Shown here: one piece after another, positions 1 to 64,000 of the stretch | How the letters are laid out: every line of letters starts with the position of its first letter | How positions within the stretch are numbered: the stretch's first letter is position 1 | Assembly (NCBI GenBank): GCA_029891345.1 | Contig: CM057009.1 | Location: forward strand, 227,565,620 to 227,629,619 | Source of the DNA: Dryococelus australis | Taxonomy: Eukaryota; Arthropoda; Insecta; Phasmatodea; Phasmatidae | DNA length: 64,000 nucleotides | Direction of reading: 5' to 3' | Program-made: the position numbers and the translations under genes | Notes under the pieces: generated by a model | What the model saw: only the letters and a program-made list of their open reading frames with translations | What the model was told of the DNA's origin: nothing | Databases searched by the model: none

Positions 1-175
1 ATTTAACCAAAATAATGTCTTGCAAGTTTTTAAAATGAATTCCTACGAAAATGAACAAGTAGGTGCGAAATTTGTTACATTTTTCGGATAACTGTCCGAA
101 TAGGGTTTCCGAAGGACTGGAATCCATTCCCATTTTTAATCTTAACTATTAAGTTTTTTTACATAAGCTAGATAA

Positions 176-445
176 CTATTTGTTATCGTCTTCATTCGTG
201 CATTTTTTGCATAATTCATTACATAAATATTCGAAGTACTTAAAATATTCATCTTCCAAAAACAAATTCTCTATCATGTTCAACCTGACGCTATCATCCA
301 AAATCGAACTGTAATCTATGTATCTTTCGGGAGGATTTTTATCGTATTCCAGTCCATATGCCGCCGGATGGTTTTCTTGTTCGATACAAAATTCCAAAAA
401 AATTGTCAAGATGATCTTGAACAAATTCTTTATAATTTGCTCCAA
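176..445 (-). CDS. small unrecognised ORF, 89 aa, in virus-like cluster
   Basis: An uninterrupted ATG-to-stop frame of 89 codons in AT-rich DNA. The product has a hydrophobic N-terminal stretch of about residues 8-20 (isoleucine, leucine and phenylalanine rich). An acidic, aromatic C-terminal half follows, with cysteine pairs near the end. I do not recognise the family. It lies 41 bp from another minus-strand ORF, with no sign of introns, and both are near the BIR copies at 1.7-3.0 kb. That dense, intronless arrangement is why I suspect a captured viral segment rather than host exons. It could equally be a chance ORF; codon statistics or homologues would be needed to decide. Confidence 0.3.
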   Translation of the reverse strand: MEQIIKNLFKIILTIFLEFCIEQENHPAAYGLEYDKNPPERYIDYSSILDDSVRLNMIENLFLEDEYFKYFEYLCNELCKKCTNEDDNK

Positions 446-486
446 AAAAATTAAATAATATGATACTTAATTAATTCATTCCAAGA

Positions 487-843
487 TCACTTCGAATCCT
501 GGCAGCAACTTATATATAGTGATGAGTTTATGACGTCTACATCTTTCTTAAATTCCAAACACGCTTTACAGATTTCGCCAGAATGAGTATATTTTTTTAA
601 TTTTTCGGAATTATTACACAAATCGTTCAGTCTTGCAAAATAAGTGTGCGTTACATTTTTGGTAGCATTGAGAAGATCTCCTATGTTAGAGCTTACTAGA
701 CAAAAGTACTTTTCCTGGGTGTGGGAGAAGCACATCGTCACTGGCATTTTGACACCTACATATAAAATGTGAGCTGTTAAAATCATAATAGTGATATACA
801 TGAAAAAATTAACTGCTGTGCAATCAATGTGGTAGAAATTCAA
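487..843 (-). CDS. unrecognised ORF with N-terminal membrane anchor, 118 aa
   Basis: This is the longest open frame in the first 3 kb. Residues 12-30 form one strongly hydrophobic segment that could be a signal anchor or an uncleaved signal peptide. The rest has eight or so cysteines, including a C-x2-C pair, and an N-x-T glycosylation-type site (NVT). A small secreted or membrane protein is therefore plausible. I know no family with this pattern. It is on the same strand as the ORF at 176-445 and lies just upstream of it in reading direction, so the two could be neighbouring genes of one compact locus. Length alone makes it more credible than chance in this AT-rich DNA, but function is unknown. 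Confidence 0.4.
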   Translation of the reverse strand: MNFYHIDCTAVNFFMYITIMILTAHILYVGVKMPVTMCFSHTQEKYFCLVSSNIGDLLNATKNVTHTYFARLNDLCNNSEKLKKYTHSGEICKACLEFKKDVDVINSSLYISCCQDSK

Positions 844-1025
844 ACACTATTAAAATGTAATAGACAATAGGAATACTGATACGAATATAATAGTTTTACA
901 ACCGTTTTCGCTGGTCGAGTTTAACAAAACGGCTACGATACTATCCATGACTGATTTTTCAGACTTGTTCATACTTATTAAACCGTCGGTTGGTACACAA
1001 ATATCACAGAGTGAACAAAGTCGTC

Positions 1026-1217
1026 ATGGCGGGTATTACAATTACTAGACTCATTACCATTGAAGACATGTGGAACGAACTGAAAAGTTTTTACCATTCA
1101 AGACCCATCGATACTGTAGGTTATGACAAGAAAAAACCTTTTTTAGAAAAACTTTACCCTGCAGATGTAATCCACCTATACCAAAAAAAAAATACCAAAA
1201 TCCCTTGTACAATGTAA
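1026..1217 (+). CDS. small unrecognised ORF, 63 aa from its ATG
   Basis: The frame is open from a TTG at 990, but the first ATG is at 1,026 and gives 63 residues. The middle is basic and aromatic, with a KKKPFLEKLYP stretch and a lysine-rich C-terminus. No domain is recognised. It is divergent to the two minus-strand ORFs at 176-843, and about 180 bp separates it from them, which could hold a shared promoter. The codons look plausible for AT-rich viral or insect DNA, but the ORF is short and may be fortuitous. Confidence 0.3.
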   Translation: MAGITITRLITIEDMWNELKSFYHSRPIDTVGYDKKKPFLEKLYPADVIHLYQKKNTKIPCTM

Positions 1218-1708
1218 TGTTCGTTCATTATTTCTCGAGTGCACTGCAACGAATGAGTGTGAAGGAAATTAAAGGTAATAATATTTTCGTAGTGGTTCTC
1301 TATTTTGATGTTATGACACATAATAATTTATATGTTAAAAAGAAAAAATAAATGGAATCCGATATATTCCACTTGTTTGGTATTTGCGACAAACAAGCAG
1401 AAGCAATGAATGCAATAAAAAAAAATTAACATCGCATTTTAAAAATTAGGGCACTTTTCTGTGGAAATTTAAAAAAATGTTTAAAATACAATAAAACGAT
1501 ACATTTATTTAACTAATTAGAAAGAGCCAAGAACAATTCCTATTGGAATGATTTTCTGCAGTGTTTGTCAATGTTTGAATACCAATTGTTGGAGAGTGTG
1601 CAGTATTTTGAATTACTTGGTTTTCACAACAATTGATAAAAATAGATACCTTCCAAAATTCCATTTTTTTTTTAAATAAAATATGATTTGAACAATTATT
1701 ACAATATA
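1218..1708. other. AT-rich spacer without recognisable features
   Basis: Very AT-rich DNA between the small plus-strand ORF and the first BIR copy. It holds several AATAAA-like strings that could end transcripts, for example near 1,347. I see no ORF, repeat or RNA gene. Confidence 0.5.
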
Positions 1709-2270
1709 TTATTTGGATAGATGATTTAAATATTCACATCTTGGGAACCAGTGCCAATGTTTCGTCGGTGGACAGTTATTTTTTTTCCAACTACGGAGTC
1801 CCCCGCCACGAACGAAGCACAACATTATATCATCTCTTCTGTTGTAGAAGAAACCGTCTTTGAGCTGTAGGCTGGTGGATATTTCTTGTTGACTTTTCCC
1901 AAAATTTGTAATGTTCAGGGAATGAAAAGGGTTTTCGTTGTGGTAACACATTGATAACATCTTTTCCATCTGAGTCTTTTTCACCCATATATAGTTTAGG
2001 ACAAAGAGAGAGACAAGCGTCGATGATCGCTTACTATGTCATCACGTTCCTCGAAAGATCTTATCAATACTTAAAAAAAAAACACACACTGTACTAATTC
2101 GTCAACTTGACTGCAAACGAAGCCCGCATCTGCCATTTTGTTTACATCCATATATGGTATCATCCACTTTTCAAAACTCTTAAGTCTATTTTCTTTACAA
2201 GACAACTTGTTTTCTGAAGGCATTACTTTTAAACTACCGGAAAATAATGTGCTATATCCTTATATACATT
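1709..2270 (-). pseudogene. decayed two-BIR (IAP-like) gene, copy A
   Basis: Read on the minus strand, the DNA from 2,270 to 1,958 aligns by eye with 2,965 to 2,660 of the neighbouring copy, which encodes a first BIR domain. The open frame at 1,709-1,984 then carries a degenerate second BIR. BIR domains bind zinc through C-x2-C, H and C, and in IAPs they bind caspases or IAP antagonists. Here the second cysteine of the BIR2 pair is arginine (CFVR where the sister copy has CFVC), while the later H and C remain. The first BIR also has a homopolymer run and in-frame stops. No RING domain is visible. The copy is clearly dead. It is a tandem duplicate of copy B about 0.7 kb away and is the more decayed of the two. 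Confidence 0.7.
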
Positions 2271-2309
2271 TCCTCATTTGTACCTTCTCCCCCTTCATCA
2301 AACACTTAC

Positions 2310-2980
2310 TTATTTTAATTCTTCTTTAGTGACTTGATTCAAAAACTCACATCCTGGTAACCATCGTAAATGTTTCGTCCATGGAAAATCATTTTCTTCC
2401 CAGTCGCAGAGTCCTACGCCACAAACGAAGCACAACACTCGTTCATCCTTTCCGATATATATATAAAACCAGCATCGCACATTTCTTCTGCATTGTTCTT
2501 CGAAGAATTCGGCTAAAGTCCATATGATGCCATTCGTACCGTTTTTGAGCAAAACTGTGGATATGTTGGTGGATATTCTAATGATTTATATGTTGGCATA
2601 ACGTATTTCTGACATCTACGATGTTCAGGACAACAAAATGGTTGTTGTTTTGGTAACAAGTTGATAATATCTTTTTCACCTGGGTCTACTTCGCCCACAT
2701 ATAGTTAAGGACAAAGAGGATACCAGAGTTGATGCACACTTATTGTATTGTCACCTTTCTCGAAGGTACCTATCAATAGTTTACAAAAAACACACCGTAC
2801 AAAGTCATCACCTTGACTATAAATTAAGCCGGCTTCTGCCATTCTGTTTACGTTCATATATTGTACCTTCCACTTTTCGAAACTATTTAGTCTGTATTCT
2901 TTACAAAGCAACTTGTTTCCTGAAGACGTTACTGTTAAACTACTGGAAAATGTGCACCCTTTTATATACTTAATGCACAC
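2310..2980 (-). pseudogene. two-BIR IAP-like gene, copy B, frameshifted
   Basis: Three minus-strand frames together cover a baculovirus-type BIR1-linker-BIR2 layout. The first frame (2,705-2,980) holds BIR1: a RLNSFEKW opening, an MAEAG core, then C-x2-C, H and C zinc ligands ending in WYPLC. A stop follows. The linker is in the frame at 2,513-2,698. BIR2 (2,310-2,552) has CFVCGVGLCDWE and then H and C ligands, so both BIRs keep their zinc-binding residues. The gene is interrupted by at least one stop and one frameshift, and no RING finger follows. IAPs of this type inhibit apoptosis in insect cells and occur in hosts and in large insect DNA viruses. Lack of introns and the neighbouring compact ORFs favour a viral source or retrocopy, but this is inference. 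Confidence 0.75.
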
Positions 2981-3030
2981 AATTCCCCCTCCCTCCTCTA
3001 GCCATTACTTCAAAAATACTCCAATCGTAT

Positions 3031-3045
3031 CCCCCCCCCCCCCCC
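3031..3045. repeat. poly-C homopolymer
   Basis: Fifteen consecutive C residues just upstream (in reading direction) of BIR copy B. Runs of this length are prone to sequencing error. Confidence 0.9.
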
Positions 3046-3062
3046 AATCAGTGTTGTTTGGA

Positions 3063-3235
3063 TTTTCAAAAATGGAGCTCCAATCACTTTCACTTATCAA
3101 AAGTGTAGCTCCAATCACTTTCATTTCTCAAAAAGAGAGGTTGAGACACTTTCACTTTTAAAAAACTGAGGTACAATTACTTTCGCTTTTAAAAAACCGA
3201 GGTACCCTTACATTCACTTTTCAAAAACCAGATAT
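3063..3235. repeat. 31-bp tandem repeat upstream of BIR copy B
   Basis: Units beginning TTTTCAAAAA or TTTTAAAAAA start at 3,063, 3,094, 3,125, 3,156, 3,187 and 3,218, an exact 31-bp spacing. Each unit contains a form of CAATCACTTTCAC. The units are diverged, so the array is old. There are no spacers, so it is not a CRISPR-like array. It lies immediately 5' of the minus-strand two-BIR gene and could have been part of its promoter, which is speculation. Confidence 0.85.
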
Positions 3236-3329
3236 TAAGATTATTAACCATTTATCATTTATAAAAATGAGTAAAGAGTTACGAATGTAGATCTTATATG
3301 CAAAGGTTTCACACTGAAGCACTACTATC

Positions 3330-3620
3330 ACTGGGGGTGATGTAGTGGCTAGGGTGCTCGTCTCCCACCATGGCGACCTGGGTTCGATCCTCCGGTGGGT
3401 TTTCTCCCGGATTTTCGCACGTGGGAATCATGCTGGACAATGAAGATTGCCGGCGGGTTTTCTCGGAGTACTCTAGCTACCCCTCCACCCTCCCCTTCTG
3501 CCTTTGCATTCCAGCACCGCTCCATCCTAGGGTCTCATTTCATGTAATTTTCATGAATTACAGGCACCTACGGTTTCGGCTGAAAAGCCTGTCACTCGGA
3601 TGAATTTGTTCGTACGACCC
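3330..3620 (+). repeat. tRNA-derived SINE, best-preserved copy
   Basis: The head has an A-box-like TAGTGGCTAGGGTGCTCG and a canonical RNA polymerase III B box, GGTTCGATCC, near 3,388. Their spacing is tRNA-like. A conserved body follows (TTTTCTCCCGGATTTTCGCA and onward) that recurs in a diverged copy at about 4,840-5,100. SINEs are non-coding and use LINE machinery for copying. The 3' end is not sharply defined. No coding function is expected, and the frame at 3,370-3,603 is incidental. Confidence 0.75.
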
Positions 3621-4700
3621 AGGCCGATCTTGATGGCTGCGCACAACCAATCTCCATGTCCTAACATTGAACTGCTTTTCTGCCAACACATCTTCGAGAA
3701 CCACATGGTTTGGAGATAAGTTAGAAAACTGATTTCAAAACAAATATTTTGAGATGTCCTGGTGTAAGCTCTTTGAACTAAAAACAAAATAATCAGTAAT
3801 AACTTATTTTTCAAGCAGTTTATACTTTTATTAAAATAATTCATTTCGAAAAAGCTTCGCGATTTGCTTTTAAACAGGGAACATTAGGTTCGCTATTGTA
3901 CATCCTTACAGTATTTTTTTGTACAATTATGGTGTGAAAATATTTCGTTTACTACCAGATGGAACGAAAAATCTTTCATGTTCCGAAACAAAACAGTTTT
4001 TGGCAGCTTATTATGACTTGAGTGCGAGCAATATTAAAAATTAATTTGTACTAATTTTTCTGTTAAACTGTTTTAAGCCGAGAATTCCCGAATGAAAAAT
4101 TATTTTTTGTCATTAAATCAATCCCACTCAGTTTTCTATAACAGAAATAATAAATGAATTTATAGCATTAGGTGTTTTTACTTTTTGATACCAGTTGCGG
4201 AATTTGGACAATAAATGTGGTATAGGCTGTTAACGGTAAAATGAACACTATAAAAAGCCCTGCTTAAGATCTACTTGTACGCACATTGTGTATTCCTTCG
4301 CCTTGTGCATAAAGTAAAGCTATTCAGTGGGCCAGTTAAAATATATACGGGCCAAATTCAGTGGCATTTTCTAAGGTTGAAAAGCATTCACGAGAAACAG
4401 TGTTGCATGATGGCTCTGCATTCCAACACTTGTTGGGATACCGTTCCTCATTTCAAACAGGTTTTATTGTACGTCGGAAAAATCGTGCAATTACTTACGA
4501 ATACCGTTTCAGATAAACTACATTGCATCTCGTTGAGTTTCCGCAGAGAATTCACTGATTACTGTGCAAATATTTACCGACAATTAAATAATTTATTTAC
4601 CGCTGAATGCTTGTGGGGGTACACAGCCAGCTCGCTCACATGCAATAAGAGTGTTGCTACGTAGTGATTGAAAGTAATAGTTATAGGAGAAATTTTCTAC
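3621..4700. other. unassigned AT-rich DNA
   Basis: The only long frame is at 4,275-4,664 (plus, 129 codons). Its product has no recognisable domain and is rich in histidine and cysteine without a metal-finger spacing. I treat it as probably non-coding, though its length makes it the best unexplained ORF here. Confidence 0.4.
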
Positions 4701-4710
4701 ACCTGGAACA

Positions 4711-5108
4711 ATTGGTATTTTAACAGTATAATAGTATTCTTATTGAAGACCTGAAGTATTTTCTAACAGATAATTATGGCCGGTGATTGATAGGTTTAAC
4801 GGCTCTTAAAATCGAAGTTTTGAGAGCCGATGAGGGTGAAGTAAGGCAACGTATTATCCCATCTAAGTGAAACGGTTTTGATTCCCAGCGGGATTACGGA
4901 TTTTCACATGTGGAAATCATACCAGGTGATGCCACTGGTCTGCTGGTTATCTCGGGGACTTCCCGTTTTTTCCGTCTTTGCATTCTGGTATGGCTCCATC
5001 CTTACCTCACTTCACTCTCACCGGCTCACAGTGGGCGTGAAATTTTTCTGCGCCCGCAGCACTTGGTATTTTAACAGTATATTATTATTATTCTTATTAT
5101 TATTATAG
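4711..5108 (+). repeat. decayed SINE copy bracketed by a direct repeat
   Basis: The body from about 4,870 matches the SINE at 3,330-3,620 (B-box remnant GGTTTTGATTCCC, then GGATTTTCACATGTGG and the CATTCTGGTATGGCTCCATCC region). A direct repeat flanks it: TTGGTATTTTAACAGTATA occurs at about 4,711 and again at about 5,064. That is the size expected of a LINE-mediated target-site duplication. An ATT-rich microsatellite tail follows the second copy. The segment from 4,822 (GAGAGCCGATGAGGGTGAA) recurs at 29,496 and 34,655. Confidence 0.7.
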
Positions 5109-8100
5109 TAGGTCTAACATATGTTCTACGAGTGAATTATGGTAGGATATTGAAATACTATTAAATTTTCATATCAGAAAGAGACTATACTGACTGAAGT
5201 AATAAAATATCAGTTTGATGTTTATACTAATTATTTTTATTTCTAAATTTATTCGTTCAGTGTATTATCCAGATCAGCTTCTAGGGGAATTACGAAATAT
5301 CGCGGCTTATATACCATTTTGCAATAGTACAAAATTTTTTTCTTCTTTTTCCAAAAAATAACCACCATTTTACAGTAGCATAATGATTTCGGTACAGCAA
5401 TAATTCAACTTTTAACGGTCTAAATATGGTTGTTATTCGTACAAATACCTGAAAAATTCAAATGGGGTACGTGTTGCTTTGCTTAAAAGAATAAATGCAA
5501 AAACCAGTAATGTGTCACATAATTTAGGCCACAGTGTAACTGTAGCAAATAATCACACAATATCCCCAGTGCAGTTCTAATACAGTGGTTTTCAAACTTC
5601 TTAGATTTATTTTAAGGCTTGCACATTAAGAATACTTATAGCAGTGGTTCTGATACTAACCTATTCTTACAATTTATAAATTTATATAATTTTTAATAAA
5701 ACCAATACGTATTAATGAAGTTATAATGAATGAATAAATAAAATGCTATTTTATATACAACTAATGGGTTTGCCCATAAAATTTACGGGAAAAAATAACA
5801 TCTCACGCCAGTAAATTTTAATTTTATAGCCTTTATTCATTTCAATAACAATGTTATCTATATTATATTTAAAAGAAAGCTTACGGTTGCAAAATTTTTA
5901 ATGCACACATTCAGATAATGTTCTATCACTTGTCTCAAACCTTTGGCAGTGGACGCACGAAGAGATGCATCGGCATCCCTAGTGAGAATTCGGGAACTAA
6001 GCCAATGTGGCTATGTCCACTAAAGTTCACTTTCTATGGATCCCTGGAACTAAGGGATCCAATAGGCCAATATTCGGAAACAGCCATGGAGAATACGCCC
6101 CTGGTGAAATTTTTTACTTAATTTCGCTATTTGGCAGTTTTTGCTTAAAGTACAAATACAAGCAAATGGAGATGCAAAGCGAAGTGGCTGACATCTAGTG
6201 GCGGATTTTGGAACCCGTGGAATAGTGATAAGCAGTCGGTTTGACCTTGCATGTGAGAAGCGGTGGAAGGTATTTTTACCTGAAAAATAAATTTCAGACT
6301 GCATTGCTGAGTTTACAAATATGAAACACACACATTAATAGTATTTCATTTCAACAAATCCATATATCTCCGAAAATGATGGTGTCAGGAAGCAGAAAAT
6401 GGTTAAAGATTGTCACGAGCATAGTTAATCGTATATGCAAAAAAAAAAACATGAAATTTGCATTGTCGCACATAACTAGGCCTAATAACACAAACTTACC
6501 TAATATAAAACATACAAATTCGACATTAACATTCCAGTATCTATGCAATTCATTGTCACGCACTGCAGTAATAATAATTTGACCGTGCTGTAACAACCTA
6601 TGAACAACGAAAAAAAGTTAGTCCTAAGTCTTGTCTGCATAAGAAAACATAGAAATGTTATAATTTTTTATATAAAATGCAGCTTTATTTTATTTTATTT
6701 ATTTTATTAGAAACAACCAGGTTATCGTGATAATTAATCATTTATGACACAATTACTTTTCGTGACAGCATCTTTGCTCTAATCCCACGAACACGCAATA
6801 TGGACTTCAGTAGTTTTCGCCGTAAAATAACTATATATATATATAATGTGTTTCTTATGAAACAGTTTCTCTCTTTTAATATTTATGCAATAGCCATGAG
6901 TTATGTGCAGAATAAAATACAACAATACCAATCAAATAAAAACTAACCACGCATTTACTGTTGCCTAAACACATGAAAAATACCACAGACCACATATGTA
7001 AATAACTACTTTATCTCCATCCTGTCCGTCTACTAGACGCGTTAGGACTGCTCCTAGTGTTACTTTGGCACTTTGCATCTCCCACAGCACATATCAAAAC
7101 CTTTACTTTACTTAAACTAAATATCATAGAGAGGAGGATAATCACAATAAATCAATGAAGATGAAATGAAATAACGTAACAAAAATAAATCCAGTACCGC
7201 ACTTATAAGCTTCAGTAATAAGGCACCATGAGTCACTCGTTGTTTACATATCGCTCGAGTACAAACTGCAGTGTCAGACTTGGGCGGAAAGAAAACCCCG
7301 TCCTCTTCCTTATCAATGCTCTCTCCACTACAGAGCGTCGAGTTCAGCCGTGTTTCGTTGCATTTGTTGATTGAACTAAAAAGTTTCAGTGTGCATTATG
7401 TTGACTTCTTAAGGTTTATTAATTGTCAGACGAAGTTATTCACTCGTTTTAAATACAATTATTTTTAAAAAAGGATCATAAGCCCACAATTTATATTTTA
7501 TTTTTTTACATTTTGTCACCCCCCTCAGTGATCACAACCGCAGCGGCCCGCACGCCACTGAAGATAATTTTCTCACAAGTAACTCATTGTAACACTCTAA
7601 AAAAATGTTCATGTTAATTAAAGAAAGAATACAAGTACAATATCGCATATTTCATAATACAATTAAACAGAAAATTTTATACATTATTGAAATAAAAATT
7701 GGACGATATGCAATCATAACACCGCCACAATTAGCTTGTATCATATTATAATAAGATTTACCTGTTAAGCATATTATTGAACAGTACAGAAAAACTTTAA
7801 CAGCACCATTTTACGAAGAGACACGACCACATTTCCATAAACATTTGATTCTCCTCTCAGTGGTAATGTAACATGAAACCTGATGGTGAAACATAAATTA
7901 ATTTAAAACTATAAACAATTATTTCGTTTATACTACTTACAGTTCTACCACTAGCTTCATGATCTTTGTTTCAACTGAACCAATTGTAAAATCTTTGCTG
8001 CCATCACTATCGAAACAAAAAAATCTATCCATAAAAACAAGTTACTGTTACTCGAAAGGAACAGCACAAAAATCATTAGATTACTTATGCATACTTCAGT

Positions 8101-8360
8101 ATCTAACCATTCAAGTACAGTAAAATAATGATGATTATCATAGTTCAGTGACAATATACACAACATAGGTAATTTACAATGCACGTAATATTATTGCAGA
8201 TTCTCAAATAAATCTGTTTATTTTTGCGCTTCTTTGCCGCACTTTGTGCATCTGTTATGTATGAAGGCTCGCGAATCGCTTGCCCTCTAGGGCGGCAGGG
8301 ATTTGCTACTTCCGGCAGTAGACACCAATGGTAAAATCGAGTGAGTTTTGCAATAATTTC
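5109..8360. other. AT-rich DNA with no supported gene
   Basis: Several overlapping frames under 100 codons occur on both strands (for example near 6,007-6,331 and 6,351-6,596), none with a recognisable domain. A short TA run is at 6,831-6,844. A GC-richer patch at 7,260-7,350 and another at 7,530-7,560 look like pieces of mobile elements, but I cannot define ends. Confidence 0.5.
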
Positions 8361-8366
8361 ACTTAC

Positions 8367-8860
8367 CTAAAACTTGTCATCATTTGCAATTTTTTCAATA
8401 GAGATGCCCTTCAATGTCCATACAACGAAGTCGCGCCACGAACGTCCAGTAACATGGAATTGACGCTGAACCTGAAAGAAATAATCGTGTGAACGACTTA
8501 ACTGCAACTTTCCATCCGATAAAGTGCAGAAAAAAAGTTTCAGCTCTCTTGCGGCATCAGTGGGACAGATATTCCTGGCAGAGTATGAACACTTGACTTC
8601 CAGAATTCCATTATCGCCTACAATGCCGTCAGGAGTGGCAGCAAGGAAAAGGTGCTCTGCGTCAATGAATAGACCGTATTTCTGGACAGTACTTGCTGTC
8701 CTGTTAGTTCTTCAAACTACGAAATAGCGACCCCTTCATTATATGTTCCATGTACCACAGCTGCAACTGACAATGTGATTATGTACACAATCGCTTCTGT
8801 TGTGGAGTGGCATTATGTGTGTGCTCTCATTTTACACACACGTCCAAAATATGATGCAGT
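8367..8860 (-). pseudogene. YqaJ-like exonuclease domain, decayed
   Basis: On the minus strand the DNA from about 8,760 to 8,367 translates to a recognisable YqaJ/lambda-exonuclease-type core. It includes GLFIDAEHLFLAATPDGIVG followed by NGILEVKC, then YFFQVQRQFHVTGR. The aspartate of ATPDG and the E-x-K of LEVKC are the expected metal-binding nuclease residues and are intact. Upstream of the core the frame is broken. The frame ends at TAG (8,367-8,369), which is followed directly by GTAAGT, a perfect splice-donor string. In many animal genomes this nuclease domain lies C-terminal to a Mutator-like transposase domain, as here. YqaJ nucleases digest dsDNA ends in recombination; the element's use of it is not established. 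Certain of the domain, less of the gene's borders. Confidence 0.8.
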
Positions 8861-10500
8861 TAGTCATTGTCTTCGTTCTCTGACCTGTAGTTCACTGTTA
8901 TCTTGCTGTCTCATTTGAGACTCGAGCATATCCCTTTCTGAATAGTTGACTTGTATGCTCTTCAATAAAGATTCTGTCAGCACTTCCATCTCAATGCCCG
9001 CAGCAGGAGGCTTAGTTGCAAGGGGCTCATAGCTCCTGTCATGTTTCGCATGCACTTTTGAAATAACACATGCGCTCATATTTAATCTTCTTCTGCAGTT
9101 AACTTGTTGCTTCTTCCTTTTTGTCATCAGTCGCATGATGGGAATTCCAGCGTTGCGTCCTTAACTAAATGTGTCGTTGTGCAATTTGTATCGTAGCTGG
9201 AAACTCAAAACTGCGCCTGCTGCTATGCGGGAATATGGACATTGCTGAGAACGATTTCGCTGTTTCCCACCAACCATTCTTGCCACTAATGACATGAACA
9301 TTTCTGCATTGTTGCTTGTCAAGTCCATGAGAAGTGCGTGTGATTTTGAGCATACTTTGTCAACCAGAACAATTTCTGTAATAACTTCACAAGGAGTGGA
9401 ATCAAGCGCACAAGGCTGTGCCTTTGTGCCGGATCTATCACAAATTTCTTGACAACATAGTGTATGGTCACCAAATACATGGTTCGGCACATTTATGAGG
9501 TCGGCCATTATAGTCTCAAGATTTCCTTTGTTGTATTTTATATATCCTCGTGTGCAACGGTATATGAATTGTATCTTTGACTTACTAAGATACTTAGCTG
9601 ATTATCCTTTTGCCATTGCATACAAATTATTCTTCGGGTTCTTAATAACATGGTTGGCACATTCCAACTTCTGCACATTCCCACAATACGAAACATTACT
9701 AATAGTTGCCGAATGCACATTCGAATCACCATCGCCCACAAATTTTTCAAACATAAGTTTGAACACCTCCTCAAAGTAAATGAATCCCTGAACAATAATA
9801 CCGGACTCCATTGCAGTTGATAAGCTATTCCAGTTTTTGTAACATATGTGAGCTGTCGGTTCTTTCTTTTCTCTCTCTGCTCGAGTGCAAACGGAGCAGT
9901 ACTTATTTCTTACACCCAGATACAATATTTTCTTTGTATAATAACCAATAATAACTGCTCATCTTCACTTAGCTGAATATCGGTGACCATATGACCTCTG
10001 ACTCCAGCTACCACCAACTATTGCAGTGGTCAGTGCATATTCTACAAAACTTCAGTTAATTAGTCTCCCACTATCTTTGGCTAGTTTCCACTCTTCCTTC
10101 GCAGCTTCATCCATCTGTTGCTGTAGTACCTCTTGCCATACATTTCCTGTTATTTTCTCATGTATGGAAAAGCAATCAGGTCCCACAGGAGAAATGTCAG
10201 CGACACTAAGTAACTCTTCTTGAAGCCCATGTCATATGCCTATTGATAAACAGCCCCAAAAAAACTTTGTCATTTATGTCCAACTTCAGTTCATTACTTT
10301 TATTCGGACGACCAACAGGAACACAAGTCATAGGTTCCGACTGGAATTGTACCAGAAGACATGAAGGGCACTGAAATGTGAAATCATGAATTAATCCATA
10401 CAGACGAACCCCTATCAGATGGAAAGAGCCAGTTGATGTTACAGGGCATCTGAAAAAATTAGGAGGTAGTTTAGGGAAAATCTCCTGTCTAAAACGTCAA
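8861..10500 (-). pseudogene. Mutator-like transposase-domain gene (PF20700 type), decayed
   Basis: Minus-strand frames at 9,602-9,925, 9,161-9,508 and 8,864-9,136, plus short pieces up to about 10,500, read in order as one protein. Diagnostic strings are YLGVRNKYCSVC, then CYKNWN with STAMESGIIVQGF, then VGDGDSNVH, then LECANHV. Further on come VPNHVFGDHTLCC and TSNNAEMFMSLVARMVGGK. From family knowledge these mark the insect and animal Mutator-like transposase domain that is commonly joined to a YqaJ nuclease. The N-terminal part (GNVWQEVLQQQMDEAAKEE, then GGSWSQRSYGHRYSAK) is followed by an in-frame stop. At least three frame breaks and several stops show it is dead. The YqaJ domain lies immediately downstream, so the two probably formed one ORF or spliced gene. 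Terminal inverted repeats were not found. Confidence 0.8.
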
Positions 10501-12590
10501 GTCACTGAGTTACGTAGAACTAAAGAATATTTTCGTTGCCAGAATTAATTTGTGAATAAGGGTATATTTTGGAGATATCGGAACTGTTTCTAATGTCAGC
10601 CTCACTAATTTAAAAAAATATTAATACGTTATCACGAGTACGAATGTATTTAGCTCTCGTATTAAAATTTCCAGAATACACACATACATATATATTAATT
10701 TTCATTAACACTGTATGAAATTGGTTTCAGGGCCGCCAGCCGACTACTGAAGGACCACCAATTGAGTGACTATTGAAACAAGTCAGTAATGGCAACAACT
10801 GTCATATATTACAGCGAAATTATTGTGCATGTAAATACTATCTATTTTGTTACATGGAGCGATGACAGTTTTGTATGGTCCACACAATGTTACTAACACT
10901 CACACAAATAAGTTGACTCTAACTTTTAGAAAACTGTACAAAAGTAAATGTAAGTGTGTATAATACATCAATTATCGCGCAACTGCTCCATTTTAATATT
11001 ACAATTCTTATCATTCTTTTTTTTAATCCTTAAATATGTTAGCATACAAAAATGCTCTACACACTACAGAACTAAATAAATCAAGGAAAGTTGCATGCAT
11101 TGTTGCATCTGAGACAGCTAAGAATGACGATGATCATGACGATGATTATGTTGATGATGCACAGTACAATTACCTGTGACGTTCCAGAAGCCGCAACTCA
11201 ATCATAATATGTTTGATGTCTACTATCATCTTCCCATGTAGCAAATGTAACCCAAGGTCTTCTTCTGGAGAAGGCGGATCTAATTCTACAACCAGAGGTG
11301 GCAGATTTTCACTGAACCTGCAAAAATGTGTAAATTGAAATAAAATCACAATAACAATCAACAACAATATACACCCTACGTATATGTATATACACACCCC
11401 CCTGCTTTCTCCATATCTTGACATTCTGTTGTTGGTTTTCTGCTTTACAGCACTGCATTTTGCGTAGTGATCGTGTTTACGTTATTCCTATAAAAAAAGA
11501 TAGTCATAGTTTTCGTCAAGCTGATTAATTATTTTATTAATTTAAAAGCAACAGTTCTGGAATGATACATTAATTTAAAAAATAAATAATTCTATTGGAT
11601 TTTGTACGAGCACATGTGACTGAATGGTTCAGCAGGTAGGTATAGTTTAGTAAACATTAGGTGACGTCATAACAGGTGTTGCGGGCCTAGCCAACCAGTC
11701 AGAAAATATAAAAAAATTATGAAACTAGACTTAATGAAGACAAAGTTGCTAATGATAAACACTGGAAGCAGTGTTGCGATAAAGTACAACTGCGCTTGCT
11801 ACATCGCAAAGACAAATGAAACTGAGTGTGTTTGTTGCTCAGAGTCAAATTATGAGCAACCTTGGTGGTTCAAAAAGTATAAACTTATTATATTGTGACT
11901 GTTATGCTGCAATTATTATGCTGATGCGTACAATGCAGCGAGATATTGCATTATAATGAATACTAGAAATAAGAATGCTTAGCAGTGTACACGCGTGTGG
12001 TTCTTACAAGCAATTTATTTGATGAATTGTTGAAACAATATGTGTGGAAATATACGTACAATTATTTCAGTATTAACGGTACCGAAAGTAAATTTAACAT
12101 TTCTATAGCAGTGACAGCCTAAGGTACAAATGCACACATTTCGTTGTGCAATATATCTGTAAAAAAAAGTTATCAGAATTATTAGAAATGGTCGGTATTG
12201 CAAAAAGTTATTTTCAGCATTAACTTTCATTTTCTTCTACAAAATTTCTGGAAATTAAAAAGTTATCCAGACATAATTAGCATTTTTGTATGACTTATCA
12301 TTCAGTATTCTCTCTGATTGCGATATAATTAAACATAAATATCAGTTTTGTTTGCGGCCGTTTGGCTTATAATATATACAATCAATAGCAGGGAATAACT
12401 GAAAATTATTTACGCAATTCAATATAAAAACTTCATACTTCATGCATCATTTGAAACATTTTCCCCGAATTATTAAAAAATTTTAAATATTTTATGACTT
12501 GCACATGATTTTTTCCGAATCTATAGCATCCCCTGAAATGCCCAAGTTATCCAGAAGTCTTCCAGAAGATTGGTCACCGTAGATAATAAC
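10501..12590. other. AT-rich DNA with no supported gene
   Basis: I see only short frames and a GATGAT-type low-complexity patch around 11,127-11,160. The minus frame at 11,170-11,424 encodes a hydrophobic segment but no known domain, and nothing supports expression. Confidence 0.5.
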
Positions 12591-12800
12591 AAGGACTGAT
12601 GTTGAAATTATAAACTGAAGAAAATATTTACTGTGTAGCCTATTTTATTAGTCGGCTTTTCAAATCCAAAGGGAAATAAAATTAATTCACTTATGACCTA
12701 CCCTGGAAAACCGAAATCATAACGGACAGACCTGGGATCGAACCAGGATCCTCCTTAATGCGAGGCCAGAGGACTATGTGCCACTTCGCTCGGTTTCAAC
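12590..12800 (-). repeat. tRNA-derived SINE copy, minus strand
   Basis: Read on the minus strand from 12,800, the head has CCGAGCGAAGTGGCACATAG (A-box region) and GGATCCTGGTTCGATCCCAG (B box, perfect GGTTCGATCCC). A short unrelated body follows to about 12,590. The spacing and the strong B box identify a pol III-type tRNA-like head. It does not fold as a complete tRNA by eye and its body differs from the 3.3-kb SINE, so it is a second SINE family. Confidence 0.65.
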
Positions 12801-13773
12801 TTGCTAACAATAATTTCAGCTACAGTGTAATAATTTCAAATAATACTTCCTTTGTCGCTGATGGAAGAAATGAATTCGGTAATATTTAGATGACTGTTGT
12901 AACTCTTACGTATGCTCACGCGCATGTGGCTCGGATATAACGACTCCCTTTTATTACATCATAGATTACATGCGGGTCAAATATTCCTCTCACTGAGGAC
13001 GAAGCGTTGCAACACGTTTTAGTGCATCGGGGAAAATATTTCGTTCTATATTTTCCTTCTATGTCGAATTTTTTCTACATGAACTGCATAATTTTACTCA
13101 CTCTGTAATCTGAACAGATGGCTGTGTTTTGGTCCGCGCTGCTGCATTCCTGTAACATATTATTCACGTTGAGTGAATACCATATGTGTCTATTTATAGT
13201 CAGTCAGTGTTTCAATAAGTGTTCAAGATACATATAACTGAGGCAACTGGAAACATTAGTCATACTGCAAGCTATTTGTAAATTATATTTTTACATAATA
13301 AAATAATATTTACACTCAATTTCGAAACACTGGTTCTACAACTTGACTTTTTGGGCGCAAACGGTTTTGATGCATAACTTTTGTTATCCAAATTTTTTAT
13401 AAATTTTTTTATCGCCCTACACTGTTCACTATTAGACATGTTTCTATTGTCATGAATACCGACAGTAAAATTCGAAATTTGGGATTAATTTTACATAGAA
13501 AATTGTGCAACAAGTATAACACGGAATCAAAGTAAAATAAATCAGTGTTTCCGCAATAAAAATTACGTTAACGGAACCGTCAACAATATTTAGATTATCA
13601 CTGTTACGGTTACAAATACAGCACATTCAAGGGTTACAGCTGCTACAAATACTACTGCTACTACAAAAATACTACTGCTAGAAATACTACTACCATCCAA
13701 ACACTGATATTACAAATATTAATTTTCTTATAAACCCACTATAGTGCCAGATGAATGTATTCTAATAATTGCA
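12801..13773. other. AT-rich DNA with no supported gene
   Basis: No ORF above the length cut-off and no RNA gene. A small degenerate CTACTA/ATACTACT patch is present at about 13,650-13,690, just before the 82-bp array. Confidence 0.5.
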
Positions 13774-14190
13774 TTCTTCGATTATTGACGAATTGTATGT
13801 GTAAGATGGGTTTATAAGTGATAATATTTACTACTTCATGTACTTAGTTACATTATTCTTCGATTATTGACGAATTGTATGTGTAAGATAGGTTTATAAG
13901 TGATAATATTTACTACTTCGTGTACTTAGTTACATTATTCTTCGATTATTGACGAATTGTATGTGTAAGATGGGTTTATAAGTGATAATATTTACTACTT
14001 CATGTACTTAGTTACATTATTCTTCGATTATTGACGAATTGTATGTGTAAGATGGGTTTATAAGTGATAATATTTACTACTTCATGTACTTAGTTACATT
14101 ATTCTTCGATTATTGACGAATTGTATGTGTAAGATGGGTTTATAAGTGATAATATTTACTACTTCATGTACTTAGTTACATTATTCTTCT
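13774..14190. repeat. 82-bp tandem repeat, five nearly identical units
   Basis: The string TTCTTCGATTATTGACG begins at 13,774, 13,856, 13,938, 14,020 and 14,102, so the period is exactly 82 bp. A partial sixth start follows at 14,184. Units differ by only one or two bases (for example GTAAGATAGG against GTAAGATGGG, and TTCGTG against TTCATG). Such homogeneity means recent expansion or ongoing conversion. Confidence 0.95.
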
Positions 14191-15465
14191 TCTATTTCTC
14201 ACAACAGTTTCTGCACTTCAAACTATTTTCGCTATTTGACAAGACTGTAAAATTACTAGTACAATGAAATTGTGTCATCGAAAATGCCTGAGTATTTATC
14301 CACGAAACACTTTGAGAGATTCTTCCACTCCTACCGTAATTTATATTTATGCCATACATTAAATACACTCAACTTACTAACAGGTGCCTAGTTATAACTT
14401 ATTATCATGTATAATATTCTATTCGTTTTTACACTTACAAGCATTTCATTGCGGTGTAAAATCAAGTAACATCACATGCGCCGACTCTTGGTGGAGGGTG
14501 AAAAGGGGGAGGGACTGTTTCTCCCTCCTCCCCTCCAAAAAAAAAGGATATGTGGCTCACATAATATATACATTACCTATATGTATTGTATATGCACTGT
14601 ATATAATTTACCATTATCTAATCCAGATAAGCATCGTCTTTTAAAAAATTTCAGTCCCTGCCTGTTGGTAAAATTATTTAAAGCAACATATTTTTCAGAA
14701 AAAAAAATCTACTAACCTTAAATGATTCCTGTTTCCTGCTTATCCCTTTTATTATTCTTCCCATTACAGCACGTCGGAATATAAAGCAATAATGAAATCA
14801 CATCACTGTTGTTTCCAAAGTATGATGTGGGCAAGTGGACACATCAACTCTGTGTGGCCTGAATACAAAAAAAATGTGTCTGGGGCAGCCAGGTAGAAGA
14901 TCTTTCGGCAGAACAAACCTTCGGCAGATGATAATCGGCTTGTCTGCTTCCTCTCTCTCTCACACACACCCGCGCGCCATTAGCGACATCTACTAGGAGG
15001 CAGGAGAACTCGTTGCAGCTGCCTCTGTGAGTTGCGACGTTTTCGACCCTCACGCTAATATAACGCGGCAGAACTAAGAAACCGTTACATTTCCGTACAA
15101 AAGTGCAATATTTTCCGAAACGACTCAATATTTTGCTGTAAAAAATTAGGCCAATGAGTTTCTATGTAACGTCTGTTCATGTGTATGAATTTTGAAATAC
15201 TTGCAGAAGATTCTAGGAAAATAATTATTATAGAATGTTTTTTTCACACATTTCATAGTTCCATAAGAATAATATGGGACTGAAAGTTGTGGAGTTTGAG
15301 TGCAAAAAAATAACATAGGAAGAATACTCTAACAGTAATTTTAATACACATGAAAGTGCACATATATGTCTAGAAATTAATGAAGTTCTCAGTTTTCAGA
15401 ACGTCAGAAATTGTATATAATTAATTTTTTTTCTTTCAAGCCTGCACAACTCCAGTTCAAGGCCA
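14191..15465. other. spacer with no supported gene
   Basis: The frames at 14,384-14,715 overlap in two registers and the one at 14,844-15,128 (minus) has no known domain. A CT/CA-rich patch lies at 14,950-14,975. Nothing else is supported. Confidence 0.45.
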
Positions 15466-15721
15466 TAACTATATCGGCAAAAAAACTGAAAACGACAAAA
15501 GTGTGGTTACTCCAAAGGTCGACAAAACGTCCAACAGTATAATAAACTCACACCACCACTCCAAAACATTATGAACACAGCTTAACATGACCACAAAAAA
15601 CTTAAGAAGGCAAAAGTAACATCTCAAAACCGCCAAAAACATCGCGGCTGATAACTAAGATAAATAATGTATAATTACGTCGGCCAGACTTTGAAGTAAC
15701 TGGGTTTGGGGGGGGGGGGGG
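15466..15721 (+). repeat. direct repeat D1, first copy, ending in poly-G
   Basis: About 240 bp, starting near TATCGGCAAAA, match 19,413-19,655 in the same orientation: the TCGACAAA, CACTCCAAAAC and CTAAGATAAAT segments and TTTGAAGTAACT at the end. This copy then runs into 14 G residues (15,708-15,721). The second copy stands just upstream of a LINE ORF1 start, so I read the repeat as part of a LINE 5' region. Confidence 0.75.
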
Positions 15722-16520
15722 ATGAGTTCCACCACAGGTCTGTTTAAGGAGCGACCTGAAGCTCTATACACTCAACTTATAAAAAAAATGTAGTACTTCT
15801 GCGGTACTATCAATGCACACTTCGCTTGGCAAGCAGGAAATAAAAAGGATGATATTTAGCTATCCAAAACTTTGAATAAAATCAATGAAATAGATACCAC
15901 TCATTAATTAAGTAGTTTAAAAATTATATCAGCTTCAAAATTTAAATAAAAAAATTAAAAAACAATATCAACAGTTTTGCCTGTGAAAATTGTGAGGGGG
16001 GGGGGGGTCTACTCAAATAAACGATGTTGGCTTTGAAAATGTCATATTTACTAATACCGATATATCTTTTACGTACACAAAATAATCAGATGTCTGAACT
16101 TTCAGGAAAAACTAAAAAACTTCTGACGTAAACAAATATTTGGTCTTTAGCCCAAAACAAGCAAATAAAATCATTTCACATCGGCTTATTATCTCACAAC
16201 TAAAAGTATGAAGTTAAAATTGTTAAATCAAAGGAAATAAACAGTAACTGTATAATCTCACATAGGTTTCAAACTGCAAATGCTTCTATTTCTTTTTACA
16301 ACTTTCATTCGTGGTGACAGGAGCACAAATTTATGGACGGGGGAAAATGCCACTTTCAACAAAAACGAAACTAAAATTCGCGTCAGGATTGTCTCGGATT
16401 ATCGGCATCAGGAAACTTCCAAATAACTCTGAAACCTTCCTTGTTATGCCAATAAATTATTCAGTAAAACACCAAACATAGAAAACATAGAAATTCATCT
16501 TATTGCTTATCTGTACCAAA
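15722..16520. other. ORF-free A-rich DNA
   Basis: No frame of 60 codons exists on either strand between 15,128 and 19,626. This part is A-rich and contains a 12-base poly-G at 15,996-16,007. It may be LINE 5' UTR or old repeat DNA. Confidence 0.4.
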
Positions 16521-17143
16521 ACCTTTAAACTCGTATGTCCAAACTATAGCTTCGGACTTCCATGTTCCTACGACTTGCGTCAACCCATTTAGAGACTTAA
16601 AATATTGCATCTAAAACTACTGCATACTGGAGCCCTGGGGAACCACAGCCAAAGAAATCTACATCTGGCTAAACAATTGCATGGGCCATCCAGGCTCCTC
16701 TAGCCTGCCTTCACCAACTTCTCTGTTACGTCAGAGTACGTCCACTCTTTTCGACGGCTAGTTGCCAACAATCCGCGAAGTGTCTCACCTCGTCTGAAGT
16801 CAATACTCATCGCAATCTGGCTTTCAGCCTATCAGAGCACTCCGCGCACATGTGCGGTAGATCGCGAACAGGTGATTAGCACCAACTCACTTCACTTTAC
16901 CACGGAGTGGCCTACACTTTGTCTGCTGTCCGCAGCATGAAACCTTCCGTCTTCCCTTGACATCACCCACAATCTCACAGCTGTTGAAGAAGAACTTCCC
17001 GGTCGATATAACTCTCGGAACTTATGCCGTCAACACAGAGTGACACGAAAACACTTCGGGAAAACGAGATGACGGCAACTTTACCGACTCAGCGGCGAAA
17101 GAAGACAAGCACAGCTACAGCCGGCACAAAGGAAGTGCCAGGC
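16521..17143 (+). repeat. direct repeat D2, first copy
   Basis: About 620 bp that recur, same orientation, at 24,040-24,697. Shared landmarks in order are CCTTTAAACTCGTA, TACTGCATACTGGA, CATGGGCC, TTCGACGGCTAGTT, the GAACAGGTGAT region, CTTCCCTTGACATCA, CACAGCTGTTGAA and CGGCACAAAGGAAGTGC. The copies differ by substitutions and one indel of about 34 bp. No TG...CA ends or coding sequence are evident, so the class of element is open. Confidence 0.85.
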
Positions 17144-19412
17144 CAAAGTACAACTTTCAGAATTGTACTTCTACTAATCTAAACAAAAACTCAAGACCAC
17201 AGTTCCAAAAGTTTATCGGCAAAACAGGTTACTAAAATAAGAATAAATAAACAAAATAATTATTACATTGGGGGTTCAACCAAACCTCACAAGAAACGAC
17301 AACTAATTACAACAAAAAAAAAAACAGTTTTCATATTCTACTACGCTTTCTGAAAAATTGCTTCTTTTTATTTTCAAGTTTCCCACAAAAAAATTTAAAA
17401 CATTCTGTGTGCACTACCTCGTTTGTTTAATTAACGGCCAAAATATTTTATAACACACGAAAAAAATAAGCTAAGCAATGTAACAAAGATTACTTTCACC
17501 TTTCATACTTTATTAGTTGGCAATACTCGACATCTTCGTCTGTTGTCCACGACTGTTGAGATCTGTAGCAGTTAAGCATCTCACGTCTGCAATGTTCAGC
17601 TGGCATCTCACATGCTGGGTCGTCCGACCACTACACTGACTCAATTATTTCGTCTCTTGAATCTACTGGAACCTTTCGATCAAAAATATGTTTTAATATT
17701 AATACCACTACACAAGGTTATTCTCCGGAATGTTAAATAAAATGTATTTACGTCAAAACTGCTATTTGTTCTTACGTTTCAAAGTGATTATCGCCATTCA
17801 TCAAACAAGTAAACCCGGTAAACAAGGGAAAAAATAGGAAACATTAAAAATTCGCGACTCTGACTTGTAAACTGTAGTGCTAACGCCATCTTGTTAAATC
17901 CGCGTGTACTACTCCCACTCACGGTTACGGTGCAAGCCGCAACAAGTGCTGCAACCTAACCAGGTCGTGCTATCCTATCGACTGTATCGACTCGACTTGA
18001 GAACCAAAAGGTTACTGTAAAGACCAAGTATACGTTGTCAACCATTCTGACTCTCAACAACACAAAAAAGGTAGCAAAATTACTGAACTGAAAGAGCGTC
18101 AATACCGGCTACTAACGACTATGTAAATCCCACAAAACCTAGTGAGTCTAAAACAACTCAACCTTTTACATCAAAAAATTTTAATAAGCAACTGAAACAA
18201 TCCTGCTTTGGCGGCTATCGATTACAAAAAAAAATATTCAAAAACAATAACTCATCTATTTAATTTCTAAACGTCTTGACATTCATTAAAATTACTACCA
18301 TTTCTAGCAACATTTAAAGTCCAACGTCCCGACAAGAGAACAAACAATAGCCTAGCTGCGTAGGTGCCCTAAACACTACATAGGCCGTACCTCAAAACAC
18401 AACAACAAAACTACCGTACGTCTATAACTACATGAATTTGAGATAGGCGCTAATCGCTAAAACGTCCAACACACAAAAATAATTACGTCAATCATAAAAG
18501 AAAAAAAACTGTTCGTTCCAAGAATAACATCAAATAATGGCAACGTACTACAACTACAGTTCTACTTGGTTCCACTAACTACACTGAAGGTCGTCCAGTA
18601 AGATGCAGAAATTAATTATCAAAACAAAAGTAATCAACACAAATAATCGTTGGTATTTCGTCAGTGGACTTGCCTACCGCTGAGTAGTAGGGTGGCTAGA
18701 AATTAAAAAAAAAAAACGGTCTAAACAAAACAAAAATAATAAAATTTTGAAAACTCGTGAAAACTCTATGCCAAAACTACTTCTACACGTCGCCTAAAAC
18801 CAAATATTCCGGAAATAGGGGTGGGGGGATAAAAATTAATTGTCGGGGAAATAGCGACATTTTGAATCTAGTTACAAAGACGCCAACAATATGATTTGGC
18901 GGGAGGGGGAGGGTGGAATGTTAATCTCGCACACCCAGTGCAGTAACCAAATGTAACGTGGGTGAACTAAATGGGTCAACAGCCAGTAGTATTAATAGTA
19001 GTATGACGGCAATACGGGAAACGACAAGCTAGCGACAAATAAGTCGACAAAACTGCGGCTAAAATCACCGACTGACTTCAAGGGTTAAAACTTAAACGTC
19101 GACTAATTAACGGCCACTATACGGCCTAATAAACGAATACAGTTAAGAACTGAACTGTGCAAGTTCCACCAAAACAAAGTCTATGGCGATAACAACTTAC
19201 ACTCGTTAACACTTATTCTCTTCAAACATTTCGTCGGCAAGAGAATAACAGCACGCCAAAATTGTATGCTTAGCGCGGTTCAATAGAAAAATACAACTTG
19301 CAACTCCGTGAGAACGTCACATTTACAGAGGAAGGTGGGTCCGGAGAGTGGTGCGGAGTATTGGAGGGGGGGGGGGGGTTGAGGGGGGGCCAATAAGATC
19401 TCTTTCTCGACT
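17144..19412. other. ORF desert, A/C-rich
   Basis: No frame of 60 codons on either strand. The plus strand is rich in A and C, with many AAAAC, CGGCAA and GTCGAC strings and few T runs, a strand asymmetry unlike the rest of the window. I read it as non-coding repeat DNA, perhaps LINE 5' UTR. A poly-G of 13 lies at 19,366-19,378. Confidence 0.45.
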
Positions 19413-19655
19413 TAACTTTATCGGCAAAACTGAAAACGGCAAAGATGTGGTCACTTCAAAGGTCGACAAAGCGTCCAAAGGTAACACAATAATAAACCCA
19501 CACCATCACTCCAAAACGTCATGAAAACGACATAACACGTCTACAAAAATTAAAACGGCAAATGTTACGTCTCAAAACAGCAAATAAATATAGTGGTGGA
19601 AAACTAAGATAAATAGCGTCTATAATTACTTCGGCCAACCTTTGAAGTAACTAGG
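19413..19655 (+). repeat. direct repeat D1, second copy
   Basis: Matches 15,466-15,708 in the same orientation. It ends a few tens of bases before the ATG of the ORF1-like frame at 19,682, which is the main hint that D1 is a LINE 5' leader. Confidence 0.75.
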
Positions 19656-19681
19656 TTTTTGGGCGTTTGAGAGGGGTGGGC

Positions 19682-20280
19682 ATGGACTCTGCAGCCTTCC
19701 TACAAGCAAACCCCAACCTAGCAACAACTCATTCTTCTCTCTACAACGACATCTTGTCCGCTGTGCCGGCACAAACATGGGCTCTAGCGACAGCACCAAG
19801 CAACAACACCACTCACACAACTCCTATCCTCCCACAGTAGTCCGAGGCAATGAAAACTGAGTTCCACATACAAAAACGAAAGGGGAAGCAGAACATCCAG
19901 AACGAAAACAGAAAGCCAGAGAACAAGCGTCCCTGCAAACCGACATCGTCTGAGGCGTCAACGCCACCTACACCAGTTGAAAACCGGTTCTCAGTCTCGC
20001 AAGTAGTCAAGTGGGTCTTCAGTAGATAGAGCCCCTGGCCCTTCAGGCCAAACCCCAACCCGCACACAGCCGGCCGCTTCCTCAAACAAACAAAAGAAAC
20101 AAAACTTCCGAATTGTTGTCCCTGACGCCACAAGATATAACCTCCTGGCCCACAAGCTGCGAGCGGTAAATACGATTTCCAGCACGCTGGAAATCTTACT
20201 GCGAGTTGTTCGGCAGCTCATACAGCTTCAAATACAAACACAATCTGTCAGACTGCAACGAACAATCACTAAACATACCT
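19682..20280 (+). pseudogene. N-terminal part of a LINE ORF1 (gag-like), broken
   Basis: From ATG 19,682 the frame gives 52 residues to a TAG at 19,838. The same frame then continues with a lysine- and asparagine-rich stretch (QKRKGKQNIQNENRKPENK), then TPPTPVENRFSV, to another stop. A shifted frame carries on with APGPSGQ and KQNFRIVVPDATRYNLL, then a helical segment, and similarity to anything known fades near 20,280. A basic low-complexity N-terminus, then NRFSVL-type and I-V-V-P segments, is the usual layout of Jockey-clade ORF1 ahead of the zinc knuckles. The zinc knuckles, ORF2 and 3' end are missing. That is odd, because LINE copies normally lose the 5' end. Assignment is by pattern only. 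Confidence 0.5.
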
Positions 20281-22060
20281 TTATTAATACGAGGAAATCC
20301 TTATTTATCAATCACATGATGCATTTCTTTATCGTTCATTTAATTACATTTATTAATTGTAAAATGTAAGTAGAAGAAAATAAGAAATTATGATTATTTA
20401 AAAACTTATTAATTGATTAGTTGATACGATATTAAAAATAAGTAGCTTACAGTATGTAGTCCAAAGTTTTTTTAAATTGTATCTCATGCTCTCTATTCTT
20501 TATTATATTTTGGTTATATAGGTTAGCTTATACACCGTTTTATTCAATCAACTTTAATTGTTGTGTACTACATTTTATTTAGAGATTGTCAATTGAATTT
20601 AACTGTTCATACAAAAGTTTTTTTATTCTTAGACACATTTTTTGCCACTCTTACTTAAGTTCTTAGTATTTTTTGTCATATCCAAATTTCCATGTTTGTT
20701 ATTGTATTATATGCCACGTTACTGCAGTCTTGATATCTTTCCCTTAATTTTTTTCCGAGTGTTCATGACAAACATATTGATTAGACATATATTAATTAAT
20801 ATTGTTAAATTAATTTATCTGGTTTTACAAATTTATTCCGTTTTATAATTGAAGTAATGATGGTCATTGTTCAAACCTGTGTACTGATGTCTTCAATTTG
20901 ATTCAATGTAAGTGAAAACATTTTAGCTTTAATTATTCATTTAATCCAAACCATATTTATATTTTACCACATTTGGATAAAATTGTGTGTAAATGTGTTT
21001 CAGCCATTAGTCACTTATCATTTAAAGTTGTTGTCACAATAATTGTTTATATGCATACGGTACATAAATATAAAATTTTTGGCTAAAATTACATAAACTA
21101 AAATACAATACCTTGGCTCCAGTTGAAGTCACTGTAAGCATAGTGATTATCACGGTGTTGAATGTCACTGATTTATAAGTTCACTGTATGTCATATTGCA
21201 GAAAATCTTAGCGAACAATGGCTGGTATTTATAAACAAAGAGAATTTAAAAAAATATTGTCACATGTCGACAATAGCACATGTATCACAATAATTTTGAA
21301 GTTAACTAACACGGGGAACTATAACTTGCTCTTCAAATCAATCATTACTAGGCAGAATGAATTCGCCGTGCTTTTGTACTAGGTCTACGAATTAGGAAGC
21401 AATGTCCTCGCATTTGACACTTAATTATTATTTGACTAAATTATTGTTTAGTAAATTTTGAGTTTGGTGTTGGCTAGTAATTGTTAAAACAATGATTGCT
21501 GTTTATTTGAAATTAGACGAGCTGGATTCACATAGAGTACAATTGTTGTGAATTATTTAAACATTGCCCAAGTTGACTCCGATCCCTTATATTCTTATTT
21601 CTGATTGAACAGCATTTATGAATTTCACATTAAGAGTATTATCTACACATTGCGTGTGGAAGTATTTGTTGCATTGCAAGCTCTAATATACAAATATTTT
21701 AGAAGCAATCAGTTTCTCACACAAACGAAACTGCTTCACATCATACGCTGTGATTTGGCATTTGCAAGTGATAAAAACAGAATTTTCATTCTTAGAAGAC
21801 TGCACACCAGCGTAACATTGTAATTAACATATTACAATCACCTGAGAATAACTCTAAATATCAAATACATTTCACGACGCTTATAGCGAATAACTTTCAG
21901 CAGTCACCATAAGGAGAGTTTTGTTCCCTATTATATCTTTCAATTATGATTACATACTGAGCATAAATATCACCAAGAAAAGTTTTTCGTTATTATATTG
22001 ACTATATAACTAAACTATTAGAAATGTATAAATTAAAAAAATATTTGAATTAATAGAATA
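20281..22060. other. very AT-rich DNA with no supported gene
   Basis: Only short frames are present (20,642-20,848 hydrophobic; 21,605-21,823). Both look fortuitous. I see no repeat array or RNA gene. Confidence 0.5.
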
Positions 22061-22065
22061 TTCGA

Positions 22066-22132
22066 ATTATCGAACCGTGAAATTGTTAGTCGCAGCGCTA
22101 ACCACTCATCCGCCACTAGCACGGTAAGTTGT
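22066..22132 (-). repeat. tRNA-like SINE head, minus strand
   Basis: On the minus strand the sequence contains GTGGCGGATGAGTGGTTAGC (A-box region) and ACGGTTCGATAATTCG (B box) at tRNA-like spacing. The 3' side lacks a CCC arm, so it is a pseudo-tRNA or SINE head rather than a working tRNA gene. Confidence 0.5.
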
Positions 22133-24039
22133 GGGCCTACATACTCTGTACATAGATATAATTTTTGTACAGTTTCTTTTCAGTAACGCTTTGAAGTATT
22201 TTTAGTGCATATTAACACGTTTTAGTATCCAAACATGATTTTGATATGAATGTTCTGTTTTACGACGTTCATTTTGTGCCATTTCTCACCTATAAGCGTT
22301 AGAATCGTACAGTAACACAGCAAGGTGGAGCGCCTACAACACGGACGCTTGCCATGTTGGAACTCGTATATGACAACACTGGCCTGAATCGAATGGTCAA
22401 CACGTATGCGAGAGGTTTTCACTCCAACATAGCAAATGTCGCACACGTGAAGCCATATGCGGATTCAACACTCTACTCGGCTCGAATGGTCTGTGGAAGC
22501 CGAACGATTTTGAGCATAAGGCCCCTGAGCAGCTCGGTACGAGATGGCGAAGCGCGTCTGCTGGAGGTGGCTTAACGATCATGATGGGACCGGGGGGGGG
22601 GGGGGTGGGTATCTCGAGGTGCTGAAACATGCGAAGTGTAGTGATCCTCAGTTATGGATTCTGCGGGCTGCCGACCGAGGATGCGTGACGAATGGATTGG
22701 AATGCATCGGACCTTGGAAGCGCCCGGCGTCAGTCTTCACTCCTGGGCCAGCGGACTTGCCTCAACTGCTGGTAGGTCCTGGATGTCTCGCGCTCTTCCA
22801 GAACGACAAACTGTTTTGTTGGGAGGGTAGTGGCTCCACCGCTGCAGTTACCCTGCCTTAACCCACACAGTGGAGATCCTGGTGTCGGCGTAGAAAAGCA
22901 AAGATGTAGTCAGTGCCATGACTGAGCTGTCCGGGTTTCCGATGCATTCGACGAGAAGCAAGTGGTGAAGGGGGAAAGCTGCACTCAATTGCCGCTGCTA
23001 ATCCTGCAATGCCAGTTCGCTTGCACTGCAATATTGGCAGTAGCTCAACTTCAAGTGCACTTGCTCCCATACGATGACTCGCATCGGCGTGGGGGCTGTT
23101 CTGTCCCCCGCAATACACACCAGCTGCGATCTCATTTCATTTTACCCTTCATAAAACCAACAGAAGTCTTTCTTTCCGAACTAACAAATACCCTACTTTA
23201 TCTACTCACAATCCAGTTAAAAATAATGATTTTTATCCTCCGCGACTGTCGTGTAGATTTTACACAGTCCTCTCCACTTTGCCTAGTTTGCAATGCTCTT
23301 TTATCTAGACCCTTCTTCTTTCGGGGCGGACACATGGCTACAATTGTTGCCATCTTACTACAACCTTTCTCAGCTGCGATGCATGTGCCCATTATAATAA
23401 TGAAACCCGACCTAAGGTGTATAGCGCTTGCCCTCAGACGCATCCCATTCTGCAACCGACTTAGGTACTAACATGCATGCCGGAGGGCACACAGAACTGT
23501 GAAGGTGCTCACGCTGGCGTAGCGGGATTTGGGGGTTCAAGAGATAATAAAATAAAATAAAATAAATTCCTTCCTTCTTACTTGTCTAGCCTACGCACGC
23601 TTCGTGACCTCTCCTTCGGTTGGTCATCTGTGATTATGGTGCCATTGTCGACGATGCTTCTAAGCATTATTCGACGTCACTTTGGACGATGACTATGAAG
23701 TCAACCATTACGACTACCAGATGCCTCGACATGTGGACTGTACTATTTGCTCATGGTCCTACGTTTTTCCGACGATGAAGCAGCAGTCAAGCACTGCGCG
23801 GATGAGTCGGGGCATTCAGTCGGAGAACACTTTGCTAATATTTAATAATGACATTTCATTTGCGGCTAGTTTCCGCTGTTAAGAGGTTTGACAGCGAGGT
23901 TAGTTTTAGACGATTAATGTATAGAGTGCCTGTCAACTGTTTGCAATGATCATAATTGTTTGTACACGTTTTCGGTATTATATTCAGAGTTATTTGTTTT
24001 CAGGATGTATCTAACATGTTTTAGAACTAACCGGGGAAG
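22133..24039. other. GC-richer island with overlapping ORFs, unassigned
   Basis: Between about 22,330 and 23,880 the GC content rises well above the surroundings and open frames overlap on both strands. The longest is 169 codons at 22,962-23,471 (plus). None shows a domain I recognise. A 14-base poly-G is at 22,592-22,605, and a short TAAAA run ends the richest part near 23,566. The island could be an old LINE or DNA-transposon body or a host pseudogene. Confidence 0.35.
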
Positions 24040-24697
24040 TTTCAACCTTTAAACTCGTACGTTTAAACTATAGTTTCGGACTTCAATGTTCCTACGACCT
24101 GCGTCAAACCATTTACTGATTTAAAATGTTGCGTCTAAAACTACTGCATACTGGAACCCTGGGGAACCACAACCACAGGAATCTACATCTTCCTATAGAA
24201 ACCAACAACTGTATTTATCTCTAGTCGGCTACATGTTGCATGGGCCGTCCAGGATATTTCGCCTACCTTCCCCAACTACTCTATTACATCAAAGTACATC
24301 CACTCTCTTCGACGGCTAGTTACCATCTACCCGCGCAGCATCTGACCTCGCCTAAAGCCATACTCCTCTCCACCTGGGTTTCAACCAGTCAGAACACTTC
24401 GCGCACACATGCGGTAGCTCGTAAACAGGTGATCAGCACCAACACACTTAATTTTACCTCGGAGTAACCTACATTTTGTCTTCTATCCGCAGCACGAAAC
24501 GTTCCCTCTTCCCTTGACATCATCCACAATCTCACAGCTGTTGAAACAGAACCTCCCCTTCAGTATTACTCCCAGAACTTATGCGATCAACACAGAGTGA
24601 CACGAAAACACTTCGGGAAAACGAAATGATGGCAACTTTACCGACGCAGCAGCGAAATAAAACATGCACAGCTGCAGTCGGCACAAAGGAAGTGCTG
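24040..24697 (+). repeat. direct repeat D2, second copy
   Basis: Same orientation and landmark order as 16,521-17,143, with an extra segment of about 34 bp after the CTACATCT position. The flanks on both sides differ from those of the first copy, which fixes the repeat borders. Confidence 0.85.
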
Positions 24698-25459
24698 AGG
24701 CTGAACTCAGCTCAGAAAGATGACAAACACGTCCAATACCGCCTCTAGAACCATACAGGATAAAGCTAAATTTATATCCCAAGTTTAGGAAATATTTATA
24801 ACCATCCGAACAGAACAAATTATAAGACCTTAACCCTTTAAACGAAAAAAAAAGTACTTCAAAAATAATTAATGTCATCTGTCCTAAAAAAAATAATAAT
24901 AATAAAATGAAAAAGCCATTAAAAGTTAAAATCCAAAGTAAAACACAACTACTATTTTAATGTCATCAATATCCTAAGTACTTCAACAATAAAACATTTA
25001 AAAAAAACCAATAATCTAATAAAATTAATTATCGAAAAATCTTGAAAATTAAAAAAACAATAGGCACCTGTGAAAAATACCTAAAAAGTGACCTGCATCT
25101 GGACAAAAAAAGGCAACTACCTGAAACAACAACAAATCAGAAAATCGTTACAGACCTGCATCTTAACAAATAATTATATGTGGGTTAGAATTTTCACTTC
25201 GTGACCATATACTACCTAATACCTGAAACTAATGAAGTCAGCGTATTTGAGAAAACTGGCCTTATCTTAAAACCAATTCATGTTATAAATTGATCTTTAT
25301 TAAACTCGAAGTTGTGGACTTTTGAAAGTCTTTAACAAAATCCTAGAATTTTTGGGTGTATACATGCCTATAGCATTAAATCCATAATTCAGTACCACAT
25401 TTGCTTACAGGGTATTAGGTAGCATAAGAGTAGTAAAGGCGCACGAGTCCTAATTCACT
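24698..25459. other. A-rich DNA with no supported gene
   Basis: No recognisable ORF or RNA gene. A-rich runs suggest old retroelement tails, but no definite poly(A) end can be assigned. Confidence 0.45.
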
Positions 25460-25772
25460 CTTGATTAATTGGATTATAAATTTAATTGATTGGATTAACT
25501 TGGCCAAATAAATTTATTCAATTAATCCTATCAAATGGTTCTATTAAGAAGTTAATCCGAAAAAAATAATCGGGTGAAATTTGATTTATTGATAGATTAC
25601 AAAATAATTTAAAAAATTGCATTTCATAATTTGTGTTATTGAATATTTGGTATGTGGAAGAGTGTCATAAGGGCCCTTTAATTATTATTTTTATTTTTGG
25701 ATGGCAGCAGCATCGATGTTGACTTTTGGACGACTGATAGTGGACTCAGGGGGGTAGATGTGATGGAAGGGG
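25460..25772 (+). repeat. inverted-repeat partner of 43,561-43,862
   Basis: Opens with TTGATTAATTGGATTA and continues through a GATTAA-rich segment, GTGGAAGAGTGTCATAAGGG, GCAGCATCGATGTTG and GGTGGA-like sequence. The reverse complement of 43,862-43,561 shows the same landmarks in order. The copies are roughly 18 kb apart and clearly diverged. The outer edge is sharp (TTGATTAATTGG in both). Confidence 0.8.
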
Positions 25773-26840
25773 TATGTATGTAATGGTGTATTATACACTG
25801 AAATTAGCGGTAACCCCTTCATGTAACATGCTCGTGTCATGACCAGCCGTCTGACAGCGCAGTTTCTTAAGCCCTTTAAAAAATTTTAAAATCGGGAAAA
25901 CACTTTCTTTATAAGTGTAACTTAACTACCTATGCAACAGAATTAACAAACATTGACAACCGTGGACAACATAATCCACCAGAGAGTTATTTATGACTCG
26001 TAACACAAAAGGGAAATCACCCGTGCATCTGCCCTGTATCAATAGCTCACCAGCACTTGAAATAAGAAACTTCAGCCAAGAAAAGTACCTAAGTGTTACA
26101 CATTTAACAATATATTGCCAATGGACATTCAATAACTGATACATAGCCACCAAAGGAAACATGCAGAGGAGTGAGAAAATGCAATATTTGACATTTAAAA
26201 TCATTAATGAATAATTCTAAATTGGACAAGAATCTGGTAGCAAGGAAAAGCAATTCAAACACTCTAATGCGACTTCAAAATAAAAGGAATATCGGGGAAG
26301 CCATCTCCCTTTAACTACATTAAAGTTACTGACCAATACACAATCTGAAGGATTCATTAAAAATATCTAGCCCCACCCAAATGGGGCGGTACAGTCTATG
26401 ATTCCGCTCTAGCATACTCAGGGCGACACCGAGTGCCCTGTCAAAGCCGTTATATAACCAGATTGGAATTTCAGAGTAGCTAATGCTCGTCCCTAAAGTC
26501 AGAAGGACCTCAGGTGTTCAATCATACTAAATTAGTAATGGTCCCTTTCATGAAAAAATAATGGCCAACCAGAATAAATGCTAAGTAATGACTACAAGTC
26601 AGACAAAAACGGTCACCTTTACATCAAACTGGGACTCGCAAAAGGCCATCTACATTACTAGTCTACAAGGGCCAGCCAATTAAAAATCTTACCCACGAAA
26701 TCTTTTTGTGCAAAACCTCCCAAAATCATTGATGAATGTTGAACTTCCAAAAACGATCCACATCCCACGTCCAAATCTTACCAATTATTTCTGTGATCAG
26801 GACCACCATGTAGAAAACGGATTAAACCCCTAGACTCAGC
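25773..26840. other. spacer with no supported gene
   Basis: The minus frame at 25,926-26,204 (92 codons) is cysteine- and valine-rich but has no known domain. I see nothing else. Confidence 0.4.
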
Positions 26841-27110
26841 GCATAAAATATTGTTTAAATTTGACATGTTCACATCGCCAGATTGCGTTGGCTAGGCAGA
26901 CGCGACGAGTCCCGAAATTAAGTCTGGCCTCACCTGTTGGCGAGGAGCAAGTGTTACGGGGTACAACTTCCAGGCCGGCAAGCCACAAGTGGAAGGGAAG
27001 AGGGGCGGAAAAGGCAAGGAGAGAGGTCAAAGGTGGAGAGCGTGTTACCAGAGGAGCGCGTACACATAGCCAGTTACTCAAGTTGGAAAATAGATCGGCG
27101 ATGGGGTGAT
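26841..27110. other. GC-rich 270-bp segment before P1
   Basis: A GC-rich block with overlapping frames on both strands, framed by AT-rich DNA. It includes an arginine- and lysine-rich plus-strand translation. It ends where the left arm of P1 begins and is not repeated beside the right arm. Origin unknown. Confidence 0.35.
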
Positions 27111-27140
27111 GTGGCTGAATCACATGAGAGAAACCATTTC

Positions 27141-27390
27141 TACACTATCACGTGAATGTAATGATCTTCATAATACTGTATCACAAATAGCCACAAATAC
27201 TAATGGCGGCAATGATACACCTCTTTCAAAGCATAGTAATGTCGATATATATGATGAAAAAGGAAGAAAAAATTGCATTGACGATTACACCAACTACTTT
27301 TCTTCAACAAATGCTGTGAGTAATGAATACATGTTTTCCGAAATTTCCAACGAACTTGTAAACAGAGTTAGATATATGCTTAAGTTTTAA
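27141..27390 (+). pseudogene. C-terminal part of acidic P1/P3-family protein, left copy
   Basis: The open frame (27,106-27,390) encodes an acidic, asparagine- and serine-rich segment. It includes VDIYDEKGRKN, a TNAVSNEYMFSEISNELVNR core and RVRYMLKF before a stop. The inverted copy in the right arm keeps FPSTSAVSNEYIFSEVSDEL and reads further. The same pattern (FPSTS-x-V, an acidic E-x2-ELV motif, then an H-x-x-x-Y-x-N-x-K-x-M tail) ends the ATPase-type pseudogenes of P3. I infer one protein family. Nothing upstream of this C-terminal part is preserved in P1. The stop here truncates the tail relative to the right copy. Confidence 0.6.
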
Positions 27391-27739
27391 ACACACAGGA
27401 AATACTCGAACAAGAAAGAAATGTTTTTGATTATTGATATACATCAAATGAAATAACTGAAGTATTATCTGCAAACACCAGAGAAGTATAAATACAGCAT
27501 ATATTGAAAAATATATGATAATAAATTTAGTGAACCCTACTACTTGTCCAAAAAGTAATTATTTTAGAGGTGTATTATAGGTATACTTTGCGTGAGAGAT
27601 ATATGTTTCAATCTGAAGTACTATTCCTTTCTCAAGCGGCCTAAGTCATTTGAATTTGTTTTGATAAACTACCCAAATGGAAAGGAATGTTCTTTGATGA
27701 ATGATTTCTGAGGAATAAGATGTATTATTGTTGAATAAC

Positions 27740-28075
27740 TAAGGTCCTTTAAGGAATACGGAATTATTTCTGAGATATACGAAATTATTTCTGAGGAATA
27801 CGGAATTTTTTTTTAAGAATATGGAATGATATCTGAGGAATACGGAATGAATTTGGGGCATAAAAATCATAATCTGTGTTTAGCAAACTGGCAAACAGCT
27901 TATAATATATAACGTCTGTTAAAATATTTTATATGTATGTTTTGAGACACGCTGTATTTATTTTGTATATCATTTCGAGACATCCTGTATTTTGAATATG
28001 TTGTGAAACTACCTTTATATATTTTGTGTAACATTTTGGTATGTTTTAAAATATCCTGTATGCTCCTTATTTTGT
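27740..28075. repeat. two minisatellites in P1 left arm
   Basis: First block (about 27,750-27,850): units with TCTGAGGAATACGGAAT, around 27-30 bp. Second block (about 27,940-28,070): units with GAGACATCCTGTATTT and TTTTGTATAACAT-like strings, around 33-36 bp. Both recur inverted at 30,600-30,980, so they predate the inversion. Confidence 0.8.
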
Positions 28076-28551
28076 AAATAAATGTGTTTTAAAATGAATT
28101 GATTAATTTTCTTTTACCAAATCCTTTTATGAACTCTGAAACACATTGTATTTGTATCCTTAAGAAACAAAAAATAGCAATGTGACAAATACATGTCATA
28201 CTTTGGGATTAACAGGTGAAAATCACTTATAATGTAATGAATTCAAAAGTGTTTGGTTTCTAACAATACAAGTGGTAATTTACTAATACAAAATAGGTTT
28301 TAGTAATACGAACAAGAGGTGCAATGAAAAATGCATAGGAAAAAGGAATATCCCCGAGAAACCCTAATAACAAAATCCGCTTATTTATTTGTCAAAGCAT
28401 TGGTGAAAAACTATTAAAGGTAGTAACTTTTTTGAAATAGTGGAGACTTTATCTAGGAAAGATGTCTGTTAAAATGGAAATTACCTTAAATAATAATTTC
28501 CAACATTCCATAATTAATTAATATTAGAAAAAATCGTCCATTCAAGTCGTC

Positions 28552-28625
28552 TACCTCCGTAGCACAATTGGTTGCGTATCGGCTTACAACACGAATAATC
28601 TAGGATTGAACACACAACAGAGGTT
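28552..28625 (+). repeat. weak tRNA-like SINE head
   Basis: CCTCCGTAGCACAATTGGTT resembles a tRNA 5' half with A box. A degenerate B-box position (AGGATTGAACA) follows at the right spacing. Too decayed for a tRNA gene. Confidence 0.4.
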
Positions 28626-29220
28626 TGCAGTCACAGTTCACGAGTGAATTAAAATTTTGAATAACAATAAATCGATTCTCTTCATATCCCAAACCGTGTT
28701 TCTATTTTATAGTATTGAAACACTAAAAATAGTCTCCCGAATTCATATGAAATAGCACCCTTTTGTATTAAGTTCCGTCAAAATGTCTTATATATTGCTG
28801 CAGCTGTATGAATAGCGACGTGCGTAAAACATTTTGTTTTTTCATTAAAGTTAAATGATAATTTTCATTCGAGCAAAATTTTGCACTCTCCCTTCAATAC
28901 AGTATGTAACACATTTGCACAAATGTCGTCTCATGAAAGATGTTAAACTAAAGATCCTATTTTCCCCTTTAAATAAAAATAAACAGAACCCAACCACTTT
29001 AAATTACAAATATTAAACAGTTTCGAATGCCAACTTATATTATTTACTGGACGAAAGTTAGCTCTCTTCAGTCTCTCAGCCACTAATACAACACGAGGAA
29101 AATGCAAGTGGAGCATTTGTGACTAATTTGAAAATGGGAAACAATGACGTAACAACATATCCTCGAAGCGAGGATTTGCTTCGCTGCGAAACAAGTTCTC
29201 TACCAGCAGTTTGCACAACT

Positions 29221-29290
29221 GCCTGATAGCTCAGTGCGTCAATCTATCTGCGTGGCTGTCACCTGTTCGGCTGGCTTCCCGAATACTAAT
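29221..29290 (+). repeat. weak tRNA-like SINE head
   Basis: GATAGCTCAGTGCGTCAATC matches the pol III A-box consensus well. The B box downstream is poor. Probably a SINE fragment inside the P1 spacer. Confidence 0.35.
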
Positions 29291-30254
29291 ACACATTCTA
29301 CAAAGGAGTCATTATTCTGGCTCATCATCAGCGGAAACTGTATTCGTGCGTGTAAGTCACACCTAATTTAAGTACATTTACATGTGTGAATGGATGACGA
29401 AGCGAGCGAGGGATGGCGTGACTGTGAAGATGAAGTGCTTGCTTATTTATTTTTTCATACAACACTAAAACGATTTCGGCTGTTTGAGAGGTCTTGAGAG
29501 CCGATGAGGGTGAATGAGTACGAAATAGCCCTGAAATTAAAAGACAGAGGAATGGGAGAATCCCGAGAAAACTTATTATCAGGTAACAAATCTGTTGGCG
29601 ACCCAGATGGAGATTGATGGAGATTGTACCTGGAATGCTTTGGTGAGAGGATAGCATGCTTACTACTCTTTTAAAAAAATTAAACTTCACATACAAGAGC
29701 TAATTGTTCTAGTGGTTAAAAAGAAAGAAAGAAAGATTTTAATTCTTTAAAAACATTTAAAAGGGAAGAAAATAACATCGAAAATGTTGGTTTCGTAAAT
29801 CTGAAAGTTTTTTCAGTGGAAGTGTTGGGAAATGGCTAAAGTTTCCTCTTTCAAAGACCTTCCCTCAGGTAGCAGCTAGCGATACATTCACGGTGGGGTG
29901 GACGCTGCCCTACGCGAGAGAAACATATCTGGGCTGTGTTTCCTGACACAATTCACTTAACATTGGTTTAAATATATGTTTTAGTAATAAAATAAAAAAT
30001 ATAATTTTTTTCTTTGTTCACAATTAATGTCAAAATATTTATCAAAAAGAACACTTTTTATAACATTTAAATTAAACTTGAGTGCTACAGAACACATATG
30101 AATATTTAACATGCAATTTATCCTTACTTGATTAATTATTATGATGTGAAAGATGTATACTAGTGATTGGGAGATTACCCCAGAGGAATAGCTTTACATG
30201 AACATATAACAGGGTTCAACAATTAATAAATGTTCTAGTATATTATAAAGTTAT

Positions 30255-31575
30255 TACGGAAATGAACACATTAGTAGTTTTTAACCAATGCATTGACAAA
30301 CGAATAGGCGGATTTTGTTTTTAGCATTTTTCGAGGATATTCCATTTTCCTGTCGTTTTCATTGTACCACTCGTTCGTAAAACTAAAACCTATTTTTAAT
30401 AGTAAATTACTACTTGTTTTGTTAGAAACCAAAAACTTTGAATGCATTACACTATTAGTGATTTCCATCTGTCAAACCCAAAGTAACAAATGTATTTCTC
30501 ACAGTGCTATTTTTCGCGTCTTAAGGATACAAATGCAATGTGTTTCAGAGTTTATAAAGGGATGTGGTAAAAAACCCACTAACCCATTCATTTAAAAACA
30601 CATTAATTTACTACATAAGGAACATACAGGATGTCTCAAGACATACTAAAATGTTACACAAAATAAATACAGGAAGTCTCAAAACTTATACAACTTACAG
30701 GCTGTCTCGAAATGTTATACAAAATATATACAGACTGCCTCAAAATATACATAACAAATATTTTAACACAAGTTATACATTATAGGCTGTTTGCTAGTTC
30801 ACTAAACACAGCTACGTTTCTTATTCCTCAAAATCATTCCGTATTCCTCGGAAATCAGTCCGTATTAATTAAAAATTATTCCGTATTCCTCAGAAATCAT
30901 TCCATATTCCTTAAAGAACATAATATATTCCTCAATAACATAACTTATTCCTCAGAAATCATTCCTCAAAGAACACTCCTTCCCATTTGGGTTGTTTATC
31001 AAACCAAATTAAAACGACTTAGACCACTTGAGAAAGGCATATTACTTCAGATTGAAGCATATTTCTCTCACGCAAAGTGTACCTAAAATACACCTCTGAA
31101 ATATATATATACTTTTCGGACAAGTAGTAGGTTCACTAAATTTACTATCATATTTTTTTTCAATATATGCGGTCTTTATACTTCTCTGGTGTTTGCAGAT
31201 AATACTTCAATAATTTCATTCGATGTATCCCCGTTCTTGATGTATACCAACAATCGTAAACATTGCTTTCATGTTCCAGTATTTCCTGTGTGTTTGAAAC
31301 TTAAGCAAATATCTAACTCTGTTTACAAGTTCGTCGGAAACTTCGGAAAAGATATACTCATTACTCACAGCACTTGTTGAAGGAAAGTCGTTGGTGGAAT
31401 CATCAATGCTATCTTCGCTTCCTGTTTCATCGTATATATCGGTATTACTTTACTTTGAAAGAGGTGTATTATTACTACCACTAGTCTTTGTGGCTATTTG
31501 TGTTACATTACGATGAAGATCGTTACGTTCACCTGATAGAGTAGAAATTATATATTTCGTATGATTCGATTCTAT
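30255..31575 (-). repeat. palindrome P1, right arm
   Basis: Inverted match of 27,117-28,450 with all landmarks in mirror order, including both minisatellites (30,600-30,980) and the acidic-protein tail. Unlike many tandem inversions, both arms are complete to the same outer point. Confidence 0.9.
31110..31575 (-). pseudogene. C-terminal part of acidic P1/P3-family protein, right copy
   Basis: Minus-strand homologue of 27,141-27,390. Reading from about 31,560, it carries GERNDLHRNVTQIATKTSGS, an in-frame stop, then DIYDETGSEDSIDDS and the FPSTSAVSNEYIFSEVSDEL core. It continues past the point where the left copy stops, into a KYWNMKAMFTIVGIHQ tail. This makes the match to the P3 protein tail clearer. 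It is tail-to-tail with the left copy. Dead because of the stop and missing N-terminus. Confidence 0.6.
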
Positions 31576-32540
31576 GTCATGCGGTTTATTTAATGTAATT
31601 ACGTTAGTTGCTATCCTCTGCTTCTGTGATATTATGTAGTGGAGACGTTACATATCGTTTCTCGGTAGGAACAATATTTTTACAGAACTTGATATGTGTA
31701 TTCAAGTAATCCGTTCGTGCGAACTGCCTATAACAGTTTTTCTAGTTAAAAATGTCCCGAGATGCGTTCGTCAAATATTCAATCTTCTCATACTAGCGAA
31801 CATTTTAGGCGAACACATAAATTTTCCCACATTATTTGCAGTGTAGGCGATTCGGTGATACTTCCGCCTCCATTTGTATCAAGGTTGAATGAGTTATTAC
31901 TATTTGGTGTCAGAATGTCAATTAACTTTTTTATGTATAAATACTACGCTTCATACTGTAGCGGGTTTAATTTATGACAGTAAAATGACCTCTGCTCTAA
32001 TATATGTTTAAGTTCATTGCGTAATTATGCATATTAATTATTCATGTGAGTAAATCTACGTATATTAGATGGACTATAAATGACGTTATACGTTACATAG
32101 TATCTGAATTTTGATAATCAGTACATCTTAACTTGATATTTGATTTAAAATGAATAAATAAAAATTTAATTTTACGAATGAATTTATGTAATTATACATG
32201 TGAAAGGGAGTTTAATGTATTATAATTTTACATAGCTATATGTATGGAGAGATGTGTTTGCAAGATTTCTGAAGGAAATGTTCAGAATGTTCGATTTTTC
32301 TGAAACGATCGTGTTAGGCGAAGGCTATACTGGTGTGTAAAACACATTCGGAGAATAGATAACGAATATGGTCTCCTTTTGGAGCTGTGATTGTCTAAAC
32401 GGTTACAGCTATAAGTTGTAAACTTTCAACCGTGTTTGAAATATGTTCTGTTTTAAACATAATTAAACTGCAATTCATATTTCGTTTTTCCCACTAAATT
32501 TATCCAATAAATTTTGGTTGATAATTCATTATGTCGACTG

Positions 32541-32542
<2 letters not shown>

Positions 32543-32580
<38 letters not shown>
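32543..32580. repeat. (TA)n microsatellite
   Basis: An uninterrupted TA run of about 38 bp. Confidence 0.95.
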
Positions 32581-32582
<2 letters not shown>

Positions 32583-33329
32583 AAGAGTGTTTTTTATGTA
32601 TATATTTTATAGCACTTTACAATGTAAATAATTTTTTGGACACTCGGAAATTATTGCCCGTCTTTTATAGTACTCGAACCCAAAATAGCGGCTGTTTTCC
32701 TTGGATTTTACCTAACATACAGTATTTTAGGAAATCTTGTTGTAATATCATTAAATTAGCCATATTACAACTCATGTACAGTTAATTTCAGGCTGGAATC
32801 ATGGTATGCGGTCTTTATTTAATATTATTATGCAGAGACGTAGGTTTTTAAAAATATACCAGGCGTATAGTGGTCTATGTATACACATTTATGGTATATA
32901 TAATAATTGGCATCTCCAAAAACTTGTGTGGGGAAATTTAAGAGTTAAGTAGTTTTGTAAAAGTATTGTATTGCAGGCAGACTTTATTATCACGTACACA
33001 AAAATTTGAATGTGGTATAACCATTTATATATTTAAACTTTTCTTTTAGTAAAGATTTTTAAAATGTTAGCAAAAACAAATTTTATTTTCTTGGGTATAG
33101 AAAATTATTTGCAAGTATGAATGAATGTGCACGCACGTTTGTTTACCGTACCTTGAAAGTGACGTCATCGTATTAGTATTGAATGATATATATACACGAC
33201 TTAGGTAAAAATATGTTTTTAATGCGACTTTAACGATTGCTCAGTGTGAAAACATTACGTAACTCCACACATTCTGATGGTTTGAAAACGGTTTTTGAAT
33301 ATTACTTTTTAATGCTATCAATTATTAAA

Positions 33330-33485
33330 CATTTCAACTAGCTGACAAATACAAAAGTTTTTATTAATTTTAAAACATCATATGTAGGTCTAGGCAACGG
33401 TTTGCGTAACATTTCAAATAGCTGGCACTTACATCATTTTTTATTCATTTTAAAACGTAATGTGTAGGTCAAGCGGTGCGTCGCA
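33330..33485. repeat. two-unit local duplication, about 78 bp
   Basis: AACATTTCAACTAGCTG...TTTTAAAACATCATATGTAGG recurs as AACATTTCAAATAGCTG...TTTTAAAACGTAATGTGTAGG directly after it. Confidence 0.8.
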
Positions 33486-34221
33486 ATACATTTTAGAAAA
33501 AAAATTGTCTTGTGCGAGATTAGTTGTAATTATTGAAATAATTTCCTGTTGTTAAAATTGGTTGGAATTAATTATTCGTTACTAGGAGATAATTTTACAC
33601 TTTTTTCAGTTTTATTTCTTCTGATTACATTGGTTAAATTATATTTACTAGCAGGAAGCTTTCAAAGACAGTTAAGATGCAAGGTTCGAAATTTGGCAAA
33701 TGTTCCACGTGACAAAGGACTGGAGGCTGTTGACCCTGCCACCAGTGCCCTGCTCCAGGACTGTTGACAGAGGGAGGGTGGGGGTGGCTAACGGTTTCTT
33801 GCGTGCACCTACGCAGGTAGGCAGCGTAGGCAATTTAGTTTTACGACAGAGCTTGGATTGAATGGAAGGCAGAGGGCAGAGTGCTTGTCTCCTACCCTTT
33901 CCTTCGTAACATACAATACAGCTCACAATCACATAAGAAATTCGTGTATTTTTTTATAAAACATGTATTATCGTGAAAAGTGAGTGCGGCCTACGTCTGG
34001 ATAAATTGTTGTGGTTTACCGTACGCCCCGTGATGCAAGACTCAGCAAGCTTTCTGTGTTATGCTTTCAACCGAGGTTGTGTTAAAAGTGATTTTTCTTA
34101 AATATGTTTCTCATGCTAGGGAAAATATATACAGATCGTTAAGCTGTGTTTGTGAATACGTCGTTTGTAATACGAGCGAAATAATTATTTTTTTTAAATA
34201 TTTTTTTTTTAGAGTGAAAGC

Positions 34222-34615
34222 GTGGAAATGGGGTTAGTTGTTTCGTGTAGTTTTGTGTGCGATTAGGTGAATTGACTTGTTTTCGTGATTGATTTTCTAT
34301 CAAATATAATATTACTTTTTCCGTGGTTAAAATTTGATAGGAAATGCTCCGTGTAATTTTTTTAATTTGAAATGTTTAAGTGGTATATTGTTCAGGGTAT
34401 TTCTACTTATTCTGAGAATTTTTTTCAAATTATATGCGATGGTAAAATAACCTTGTACTAAGTTCAAAAGTTGCGTGCGTGGAGTCAATTATGCTTAAAC
34501 GTAACATTAATTTTATAATTTCACTTAATATTTCTAGGGACTGCGTGGAATTGGGGTAAATTGTTCGTTTTGTGTGCGATTACGTGAATTGACTTGTTTG
34601 TGATATTCCATATTA
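34222..34615. repeat. local direct duplication, units about 320 bp apart
   Basis: TTTTGTGTGCGATTAGGTGA followed by ATTGACTTGTTTTCGTG (near 34,251-34,287) recurs as TTTTGTGTGCGATTACGTGA and ATTGACTTGTTTGTG (near 34,569-34,603). Similar but diverged sequence lies on either side. Confidence 0.75.
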
Positions 34616-34799
34616 TATGGGATAGTTAAATAACTTAGTGTCTTTTGTAGAGCTGAGAGCCGATGACGGTGAAACGTACCAAATACTATTCTTCGTTATT
34701 TTAAAACATTCATTTAGAAATACGTGTTCACGAAATCTATCGTTACATGTATCTAAAGTTTAGTATACTATATAACATTGCCCAAGGCAGATGTGCCTT

Positions 34800-37670
34800 G
34801 GTGCTAGTAGTTTAAAATAGTTCCTTCTGGCATACCAGGCTTCAGTCTGAGGACCCGAGGAATGAAATGAGCATAACAAGGTCCCTAATAATTTCCTTTT
34901 TTTTTTTTTTTTTTTTCCCCAGTTCCAAATAGCCGATTTCGGGTTAAAAAAATGTAATTTTTTCTCCTTTTTCCTTCAACATTTCCCGAACTTCCCCCTC
35001 GTCACCAGTGGCCATCTTGGCACTCAGTGCTAATTAGCATTATAAGGGCAGTTAGCACATTGTTGCAGAGGTTTGCACATTGTGGCTGAATCTGTGAGCT
35101 TCTCTCTCATATTCGGAGCTTCTCAAACTATTATAATTCACAGTGGCCATCCTGGTATCGACGACGTATGTCTACCCAGGACAATTGGTAACCAGCTGAG
35201 GATGTCGACCATTTTGATGGCCAGTGCCTCGCCAGAGGCGGTGGTGGGGCATCAAGGAGTCGCGAACGATCAATATCGGATTTTGTGTAACACTGCTTCC
35301 TCCTTATGCCTGTGTATATAACAATTTTAAGCATAATTGACTATAATTTCCAAACCATTTAAGTAATAGTTGTCATATTCACAACATAGACATCAACCAT
35401 GACTAGGAGAAGAGTCGGGGGGTCAAATTTGCCCCATGTCAACTTATAAGCATAGTTGGCTGTAATTTCCGAACCATTTAAGTAATAGTTGTCAAATTCA
35501 TAATATAGGCATCCATCTGACTAGGAGAAGGGTCGCAGGGTCAAATAAGCCCAATGTCAACTTATAAGCATAGGTAGCTATAATTTTCGAACCATTTAAG
35601 TTATAGTTGTCAAATCCATAACATAAGAATCAACCATGTCTAGGAAAAGGGTCATGGGGTCAAGTATGCATGTCGTCAACTTATAAGCATAGGTGGCTAT
35701 AATTTCCGAACCATTTAAGTTAAATATGCAAATTCATAACATGTGCATCCACTCTGACTAGGAGAAGGGTTATGGGAACAAATATGCCCCATGCCAACTT
35801 ATAAGCATAGTTGGCAGTAATTGCCGAACCATTTAATTTGTAGTTGTCAAATTAATATTATAGATATCTACTACAACTAGGTTAGGGTCGCAGGGACAAG
35901 TATGCACTTTTTCAGTGTATAAGCATAGTTGGTTGTAATTTCCGAACAGTTTGAGTTATAGTTGGAAAATTCATAACATGGACACCCACCACAACAAGGA
36001 GAGGAGCCACAGGGACAAGTTTGCCCTATACCAACTGTTAAGCATTGTTGGCTGTAATTTCCGAACCATTTGAGTTAACATCGCCAAATTTATAACATAG
36101 ACATCAACCACGACTATGATAGATGGCTGTAAGTTACGCACCACTATTGGTCAAAAGTGATTTCATAGTACTACAATGAGCACATATGATGTTGGTGGTG
36201 GCCATTTTGGTAGCCAGTCGACAATCACATAGGTATGCAACAAGCATTTTGGGAGCCATCGGCAGCCATGAGGCGCATGACTAAATTGTACACACATGTG
36301 CATGTACACTGCCTCCATTGCCGATGGTGGCCATCTTGGCTGTCAGTTGGGAGTTACCCTCACAGCCCTTCCAGCTCTTGCATTCTGGTAGGTGTTCTCT
36401 AGGGGCTCCCAAACGATATTACTTTCTTTATTTTGTACCAAAAGTCTTCATGTCCCACTCATGCTTTCCATGTGGAGTAGGGGGGACCCCATTCCAAGAC
36501 ACCCTGCCAGCCACAAGTCAATTATTAGCTATGGTTGCATATAAGCATTGTTGACTGTATTTTCCAAACCATTTCCGAACCATTTGAGATACAACTATGA
36601 AAAGTGTAACATATGCATAACCCCCCCCCCCAACAATCGAAAACGACCAGATGGGGTGCATGAATAAATGTTGGCCTGCCTGCCTCCATTCCATACTTAC
36701 ATCTCCCTCTCTCCTGTACCCTCTGTGCCACGGCAGGGCCACATACACACTTCCTCGCACACTCTCTTTTCCTGGGCACTTCCACCTCCCACACTTCCTC
36801 GCAATTTCTCGCTCTTGTCCTCCCCACCCTCTGCCTGCCCCCATCACTCCTGGTCATACTTCCTCATGTGCTCGTCACCGCCTGGCCAAGTTCCAGCTAT
36901 GTCGCTGCATGCCAACCCCCCTGAGCATACATGGAACAGAAAGCAGACACACTTTCCAACCCTCACACTCAAGGACATGGGTTAAGTATGCCTTATGACA
37001 ACATGTAAGCATAGGTGGCTAAAATTTGAGTTATAGTAGCCAAATTCATATAATAGACATCAACACAGCTAGGAGAATGGTCGCAGGGTCAAGTGTGCCC
37101 TATGTCAACTTAGAAGTGTAGGTGGCTGTAATTTCAAAACTTTACAATATAGGCACCCTGGCAGTACTTACTACTTGTTGGCCTGTTGGCCACCATCATG
37201 GCCACCCACAACCACCAGAGTGCATCATTGTACAAATGGCTCACTGCCTGCCCCACCACCAGCCACCAATGTGTTAGACAGTGTGACTTCCAAGATTCAG
37301 TATTAAGACGTTATCCATACAAAAATTGACAGTCGTCATCAGTATACTGCCTGCCACCATGCCCACAACCACCCCTCTGCCACCCATCATGAGTTTAAAT
37401 GGATGCTGTTGGCACACTTGTCGCCACCTGTCACTTTGCTAGACAGTGCGACTTCCAAGATGGTTGGTCCAAATTGACACAGCAGGAAGTTCTAGTTGTC
37501 CATAACCATTTTGTTGTCAAATTCATAACCCAACCATATTGGTAAGGAAACAATACTTCCACCAGCTCAAAGAAAGCATTATAAATGTAACTGTTTAAAC
37601 TGGCAGACACACATGTGCATTCACGAGTTGTCAACCCGCACATACAACACATGCTAGAACAATATGCTTC
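34800..37670 (+). mobile_element. foldback-like element P2, left arm
   Basis: This arm matches the reverse complement of 39,300-43,470. From the outside in it has: TTCCTTCTGGCA and a GAGGACCCGA string; a pyrimidine-rich stretch with a 20-T run (34,897-34,916); the CTAATTAGCA segment; a block around 35,085-35,285 whose mirror is at 43,021-43,215; about seven units of a 118-bp satellite; a CT-rich block (36,650-36,990); and AGACAGTGCGACTTCCAAGA near the inner end. Long inverted repeats built of satellite units around a single-copy centre are the hallmark of foldback elements. No transposase is present. Confidence 0.85.
35325..36120 (+). repeat. 118-bp satellite units in P2 left arm
   Basis: The string AACTTATAAGCATAG recurs at 35,441, 35,559, 35,678 and 35,796 and in altered form at about 35,325, 35,915 and 36,036, a spacing of 118-119 bp. 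Each unit holds TTTCCGAACCATTTAAG and GACTAGGAGAAGGGTC. One further unit sits at 37,000-37,150. Confidence 0.95.
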
Positions 37671-39299
37671 CTATTATGAAACGAATTATCCCTTACCTTA
37701 ACTGGTGTAGCAGTGACTACTCATAGGCCATGAATGTGGATTCAATATCTAGGAATTTAGTCAATCATCTTACCTCCGACCCGCACTTTTCTACCGAAGC
37801 AGGTAATAATTACAGTCATACTCGAGCCTCCAATTCTCGTACTTACTTCCAGACAGATAGTTAGTACCACCCCACTAGGGAAGACCAACCTTACACTCGT
37901 GTGTCGTGTACCGAGACTTCGATTTATGTAATGTGATGTCATTCGCAATTAATACACACTGTTTTCGCTAGACAGCCCAGTCCCCACACATGCAACATCA
38001 ACACATGCTAGAATGATTTATACAAAACGAATTATCCCCCTACCTTACCTGGGTTATCAGTGAATACCCATAGGCCATGAGCACATCTCGTCGTCGACAT
38101 GACCTCACTGGAAGCAGTAACCAACATAACTGGTACTGCCTTTCCGCACACAGTAGATGCTGACCAAGTACTGCATTTCCACCACCTCCCCTTGTTAACT
38201 TAATTACTGGTATACTATTGAAAGGAAACAATGCATCTGCCCTGAACCAACCTCGAGTTATCGCAGGTTCGATTCTCGTAGAGAGTGGTAATACAAGATT
38301 ACATAAAAGCCGACATGATGTCTACAGCAGTGTTAGTAATTACAGACAGTCAGTCCCCGACCTGCACTCGTGTACCAAGCCCACACATACACAAGTGTAT
38401 TGCTGAAGCGATGGCTAGAGAAGACTATACATGTATGTAATTTGACAAAAGCCATGTACTTCCATTATTAATACAAATAAACAGGCTGGCCGAGCAGCCT
38501 AAGACCTCAGACATAAGCTCTAGTGCCAGTAAAAGGGAGTGTGGGGTCGAATCCCCGCACCTGACATATTTTTTTCTGTGCCCTTCTTGAATAAAGACGT
38601 TATCACAGGTTCGATTCCCACTGAGCATGCATGCTGACACACTTGCAGACAATCATTCGTCGTCAGTCACACTGCATATGAAGACGAACATGTAGCGGCC
38701 ATGACAGACATATTACGTCTCATACCTGCACTCATGTACCGAACCATTACAATTACAGGGTCTGTAGTTACAGGCAGCCATACTCTGCTGGCTGTGTCCG
38801 AACCTTCAATGCATGTACCAAGCCTTTGCAACTGCAAGCAGTCGGCCCTTCCCGAATATTTAATGGATGCACTTAGAGAGTACTGTCAAACAGCCCAGCC
38901 ATTCCACCATGATAACTGCGATGTTGTGTTTACCCATAGCAATAAGTCTCGAACCCAGGTACCTACAGGCAGATGCTTGCTCAGACCAGTCGTCCAATAG
39001 AGTTCACGAAAGGAAAAATATTAATAAACGAAAAATGGCTACCTCCTGTATCGTCGAGACAAAGGAGCCCTGGCAGATATTACAATATCAACGTTACCTG
39101 TTGTGGAAATACTTTTAATAATGCACTACGATGCCTGCAGTGATAGCCTGCCTAAAGGTCATCGCACATGGTGTAAAATAAAAGATGTTTACATTAATAA
39201 TCGAGTAAGTAATTAACACTCCGAGTTAAATACAGCAGACAGCAATAAGAGTTTAATTGTATGGTAGGGAATAATTTGTTTTGTAATAGGAAGGATATC
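37671..39299. other. central spacer of P2
   Basis: The unpaired centre of P2. It has its own duplicated modules: ACGAATTATCCCTTACCTTA and the following CATAGGCCATGA at 37,680-37,735 recur at 38,028-38,080. A module with CTGCACTCGTGTACC recurs with changes near 37,900, 38,360 and 38,725. Three pol III B-box-like strings occur (38,262, 38,545, 38,608). Reading frames here are short and unsupported. Confidence 0.6.
38480..38567 (+). pseudogene. tRNA-Leu-like pseudogene (UAA anticodon position)
   Basis: The sequence follows the long-variable-arm leucine tRNA layout: TGGCCGAGCAGCCTAAGAC (D arm and A box), CAGACATAAGCTCTAG (anticodon arm with TAA at the anticodon), a variable arm GTGCCAGTAAAAGGGAGTG, and GGGGTCGAATCCCC (T arm). 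Faults: only about four of seven acceptor pairs form, the base before the anticodon is A instead of T, and the T loop is one base short. A run of seven T follows shortly after, as in pol III terminators. I call it a pseudogene or SINE head in the P2 centre. Confidence 0.6.
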
Positions 39300-40899
39300 G
39301 TTCTAGCATGTGTTTTATGTGTGAGTTGACAACTCGTGCATGCAGGCAGGTGTGTGTGTGTGCATTTGTGCATGCATGCACATGTGTGTCTACTGTTTCA
39401 AACAGTTACATTTACAATGCTTTCTTTTGAGCTGGTGGACGTATTGTTTTCTTACCGATATGGTTGGGCTATGAATTTGACAACTAAATGGTTTTGGACG
39501 ACTAGAACTTCCTGCTCTGTCAATTCGGTCCACCATCTTGGAAGTTGCACTGTCTAGCGAAATGGCAGGTGGCGACAAGTCCACCATCGGTGTCCATTTG
39601 CACACATGATGGTTGGTGGGTGGGAGGGGGTGGCGACAGGCAATACACCAACTACGACTGTCAACTTTTGTACAGATGATGTCTGAATGCTGAATCTTGA
39701 CAGTCGCACTGGCTAAAATATTGGCAGCTGGTGGTGGGATGGGCAGTGCACCGATGATAGCCATTAGTATAATGACACTCGCCAGTGGTAGTGGAAGTCC
39801 ATGATGGTGGCCAGTAACCCAACGAGTAGGGAGTGATGCCGAGGTGACCTCCCACACACCTACAATAGATGCCTGTGTTAAACGGTTCGGAAATTACAGC
39901 CACCTATGCTTCTAAGTTGACATAGGGCATACTTAACCCTGCGAGACTTCTCCTAGTCGTGGTTGATGTCTATGTTATGAATTTGGCAACAATAACTCAA
40001 ATGGTTCGGAAATTAAAGCCACTTATGCTTATACACTGTCATAGGGCATACTTTACCCATGTCCCTTCTCCTAGTCGGGGCGAATGACTAGGTTATGCCC
40101 TGAGCACAAGGGTTGGAAAGAGTGTCTGCTCTCTGTTACACATATGGTTGGGGGGTCGGCGTGCAGTGACGTAGCTGGATCATAGCCAGGTGGTGGCAGG
40201 TGTGCGGGGAAGTATGACCAGGAATGATGGGGTAGGCAGTGGTTGGGGGAGGACAAGATCTTAAGAGTGTGAGGGAGTGTGGGAGGTGGATTTGCTAAGG
40301 GGGAGAGGTATGCAAAAAGTGTGTGCGACCTTGATGTGGCACAGAGGGAACAGGAGAGAGGGAGAGGTGAGTAGGAAAGGGTAGGCATGCAGGCCGACAT
40401 TTGTCCATGCACTCCTTCTCGTTGTCGTCGGGGGGGAGGGGGAGTGTTTAACATATGTTTCATTTTTTCTAATTGTATCTCAAATGGTTCGGAAATTGTT
40501 CGGAAATTACAGCCAACTGGGTTTACATGCAAGCGTAGCTCATAATTGACCTGCAGCTGGCAGGGTGTCTTGGCTTGTGGTCTCCCCCACTCCACGTGGA
40601 ATGCATGAGCAGGACATGCTCACTTTCTTTCAGTATGAAGGAAATAAACTAATATCTATTGGGAGCACTCAGAGAACACCGACCAGAAATGAAGAGCTGT
40701 AAATGCGGTCAAGGTACACCCAGCTGACTGTCAAGATGGCCATCATCGCCATGGTGGTGGTGAATGTGCATGTGTGTGTGTGTGCGATGCCATTGCCTGC
40801 CTCATGACCACCACTGGCTCCCAAAATGGCCATTGCCATCATTGTATGTGCTCATTGTGGTAATAGGAAATCACTTTTGACGAACGGTGGTGCATAACT

Positions 40900-43000
40900 T
40901 ACAGCCATCTATGAATGTCTTGGTGGATGTCTGTGTTAAGAATTTGGTGACATTAACTCAAATGGTTCGAAAATTACACCCAACTATGCTTATACCCTTA
41001 CATAGGGCATACTTGTCCCTGCTACCCCTCTCCTAGTTGTGGCGGATGTCTATAATATGAATTTGACAATGATAATTTAAATTGTTCGGTAATTACAGCA
41101 GCCTATGCTTATAAGATGACATAGGTCATATTTGTCCCCAACATTCTTCCTAGTTGGGGTGGATATGTATGTTTAGAATTTGACAACTATAACCTAAATG
41201 GTTCAGATATTATAGCCACCTATGCTTATAAGTTGACATCCGGCATACATAACTTTGCAACCCCTCTCCTAGTCGTGCTTGATGCCTATGTTATGAATTT
41301 AACAACTGTAATTTAAAAGTTTCAGAAATTACTGCCAACTATGCTTATAAGATTACATGGGACATATTTGACCCTGCGACCCTTCTCCTAGTCAGGATGG
41401 ATGCCTATGTTATGAATTTGACAACTATATCTTAAACCTTTCATAAATTATAGCCGAGTGTGCCTATATGCTGACATAGGGGGTACTTGACCCCACAATG
41501 ATTCTCCTAGTTGTGGTTGATGTTTATGTTCGAATTTGACAACTATAAATTAAACGACTCGGAAATTACGCCCATCTATGCTTATAAGTTCTCACTGGGC
41601 ATATATGACCATGTGACCCTTCTCATAGTCATAATTGATGCCTATGTTATGAATTTGACAACTAGAGTACCAGTCAAAAGTTTAAGACCACAGTGAGAAA
41701 TCATGAAACCTAAAATTTTGCCGCAACAGTCGTTTAAATTTATTTTATACCTCTTAGGCATATAAGGACATATTTCCTTATAATTCATTGGAGTAAGCTG
41801 TGCAGTTTATATGTTTTGAATTTTGCAATATTGTAATGTAACACCAGAATACCTACACTTTCCTACATTAAAAAAAGTGTTACAAGTAGTTGCACATATT
41901 ATCACAAATATTATTTGGTAAATGTTGTAATACATGTATCATTTTGGAACTATAATGACAATTTTTCAATACTCTTGTCATGTTTTGTAGCACGTTTTAC
42001 CTGTACATAAAATCCATGAAAAAAATTATGTTGTTCATTATTACGCTAAAATATTTTACTAGACTGTTGAGTGAGCTATGGAATACCGGTGTTATCCATA
42101 GAGGTAGGTCCACGTCTGCTCTACCTGTAAGGACAACGCCGGCTCCGATATCTTACTCGACTGTTTAGTAAAATGTTTTCGAAATAAAAGTGAAACAGTT
42201 TTTTTTTTCAAAGATTTTATGAACAAGTAAAATATGCAGAAAAACACTGCAGCATTGTTTAGGAATTTTCATTACAGTTCGAAAATTACACATATATTAT
42301 TACATTTACCAAAAAATTATTTTTGATAATATCTTCAACAACTTGTAACACAAGATTTTTTTTACCTAGGAAAATATACGTATTTTTATTACATTACAAT
42401 ATTGCAAAATTCGTGCCTTCTAAACCGCATAGCTAAACCCAATGAAATTTGAGAAATATGTACTTATATGCCTAAAAGATAGAAAAAAAAGTTTACTGCT
42501 GTTGCGGCAAAAGTTTCGGTTCTACATGTAATCCTATGATTTTTCACTTTAATCTTAAACTTTTGACCGGTACTGTATCACTTAAATGGTTAGGAAATTA
42601 CACCCAACTATGCTTATTAGTTGACATCGGGCATGCTTGACCCTGCGACCCTACTCCTAGTCGTTCATGCCTAAGTGATGGATTTGACAACTTTAACTGA
42701 AATTGTTCAGAAATTTCAGCCAACTATGTTTATAAGTTGACATGGGGCATGTTTAACCCCACAGCACTTCTTCTCGTCGGTGTGGATGCCTATGTTATGA
42801 ATTTGACAACTATAACTTAAATGGTCCGGAAATTATAGCCAACTATACTTATACACTGACATAGGGCGTACTTGACGGCGCGACCCTTCTCCTAGTCGTG
42901 GTGGATACCTACGTTATGAATTTGATAACTGTAACTTAAACAGTTCGAAAATTATAGCCAACTATGCTTATAAGTGTTATGCACACACAGACTTAAGGAG
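40900..43000 (-). repeat. 118-bp satellite units in P2 right arm
   Basis: Around a dozen units, recognisable by CTTCTCCTAGTCGTGGTGGA, GTTATGAATTTGACAACTAT and CAACTATGCTTATAAG, in the orientation opposite to the left arm. Divergence between units is substantial. The run is interrupted by the Tc1-like element. Confidence 0.9.
41665..42575. mobile_element. non-autonomous Tc1/mariner-type element, 911 bp
   Basis: Terminal inverted repeats start GAGTACCAGTCAAAAGTTTA on the left and, reverse-complemented, CAGTACCGGTCAAAAGTTTA on the right. The AGTACCGGTCAAAAGTTT motif is typical of Tc1-like transposons. The target is TA: TA precedes the left end (41,663-41,664) and follows the right end (42,576-42,577). 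Removing the element rejoins a normal satellite unit, so the insertion is proven by its surroundings. Further inverted similarity continues inward from both ends. No transposase frame is present. Confidence 0.92.
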
Positions 43001-43560
43001 GAGACAGTGTTACAGTATTTTCAATAACGATCGTTCGTGATGTCTTGATTCCCTACCACCGCCAGCGAGGCACTGGCCGCCAAAATGGTTGACATCCTCA
43101 GCTGGTCGCCAATTGTCTTGGGTAGAGATACATTGTCGATACCAAGATAGCCACCGGGAATGATAGGAATTTGAGAATATCCGAATTTGAGAGCGAAGCT
43201 CACCGATTCAGTCACAATGTGTAAACCTCCACCACAATGTGAAAATGCTCGAATATACTAATTAGCACTGGCATCTGGTGGTGGGAGGAAAATTTTGAGG
43301 GAAATAAGAAAAAAAAAATTAGTTTTGGCACGCGAAATAGATCATTTAAGACGGGGAAAAGGGAAAAAAGGGAAATTCTCAGAGACCTTGATATGGTAAT
43401 TGCGCTCTTCGGGTCCTCATCCTGAAGCCTGTGCCAGAAGGAAGTGTTTCATATTATTGGTGCTCTCTCTCCTCCTTCCCAACACAGTTCTACAAACGAT
43501 GGCAAACGGGAAGGATCTCCTACGCAATTCTCTCTCCCCCCTCCTCAATACCAGATTTAA

Positions 43561-43862
43561 CCCCTTAATCTACCCACCTCAGTCCACCAACAAACGTCCA
43601 AGAGCCAACATCGATGCTGCCGCTCTCCAAAAATTTAAAAAAATAAAGGACCCTTATGACACTCTTCCACATACCAAATATAAAATCACACAAATTTTTA
43701 AATTATTTTTTAAAAGCATTTTATCAGTCAATCAATATTTCACCCGACTATTTTTATCGGATTAGGATTATCTTAATCCAATCATATGATCGGATTAATC
43801 CACTCAATTTAATTGACCCAATTAATCCGATCAATCAAATTGTTAATCCAATTAATCAAAAG
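43561..43862 (-). repeat. inverted-repeat partner of 25,460-25,772
   Basis: Starts about 90 bp beyond the right end of P2. It ends at a sharp border after AATTAATCAAAA. An open frame (43,400-43,765, plus) crosses it, but I see no domain in it. The partner lies 18 kb away in opposite orientation. Confidence 0.8.
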
Positions 43863-45349
43863 TGCTACTTATCCGTATAACACACACGCATGAAAATTAT
43901 GCTCCACAGGATAACTGAATTTTAAAGTGTATTCTGTGTAGGAAAATGACACTTTCGAAAAATTTTCGGGACATACAGCTCATGAATCGAAACTACAAAA
44001 AAATAAAAGGCAGGTAAACAAAAAAATAAGCATAAATTAAACAAGAAATGATTTCAGAAAAACACAAAATAAACCAACGCCGGAGCAATGCTGCCAACAG
44101 TATCCACTGACGTATAAATTATTTCTTCTTAAGAATTATTGAGAAATTATAAATATTTCATTAGAAAATAACTTTTCAGTACACAAAATAAAACAGCGAT
44201 GAAGCAATGCTGCCTACACTGGCATATATAATATTTCTTTTTGAGAATTATTGTAGAATTATAAAAAAATTAATAACAAATTATACAGATTAACAGTTGT
44301 TAATACGAACCTTTTTCGTTACGAAAAATCCTACAAAAATACACGTGTATGCATTGTATAAAAATTCATTTATTTATTCGTCCATAACAACAGATATTAT
44401 TACGTTTCGGTAATGCTAGCTTGGTGAATTATTAGAAAATGTTTTGGAATTTGAGATGTCGGAAATTGGCCTTCATATTGACGGTTCTAAAATAAGTTGC
44501 TGTAAGACTTCAATTCTATGTCGACGATATATTTTAAGCCGAACAGAATGTCTGTCACAAATGCGTTATAAATGTTACCTTCCCATTTTTATAATACCTT
44601 TAGAGGCCTATTGATTCAATAGCACTAACTCGAAAGTTTAAACATTTTATAATTTTACTAACGTATGTGATACAAAAAATATAAATATCGGTGTATTAAT
44701 TACAATACTTATTGCGATACTGCTTTTAAATTCCATTACAATCTGTTCGATAAATAAAAAGTTATTAAGGTGGACGTATATCACAATTCACCAGAGATCC
44801 AGGTGAATACATAAGTCTATCTTTCCTTCTGAAAGTTGGCTAAAAATGGTTGCAAGCAACACCTGTCGTTAACTAGGTACACTGACTTAACATGTCTCTG
44901 ACACAATATTATGCATGTTTATTGATAAAATGAACATTTACTTAATAGGGTGACTGATTGTCAGCAGAACGATGCCACAGTTGTGTACAAATTACCAATG
45001 AGCAAATAAAAATGAACTTAGAACTGGGCAACGATGTTGTACAAATGCCGACAGCATGTGGTGTGACCCGTGTTAATACATTTCTAATACATTTCTGAGC
45101 AAATCGATAATGCAAAACCGTTAATACAAAACTGGGCAGCGGCGTTACGTAAATGCTTAACATATAGTCATGGTATGGCCCATGTTTAAGTGTGCTACTG
45201 TGAGATGAGACTTTCATATTGTTCCATTAATGAAATATTAATTAATTTAAAAGGCAATAAGTTAAACAACAAACACAGTTTTACAGGAGCAAACACCAAG
45301 TACAGGAAAAGAAATGAAGAATGGACAAGGTCATTGGACCTGGGCCTAA
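43863..45349. other. AT-rich DNA between P2 and P3, no supported gene
   Basis: Contains a local duplication: AACACAAAATAAACCAACGC...GAGCAATGCTGCC at 44,057-44,096 recurs changed at 44,182-44,215, followed in both by TATTTCTTTTTGAGAATTATT-like sequence. The frames are short and unsupported. Confidence 0.5.
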
Positions 45350-46089
45350 TTTACAGCAAGCCATACCAGTAGTAGGAACTAGATGGTTTACTTACTAGGG
45401 CATCGGGTATCGGATATGTATTCGGCCGGCCACTATGTTGGAATTTCTTTCCCACCCCCTCTAAATTTCCCGCTTTTCCCTCAAAATATCCCTTGTTCCC
45501 AAAAAATCTCGCTTTTTTCCTTAAAAATTTCCCGGTTTCCCAAAAATATTCTCGTTTTTGCCAGAGACTCGTGACCCAGGGTCAAAGCATGTAGGTGGAT
45601 CAGAGACCCATGTGATCATGGGTCAGGGTAATTGGGCCGGTCAGGACCTTTGACCTTGATCCTGACCTTTGATGGCAAAAATGCAAAGATTCCCAAATAT
45701 TTACAAAAAATTCCAAAATGTAAAAAAAAAAGGTATCAAAAATCCCAAAACATTTATTATTGAATATTTTATTTTAAACCGTTAAAAAGTTATAAAAATT
45801 TCTTACTAACAAATAATTAACCAATTATTTTAAATAACTAAAATTTCGGGAGTTCACCCTTCACCCATACCAATTCTGCGATCTTGGTAGATGACACCAA
45901 CGGCCATCTTTGTAGGCGAAATGCCATTTTGGTAGGGGGACCGCCATCTTGGTAAGCGACCACCATATTGGTAGTCGTCACCCAATGCCCCATAACCTTT
46001 AACACTAATCATGACATTTTATTTTGAACTTTGGCCTTGACCTTTGACCTTGTCCTCATTACCTTTAATTGTCTTAAAAACACAATTTA

Positions 46090-47190
46090 TAGGAAAAAGA
46101 CATTAAAGTAAGCAAGTATAATACATTGCAAACTACTACCACCATATTATATCCAGGTAACCTCGACATTGACCCCATAATAATGAATGGCATTAAAAAC
46201 GAAAACTCGAGAAAAAATACATAAAAGTCAACAAGAATATTACATACTGACCACCACCGACACCTTGGATACAGACGAACTTGGCTTTGAACCCATGAAC
46301 TTGAAAACCAAACTCGAGGTAAAATGTATAAAAGTCAACAAGCATATCACATTACAGACTACTGCCACCATACTAGATTCAGGTAATATAGACCTTGACC
46401 CCATGACCTTGAATGACCTTAATAACAAAAACTCGAGAAAAAAGACATAAAATTTAGCAAGCATATGACATTACAGACTACTAAGCGCTGTTCACGATAA
46501 AGTGAGCACTTTAGAAATGAACTTTAGAAAAAGAGTCACTGTCCCGGAATTTATACATTTTAACGGCGAACGATGGAAGGAAAGAAGTGCCGTATCTCGA
46601 AGTCAAATAAAAAGTGTTAAGTAACCATTTGTGATAACTTATAATTATTTATTTCTTTTTTTTATGCACCGAAGTGTAAAAATTATCAGATTTGTAAAGT
46701 ACTTACTTTCTTAATAACTCCCCAGTTTCATTTGACCGACGCATGACTAAAGTGAGGAGGCCCATGGCAATTTTAATTTTACATAAGGCGGAGGACTATA
46801 CATCGTGTATACAAGTTGATCTTAAGCAGGGCTTTCAAAATTGCTCATTTTATCGTGGACAGCCTTTACCACCATATTAGACTCAGGTAACATCGACCTT
46901 GACCCCATAACCTTAATGACCATGAAAACAAAACTTGAGAAGAAATCCATAAAACTCAGCAAGCATATTACTTTACAGACTACCACAGCCATATTAGATG
47001 CAGGTAACCTCAACCTTGAACCCATAACCGTGAATGACCTTGAAAACCAAAACCCGAGAATAAATCCATAAAAGTCAACAAGCTAATTACATAATATACT
47101 ACTACCACCAAATGATATTTAGATATCGTCGAGCTTGACCCCATGACCTAAATTAACTTGAAAACAAAAACTCGTGAAAAAATTCATAAA
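46090..47190 (+). repeat. 115-bp tandem array in P3 left arm
   Basis: Units start with ACTACTACCACCATATTAGA and contain CAGGTAACCTCGACCTTGAC, then ACTCGAGAAAAAA and CATAAAAGTCAACAAGCATA. Starts are near 46,132, 46,250, 46,360, 46,868, 46,980 and 47,098. The gap between the third and fourth is the MITE at 46,484-46,866. The right arm has only one recognisable unit near 52,780-52,940. Confidence 0.85.
46484..46866. mobile_element. TA-target MITE, 383 bp
   Basis: Terminal inverted repeats begin AGCGCTGTTCACGATAAAGT on the left and, reverse-complemented, AAGGCTGTCCACGATAAAAT on the right. TA dinucleotides flank it (46,482-46,483 and 46,867-46,868). Removing it restores an array unit (ACTACTACCACC). 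The size and TA target fit a mariner-type non-autonomous element. It is absent from the right arm. Confidence 0.88.
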
Positions 47191-47529
47191 AGGCAACGAA
47201 CATGATGTTATTGAGGACTATGTAAATTTATCGATTTTACTCCCAAGCGAGATGTCGACACTTATATTTGTAGGCACAAAGAACCTATAATTTTCCTTTT
47301 TTTATATAAATAATTTTTTCAGTCATCAGTGTAGCTACATGCATGATGTTGGATTTAGACTACAACCCTAATCTATTATATATATCAAAATATATATTTT
47401 ATTACTTACTGTAAGTCCGATAGAAGGAAACAAGACACAAAATTATAAAGACAAAACTATTATTTTAATAGTATTTATTATTATTTTGAAATTACAATTT
47501 CAGAAGAAAGCGTGTATCACATCATCTGC

Positions 47530-49230
47530 AATGTAAAAAAAAAAGTGTGATTTTACACGAATGTAGGTGGCAGCACAGTCTCCACACATGTTCGCGTATT
47601 TTTGCACGTCCGTGTTTACGTGTACTTTTACTGTTTGTCCCATGTATTTCTACAAGTACAATGCCAGTGCAATTATACTATACTTGTTATTCTTTTTACT
47701 AATCATTATGTTCAATTACACGTACAGTGTATGTGTCATTTTACTTTTTTTTTTGCTACCAATATTATTCCGCATAATGTAAATTTACACAAACTTTGTT
47801 AGTATAATTTTATCATACCTGTCAGTTTCTTTTACTTATTATCACATTAAATCACAAGTATTCTGTACATGTTATTATCCTATACTTGGTACTAATTTTC
47901 TACCACACATTGTGAATTAACACAATCATTGTTATGGTAATTTTATAACACCAGTCTGTTACTGTTTAATGTTCACCATAATTGATTACATGTATGCTGT
48001 AGGTGTAATTTTAACTTATGATGCTAAATAACATGCACTCAAAGCCTGAAATTTGATCATGTAAATTATAGATTTCCTGCCACACGCTGTAAATTTACAC
48101 AAATACCACAATTGTAATTTCACCACTGTGTAACAAAAAAGTAAAATCGTATATTCACTGCAATTGTAATTACAAAATTGCTGTACATTAACATAGTTAT
48201 AAAAAGTTATCTCCAAAATGTAGATAACAATTGATTTCAGATATAGAATAGGTAGTTATATACAAAAGCCAGCACATACCATCAGTGGGAGGTAAGACAT
48301 CCTTTTGAACACAAAAGGAGTTCAAAGTAGTTCTACTCCCTACTGCTAGATCGCATGATTTTAGGAAATACTTGTAGTTATATTTAAATTCATAGGAACA
48401 TTAGTGTAAAATTGCAAATAATGTACTCGTTTTAGGAAATTACACATAAAAATGAAAAGTTACCGTAAATTTGTATGTGTAAATATTCGCTCATGTCCAT
48501 TCGAATATGTAATTTTACACCCCTGTTAATGTCAATATACCAGTACATTTGTGTTTTTTTTTTACTATAAGATGGTACTAAATTTTTAGTAAAATAGGAA
48601 AACACATATTTCACATTTGTAATTTTACGCCCTTTTTAATATCAATATACCAGTGCATTTGTGTTTTTTTACAGTAAGACTGTACTACCTAGTGAGTAAA
48701 ATAGGAAAATATGTACTTTTACACTGATGAACGTGTTTTAATACAACATTGTTGTGGTTGTAAAAACACGCAAACTTAGGGTTTTAGTGCCTTGCATTAG
48801 TGTATTTTACACATACTTTTGCAAGTGTAATTTTACACGTTTTTAAATGTCAATATACCAGTTCATTTGTGATTGTTTACAGTAAGATAGTACTACCTTT
48901 TGAATGAAATAGAACAATATGTACATTTACACCGATGTACATGTTTCAATACAACATTGGCGTAGTAGTACAAATACATAGATTTGGGTTTTAATAGTTC
49001 ATGTTCGTGGATTTTTACACGTACTTTCATATGTGTAAATTTACATCCCTCTTATTGTTAATACACCAATACATTTGTGTTTTTTTTATAATATCATTGT
49101 ACTATATCATGAATAATGTTATACATTGCTGTAAATTTACACGTACTGTACTTGTTGTAGCAAATTACACACAGAAAATGTTAAATTACCAAAAGGTTGT
49201 ACATGTATTTTAACACTTTTTTTACAGTGT
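47530..49230. mobile_element. 1.7-kb insertion rich in TGTAAATTTACAC motifs
   Basis: The right arm reads straight from the AATCCCGAT position (52,400-52,415) into the downstream AT-rich part, whereas here about 1.7 kb intervenes, so this is an insertion. Its ends carry a short inverted repeat: ATGTAAAAAAAAAAGTGT on the left, and CACTGTAAAAAAAGTGT as the reverse complement of the right end. Inside, CAATATACCAGTACATTTGTG-like strings recur at 48,533, 48,653, 48,851 and 49,060, and GTAATTTTACAC or GTAAATTTACAC palindromes occur many times. No ORF of interest is present. The element class is unknown to me. Confidence 0.7.
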
Positions 49231-50700
49231 GGTACAATCCCGATTTTTAAGTTCTCTAACGATCGAAACCATTTCTTTCAAGTTTGAGTAATCCCCGCTG
49301 TGTTGCTTATCGAGTAAAATTTCTTGTCTGTCTACAAAATCATTCGTGTCTTCGGCAACCATATAGTAATTAATCTCGACGTCTTCCATCTTCTTCACAT
49401 CACTTGTGGAAGGAAACTCGTTGGTGAAATGAGTGCGAGTGTCAAGGGAATCATCTTCAACACTACTACTATCGTCATAGTCATTATCCATGCTGTTTTC
49501 AATGTCGTCTTCATTTCTGTGCTTCACCCTTAATATCAAGTTTATATTCTTTGTAGCAGGAGTTGTATGTTCATAAGTATTTAGAGTTTATGGTCGTTGG
49601 TTTTCAAGTTATTAGACGTCACGCGAACGTCTTGCAAGTGTACGTTCCGCACAAACGGAGTTTTGAGCATTAAAGGTCTCGTCATAATCGTGTGTGGAAA
49701 AACATTACCTGGCTATGTAGCATGAGGTATTGATGACATCACTTGCTGGCTCCCAGTAGACTAATCCTCTCGGCAGATAGAGATGAACTGATCGAACTCA
49801 CACATGTACCTTCCCTTATGTAGCAGACACTCCTTAACAATCGACAAAAAAACCAATATTTCTCGTTCCAACACAAGGAACGCATACCTTTGAAATCTGA
49901 TAGAGCCATGTCCGTATTAACCGATCATCGTAAACTTTACGTAAATTCGCATCGTCAATACGAACAGCACCAACACATTAGCGTTTTTGCAAAACATCTG
50001 TTTGGGAATGCGCGAATCAGTCTGGTTGAGGTACACGCAGTCAACGTACACACACGTGTCGTCCCATACTGAAATATTCTCGAATGCAAGTTTGTTTCTC
50101 GCAGGCACTGTCATATAATACAAATATCGAGTTTGACAGTGCTTTGCTCGGAGGTATGACAGCTTCATTATTGACGCATTGGAAATAACCCAAGCCTTCC
50201 ACGGCCTACAGTACTCGTGCCAATCGCTGGTATTTCGGTTGCTGGAGCAATTTTAAATATGGGTACATCTTCTCGAACTGAAAGCCGTTCTGTTCTTCCA
50301 GCAGGCACAGTAGAATTCATGTCTTACCGCAACCCTATGGTCCCGCGATGATGCACCTCACTGTATTCGGAAATAGGCTTCCATGTCGCGATTCGTGGAA
50401 AATGTCTTCATCATCAGCATGACTGCATATGGATAGAGTAACATTTTGCTCGATAATACATATGTTAACACTACTATCTTGTGGTGGCAGAGGTGAAGGA
50501 GGAGGCAGTGTAAGAGCCGATTGTACTTGCAGAGGACCAGTGCTACAAGTTTCAGAATGTCACTTCAAATGCCTGTGGCAGAAATCGCATTCTAATGTCA
50601 CATTCGAAGTTTTTATTTTGCATTTCGTTATTTCGTGTCGTCGTAAATTCCGCAAAGCTGTAAATGCTCTACCACAGAAGCGACACAGCAGATGAATCAT
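49222..50700 (-). pseudogene. zinc-finger plus P-loop ATPase gene, P3 left copy, dead
   Basis: Read on the minus strand from about 50,700. A Cys2-His-Cys finger opens it (CRFCGRAFTALRNLRRHEIT, then C), followed by part of a second finger and a proline-rich linker. The Walker A loop (50,321-50,344) is G-P-stop-G-C-G-K-T: an in-frame TAG lies inside it. A YFSMGRH segment, then VYLNQTDSRIPKQMF and NANVLVLF follow. From family knowledge, a GRH...hYLxQxY..IPK...NxN..hLF pattern after Walker A and B resembles A32-like packaging ATPases of Maverick/Polinton-type elements and relatives. The acidic tail (49,222-49,539) is open for 105 codons. Several frameshifts separate the parts. The gene is head-to-head with the right copy. 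Confidence 0.7.
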
Positions 50701-50717
50701 TGGCAATTTATGTCCGT

Positions 50718-50888
50718 GCTGTTTCAAGTCTAAAATGATACTGAAACAAAAAAGTATAAAACGGGCGTATTTAAACTTTGGTGAAAACTCGATCGCAGAA
50801 TCAGCACTGGCGTCAACCAGTTAGCGATAATGCAGGTCGCGGCTCCATGATCGTTGAAGTCAAAGGCAGGTCCTCGTATTGGAACAGT
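50718..50888. promoter_or_regulatory. centre of P3, head-to-head intergenic spacer
   Basis: About 170 bp that do not match between arms, lying between the two divergent gene starts. A GGCTATAAAA string (50,891-50,900) stands just before the right copy's ATG at 50,906. The left copy has GGACATAAAT in the same place. A bidirectional promoter would fit, but no experiment or second copy supports that. Confidence 0.35.
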
Positions 50889-53585
50889 GCGGCTATAAAA
50901 TGCCAATGATGCATCCGCTGTGTCGCTTCTGTGATAAAGCATTTACAGCTTTGCGGAATTTACGACGTAATAACGACCTGCAAGATGAAAACTTCGAATG
51001 TGACATTTTAATGCGAGTTCTGTCACAGGCAGTTTAAACGGGGTGATATTTTGAAGAGACATTCTGAAACTTGTAGCACTGGCTCTCTGCAACCACAATC
51101 GGCTCCGCCTCGGCCTCCGCCTCTGCCTCTGTCACCGCCTCCACCTCTGCAAGATAGTAGTGGTATCATACTTATTATAAAGCAAGATCATACTCTTCCC
51201 ATGCGTATTCATGCTGATGATGAAGATATCTTCCACGAATCGTGACATGGAAGCCTTCTTCCCAATACAGTGAGGTGCATCATTGCGAGATTATCGGGTT
51301 GCGGCAAGACGTGCGTCCTACTGTGCTAGCTGGAAGAACCAAACTGAAGGCATTCAGTTCGAAAACATGTACATATATTCAAAATCACTCCAGCAACCGA
51401 AACACCATAGATTGGTACAAGTACTGCTGGCCGTGGGAGGCTGGGGTTATTTCCCAGGCAGCGATAATGTAGCCGTCGTATCTCCGAGCGAAGCACTGTA
51501 AAACTCGATATTTGTCTTCGATGGTATTGCCTGCGAGAAACAAATATGCATTCGAGAATACTTTAGCATAGGACGACACGTGTAAGTGGACTGCATGTAC
51601 CTCGGCCAGATTTATTAGCACGTACCCAAACAGATGCTTCGCGACAATGCTAATGTGTTGGTGCTGTTTCGCATTGGACGATACAAATTTACATCATGAT
51701 TACGGTGATCATGTTGATACGGACATGACTATCACATTTCAAGGATTTGTGTTCCTTGTGCTGGAAAGAGAAATATGGATTCTTGACGATCGTTTAGTAC
51801 AGTCTCCTACATAAAAAAAAGGTACAGGTGTGGATGGGAACAGTTCATCGCTGTCCGCCTAGAGAGTTCGTCTACTGGGATCCAGCAAGTGATGTAATCA
51901 GTGCCTCCTGCTACATCGATGGTTACTGTTTCCGCAGATGATTATGGCGAGACATTTAATGCTAAAGACAGGAAGATTGCAGTACAGTCTGTTTATGCAG
52001 AACATACATTTGGAAGACATTCGCTTGAAGTCGAAAAACTTCAAAATAAACGACCATCAGCTCCAAATACTGATGAACAACAACTCCTGCTACAATGAAA
52101 ATTAAACTTAATATTCAGGGTGACGCGGAAAGTGAAAACGATCATGGAGACACAATTGATGATGACTATGATGACAGTAATAGTGTTGAAGATGATGATT
52201 CCAACGACGTTCCCACACATATCTCCAACGAGTTTCCTTCGACAAGTGTTGTGAACAAGGCGGAAGACGTCGAGAATACTAACTTTATGTTTACCGAAGA
52301 CCCCAATGAACTTGTCGACAACTATAAATCGTACTCGATAACCAACAATGCAGGGATTACTCAAACATGAAAGTGGGGGTTTCGATCGTTAAAGAACTTA
52401 AATATCGGGATTATAACAGGTTATGTGATGAAATGCTTCCTTTTAAAGTTGTAGTTACAAAATAATAATAAATTAGTATTGTTTTTTTTTTAATTTTTGT
52501 GTATTGTATCATTCAATCGGCCTTAAACTTTGTAATAAATATATTTTTAAAAATATATATATAATAAATTAGGCAACTAGTCAAAGTCCTGAATCATGCA
52601 TGTAGCTATACCAATGATGGGAAAATAGTTTTTTTTTAATAGGGTGGAAGATAAGTTTTATTTTTAGTCTACAAATAAAAGTGTCGACAGATTTCTTGGG
52701 AGTAAAATGAATAATTTAACATAGTTGTCAGTAACATAATCTGATTATTGAATTTTACAAATTTTTCTAGGGGTTTTGTTTTCAAGTTTATTAAGGTCAT
52801 GGGGTCAAGGTCAAGGCTACCTGAATATAATATGGTGGTAGGAGTCTTAATGTATTATGTTTGCTGCCTTTTCTGTATTTTCCCTCGAGTTTTTGTTCTG
52901 AAGTTCGTTCAAGTTCATGATGTAAAGGACAAATGTCAAGGTTAATGTTAAAGGTTATGGGGCACTGGCTTTCAAGGTGGTGGATGGGTGATGACTATGA
53001 AGTTGGAGGTCACCTACCAATATGGTGGTTCCCTACCAAAATGGTAGTCGCCTACAAAGATTGCCATCAGTTGTACATACCAAGATGGCATAATAGGAAG
53101 GCGTAAATGGTGACCTATAGAAATTTTAGTTTTTTAAATTATTTTTAATAACTTTTTAATAATGAAATTTTTAATAAATAGTTCTTACATCTTTAATAAA
53201 ATTTTGATCATAAATTTTTTGGGAATTTTTATTGGAATTTTTGGTGTCAAAGGTCAAGGCCAAATGTCTAATGTCCTGACTGGTCCACTTGCCATGACCT
53301 ATGGTCACATGGGTCGCTGATCCACCCTGGGTCACGAGTCCACCAGTGTTCTCTGGGAAAAACCAGTTTTTTTTTAAATGAAAAAAAGGAAAATTTAAGG
53401 GAAAAAGGGAAACTTTTACGGAAAAAATAAATTTTTATTATATGTAATAGATTTTGAGTAGAAATGGGAAATTTTGAAGGAAACATTGGAAATTCCAGCA
53501 TGGCGGTTAGCCGAATCCGAATCCGATGCCTGATGCCCTTGCAAATCAACCATCTATTTCCTATTACTGATACTGCCTGCGTTTA
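50889..53585 (+). mobile_element. giant palindromic element P3, right arm
   Basis: Mirror of the left arm: gene start, fingers, ATPase, acidic tail, AT-rich trailer (52,440-52,740), one 115-bp-type unit, the CCAAAATGGTAGTCGCC short repeat (53,000-53,090), GGGTCACGAGTCC, GAAAAAGGGAAA tracts and the outer border (reverse complement reads GGGCATCAGGCATCGGATTC). It ends with CTATTTCCTATTACTGATAC at about 53,585. Confidence 0.88.
50906..52370 (+). pseudogene. zinc-finger plus P-loop ATPase gene, P3 right copy, dead
   Basis: Begins at ATG 50,906. The first finger has lost its histidine (RRNND where the other copy has RRHE). The second finger is complete in a shifted frame (CEFCHRQFKRGDILKRHSET, then C). 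A proline-rich linker follows to a TGA at 51,243, where the other copy has CGA. Walker A (51,293-51,312) reads LSGCGKT and is intact. A Walker B-like FVFDG follows, then GRHTC and an NLHHDYGDHVDTDM region. The acidic tail (52,095-52,370) keeps NEFPSTSVV and EDPNELVD. The lesions differ from those in the left copy, so the copies decayed independently. The ATPase assignment is by motif only. Confidence 0.7.
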
Positions 53586-53892
53586 CATTTATTCTTTTGA
53601 AAATTTTATGATTTAGACATACATATTTTGCCTTCAAAAATATACTCCAATAATGTACATACGATAGTATAACAAAAAAAATTAGAAGAAAATAGCAATG
53701 CTTATATCGCCTTGAATGAAATGTCGGTCAAACATTTTGAAATATACTGCCACAAAAAAATCAATATTGTTTTTAAATGTTTCAGGTTTCCAATCATATA
53801 AAAACTTTCAACTCCGACTTGTAACTTTTATGGTATCCAACTCACTCTGACTTGACTCGAACCTCCCCCCTCCCCCAAATCCCACTCACACA

Positions 53893-53936
<44 letters not shown>

Positions 53937-54378
53937 ATGTTTACAAAGAATATATTGGTAACGCATTATATCTATCATCATTGGGTAAATAAAATAAATA
54001 ATTTTATTTTACATAAGAATACAAATTTGAAGATTTTCTCCTTTTTTGGTCAATAAACATGGGAGCTATAAGGTATACACATTCATGCGCTACAAGTGCG
54101 CCATCACCGCTACGAACAGGTCACTGAACTGGCGAGCAGTGTTCTTGTAGAGCTGCGTGTATCTACGGGACTCTCAGCGGTGACCATAATTTTATTAATA
54201 AAAAGTCTGTAGCAAAATTCAATACATGCTCCTACCATAGTCTGGATCGTATCTAGCTAGTATTTTATAAGATACGGCAGTTTTAAAAAGCAGTTTTTAA
54301 CTATATTATGGGGATCTAAAATAATATTTACAGAATATGAATGATTACATCACCTCTAAGGAAAGAAAAGCCAGCAAA
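53586..54378. other. spacer between P3 and the LINE, with (CT)n
   Basis: A CT microsatellite of about 40 bp at 53,895-53,934. The GC-richer part from about 54,060 may be LINE 5' UTR, but its start is not visible. Confidence 0.45.
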
Positions 54379-55928
54379 ATGACAGCCAGATCAACCTCTG
54401 CAGGAGGAAATTCCAGTCAGTAAGCCCCGATCAATCAGGGCACTCCCACTTCCGCACAAGCAAATCCAAACGCAGAGCTAATCAGGGTGAAGAGGCCCGA
54501 TCTCAGGCCACTGACTGTGTATCACACACAGGAGTGCACTTACCCGCAAAATTGTAGGCTGTTTCTATAACAACTGAGCCAGCCAACTCAAAACAGAGTG
54601 GCCCCACAAGGAGTATCCTACCTCCCTGCCAATTATGAAGATTTTCGCAAGTCGATATCTATTCTTGACGCCCTCAAGGTAGGGTATCCAATCCTCACTC
54701 CGGGCAGCGAGATGCCCATCAAAGTGGCTATTAAGGGGCTAGATAAGAGTATTCCGAGCGCCTGGATTCGCGAGGAACTCGTCTCTCTCGGGTTCGACCC
54801 ACAAACAATCGTGCCTAAGCTTTCAATGCGCGATCGCGAGCTTCTCGACATGTTTACTGTCGAACTCCCGGCCAGTGAAAAGTCTTAGTCAATCTACCAG
54901 CTTCGTGGACTCTGTGGCTTTGTAATCAAGGTCAAAGATTACCGGCGACCTGGAGGATCAGCGCATTGTTGCAACTGCCAGCGATTTGGACACGCGACTA
55001 GAGTGTGTGCCCCCCCCCCCCCCAGGTGCAGGCTGTGTGGCAAAGTACACACCACCCTGCAATGCGACCTGCCAGACAGAGACGACAGGGCTCTGTGTAA
55101 ATGCGTGAGTTGCGATGACAATCACGCTGCCAATTATAAAGCCTGCGAGGCTTATAAACAAGAAAAGTGGGGATATCTTGCCCCACAAGAGTGCAGGAAG
55201 CGAGGGCAAAAGAGCAGATACTCTGCTGCGATAGCAGCTCAACCTAAGCAGTTTAATTCGACTCCCGCCCCCCGGAATCCAACATCGGCAACACAGCCTC
55301 CTCAGCCCCACAGCAATCGCAGCCACCCCAGCAGAACCCTGCCCAGCCGCAAGATGGCTGGGCGCAGGTCCTGGGCAGGAAACAATGCACGCCAGCCCAG
55401 ACTTTTGTGCCTCACTTCGCATAAAAACGCTTTATACCAGTTGTCAATACCTATGGTGCACTGGCAGACTACCAGGCATCGGAAGTCGAGTTTCCGGCGC
55501 TTGCAAATCCTTATCGCTCAAAATGGCAGCCACGCGAAGCTCCTCTTTTAGAAAAGGGGAAACAAAATAAAAATTCACAAAGGAAAACTTCCCAGCAGCC
55601 TCATGAATTGCAACAGCAGCCTCAGACCCCCCCCCCCACCCCCGAGGTTCCAACCCAGCGGCCTCAGCAGTCGCAGCCATTAGCCCGGCCAATCAGGAGC
55701 CAGCTCAACGCCATCTCGGATACAATTAATATACAGGTATTAATTAAGGAGGCAAAGATTAGCCCCCTAAATGAAAAATTCCCCGACTTTAGTGGAGTGC
55801 TGGAGGCACTCTGCAACTTATTAATTGTTGGGACTGACCAAACCAAGTCAGCTGAAGAGAAAGGGCGAGCCCTGACTGGGGAAGCCCTCTCAATTGTGAA
55901 AGGGCAGCAGCAGCCTGATGGCTGTTAA
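54379..55928 (+). pseudogene. Jockey-clade LINE ORF1 (zinc-knuckle protein), decayed
   Basis: The likely start is ATG 54,379 (MTARSTSAGG), with in-frame stops at 54,421, 54,568 and 54,886. The segment 54,598-54,888 has the PRE_C2HC-type region (PIKVAIKGLDKSIPSAWIRE ... ELVSLGFDP). Three zinc knuckles follow: CCNCQRFGHATRVC, CRLCGKVHTTLQC and CVSCDDNHAANYKAC. A 14-base poly-C falls between the first and second knuckle and shifts the frame. A proline- and glutamine-rich part leads to the C-terminal segment at 55,608-55,928 (FPDFSGVLEALCN and on). ORF1 proteins bind element RNA. The terminator overlaps the ORF2 ATG at 55,918. Dead as a gene. Confidence 0.85.
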
Positions 55929-58576
55929 TTTGCAGTTGGCAAATGCTATGCATTTTGGGTTTAATTTGTTCAGTAGTATAATTTACTAGAATGCTAACGG
56001 TATACGCAGTAAAAAACAGTAGCTGGTAGATTTTATTTTTCGTCATCAGATTTCTATCATTGCAAAAAACTAAATTCACTTAGACCCACAGCATCAATTT
56101 TCTGTTCTCGACTATAAATGCTATCGAGGTGTCATTATATTAATTCATAATTCAATAGTATGCAAACCCGCGAAAATAATACAAATTCAAAGACTCGAAG
56201 CTGTGGAAGTTACCATTAAACTCGGCAATCAACATGTTGCCATTTATTCAGTTTACTGCCCGCCAGGTCGCACACTTTCACGTGCAGATCTTGATGAATT
56301 AACAATTGCTTAGCCAGTCTTAATCGCAGTAGGCGATTTAAATGCAAACATCCTGCCTGGGACTGCCTCACTCGCACAGCCAATGTCAATACCTTGTTTA
56401 GACACCAAGAGCACCATAATTATATAATTTATGCCCCTAGTGAACATTTCTTTAACCCTCATAATATAAATTATAGGCCCGATATATTAAATATCGTGCT
56501 AAATAAAGGCTTTAATATGGCCTTAGAATTTAATGTGCTCCACGAATTGGCTTCGGACCATTATCCTGTCCATTTATCTTTCAATGAACTTGAAACAGAC
56601 GATACACCAATTCGAAAAATTGGTTCAGAGAATACCTAGATGAGGAAATAAATCTCACAGCTCCTATTAGTTCTCCCGATGAATTAGACTCTATTGTCGA
56701 GCGCGTCACAGAGCTAATTCAGACAGGAGTAAATAAGTATGTCCCGGAAAAGACACCGAGGATTAACGCAGATAAGCTCCCTGATAATATTAGGGAACTT
56801 ATCTCCCGCAAAAATAGGCTGCGCAGGCTCTATTCGCGAACTAGATCTAGGCAAACTAAAACCCATATCAACAATCTTAGAGAGCGTATTGATATTGAAT
56901 TCACTGCCTGGCAGTCCAACGTGTGGAATAATAAATTACCTCGCCTATGTACTCAGGACCAAAGCTTGTGGTACATGCCTAAAACATTTACTAAAAAGCG
57001 TTCCCAAATCCCGCCTCTTCAAGGCAATTATGGTGTGGCTTTAACACCTCAGCTGAAAGCTAAGGCTATGGCAAATAAATTAGAAATAGCTTTCCAGCCT
57101 AATAACTTTCCAGCTGATCCAGCTTTTATTGCCCAAATTTATAGAGACCTCCGAGTGCGCCTGCGACAGCCCACCGTGGCTGAACCAGACCCCACGCACG
57201 CTGAGGAGGTCAAGCGTATAATTAAACGTCTGAAACCACGCAAAGCACCTGGGTTAGACTCCCTCCAGGCCGTAGTTTTCAAGCAGCTGCCTGACAGCAT
57301 TTTGAGGCTATAGCTGAGTGCATTAATGCAAGTTATAATCTTGCCTACTTCCCCACTTACTGGAAAAGTGCAAATGTAATTGTATTTCCCAAACCGGGCA
57401 AAGACCCGACTCAACTGCAAAATTACCGCCTCATCAGTTTGCTATCCACGCTCTCTAAGTTTCACGAAAGAGCAATTTGGCTTTCGGAAAAAGCACTCAA
57501 CAGTGCACCAACTCGTCCGCTTATCGGAACACATAACTAAATCATTCAACTGCCGCCAGTTCACGGCAGCTGTATTTTTAGACGTGGAGAAGGCCTTGAT
57601 AAGGTGTTCCACGCAGGGCTATAATATAAATTATATCGGGCTGAATTCCCGGACTGTTACATTAAGCTTCTGGCCTCGTACTTGGACCACCGCTCCTTCT
57701 CAGTATCCATTGAAGTAGTGGTGTCTACCTACCAAGAAATATACTAGGGCTGGCCTACCTCCGGGTAGCATCCTGGGTCCAGTCCTATACAATCTTTATA
57801 CACACGACATTCCTCGCCCACTCACCCATAACTGACTTATTATCATGGGTGTTTACGCTTTTGACACAGTCATTTACACCCACTCATGCAAAGCTAAACT
57901 TTCAATTCAGCGACTTCAGGCTCTACTCAATGAGTTCGAAAATTATTTTCGCCAATGGCGCATTAAAATAAATGTATGTAAGAGCGAGGCTCTAATCTTC
58001 ACGCATCGCCATATTATTCCCCCTAATTTGCAGCTAACCCTCTTTAGGGAAAATATTCCTTTTAAGGATAAAGTTAAGTACCTCAGCCTTATCATGGACA
58101 GTAAGTTGACATGGCGCCACCATGTGGAGGCTAAGCGTAATCTCGCATATGCCAGCCTGTCTGCCCTATATTCATTACTAAATCGCAGCTCCTGATTGTC
58201 AGTGAAAAATGGGATACAATTACACCAGTCTTTGGTTATACCCATCATCGCATATGCTGCCCCTGCATGGGCTTATTGTGCCCCCACTCAATTAAATTCC
58301 TTACAAGTGGTGCAGAATAAATGTCTAAGATTAGCTGCACATGCACCACGTTACATTCCCATCAGAAACTTGCATGCAGAACTCAAACAAGAACTGCTGC
58401 AAGATGTAATTCTCAAGCAGGTCCTAACCTTTTATAAATCTCTGAACCAACATGCCAATCCTCTCATCACTGTCATAGGAGACTATGATATCGATGAGAC
58501 CCAAAGCTATAAGCGGCCCAAGTCGCTTCTAACCCTCAACCCTGCGTATAATACACTGCCTTGCCAATCATTATAG
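55918..58576 (+). pseudogene. Jockey-clade LINE ORF2 (endonuclease + reverse transcriptase), decayed
   Basis: Starts at ATG 55,918, overlapping the ORF1 end by 11 bases. Stops appear within the first 40 codons. APE-type endonuclease signs are GDLNA (near 56,333), a W/D-containing stretch and ASDHYPVHL. RT signs follow: KPRKAPGLDSLQAVVFKQLP, then the VIVFPKPGKDP and NYRLISLLST strings, EQFGFRKKHSTVHQL, FLDVEKA, GLPPGSILGPVLYNLYTHDI, and QWRIKINVCKSEAL. At the catalytic box the sequence is VYAFDTVIYTH: the Y-A-D-D motif has phenylalanine in place of its first aspartate. The C-terminus (AYAAPAWAYCAPTQLNSLQ ... LRLAAHAP) is typical of Jockey ORF2. Multiple frameshifts confirm inactivity. Confidence 0.88.
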
Positions 58577-59672
58577 ACCCTGCACAGCCTTTTATATATT
58601 TACAGTAGTTAAACCTGAGCAGCCCCGAAGGGATAGCTCAGCCTAGCTTAATTAACAATACTTCACTTTAAATATTTTTATTTAGGATATTATAGGTTAA
58701 CATAGACTTAACCTCTCATCCCAGCCAGTTGCTAGTATGCTTGGCCCTGCGCTGCAGCTGATTGCAAGGCAGCCTCTGCCGAGAGGTAGAGGTTTGCAGC
58801 GTCGTGTGGTTCGATGCTTCAATTAGTGAGAGACCTCCCCGTAATTATAAGTATTTTCTCCCCCCCCCCCTACTTGGCGAAGCTCAGTGCGCTTACAGCA
58901 TACGACCGTAGATATGCTCTGTCACAGCCTATGGCTACAGAGACTGGCCGCTGTGAGGTAGCACAGCATTATTTTAGATACATATGTCCCCGAGGACACA
59001 TGCTACTATAGGCTATATTTAGGATATTAATATAGGTCAATTAGGCTAGCTTAATATGTCTTTTCATCCACAGGTCCTTCGTCTTTTAATGTTCTTGTAA
59101 AAACCAGTAAGAGCCAGCCCTGCTGACACATACTGGCAGCTCACTTTCTCTCCTTTAGTTTTCAGGTTCATAGAATAGATCGGGGGAAGAGTCCCAATAG
59201 CGTCACTTCTCCCACCAGAGAGGCGCCCAAACACCTCTCTGGTTACTGCCGGTATCAAGTTCAAAATAAACAAAGCTCCCGCCCGCTCTTTACTAGTGTT
59301 TCCAACCCTATTAACTAAGAGCATTTTTTTTCCAACACTCTGTCTCCTGTAGCATTCTATTCAATTAAATTTAAAGCATGGAATCATTTTTGAATTTTTA
59401 CTTCTCTGTCGCAAGGGTTTTTACGTCTCTCTTGACGGTTTTTCCCTTGCTTTTCATAGTTAAGACTAGCCCTAAGTAGACTTAGGGAGGTAGTCATGGC
59501 CGTAAAGTGCAGGCCATGGCTGCCCAATCCCTCTTTGCCACGATGCATGTCTCCTTGCATGATTTTTCCTAGTAAGCGTAAGGGGTTAGCTCTGAGACGC
59601 AATAAATCCCGCCCTACCTTCGGCCCTTAACTTTACATAACACTTAGAATAAGGTAGTTTGAAAAAAAAAAA
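58577..59672 (+). other. probable LINE 3' UTR ending in poly(A)
   Basis: No supported ORF follows ORF2. A run of 11 A at 59,661-59,671 is the first good candidate for a retroposition tail. The segment is moderately GC-rich and includes a 12-base poly-C (about 58,859-58,870). The end is tentative; I could not find a matching target-site duplication. Confidence 0.45.
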
Positions 59673-60344
59673 GATTGGTAGTTACAGTTAGTAGCTACAG
59701 CTGACACGGAGTCGTGGAACCTCTCCTCCTGTGGCAGCCCGCCCTATCGATCCATGAGTAGGTAGGATGTGTTCAGAGTAGGTGGTGCTGGGGGAGGGTG
59801 TGTGGCTCGCATGCCCTCGTGTAACTTAATCGCTGCTCGGATCCATTGTTCTCCAGTAGCATGTGACGTCACTGGGCTGGTGTGATGGGGTGACACAAAA
59901 TGGCCACTTTTTTTTCAGGAATGTGGGGTGCTACTAGCAATGGCCAATGTTGACTGTGTGCTCTTCCGACATATTGAAATTTTACGGAAATGTTTGCGAA
60001 AATGTTTTGAAAATGTGCTTGAAGAGCCTAAAACTGATTTTAACACTGTTGTAAAATGTTAAAATTTTTGTTGAATTACTCCACTGGTTCCTGAAGGTCC
60101 CTACACTTGACAATTGATGCCTATATTTTTAAGTGAAAATTTACGAATAATGTAAAAAATTTGACAAAATTGCAGAAAACGTTTGTGAAAGTTCAGCCCC
60201 GTTTGCTTTGACCACAGTTATGCCATATGCACAGTTACAAACTTTACTGGTTGAGTTGTAAACTCTGCATGCCAGTTTTAGTGCAGTTTTACAAAAAAGA
60301 CTAAAATGCTCTTCATGGCTATTTACATGCCCATAACACCCGAA
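59673..60344. other. spacer with no supported gene
   Basis: No ORF over 60 codons and no RNA gene. Single-copy-looking AT-rich DNA. Confidence 0.5.
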
Positions 60345-61869
60345 CAGTGGCGGCTGGTGACTTTTGGAACTGGGAGGGCTGTAGCGATCCTAACTCGTAT
60401 CATTAGAAATATCATTTTATAAATAGGCACAGTGATAAATATATTGCGTACGATAGGCTTAAGTAAGTGTAGCTTATGTAGCTAAATACAAAAAAAAAGA
60501 AGCCTGGTTGTTTGAAGAAGTATGTATCATCGCCCGATTTGTAATAGTCAAAATAATGTGGCCGCTGGTTCAGATCTAATAACTACCACAGGTATGTATT
60601 TGTTTTAAGTTTGTTTAGGTTATATGCTTTCCAACCAGTACCTACATGATGTGGTACATTACACGAGACGACGAGAGATAACATAATAATACCAATTCTA
60701 CCATACTAATGATTATAATAACTTAAATATACTGAAATATATATATTTAAAACCAAATACTAATTTACATAGCCTACAGTACATACACAATTCATGTCAA
60801 ATTTAAATAAGAGGATGAAAGTGGCATATATTAATAAATATATTTGTAAAAAAAATTCGTCATCCTGTATGCGCTATCTAACTGGCAATGTATATTCACC
60901 ATACCAAGTAATGAAAATTTTATGGCATTTTTATACGTTTGTCTCCCAGCTGTTTTAAATCTTTTACCCCATTGACAGTCCACGCAAGATCATTAGGTTT
61001 AATTAGCAAAAAAAAATTAACAAAACAACACATTCCAATTTCACACCCGCATAGCCAGTCCGCGAAATTGTATGTACTTACGTCGAATTTTCTCGTACAC
61101 GAACCATTTACTACCTTGGCTTTGTTGTTGAGTTATATTTAACTGTGGCCTTGCTGGCACCAGATTCTGTAGCTCTAGTTTATTCTCGTAATTGAAAATA
61201 TTTGTCATTATAAGGTTTAAAATCTTACTTGCCGAATTAACAATTTCACAACACGGCATTAACAACAATTCAACCATGCTTCTGACCAATGCTCATAGCT
61301 CATAATTAATTAAAAACCAACTTATTCAGAGTATTACACACTATATTTGAAGCTCACGCGAATTTGAACGATATCTATAAATAAAAAACATTAGAAATAA
61401 ATACAAACATTGTTAAGAAATGTGTTTAATTGCAAAAGAGTGGAGCACGAAAGTGTGCTTACAAACCATGTAGTTTTGGTAGCTTTGTCAAGTACCAGGA
61501 AACCATTTTTTTGTTTAAGCAGGGGCATGTCCTGCTCTCTCCGATTTGCAGCATGCGATTGGCTGAAAAGGGCCGAGAGCCTGAAGTCTTCCCTCCGTCC
61601 CGTAGTACCCCTAGTCCTATGTTATGGTCATCTCTCTCTACTAGCTCTACCCACTTCGGGGCGAAGAATCTGCCGCCACAACATGCGATATTTCCAAAAA
61701 CATTTCTCCCGTGACAAGAGTTTCATTCGTCTCAAAAACATTGGCTGTGAAATAACCTCCATATTCGTACGCAGTATTATTTACTGAGTAGCAGATAAGT
61801 AGAGGTATGCGTTCTGAGATTTTATTAGGAGGGCTGCGGCCCGCAGCCCTACTTCAGCAGCCGCCACTG
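60345..61869. mobile_element. 1.5-kb element with CAGTGGCGGCTG ends
   Basis: The left end is CAGTGGCGGCTGGTGA and the right end reverse-complements to CAGTGGCGGCTGCTGA, a terminal inverted repeat of about 16 bp. Short CAGNGG-type ends suggest a hAT-like non-autonomous transposon, but no matching 8-bp target duplication flanks it (CACCCGAA on the left, CGGTGTGG on the right). Two overlapping frames (61,410-61,787 and 61,430-61,714) show no transposase domain. A perfect palindrome, AGGGCTGCGG-C-CCGCAGCCCT, sits 15 bp inside the right end. Confidence 0.7.
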
Positions 61870-64000
61870 CGGTGTGGTGTTTTCCGAAGTTTACTTGCAG
61901 TTCCCACGCTTGTAAGTTGGTTAGACAATTACATAATTTGATTGCACTGTTTATGAAACATAGCTTTATGCAACACTTTAGGATGCTCTAGATGAGTGTC
62001 ACGGTGGCAAGCACATTTGAAATGGCATGTTTGAAAAGTGTTTAAAAACAATGAAAAATAGAAATTTTTATGTGAATTTTGAAATTTTTTAAAAGTCGCA
62101 AAACATTGAAAAGCTGCTTTTGTAACCACGCCTGAAGGAAACCATAGTTGTGAGAAAATAACATATGGAAATTGTCGCACAGTGTGGTTGAAAACATGAC
62201 TTTTGACATTTTTCGAAAGTGAAAAATGTTTAAAAGTGGCTTTTATATCCACGCCGGAAGGGTGCCATTTGCTGTGAGGCAAATGCATATGAAAAATGTA
62301 CGTGATCAAAAGCGGCTTTTGTAGCCCTACTGGAAAGGCACCATTTGAAATTTGATGTGTGGTCGGGGGTGGAGAATGGTAGAGACGTCGTAGATATATT
62401 GTTGCCCAAGCAAAGATGTGGTGAAAAACGCTCACCAGAAGCATCTCATTGTTTACTTTCTGGCTGCTCTGCTGTGGAGGGCCGTGGCAGAATCTTCAAG
62501 ATAGATTCATTGAGATGTGTTAATTACGGTATGTTATGGGCAATCACATTCGGCCCTGTACTGCCGTGGGTGACCGTTGCGAAGTGGACATTTATGCTGG
62601 TATGTAATTATTTAAATGCTGAGTTGCAAGGAAACTCCACATGCCTATTACATACTGATTGAAGTACAGGTTACACTGAAAAAACCTTTAAAACCCTGAA
62701 AGTGCTGGTTGGTGGGGAGGTCTGTTATAAAAAAAAGGCTTGACTAGGGATTGAAGTCAATTATTGGCAATTTGCTACAGTACATATTAGGTTGACGATG
62801 CTCATGCCATCATTAAGCGGACCCGATGCACACTAAGTCCATCGGGGGATAGCACAGGAAAACTGAGCTGGTGCTCTCTGAGTTACGTCGCATAGTTAAG
62901 CCCCGGAGGATTTAAGTCTGCACGAGGTGGATAGGTACTCCTCCCGGATGATGAAGTTACGTTATGTTAAATGTTCCAGTTGAGAAAAGTGCAAACTATT
63001 GTTCTTCATGGCAGACAAAGATAAGTAGTTGAAGTGCAAGGAAGTCGCGGACAGCGCGTATTAATGTGATGAATGCCCGCTTCAGACTAAATGGCTGCCA
63101 GCATTTTCTGACCACTTGCCAAGAAGACACCGGAAGTCGGAAAATGCATGAGAGTAAAAGAAAGAGAAAATATGATCAAGCTCTTAATTAACATAATGAT
63201 TGTTTGGGAAAATTCCCTTAACTAAACAGTATGGGACATTGGCCGTAACAAAATTTACATGTTCGAATATCTACACATACTTTAAATATTCATAACAACA
63301 CACCTTTGTACTGTTAGGTATATGTGAACTTTGTGCTGAAAATGTGTCTGAATGATTCTGTAAACATTTTGACTGCTGAAAACAAAACATATACCCTTCT
63401 ACACTTACTACACATCAATAAATAAAATTATTCTGACGTCCCCAGTCAGGAGATGCTTGTGAGGGCTAGGAATTTGTTGCACTTCATTGTTGATATATTT
63501 TTAAATTGTGTTGAAACACACTTTGCACTCATGATGTAACCTAATGGTAAGATGGTAAGCATTTAGACTCTGCTATTTGGAGCCACTAACACACTGAACA
63601 CTGGGTTTTACATAACTACCCATGTAGCAAACCACATATGGCCTATTGATGGTTTATAGTCGGATGCCAAGCCGACAAATAGTTGGCCAACAGCTGGAAT
63701 GCACCCGGCACCATTGCTGGTCCTGATGTGGAACCACTAACTAGCCATTCTCTGTCCATAACTTGCCCAGGTGTGTTGGAAGAAAAACGGCTCAAGCATT
63801 GACCATATACTTACAACAGCAATGGCACATCGATGTACAATTTCATAGCCATCAGATTGCGTACGGTTGGCTAACCATGCATTCACCATGCCTAACTGTA
63901 TCTCTTACAAATAATTATTTTGGACATCAATATCAAATTTTCTTTGATTTAAATTCCTTTACTTCATTATTAATCACATTATACCATACGATGTGAAAAT
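61870..64000. other. spacer with weak local repeats, no supported gene
   Basis: Three diverged copies of an AAAAGTGGCTTTTATATCCACG-like motif lie at about 62,112, 62,237 and 62,311, each followed by CCNGAAGG and a CCAT string. The minus frame at 61,929-62,444 (171 codons) reads across these repeats, and its histidine-rich product has no known domain, so I do not call it a gene. Frames at 62,345-62,662 and 63,763-63,996 are also unsupported. Confidence 0.45.

Follow-up and report, generated by a model that had tools for sequence, protein, structure and literature searches.

The 8,201-bp element P3 of Dryococelus australis (Lord Howe stick insect) is, on a cautious balance of probability, a dead, integrated, snap-back-like deletion derivative of a Maverick/Polinton. 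It lies in a 64,000-nt stretch of the genome, here called the window, and consists of two mirror-image arms around an asymmetric centre (Table 1).

Table 1. Features of P3, in window coordinates
Feature	Position	Strand	Remarks
Left target-site duplication candidate CATACC	45362..45367	.	4/6 vs right copy
Left terminus AGTAGTAGG	45368..45376	+	Maverick (AGT)2-type end; motif in PMC8097293
Left arm	45368..50727	.	Carries insertions and array expansion
Common dispersed repeat	46487..46869	.	Inserted in left arm, foreign to element
119-bp tandem units, left arm	46871..47197	.	2.8 copies; further degenerate units from 46067
Block unique to left arm	47529..49229	.	1.7 kb; partly 208-bp repeats (48602-49086)
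Left gene copy	49222..50739	-	C2HC fingers, Pox_A32-type ATPase, acidic tail; start codon undefined
Asymmetric centre (loop)	50728..50878	.	151 bp; region upstream of left gene copy
Right arm	50879..53568	.	
Right gene copy	50879..52420	+	Frameshifted pseudogene; starts within coding region, ~codon 5 of P0001
Right terminus CCTATTACT	53560..53568	-	
Right target-site duplication candidate GATACT	53569..53574	.	4/6 vs left copy

Three inverted pairings link the arms: 49230-50727 with 52418-50879 (77.7% over 1,558 columns), 45356-46254 with 53580-52724 (66%, E 3e-66) and 47023-47528 with 52919-52417 (73%). When the arms were aligned by force end to end, the mirror orientation gave 65% identity, against 43% for the control with one arm flipped. 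The giant palindrome that an earlier note had proposed is thus real, as are the border, the pyrimidine tract and the 119-bp array unit that it saw in both arms. Its limits and centre needed correction: the arm alignment places the limits at 45368-53568 instead of 45350..53585, and the centre measures 151 bp rather than 170 bp. The arms are unequal in length (left 5.4 kb, right 2.7 kb). The dispersed repeat, in or around which 42 of the 46 matches listed fall, the surplus 119-bp units and the 1.7-kb block are all absent from the right arm.

The centre is assigned to the left gene copy, since its matches in other copies lie upstream of the gene. Left-type matches of other family copies reach 50869-50880, while right-type gene matches start at 50879. 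The single exception in orientation is the locus L032, which matches 50817-50880 the other way round. The available part of PMC10268593 describes an assembly of PacBio CLR reads without short-read polishing, and single indels in P3 are therefore possibly errors; the numerous substitutions are not accounted for in this way.

Both gene copies of P3 are dead, contrary to the claim of a complete copy in each arm: the left copy retains one frame with 14 internal stops, and the right copy starts abruptly and is split by frameshifts. The ATPase family was assigned via relatives, in agreement with the A32-like ATPase suggested earlier. Pfam Pox_A32 scored above cut-off in P0002 and in four of the eight genome copies tested, whereas the window copy alone gave no Pox_A32 match and its pieces matched Pfam only weakly, chiefly in the fingers. 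PHROGs yielded nothing useful for the window gene, no DDE, other nuclease or transposase family matched it, and Rfam gave no match above gathering scores. In IMG/VR, 48 stretches were matched with 20 A32-type proteins and none was confirmed.

The two copies differ at 19% of coding sites. By codon position the divergence is 17.6/18.9/20.4%, nearly flat as judged without a statistical test, which is the pattern that copies alike at insertion and decaying thereafter would give. However, the gaps between the copies (18, 12, 18 and 3 bases) are all in frame, and the identity between the arms is 66-73% in non-coding DNA against 78% in the gene. The arms may therefore already have differed to some degree when they were inserted, and earlier selection is possible.

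The termini of P3 resemble those of published Mavericks, for which ends of the type AGTAGT.../...ACTACT and 6-bp duplications are reported (PMC8097293). The flanks of P3 itself match at four of six positions, as those of a decayed 6-bp target duplication might. At the family level the 6-bp duplication is strongly supported. In 16 two-ended elements 64 of 96 positions match, a sum attained in 0 of 20,000 permutations; L034, L056, L060 and L063, each with one end missing, were left out of the count. The match within own pairs is 0.667 at length 6, compared to 0.13-0.30 at lengths 3-5 and 7-9. In the cross-pair control at length 6 it is 0.27, with 5/6 in one of 240 pairs and 6/6 in none. Five of the 16 elements have a poor duplication (three of six or fewer).

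The ends were first recognised as sharp limits of pairwise homology, ahead of any profile. The 3' end is present in 23 of the 30 sampled loci, a count obtained with a profile built from 22 of those same 30, and the 5' end, which lies outside the profile, in 12 of 30. The borders are thus shared elsewhere in the genome. With precise ends common to other copies and family-level duplications, the suggestion of an integrated linear element was largely right.

A further connection comes from DNA polymerase B (PolB). A PolB relic stands head to head with one ATPase copy (L037/L048), the only such case among 42 gene copies inspected (the 30 loci, L051, L052 and 10 more). A 189-residue piece of it is homologous to the PolB of a Ladona dragonfly adintovirus (P0183, E 2e-37), and another stick insect has proteins homologous to the relic, one of them carrying PF03175. 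PolB of Bacillus rossius, also a phasmid, is close. Upstream of L011, the piece L046 contains a single PolB fragment of 46 residues, oriented like the gene. A tblastn search with three PolB proteins found no PolB in the 64-kb window, and Pfam found no integrase or capsid genes in the pieces scanned.

The link of P3 to Maverick/Polinton is well supported. P3 shares with the vertebrate (AGT)2 type (PMC8097293) the 5'-(AGT)2//(ACT)2-3' ends, and its family the 6-bp target duplication and a packaging-type ATPase, with PolB adjoining one relative. It differs from a full multi-gene Maverick in holding one gene twice in mirror image within 8.2 kb, in the fusion of its ATPase to C2HC fingers and an acidic tail, and in that no PolB, integrase, capsid or protease gene was recognised. 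Since the element holds no PolB, P3 is classed as a Maverick derivative and not as a complete member. From adintoviruses, too, it differs in the lack of PolB and of visible virion genes, although one family member adjoins a PolB clearly homologous to the Ladona adintovirus enzyme.

The finger-ATPase gene recurs throughout the D. australis genome, from which the 30 loci were drawn by means of this right-end gene. Eleven of them follow a one-gene plan with both ends, within 2.8-7.6 kb, and of 10 further copies three have a 5' end. An inverted partner extends to the gene in only eight of the 30 loci, so that terminal repeats containing the gene, which had been proposed for the element, hold for P3 and some loci at the far end of the range rather than as the general plan. 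The inverted repeats measure 59 bp in L020, 220 bp in L013 and 1.18 kb in L012; they extend into the tail of the gene in L031 and L033 and cover the gene completely in P3, L026 and the C3 pair. L026/L041, of 7,564 bp, is another full palindrome (loop ~553 bp, flanks TGTCCT/TGTCAT), with an arm identity of 84% near the gene and 67-80% farther out. Its inner breakpoint is unlike that of P3, and palindromes therefore formed more than once. The inner breakpoint of a 27.8-kb element with gene-bearing arms is also unlike that of P3.

Among ten upstream pieces the 5' end was found in three (L026, L031 and L033). Those of L010, L011, L014, L021, L025, L027 and L037 showed none, although each covers over 4.5 kb before the gene; the piece of L037 contains PolB and that of L025 an inverted partner. 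Two copies first taken as stop-free (C1:269.0 Mb and C4:146.7 Mb) turn out, once more flanking sequence is included, to be interrupted by stops or changes of frame.

The parent of P3 would have been a Maverick whose own PolB replicated it as a linear molecule. During copying from the right end, a strand would have folded back ~150 nt upstream of the gene, as in the snap-back or copy-back of defective viral genomes, giving two mirror arms round an unpaired 151-nt loop. P3 would thus keep the parent's right end alone: the finger-ATPase gene, ~1.2 kb of non-coding sequence and a terminus of the ...ACTACT type. Its left end would be the same right end copied inverted. Enzymes from a full element may have inserted this product, duplicating 6 bp of the target site. 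That the centre is the upstream region of one copy is what a fold-back loop predicts. We infer the parent's full gene set, the extrachromosomal snap-back, the help in trans and the packaging role.

In snap-back defective adeno-associated virus genomes one end is likewise duplicated inverted round a turn; these are parvovirus genomes packaged in virions (PMC8235507), whereas P3 is a chromosomal fossil. The geometry and the nearly flat codon divergence of P3 fit such an origin; the faster-diverged non-coding arms and the in-frame gaps do not. The family suggests that Mavericks more than once made fold-back, defective copies that reached chromosomes. A wider reading is offered tentatively: D. australis might preserve a succession of fossil Maverick genomes that resemble defective-interfering ones, in which repeated copy-back gave short to full-length inverted ends and the integrated copies kept the end with the packaging-type ATPase.

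The chief rival, possible but distinctly less probable, is the growth of terminal repeats in the chromosome: once an ordinary Maverick derivative had inserted, its left half would have been overwritten with the right half by gene conversion or ectopic recombination. Conversion in place would leave the target duplication intact. In Galileo, terminal repeats range in length from 18 bp to ~1.26 kb through the uptake of inner sequence and the dynamics of tandem repeats, some copies being nearly all repeat (PMC3573991), and a similar length variation is seen here. However, in the available part of that source the repeats end at ~1.26 kb and no full-length gene palindromes with a short asymmetric loop are described, while at least two insertions here (P3 and L026) have this form. 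The 19% divergence of the gene copies further implies that any conversion ceased long ago. Galileo itself belongs to the P superfamily, with 7-bp flanking duplications and, as described there, without an ATPase; the duplications here are of 6 bp and the gene matches no transposase family.

It is improbable that a self-standing transposon family of 3-4-kb one-gene elements, moved by the finger-ATPase protein, gave P3 as an inverted dimer. The recurrent one-gene plan would suit it, and across the 30 loci the gene diverges by 16% against 26% in downstream non-coding DNA, a hint of past selection on the gene. By codon position, though, the copies differ by 0.160/0.138/0.183 (411 pairs), a skew to the third position so weak that prolonged selection in small one-gene copies is not demonstrated. 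The missing nuclease match, the Maverick-like ends and duplications and the adjoining PolB also speak against such a family.

Two independent insertions, or the chance inversion of a tandem pair with unrelated flanks that the earlier note had weighed, would suit arms unlike in inserts and arrays but are very unlikely, as the right copy breaks cleanly at 50879, each outer end is a terminus of the element, the 6-bp flanks are related and L026 repeats the plan. An artefact of a palindromic CLR read is scarcely credible despite the read type: such artefacts yield near-identical arms, while in P3 19% of the coding sites differ between arms that are further set apart by kilobases of inserts. This argument does not extend to the C3 gene pair, which is nearly identical (gene 99.9%); in 20 of the ~22 kb between its genes, Pfam detected Tc1-type transposase domains and nothing else.

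Copy-back defective genomes are characteristic of viral genomes that replicate. If true, a series of copy-back Mavericks in one genome would be indirect, testable evidence for a viral life cycle: animal Mavericks would have replicated and travelled as linear virus-like genomes with a snap-back satellite population. Particles of animal Mavericks have not been observed and their viral life is an open question, as stated in the available part of PMC8097293. P3 also displays one route to giant palindromes in insect chromosomes and a fusion of fingers with an A32 ATPase. As a lead only, these fingers may derive from the N-terminal fingers of PolB itself (E 3e-4, pairwise).

The giant palindrome P3, which an earlier note had described as two head-to-head genes joining C2HC fingers to an ATPase, is borne out by self-comparison of the window. 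The coding parts of its two arms (49230-50727 vs 52418-50879) share 77.7% identity over 1,558 columns around a 151-bp centre (50728-50878). Farther out, 47023-47528 matches 52919-52417 at 73%, and the outer 0.9 kb of the arms align at 66%. The left arm has double the length of its counterpart, the surplus consisting of a dispersed repeat, additional 119-bp units and a 1.7-kb block (see the table).

Coordinates of features in the window and of the related pair on contig C3
Feature	Location	Size	Remarks
P3, whole element	window 45368-53568	8,201 bp	exact ends, fixed through family comparison
Dispersed repeat, P3 left arm	window 46487-46869	about 380 bp	common in the D. australis genome, in dozens of places
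Block, P3 left arm	window 47529-49229	1.7 kb	without right-arm counterpart
P3 left gene copy	window 49222-50739, minus strand	505 codons	
P2, second giant palindrome	window 34806-43458	8,653 bp	ends AGTAGT.../...ATTATT
P1	window 27117-31567 (flank to 31887)		1.3-kb inverted arms, 82%
C3 pair (L019, L022, L039, L040)	C3:107698744-107726516	27.8 kb	flanks CGCGTG/CGCGTG; span from genome-search loci plus terminal ends
Tandem array, 82-bp unit	window 13773-14189	5.1 copies	98% matches

Both P3 copies of the gene are dead: 14 internal stops interrupt the left one, which keeps one frame throughout, and frameshifts disrupt the right one. Between the copies, codon positions 1, 2 and 3 differ at 17.6, 18.9 and 20.4% (88/499, 95/502 and 102/499, given without a significance test), which is close to the expectation for selection-free decay from a near-identical start. 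Full identity of the arms at the start is argued against by the greater divergence of their non-coding parts than of the gene and by the left copy's gaps of 18, 12, 18 and 3 bases, which are in frame.

A protein search with the translated left copy (X for stops) gave nine matches: eight D. australis proteins and a single ant protein, from Cardiocondyla. Pfam Pox_A32 scored over its cut-off in a retrieved D. australis protein, P0002. From 5,547 candidates, a subsequent profile search yielded 660 proteins; among the 120 listed, the majority contain Pox_A32 (PF04665), many have about 229 residues, and the sources are ants and metagenomes. When eight genome copies were scanned with Pfam, Pox_A32 exceeded the cut-off in four (L014, L012, L029, L031), fell slightly under it in L010 and had no match in three. 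Despite decay, the gene copies show CxxC-x12-H-x(3-4)-C fingers, a GPSGCGKT Walker A motif and an acidic tail ending DPNELVDRL-like. To judge by its family alone, the ATPase may serve in packaging. In the Cardiocondyla obscurior protein P0006, a PF26634 region, presumably the one named DUF8207, a word absent from the searchable literature, is fused to an A32-type ATPase. Since the end of this region is a DPNELVDRL-like stretch as in the tail of the window gene, a neighbour of this kind may be the origin of the gene's tail end.

The 3.415-Gb genome (3.42 Gb in the published assembly, PMC10268593) was searched for further copies; 85 of 31,636 first-look candidates were scored, giving at least 103 matching stretches. 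The best 30 loci (L009-L038) were examined with 1.5-kb flanks each. Homology continues for about 0.5-1.5 kb 3' of the gene, and in most loci its limit there is a sharp border, which reads ...CCTACTACT, ...CATACTACT or a variant of these; 5' of the gene it fades within 250-500 bp. Twenty-two of the loci supplied 3' ends for a terminal profile. It finds a 3' end in 23 of the 30, the 22 source matches not being independent, and a 5' end, a class not used in the profile, in 12; both are present in 11, spanning 2.8-7.6 kb. Additional upstream sequence was obtained for ten of the 30, and ten extra gene copies with about 3 kb upstream each gave three further 5' ends. Across the 30 loci substitutions affect 16% of sites in the gene and 26% in the downstream non-coding sequence (27/30 loci), and gene differences by codon position (0.160/0.138/0.183) show a weak third-position skew. 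Some selection has therefore probably acted on the gene in the past, be it in complete parents or in the small elements.

Target-site duplications were assessed in 16 two-ended elements (P3, P2, the C3 pair, L012, L013, L018, L020, L024, L026, L028, L029, L031, L033, L035, L038, L052), L034, L056, L060 and L063 being excluded as one end is missing. The six flanking bases at both ends match at 64 of 96 positions, compared with 0.13-0.30 for lengths 3-5 and 7-9 and 0.27 for cross pairs. Only one of 240 cross pairs reaches 5 of 6 and none 6, and none of 20,000 permutations attained 64 matches. Individually, nine elements match at 5 or 6 bases, P3 and L024 at 4, and L020, L029, L035, L038 and L052 at 3 or fewer; the 5' end of L028 is a weak match. 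For vertebrate Mavericks, an end motif 5'-(AGT)2//(ACT)2-3' and 6-bp duplications are described (PMC8097293). The main text of the D. australis genome paper contains neither the word Maverick nor Polinton (PMC10268593).

A PolB relic lies upstream of one copy, L037, divergent from the ATPase gene. Residues 218 to 1364 of the Bacillus rossius protein P0127 align along L037 and L048. A 189-residue open piece of the relic matched 1,264 proteins out of 2,230 candidates; at the head of the 120 listed stand two from Bacillus rossius, 62 and 56% identical, and the PolB of a Ladona dragonfly adintovirus also appears (E 2e-37). Pfam alone gave no polymerase match in pieces of the L037 region. PolB accompanies one of 42 gene copies (the 30 loci, L051, L052 and ten more), and L046 holds a 46-residue PolB fragment. 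Further left in the L037 region are the remains of an A32-type ATPase (L054) and, as L053, a stretch resembling the C-terminal part of the ant protein; a search over 17 kb gave no left end. The N-terminal fingers of the stick insect PolB (P0127 residues 42-164) resemble those of the ATPase gene, and the two are perhaps a shared DNA-binding module.

The inverted repeats range widely in length: 59 bp in L020, 108 in L024, 156 in L038, 220 in L013, 0.74 kb in L035 and 1.18 kb in L012. In L031 and L033 they extend into the tail of the gene, in L025 over part of the gene, and in P3, L026/L041 and the C3 pair (L019/L022) over the whole of it. An inverted partner reaches the gene in 8 of the 30 loci (L009, L019, L022, L025, L026, L027, L031, L033). 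The simplest account would be a parental Maverick, its PolB and finger-ATPase genes pointing away from each other, as the source of right-end derivatives; every copy was sampled through the right-end gene, so the sample covers right-end derivatives. Short-repeat derivatives would arise by internal deletion, and derivatives with an inverted repeat running through the gene by snap-back copying that leaves a loop unpaired.

The P3 centre was set against the upstream half of each of 29 other loci (14 rows listed per side). For the left arm, homology continues past the gene and across the centre, ending at 50880 in L035, L028 and L027 and at 50869 in L019 and L022; for the right arm, 11 of the 14 rows have their start exactly at 50879. 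The centre is thus the left copy's upstream region, and the right copy starts abruptly near codon 5. The remaining right-arm rows are L026 and L027, partners of palindromic loci, and L032, which unexpectedly matches 50817-50880 in the same orientation as the right arm. These roughly 64 bp also occur upstream of other gene copies at varying distances, the L032 copy being in the opposite orientation.

L026/L041 forms a complete palindrome (7,564 bp; flanks TGTCCT/TGTCAT). Its arm identity is 84% close to the gene, with values of 80 and 67% for two pieces farther out. The arms begin some 138 bp 5' of the gene slice, around a loop of about 553 bp. As the breakpoints of P3 and L026 differ, the two palindromes formed separately.

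Snap-back genomes are known from adeno-associated virus (PMC8235507), and on-chromosome growth of terminal repeats has been discussed for Galileo (PMC3573991). Such Galileo-like lengthening on the chromosome is still the main rival to snap-back copying, because in-place conversion likewise preserves the target duplication. Among the papers listed from the openly licensed literature, none proved by title and abstract start to deal with palindromic Mavericks.

The arms of the C3 pair share 93.7% identity along 3.1 kb, and its genes, 22 kb apart, are 99.9% identical (0.1% difference over 1,410 sites). In 20 kb of its interior Pfam recognised no Maverick genes, only Tc1-type transposase domains. 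We read it as either a young, composite-like element or a pair that underwent conversion.

In P2 the 6-bp duplication is perfect (GGTGCT/GGTGCT). This palindrome contains arrays whose units measure 118-119 bp, and it gave no match to the ATPase and PolB proteins tested. The P1 arms hold degenerate homologues of the gene's acidic tail, directed inward, with finger-like relics directly outside the right arm. Judged by eye, the open reading frames at 54889-57313 resemble a gag-like protein of CCHC type and a region of a non-LTR retrotransposon.
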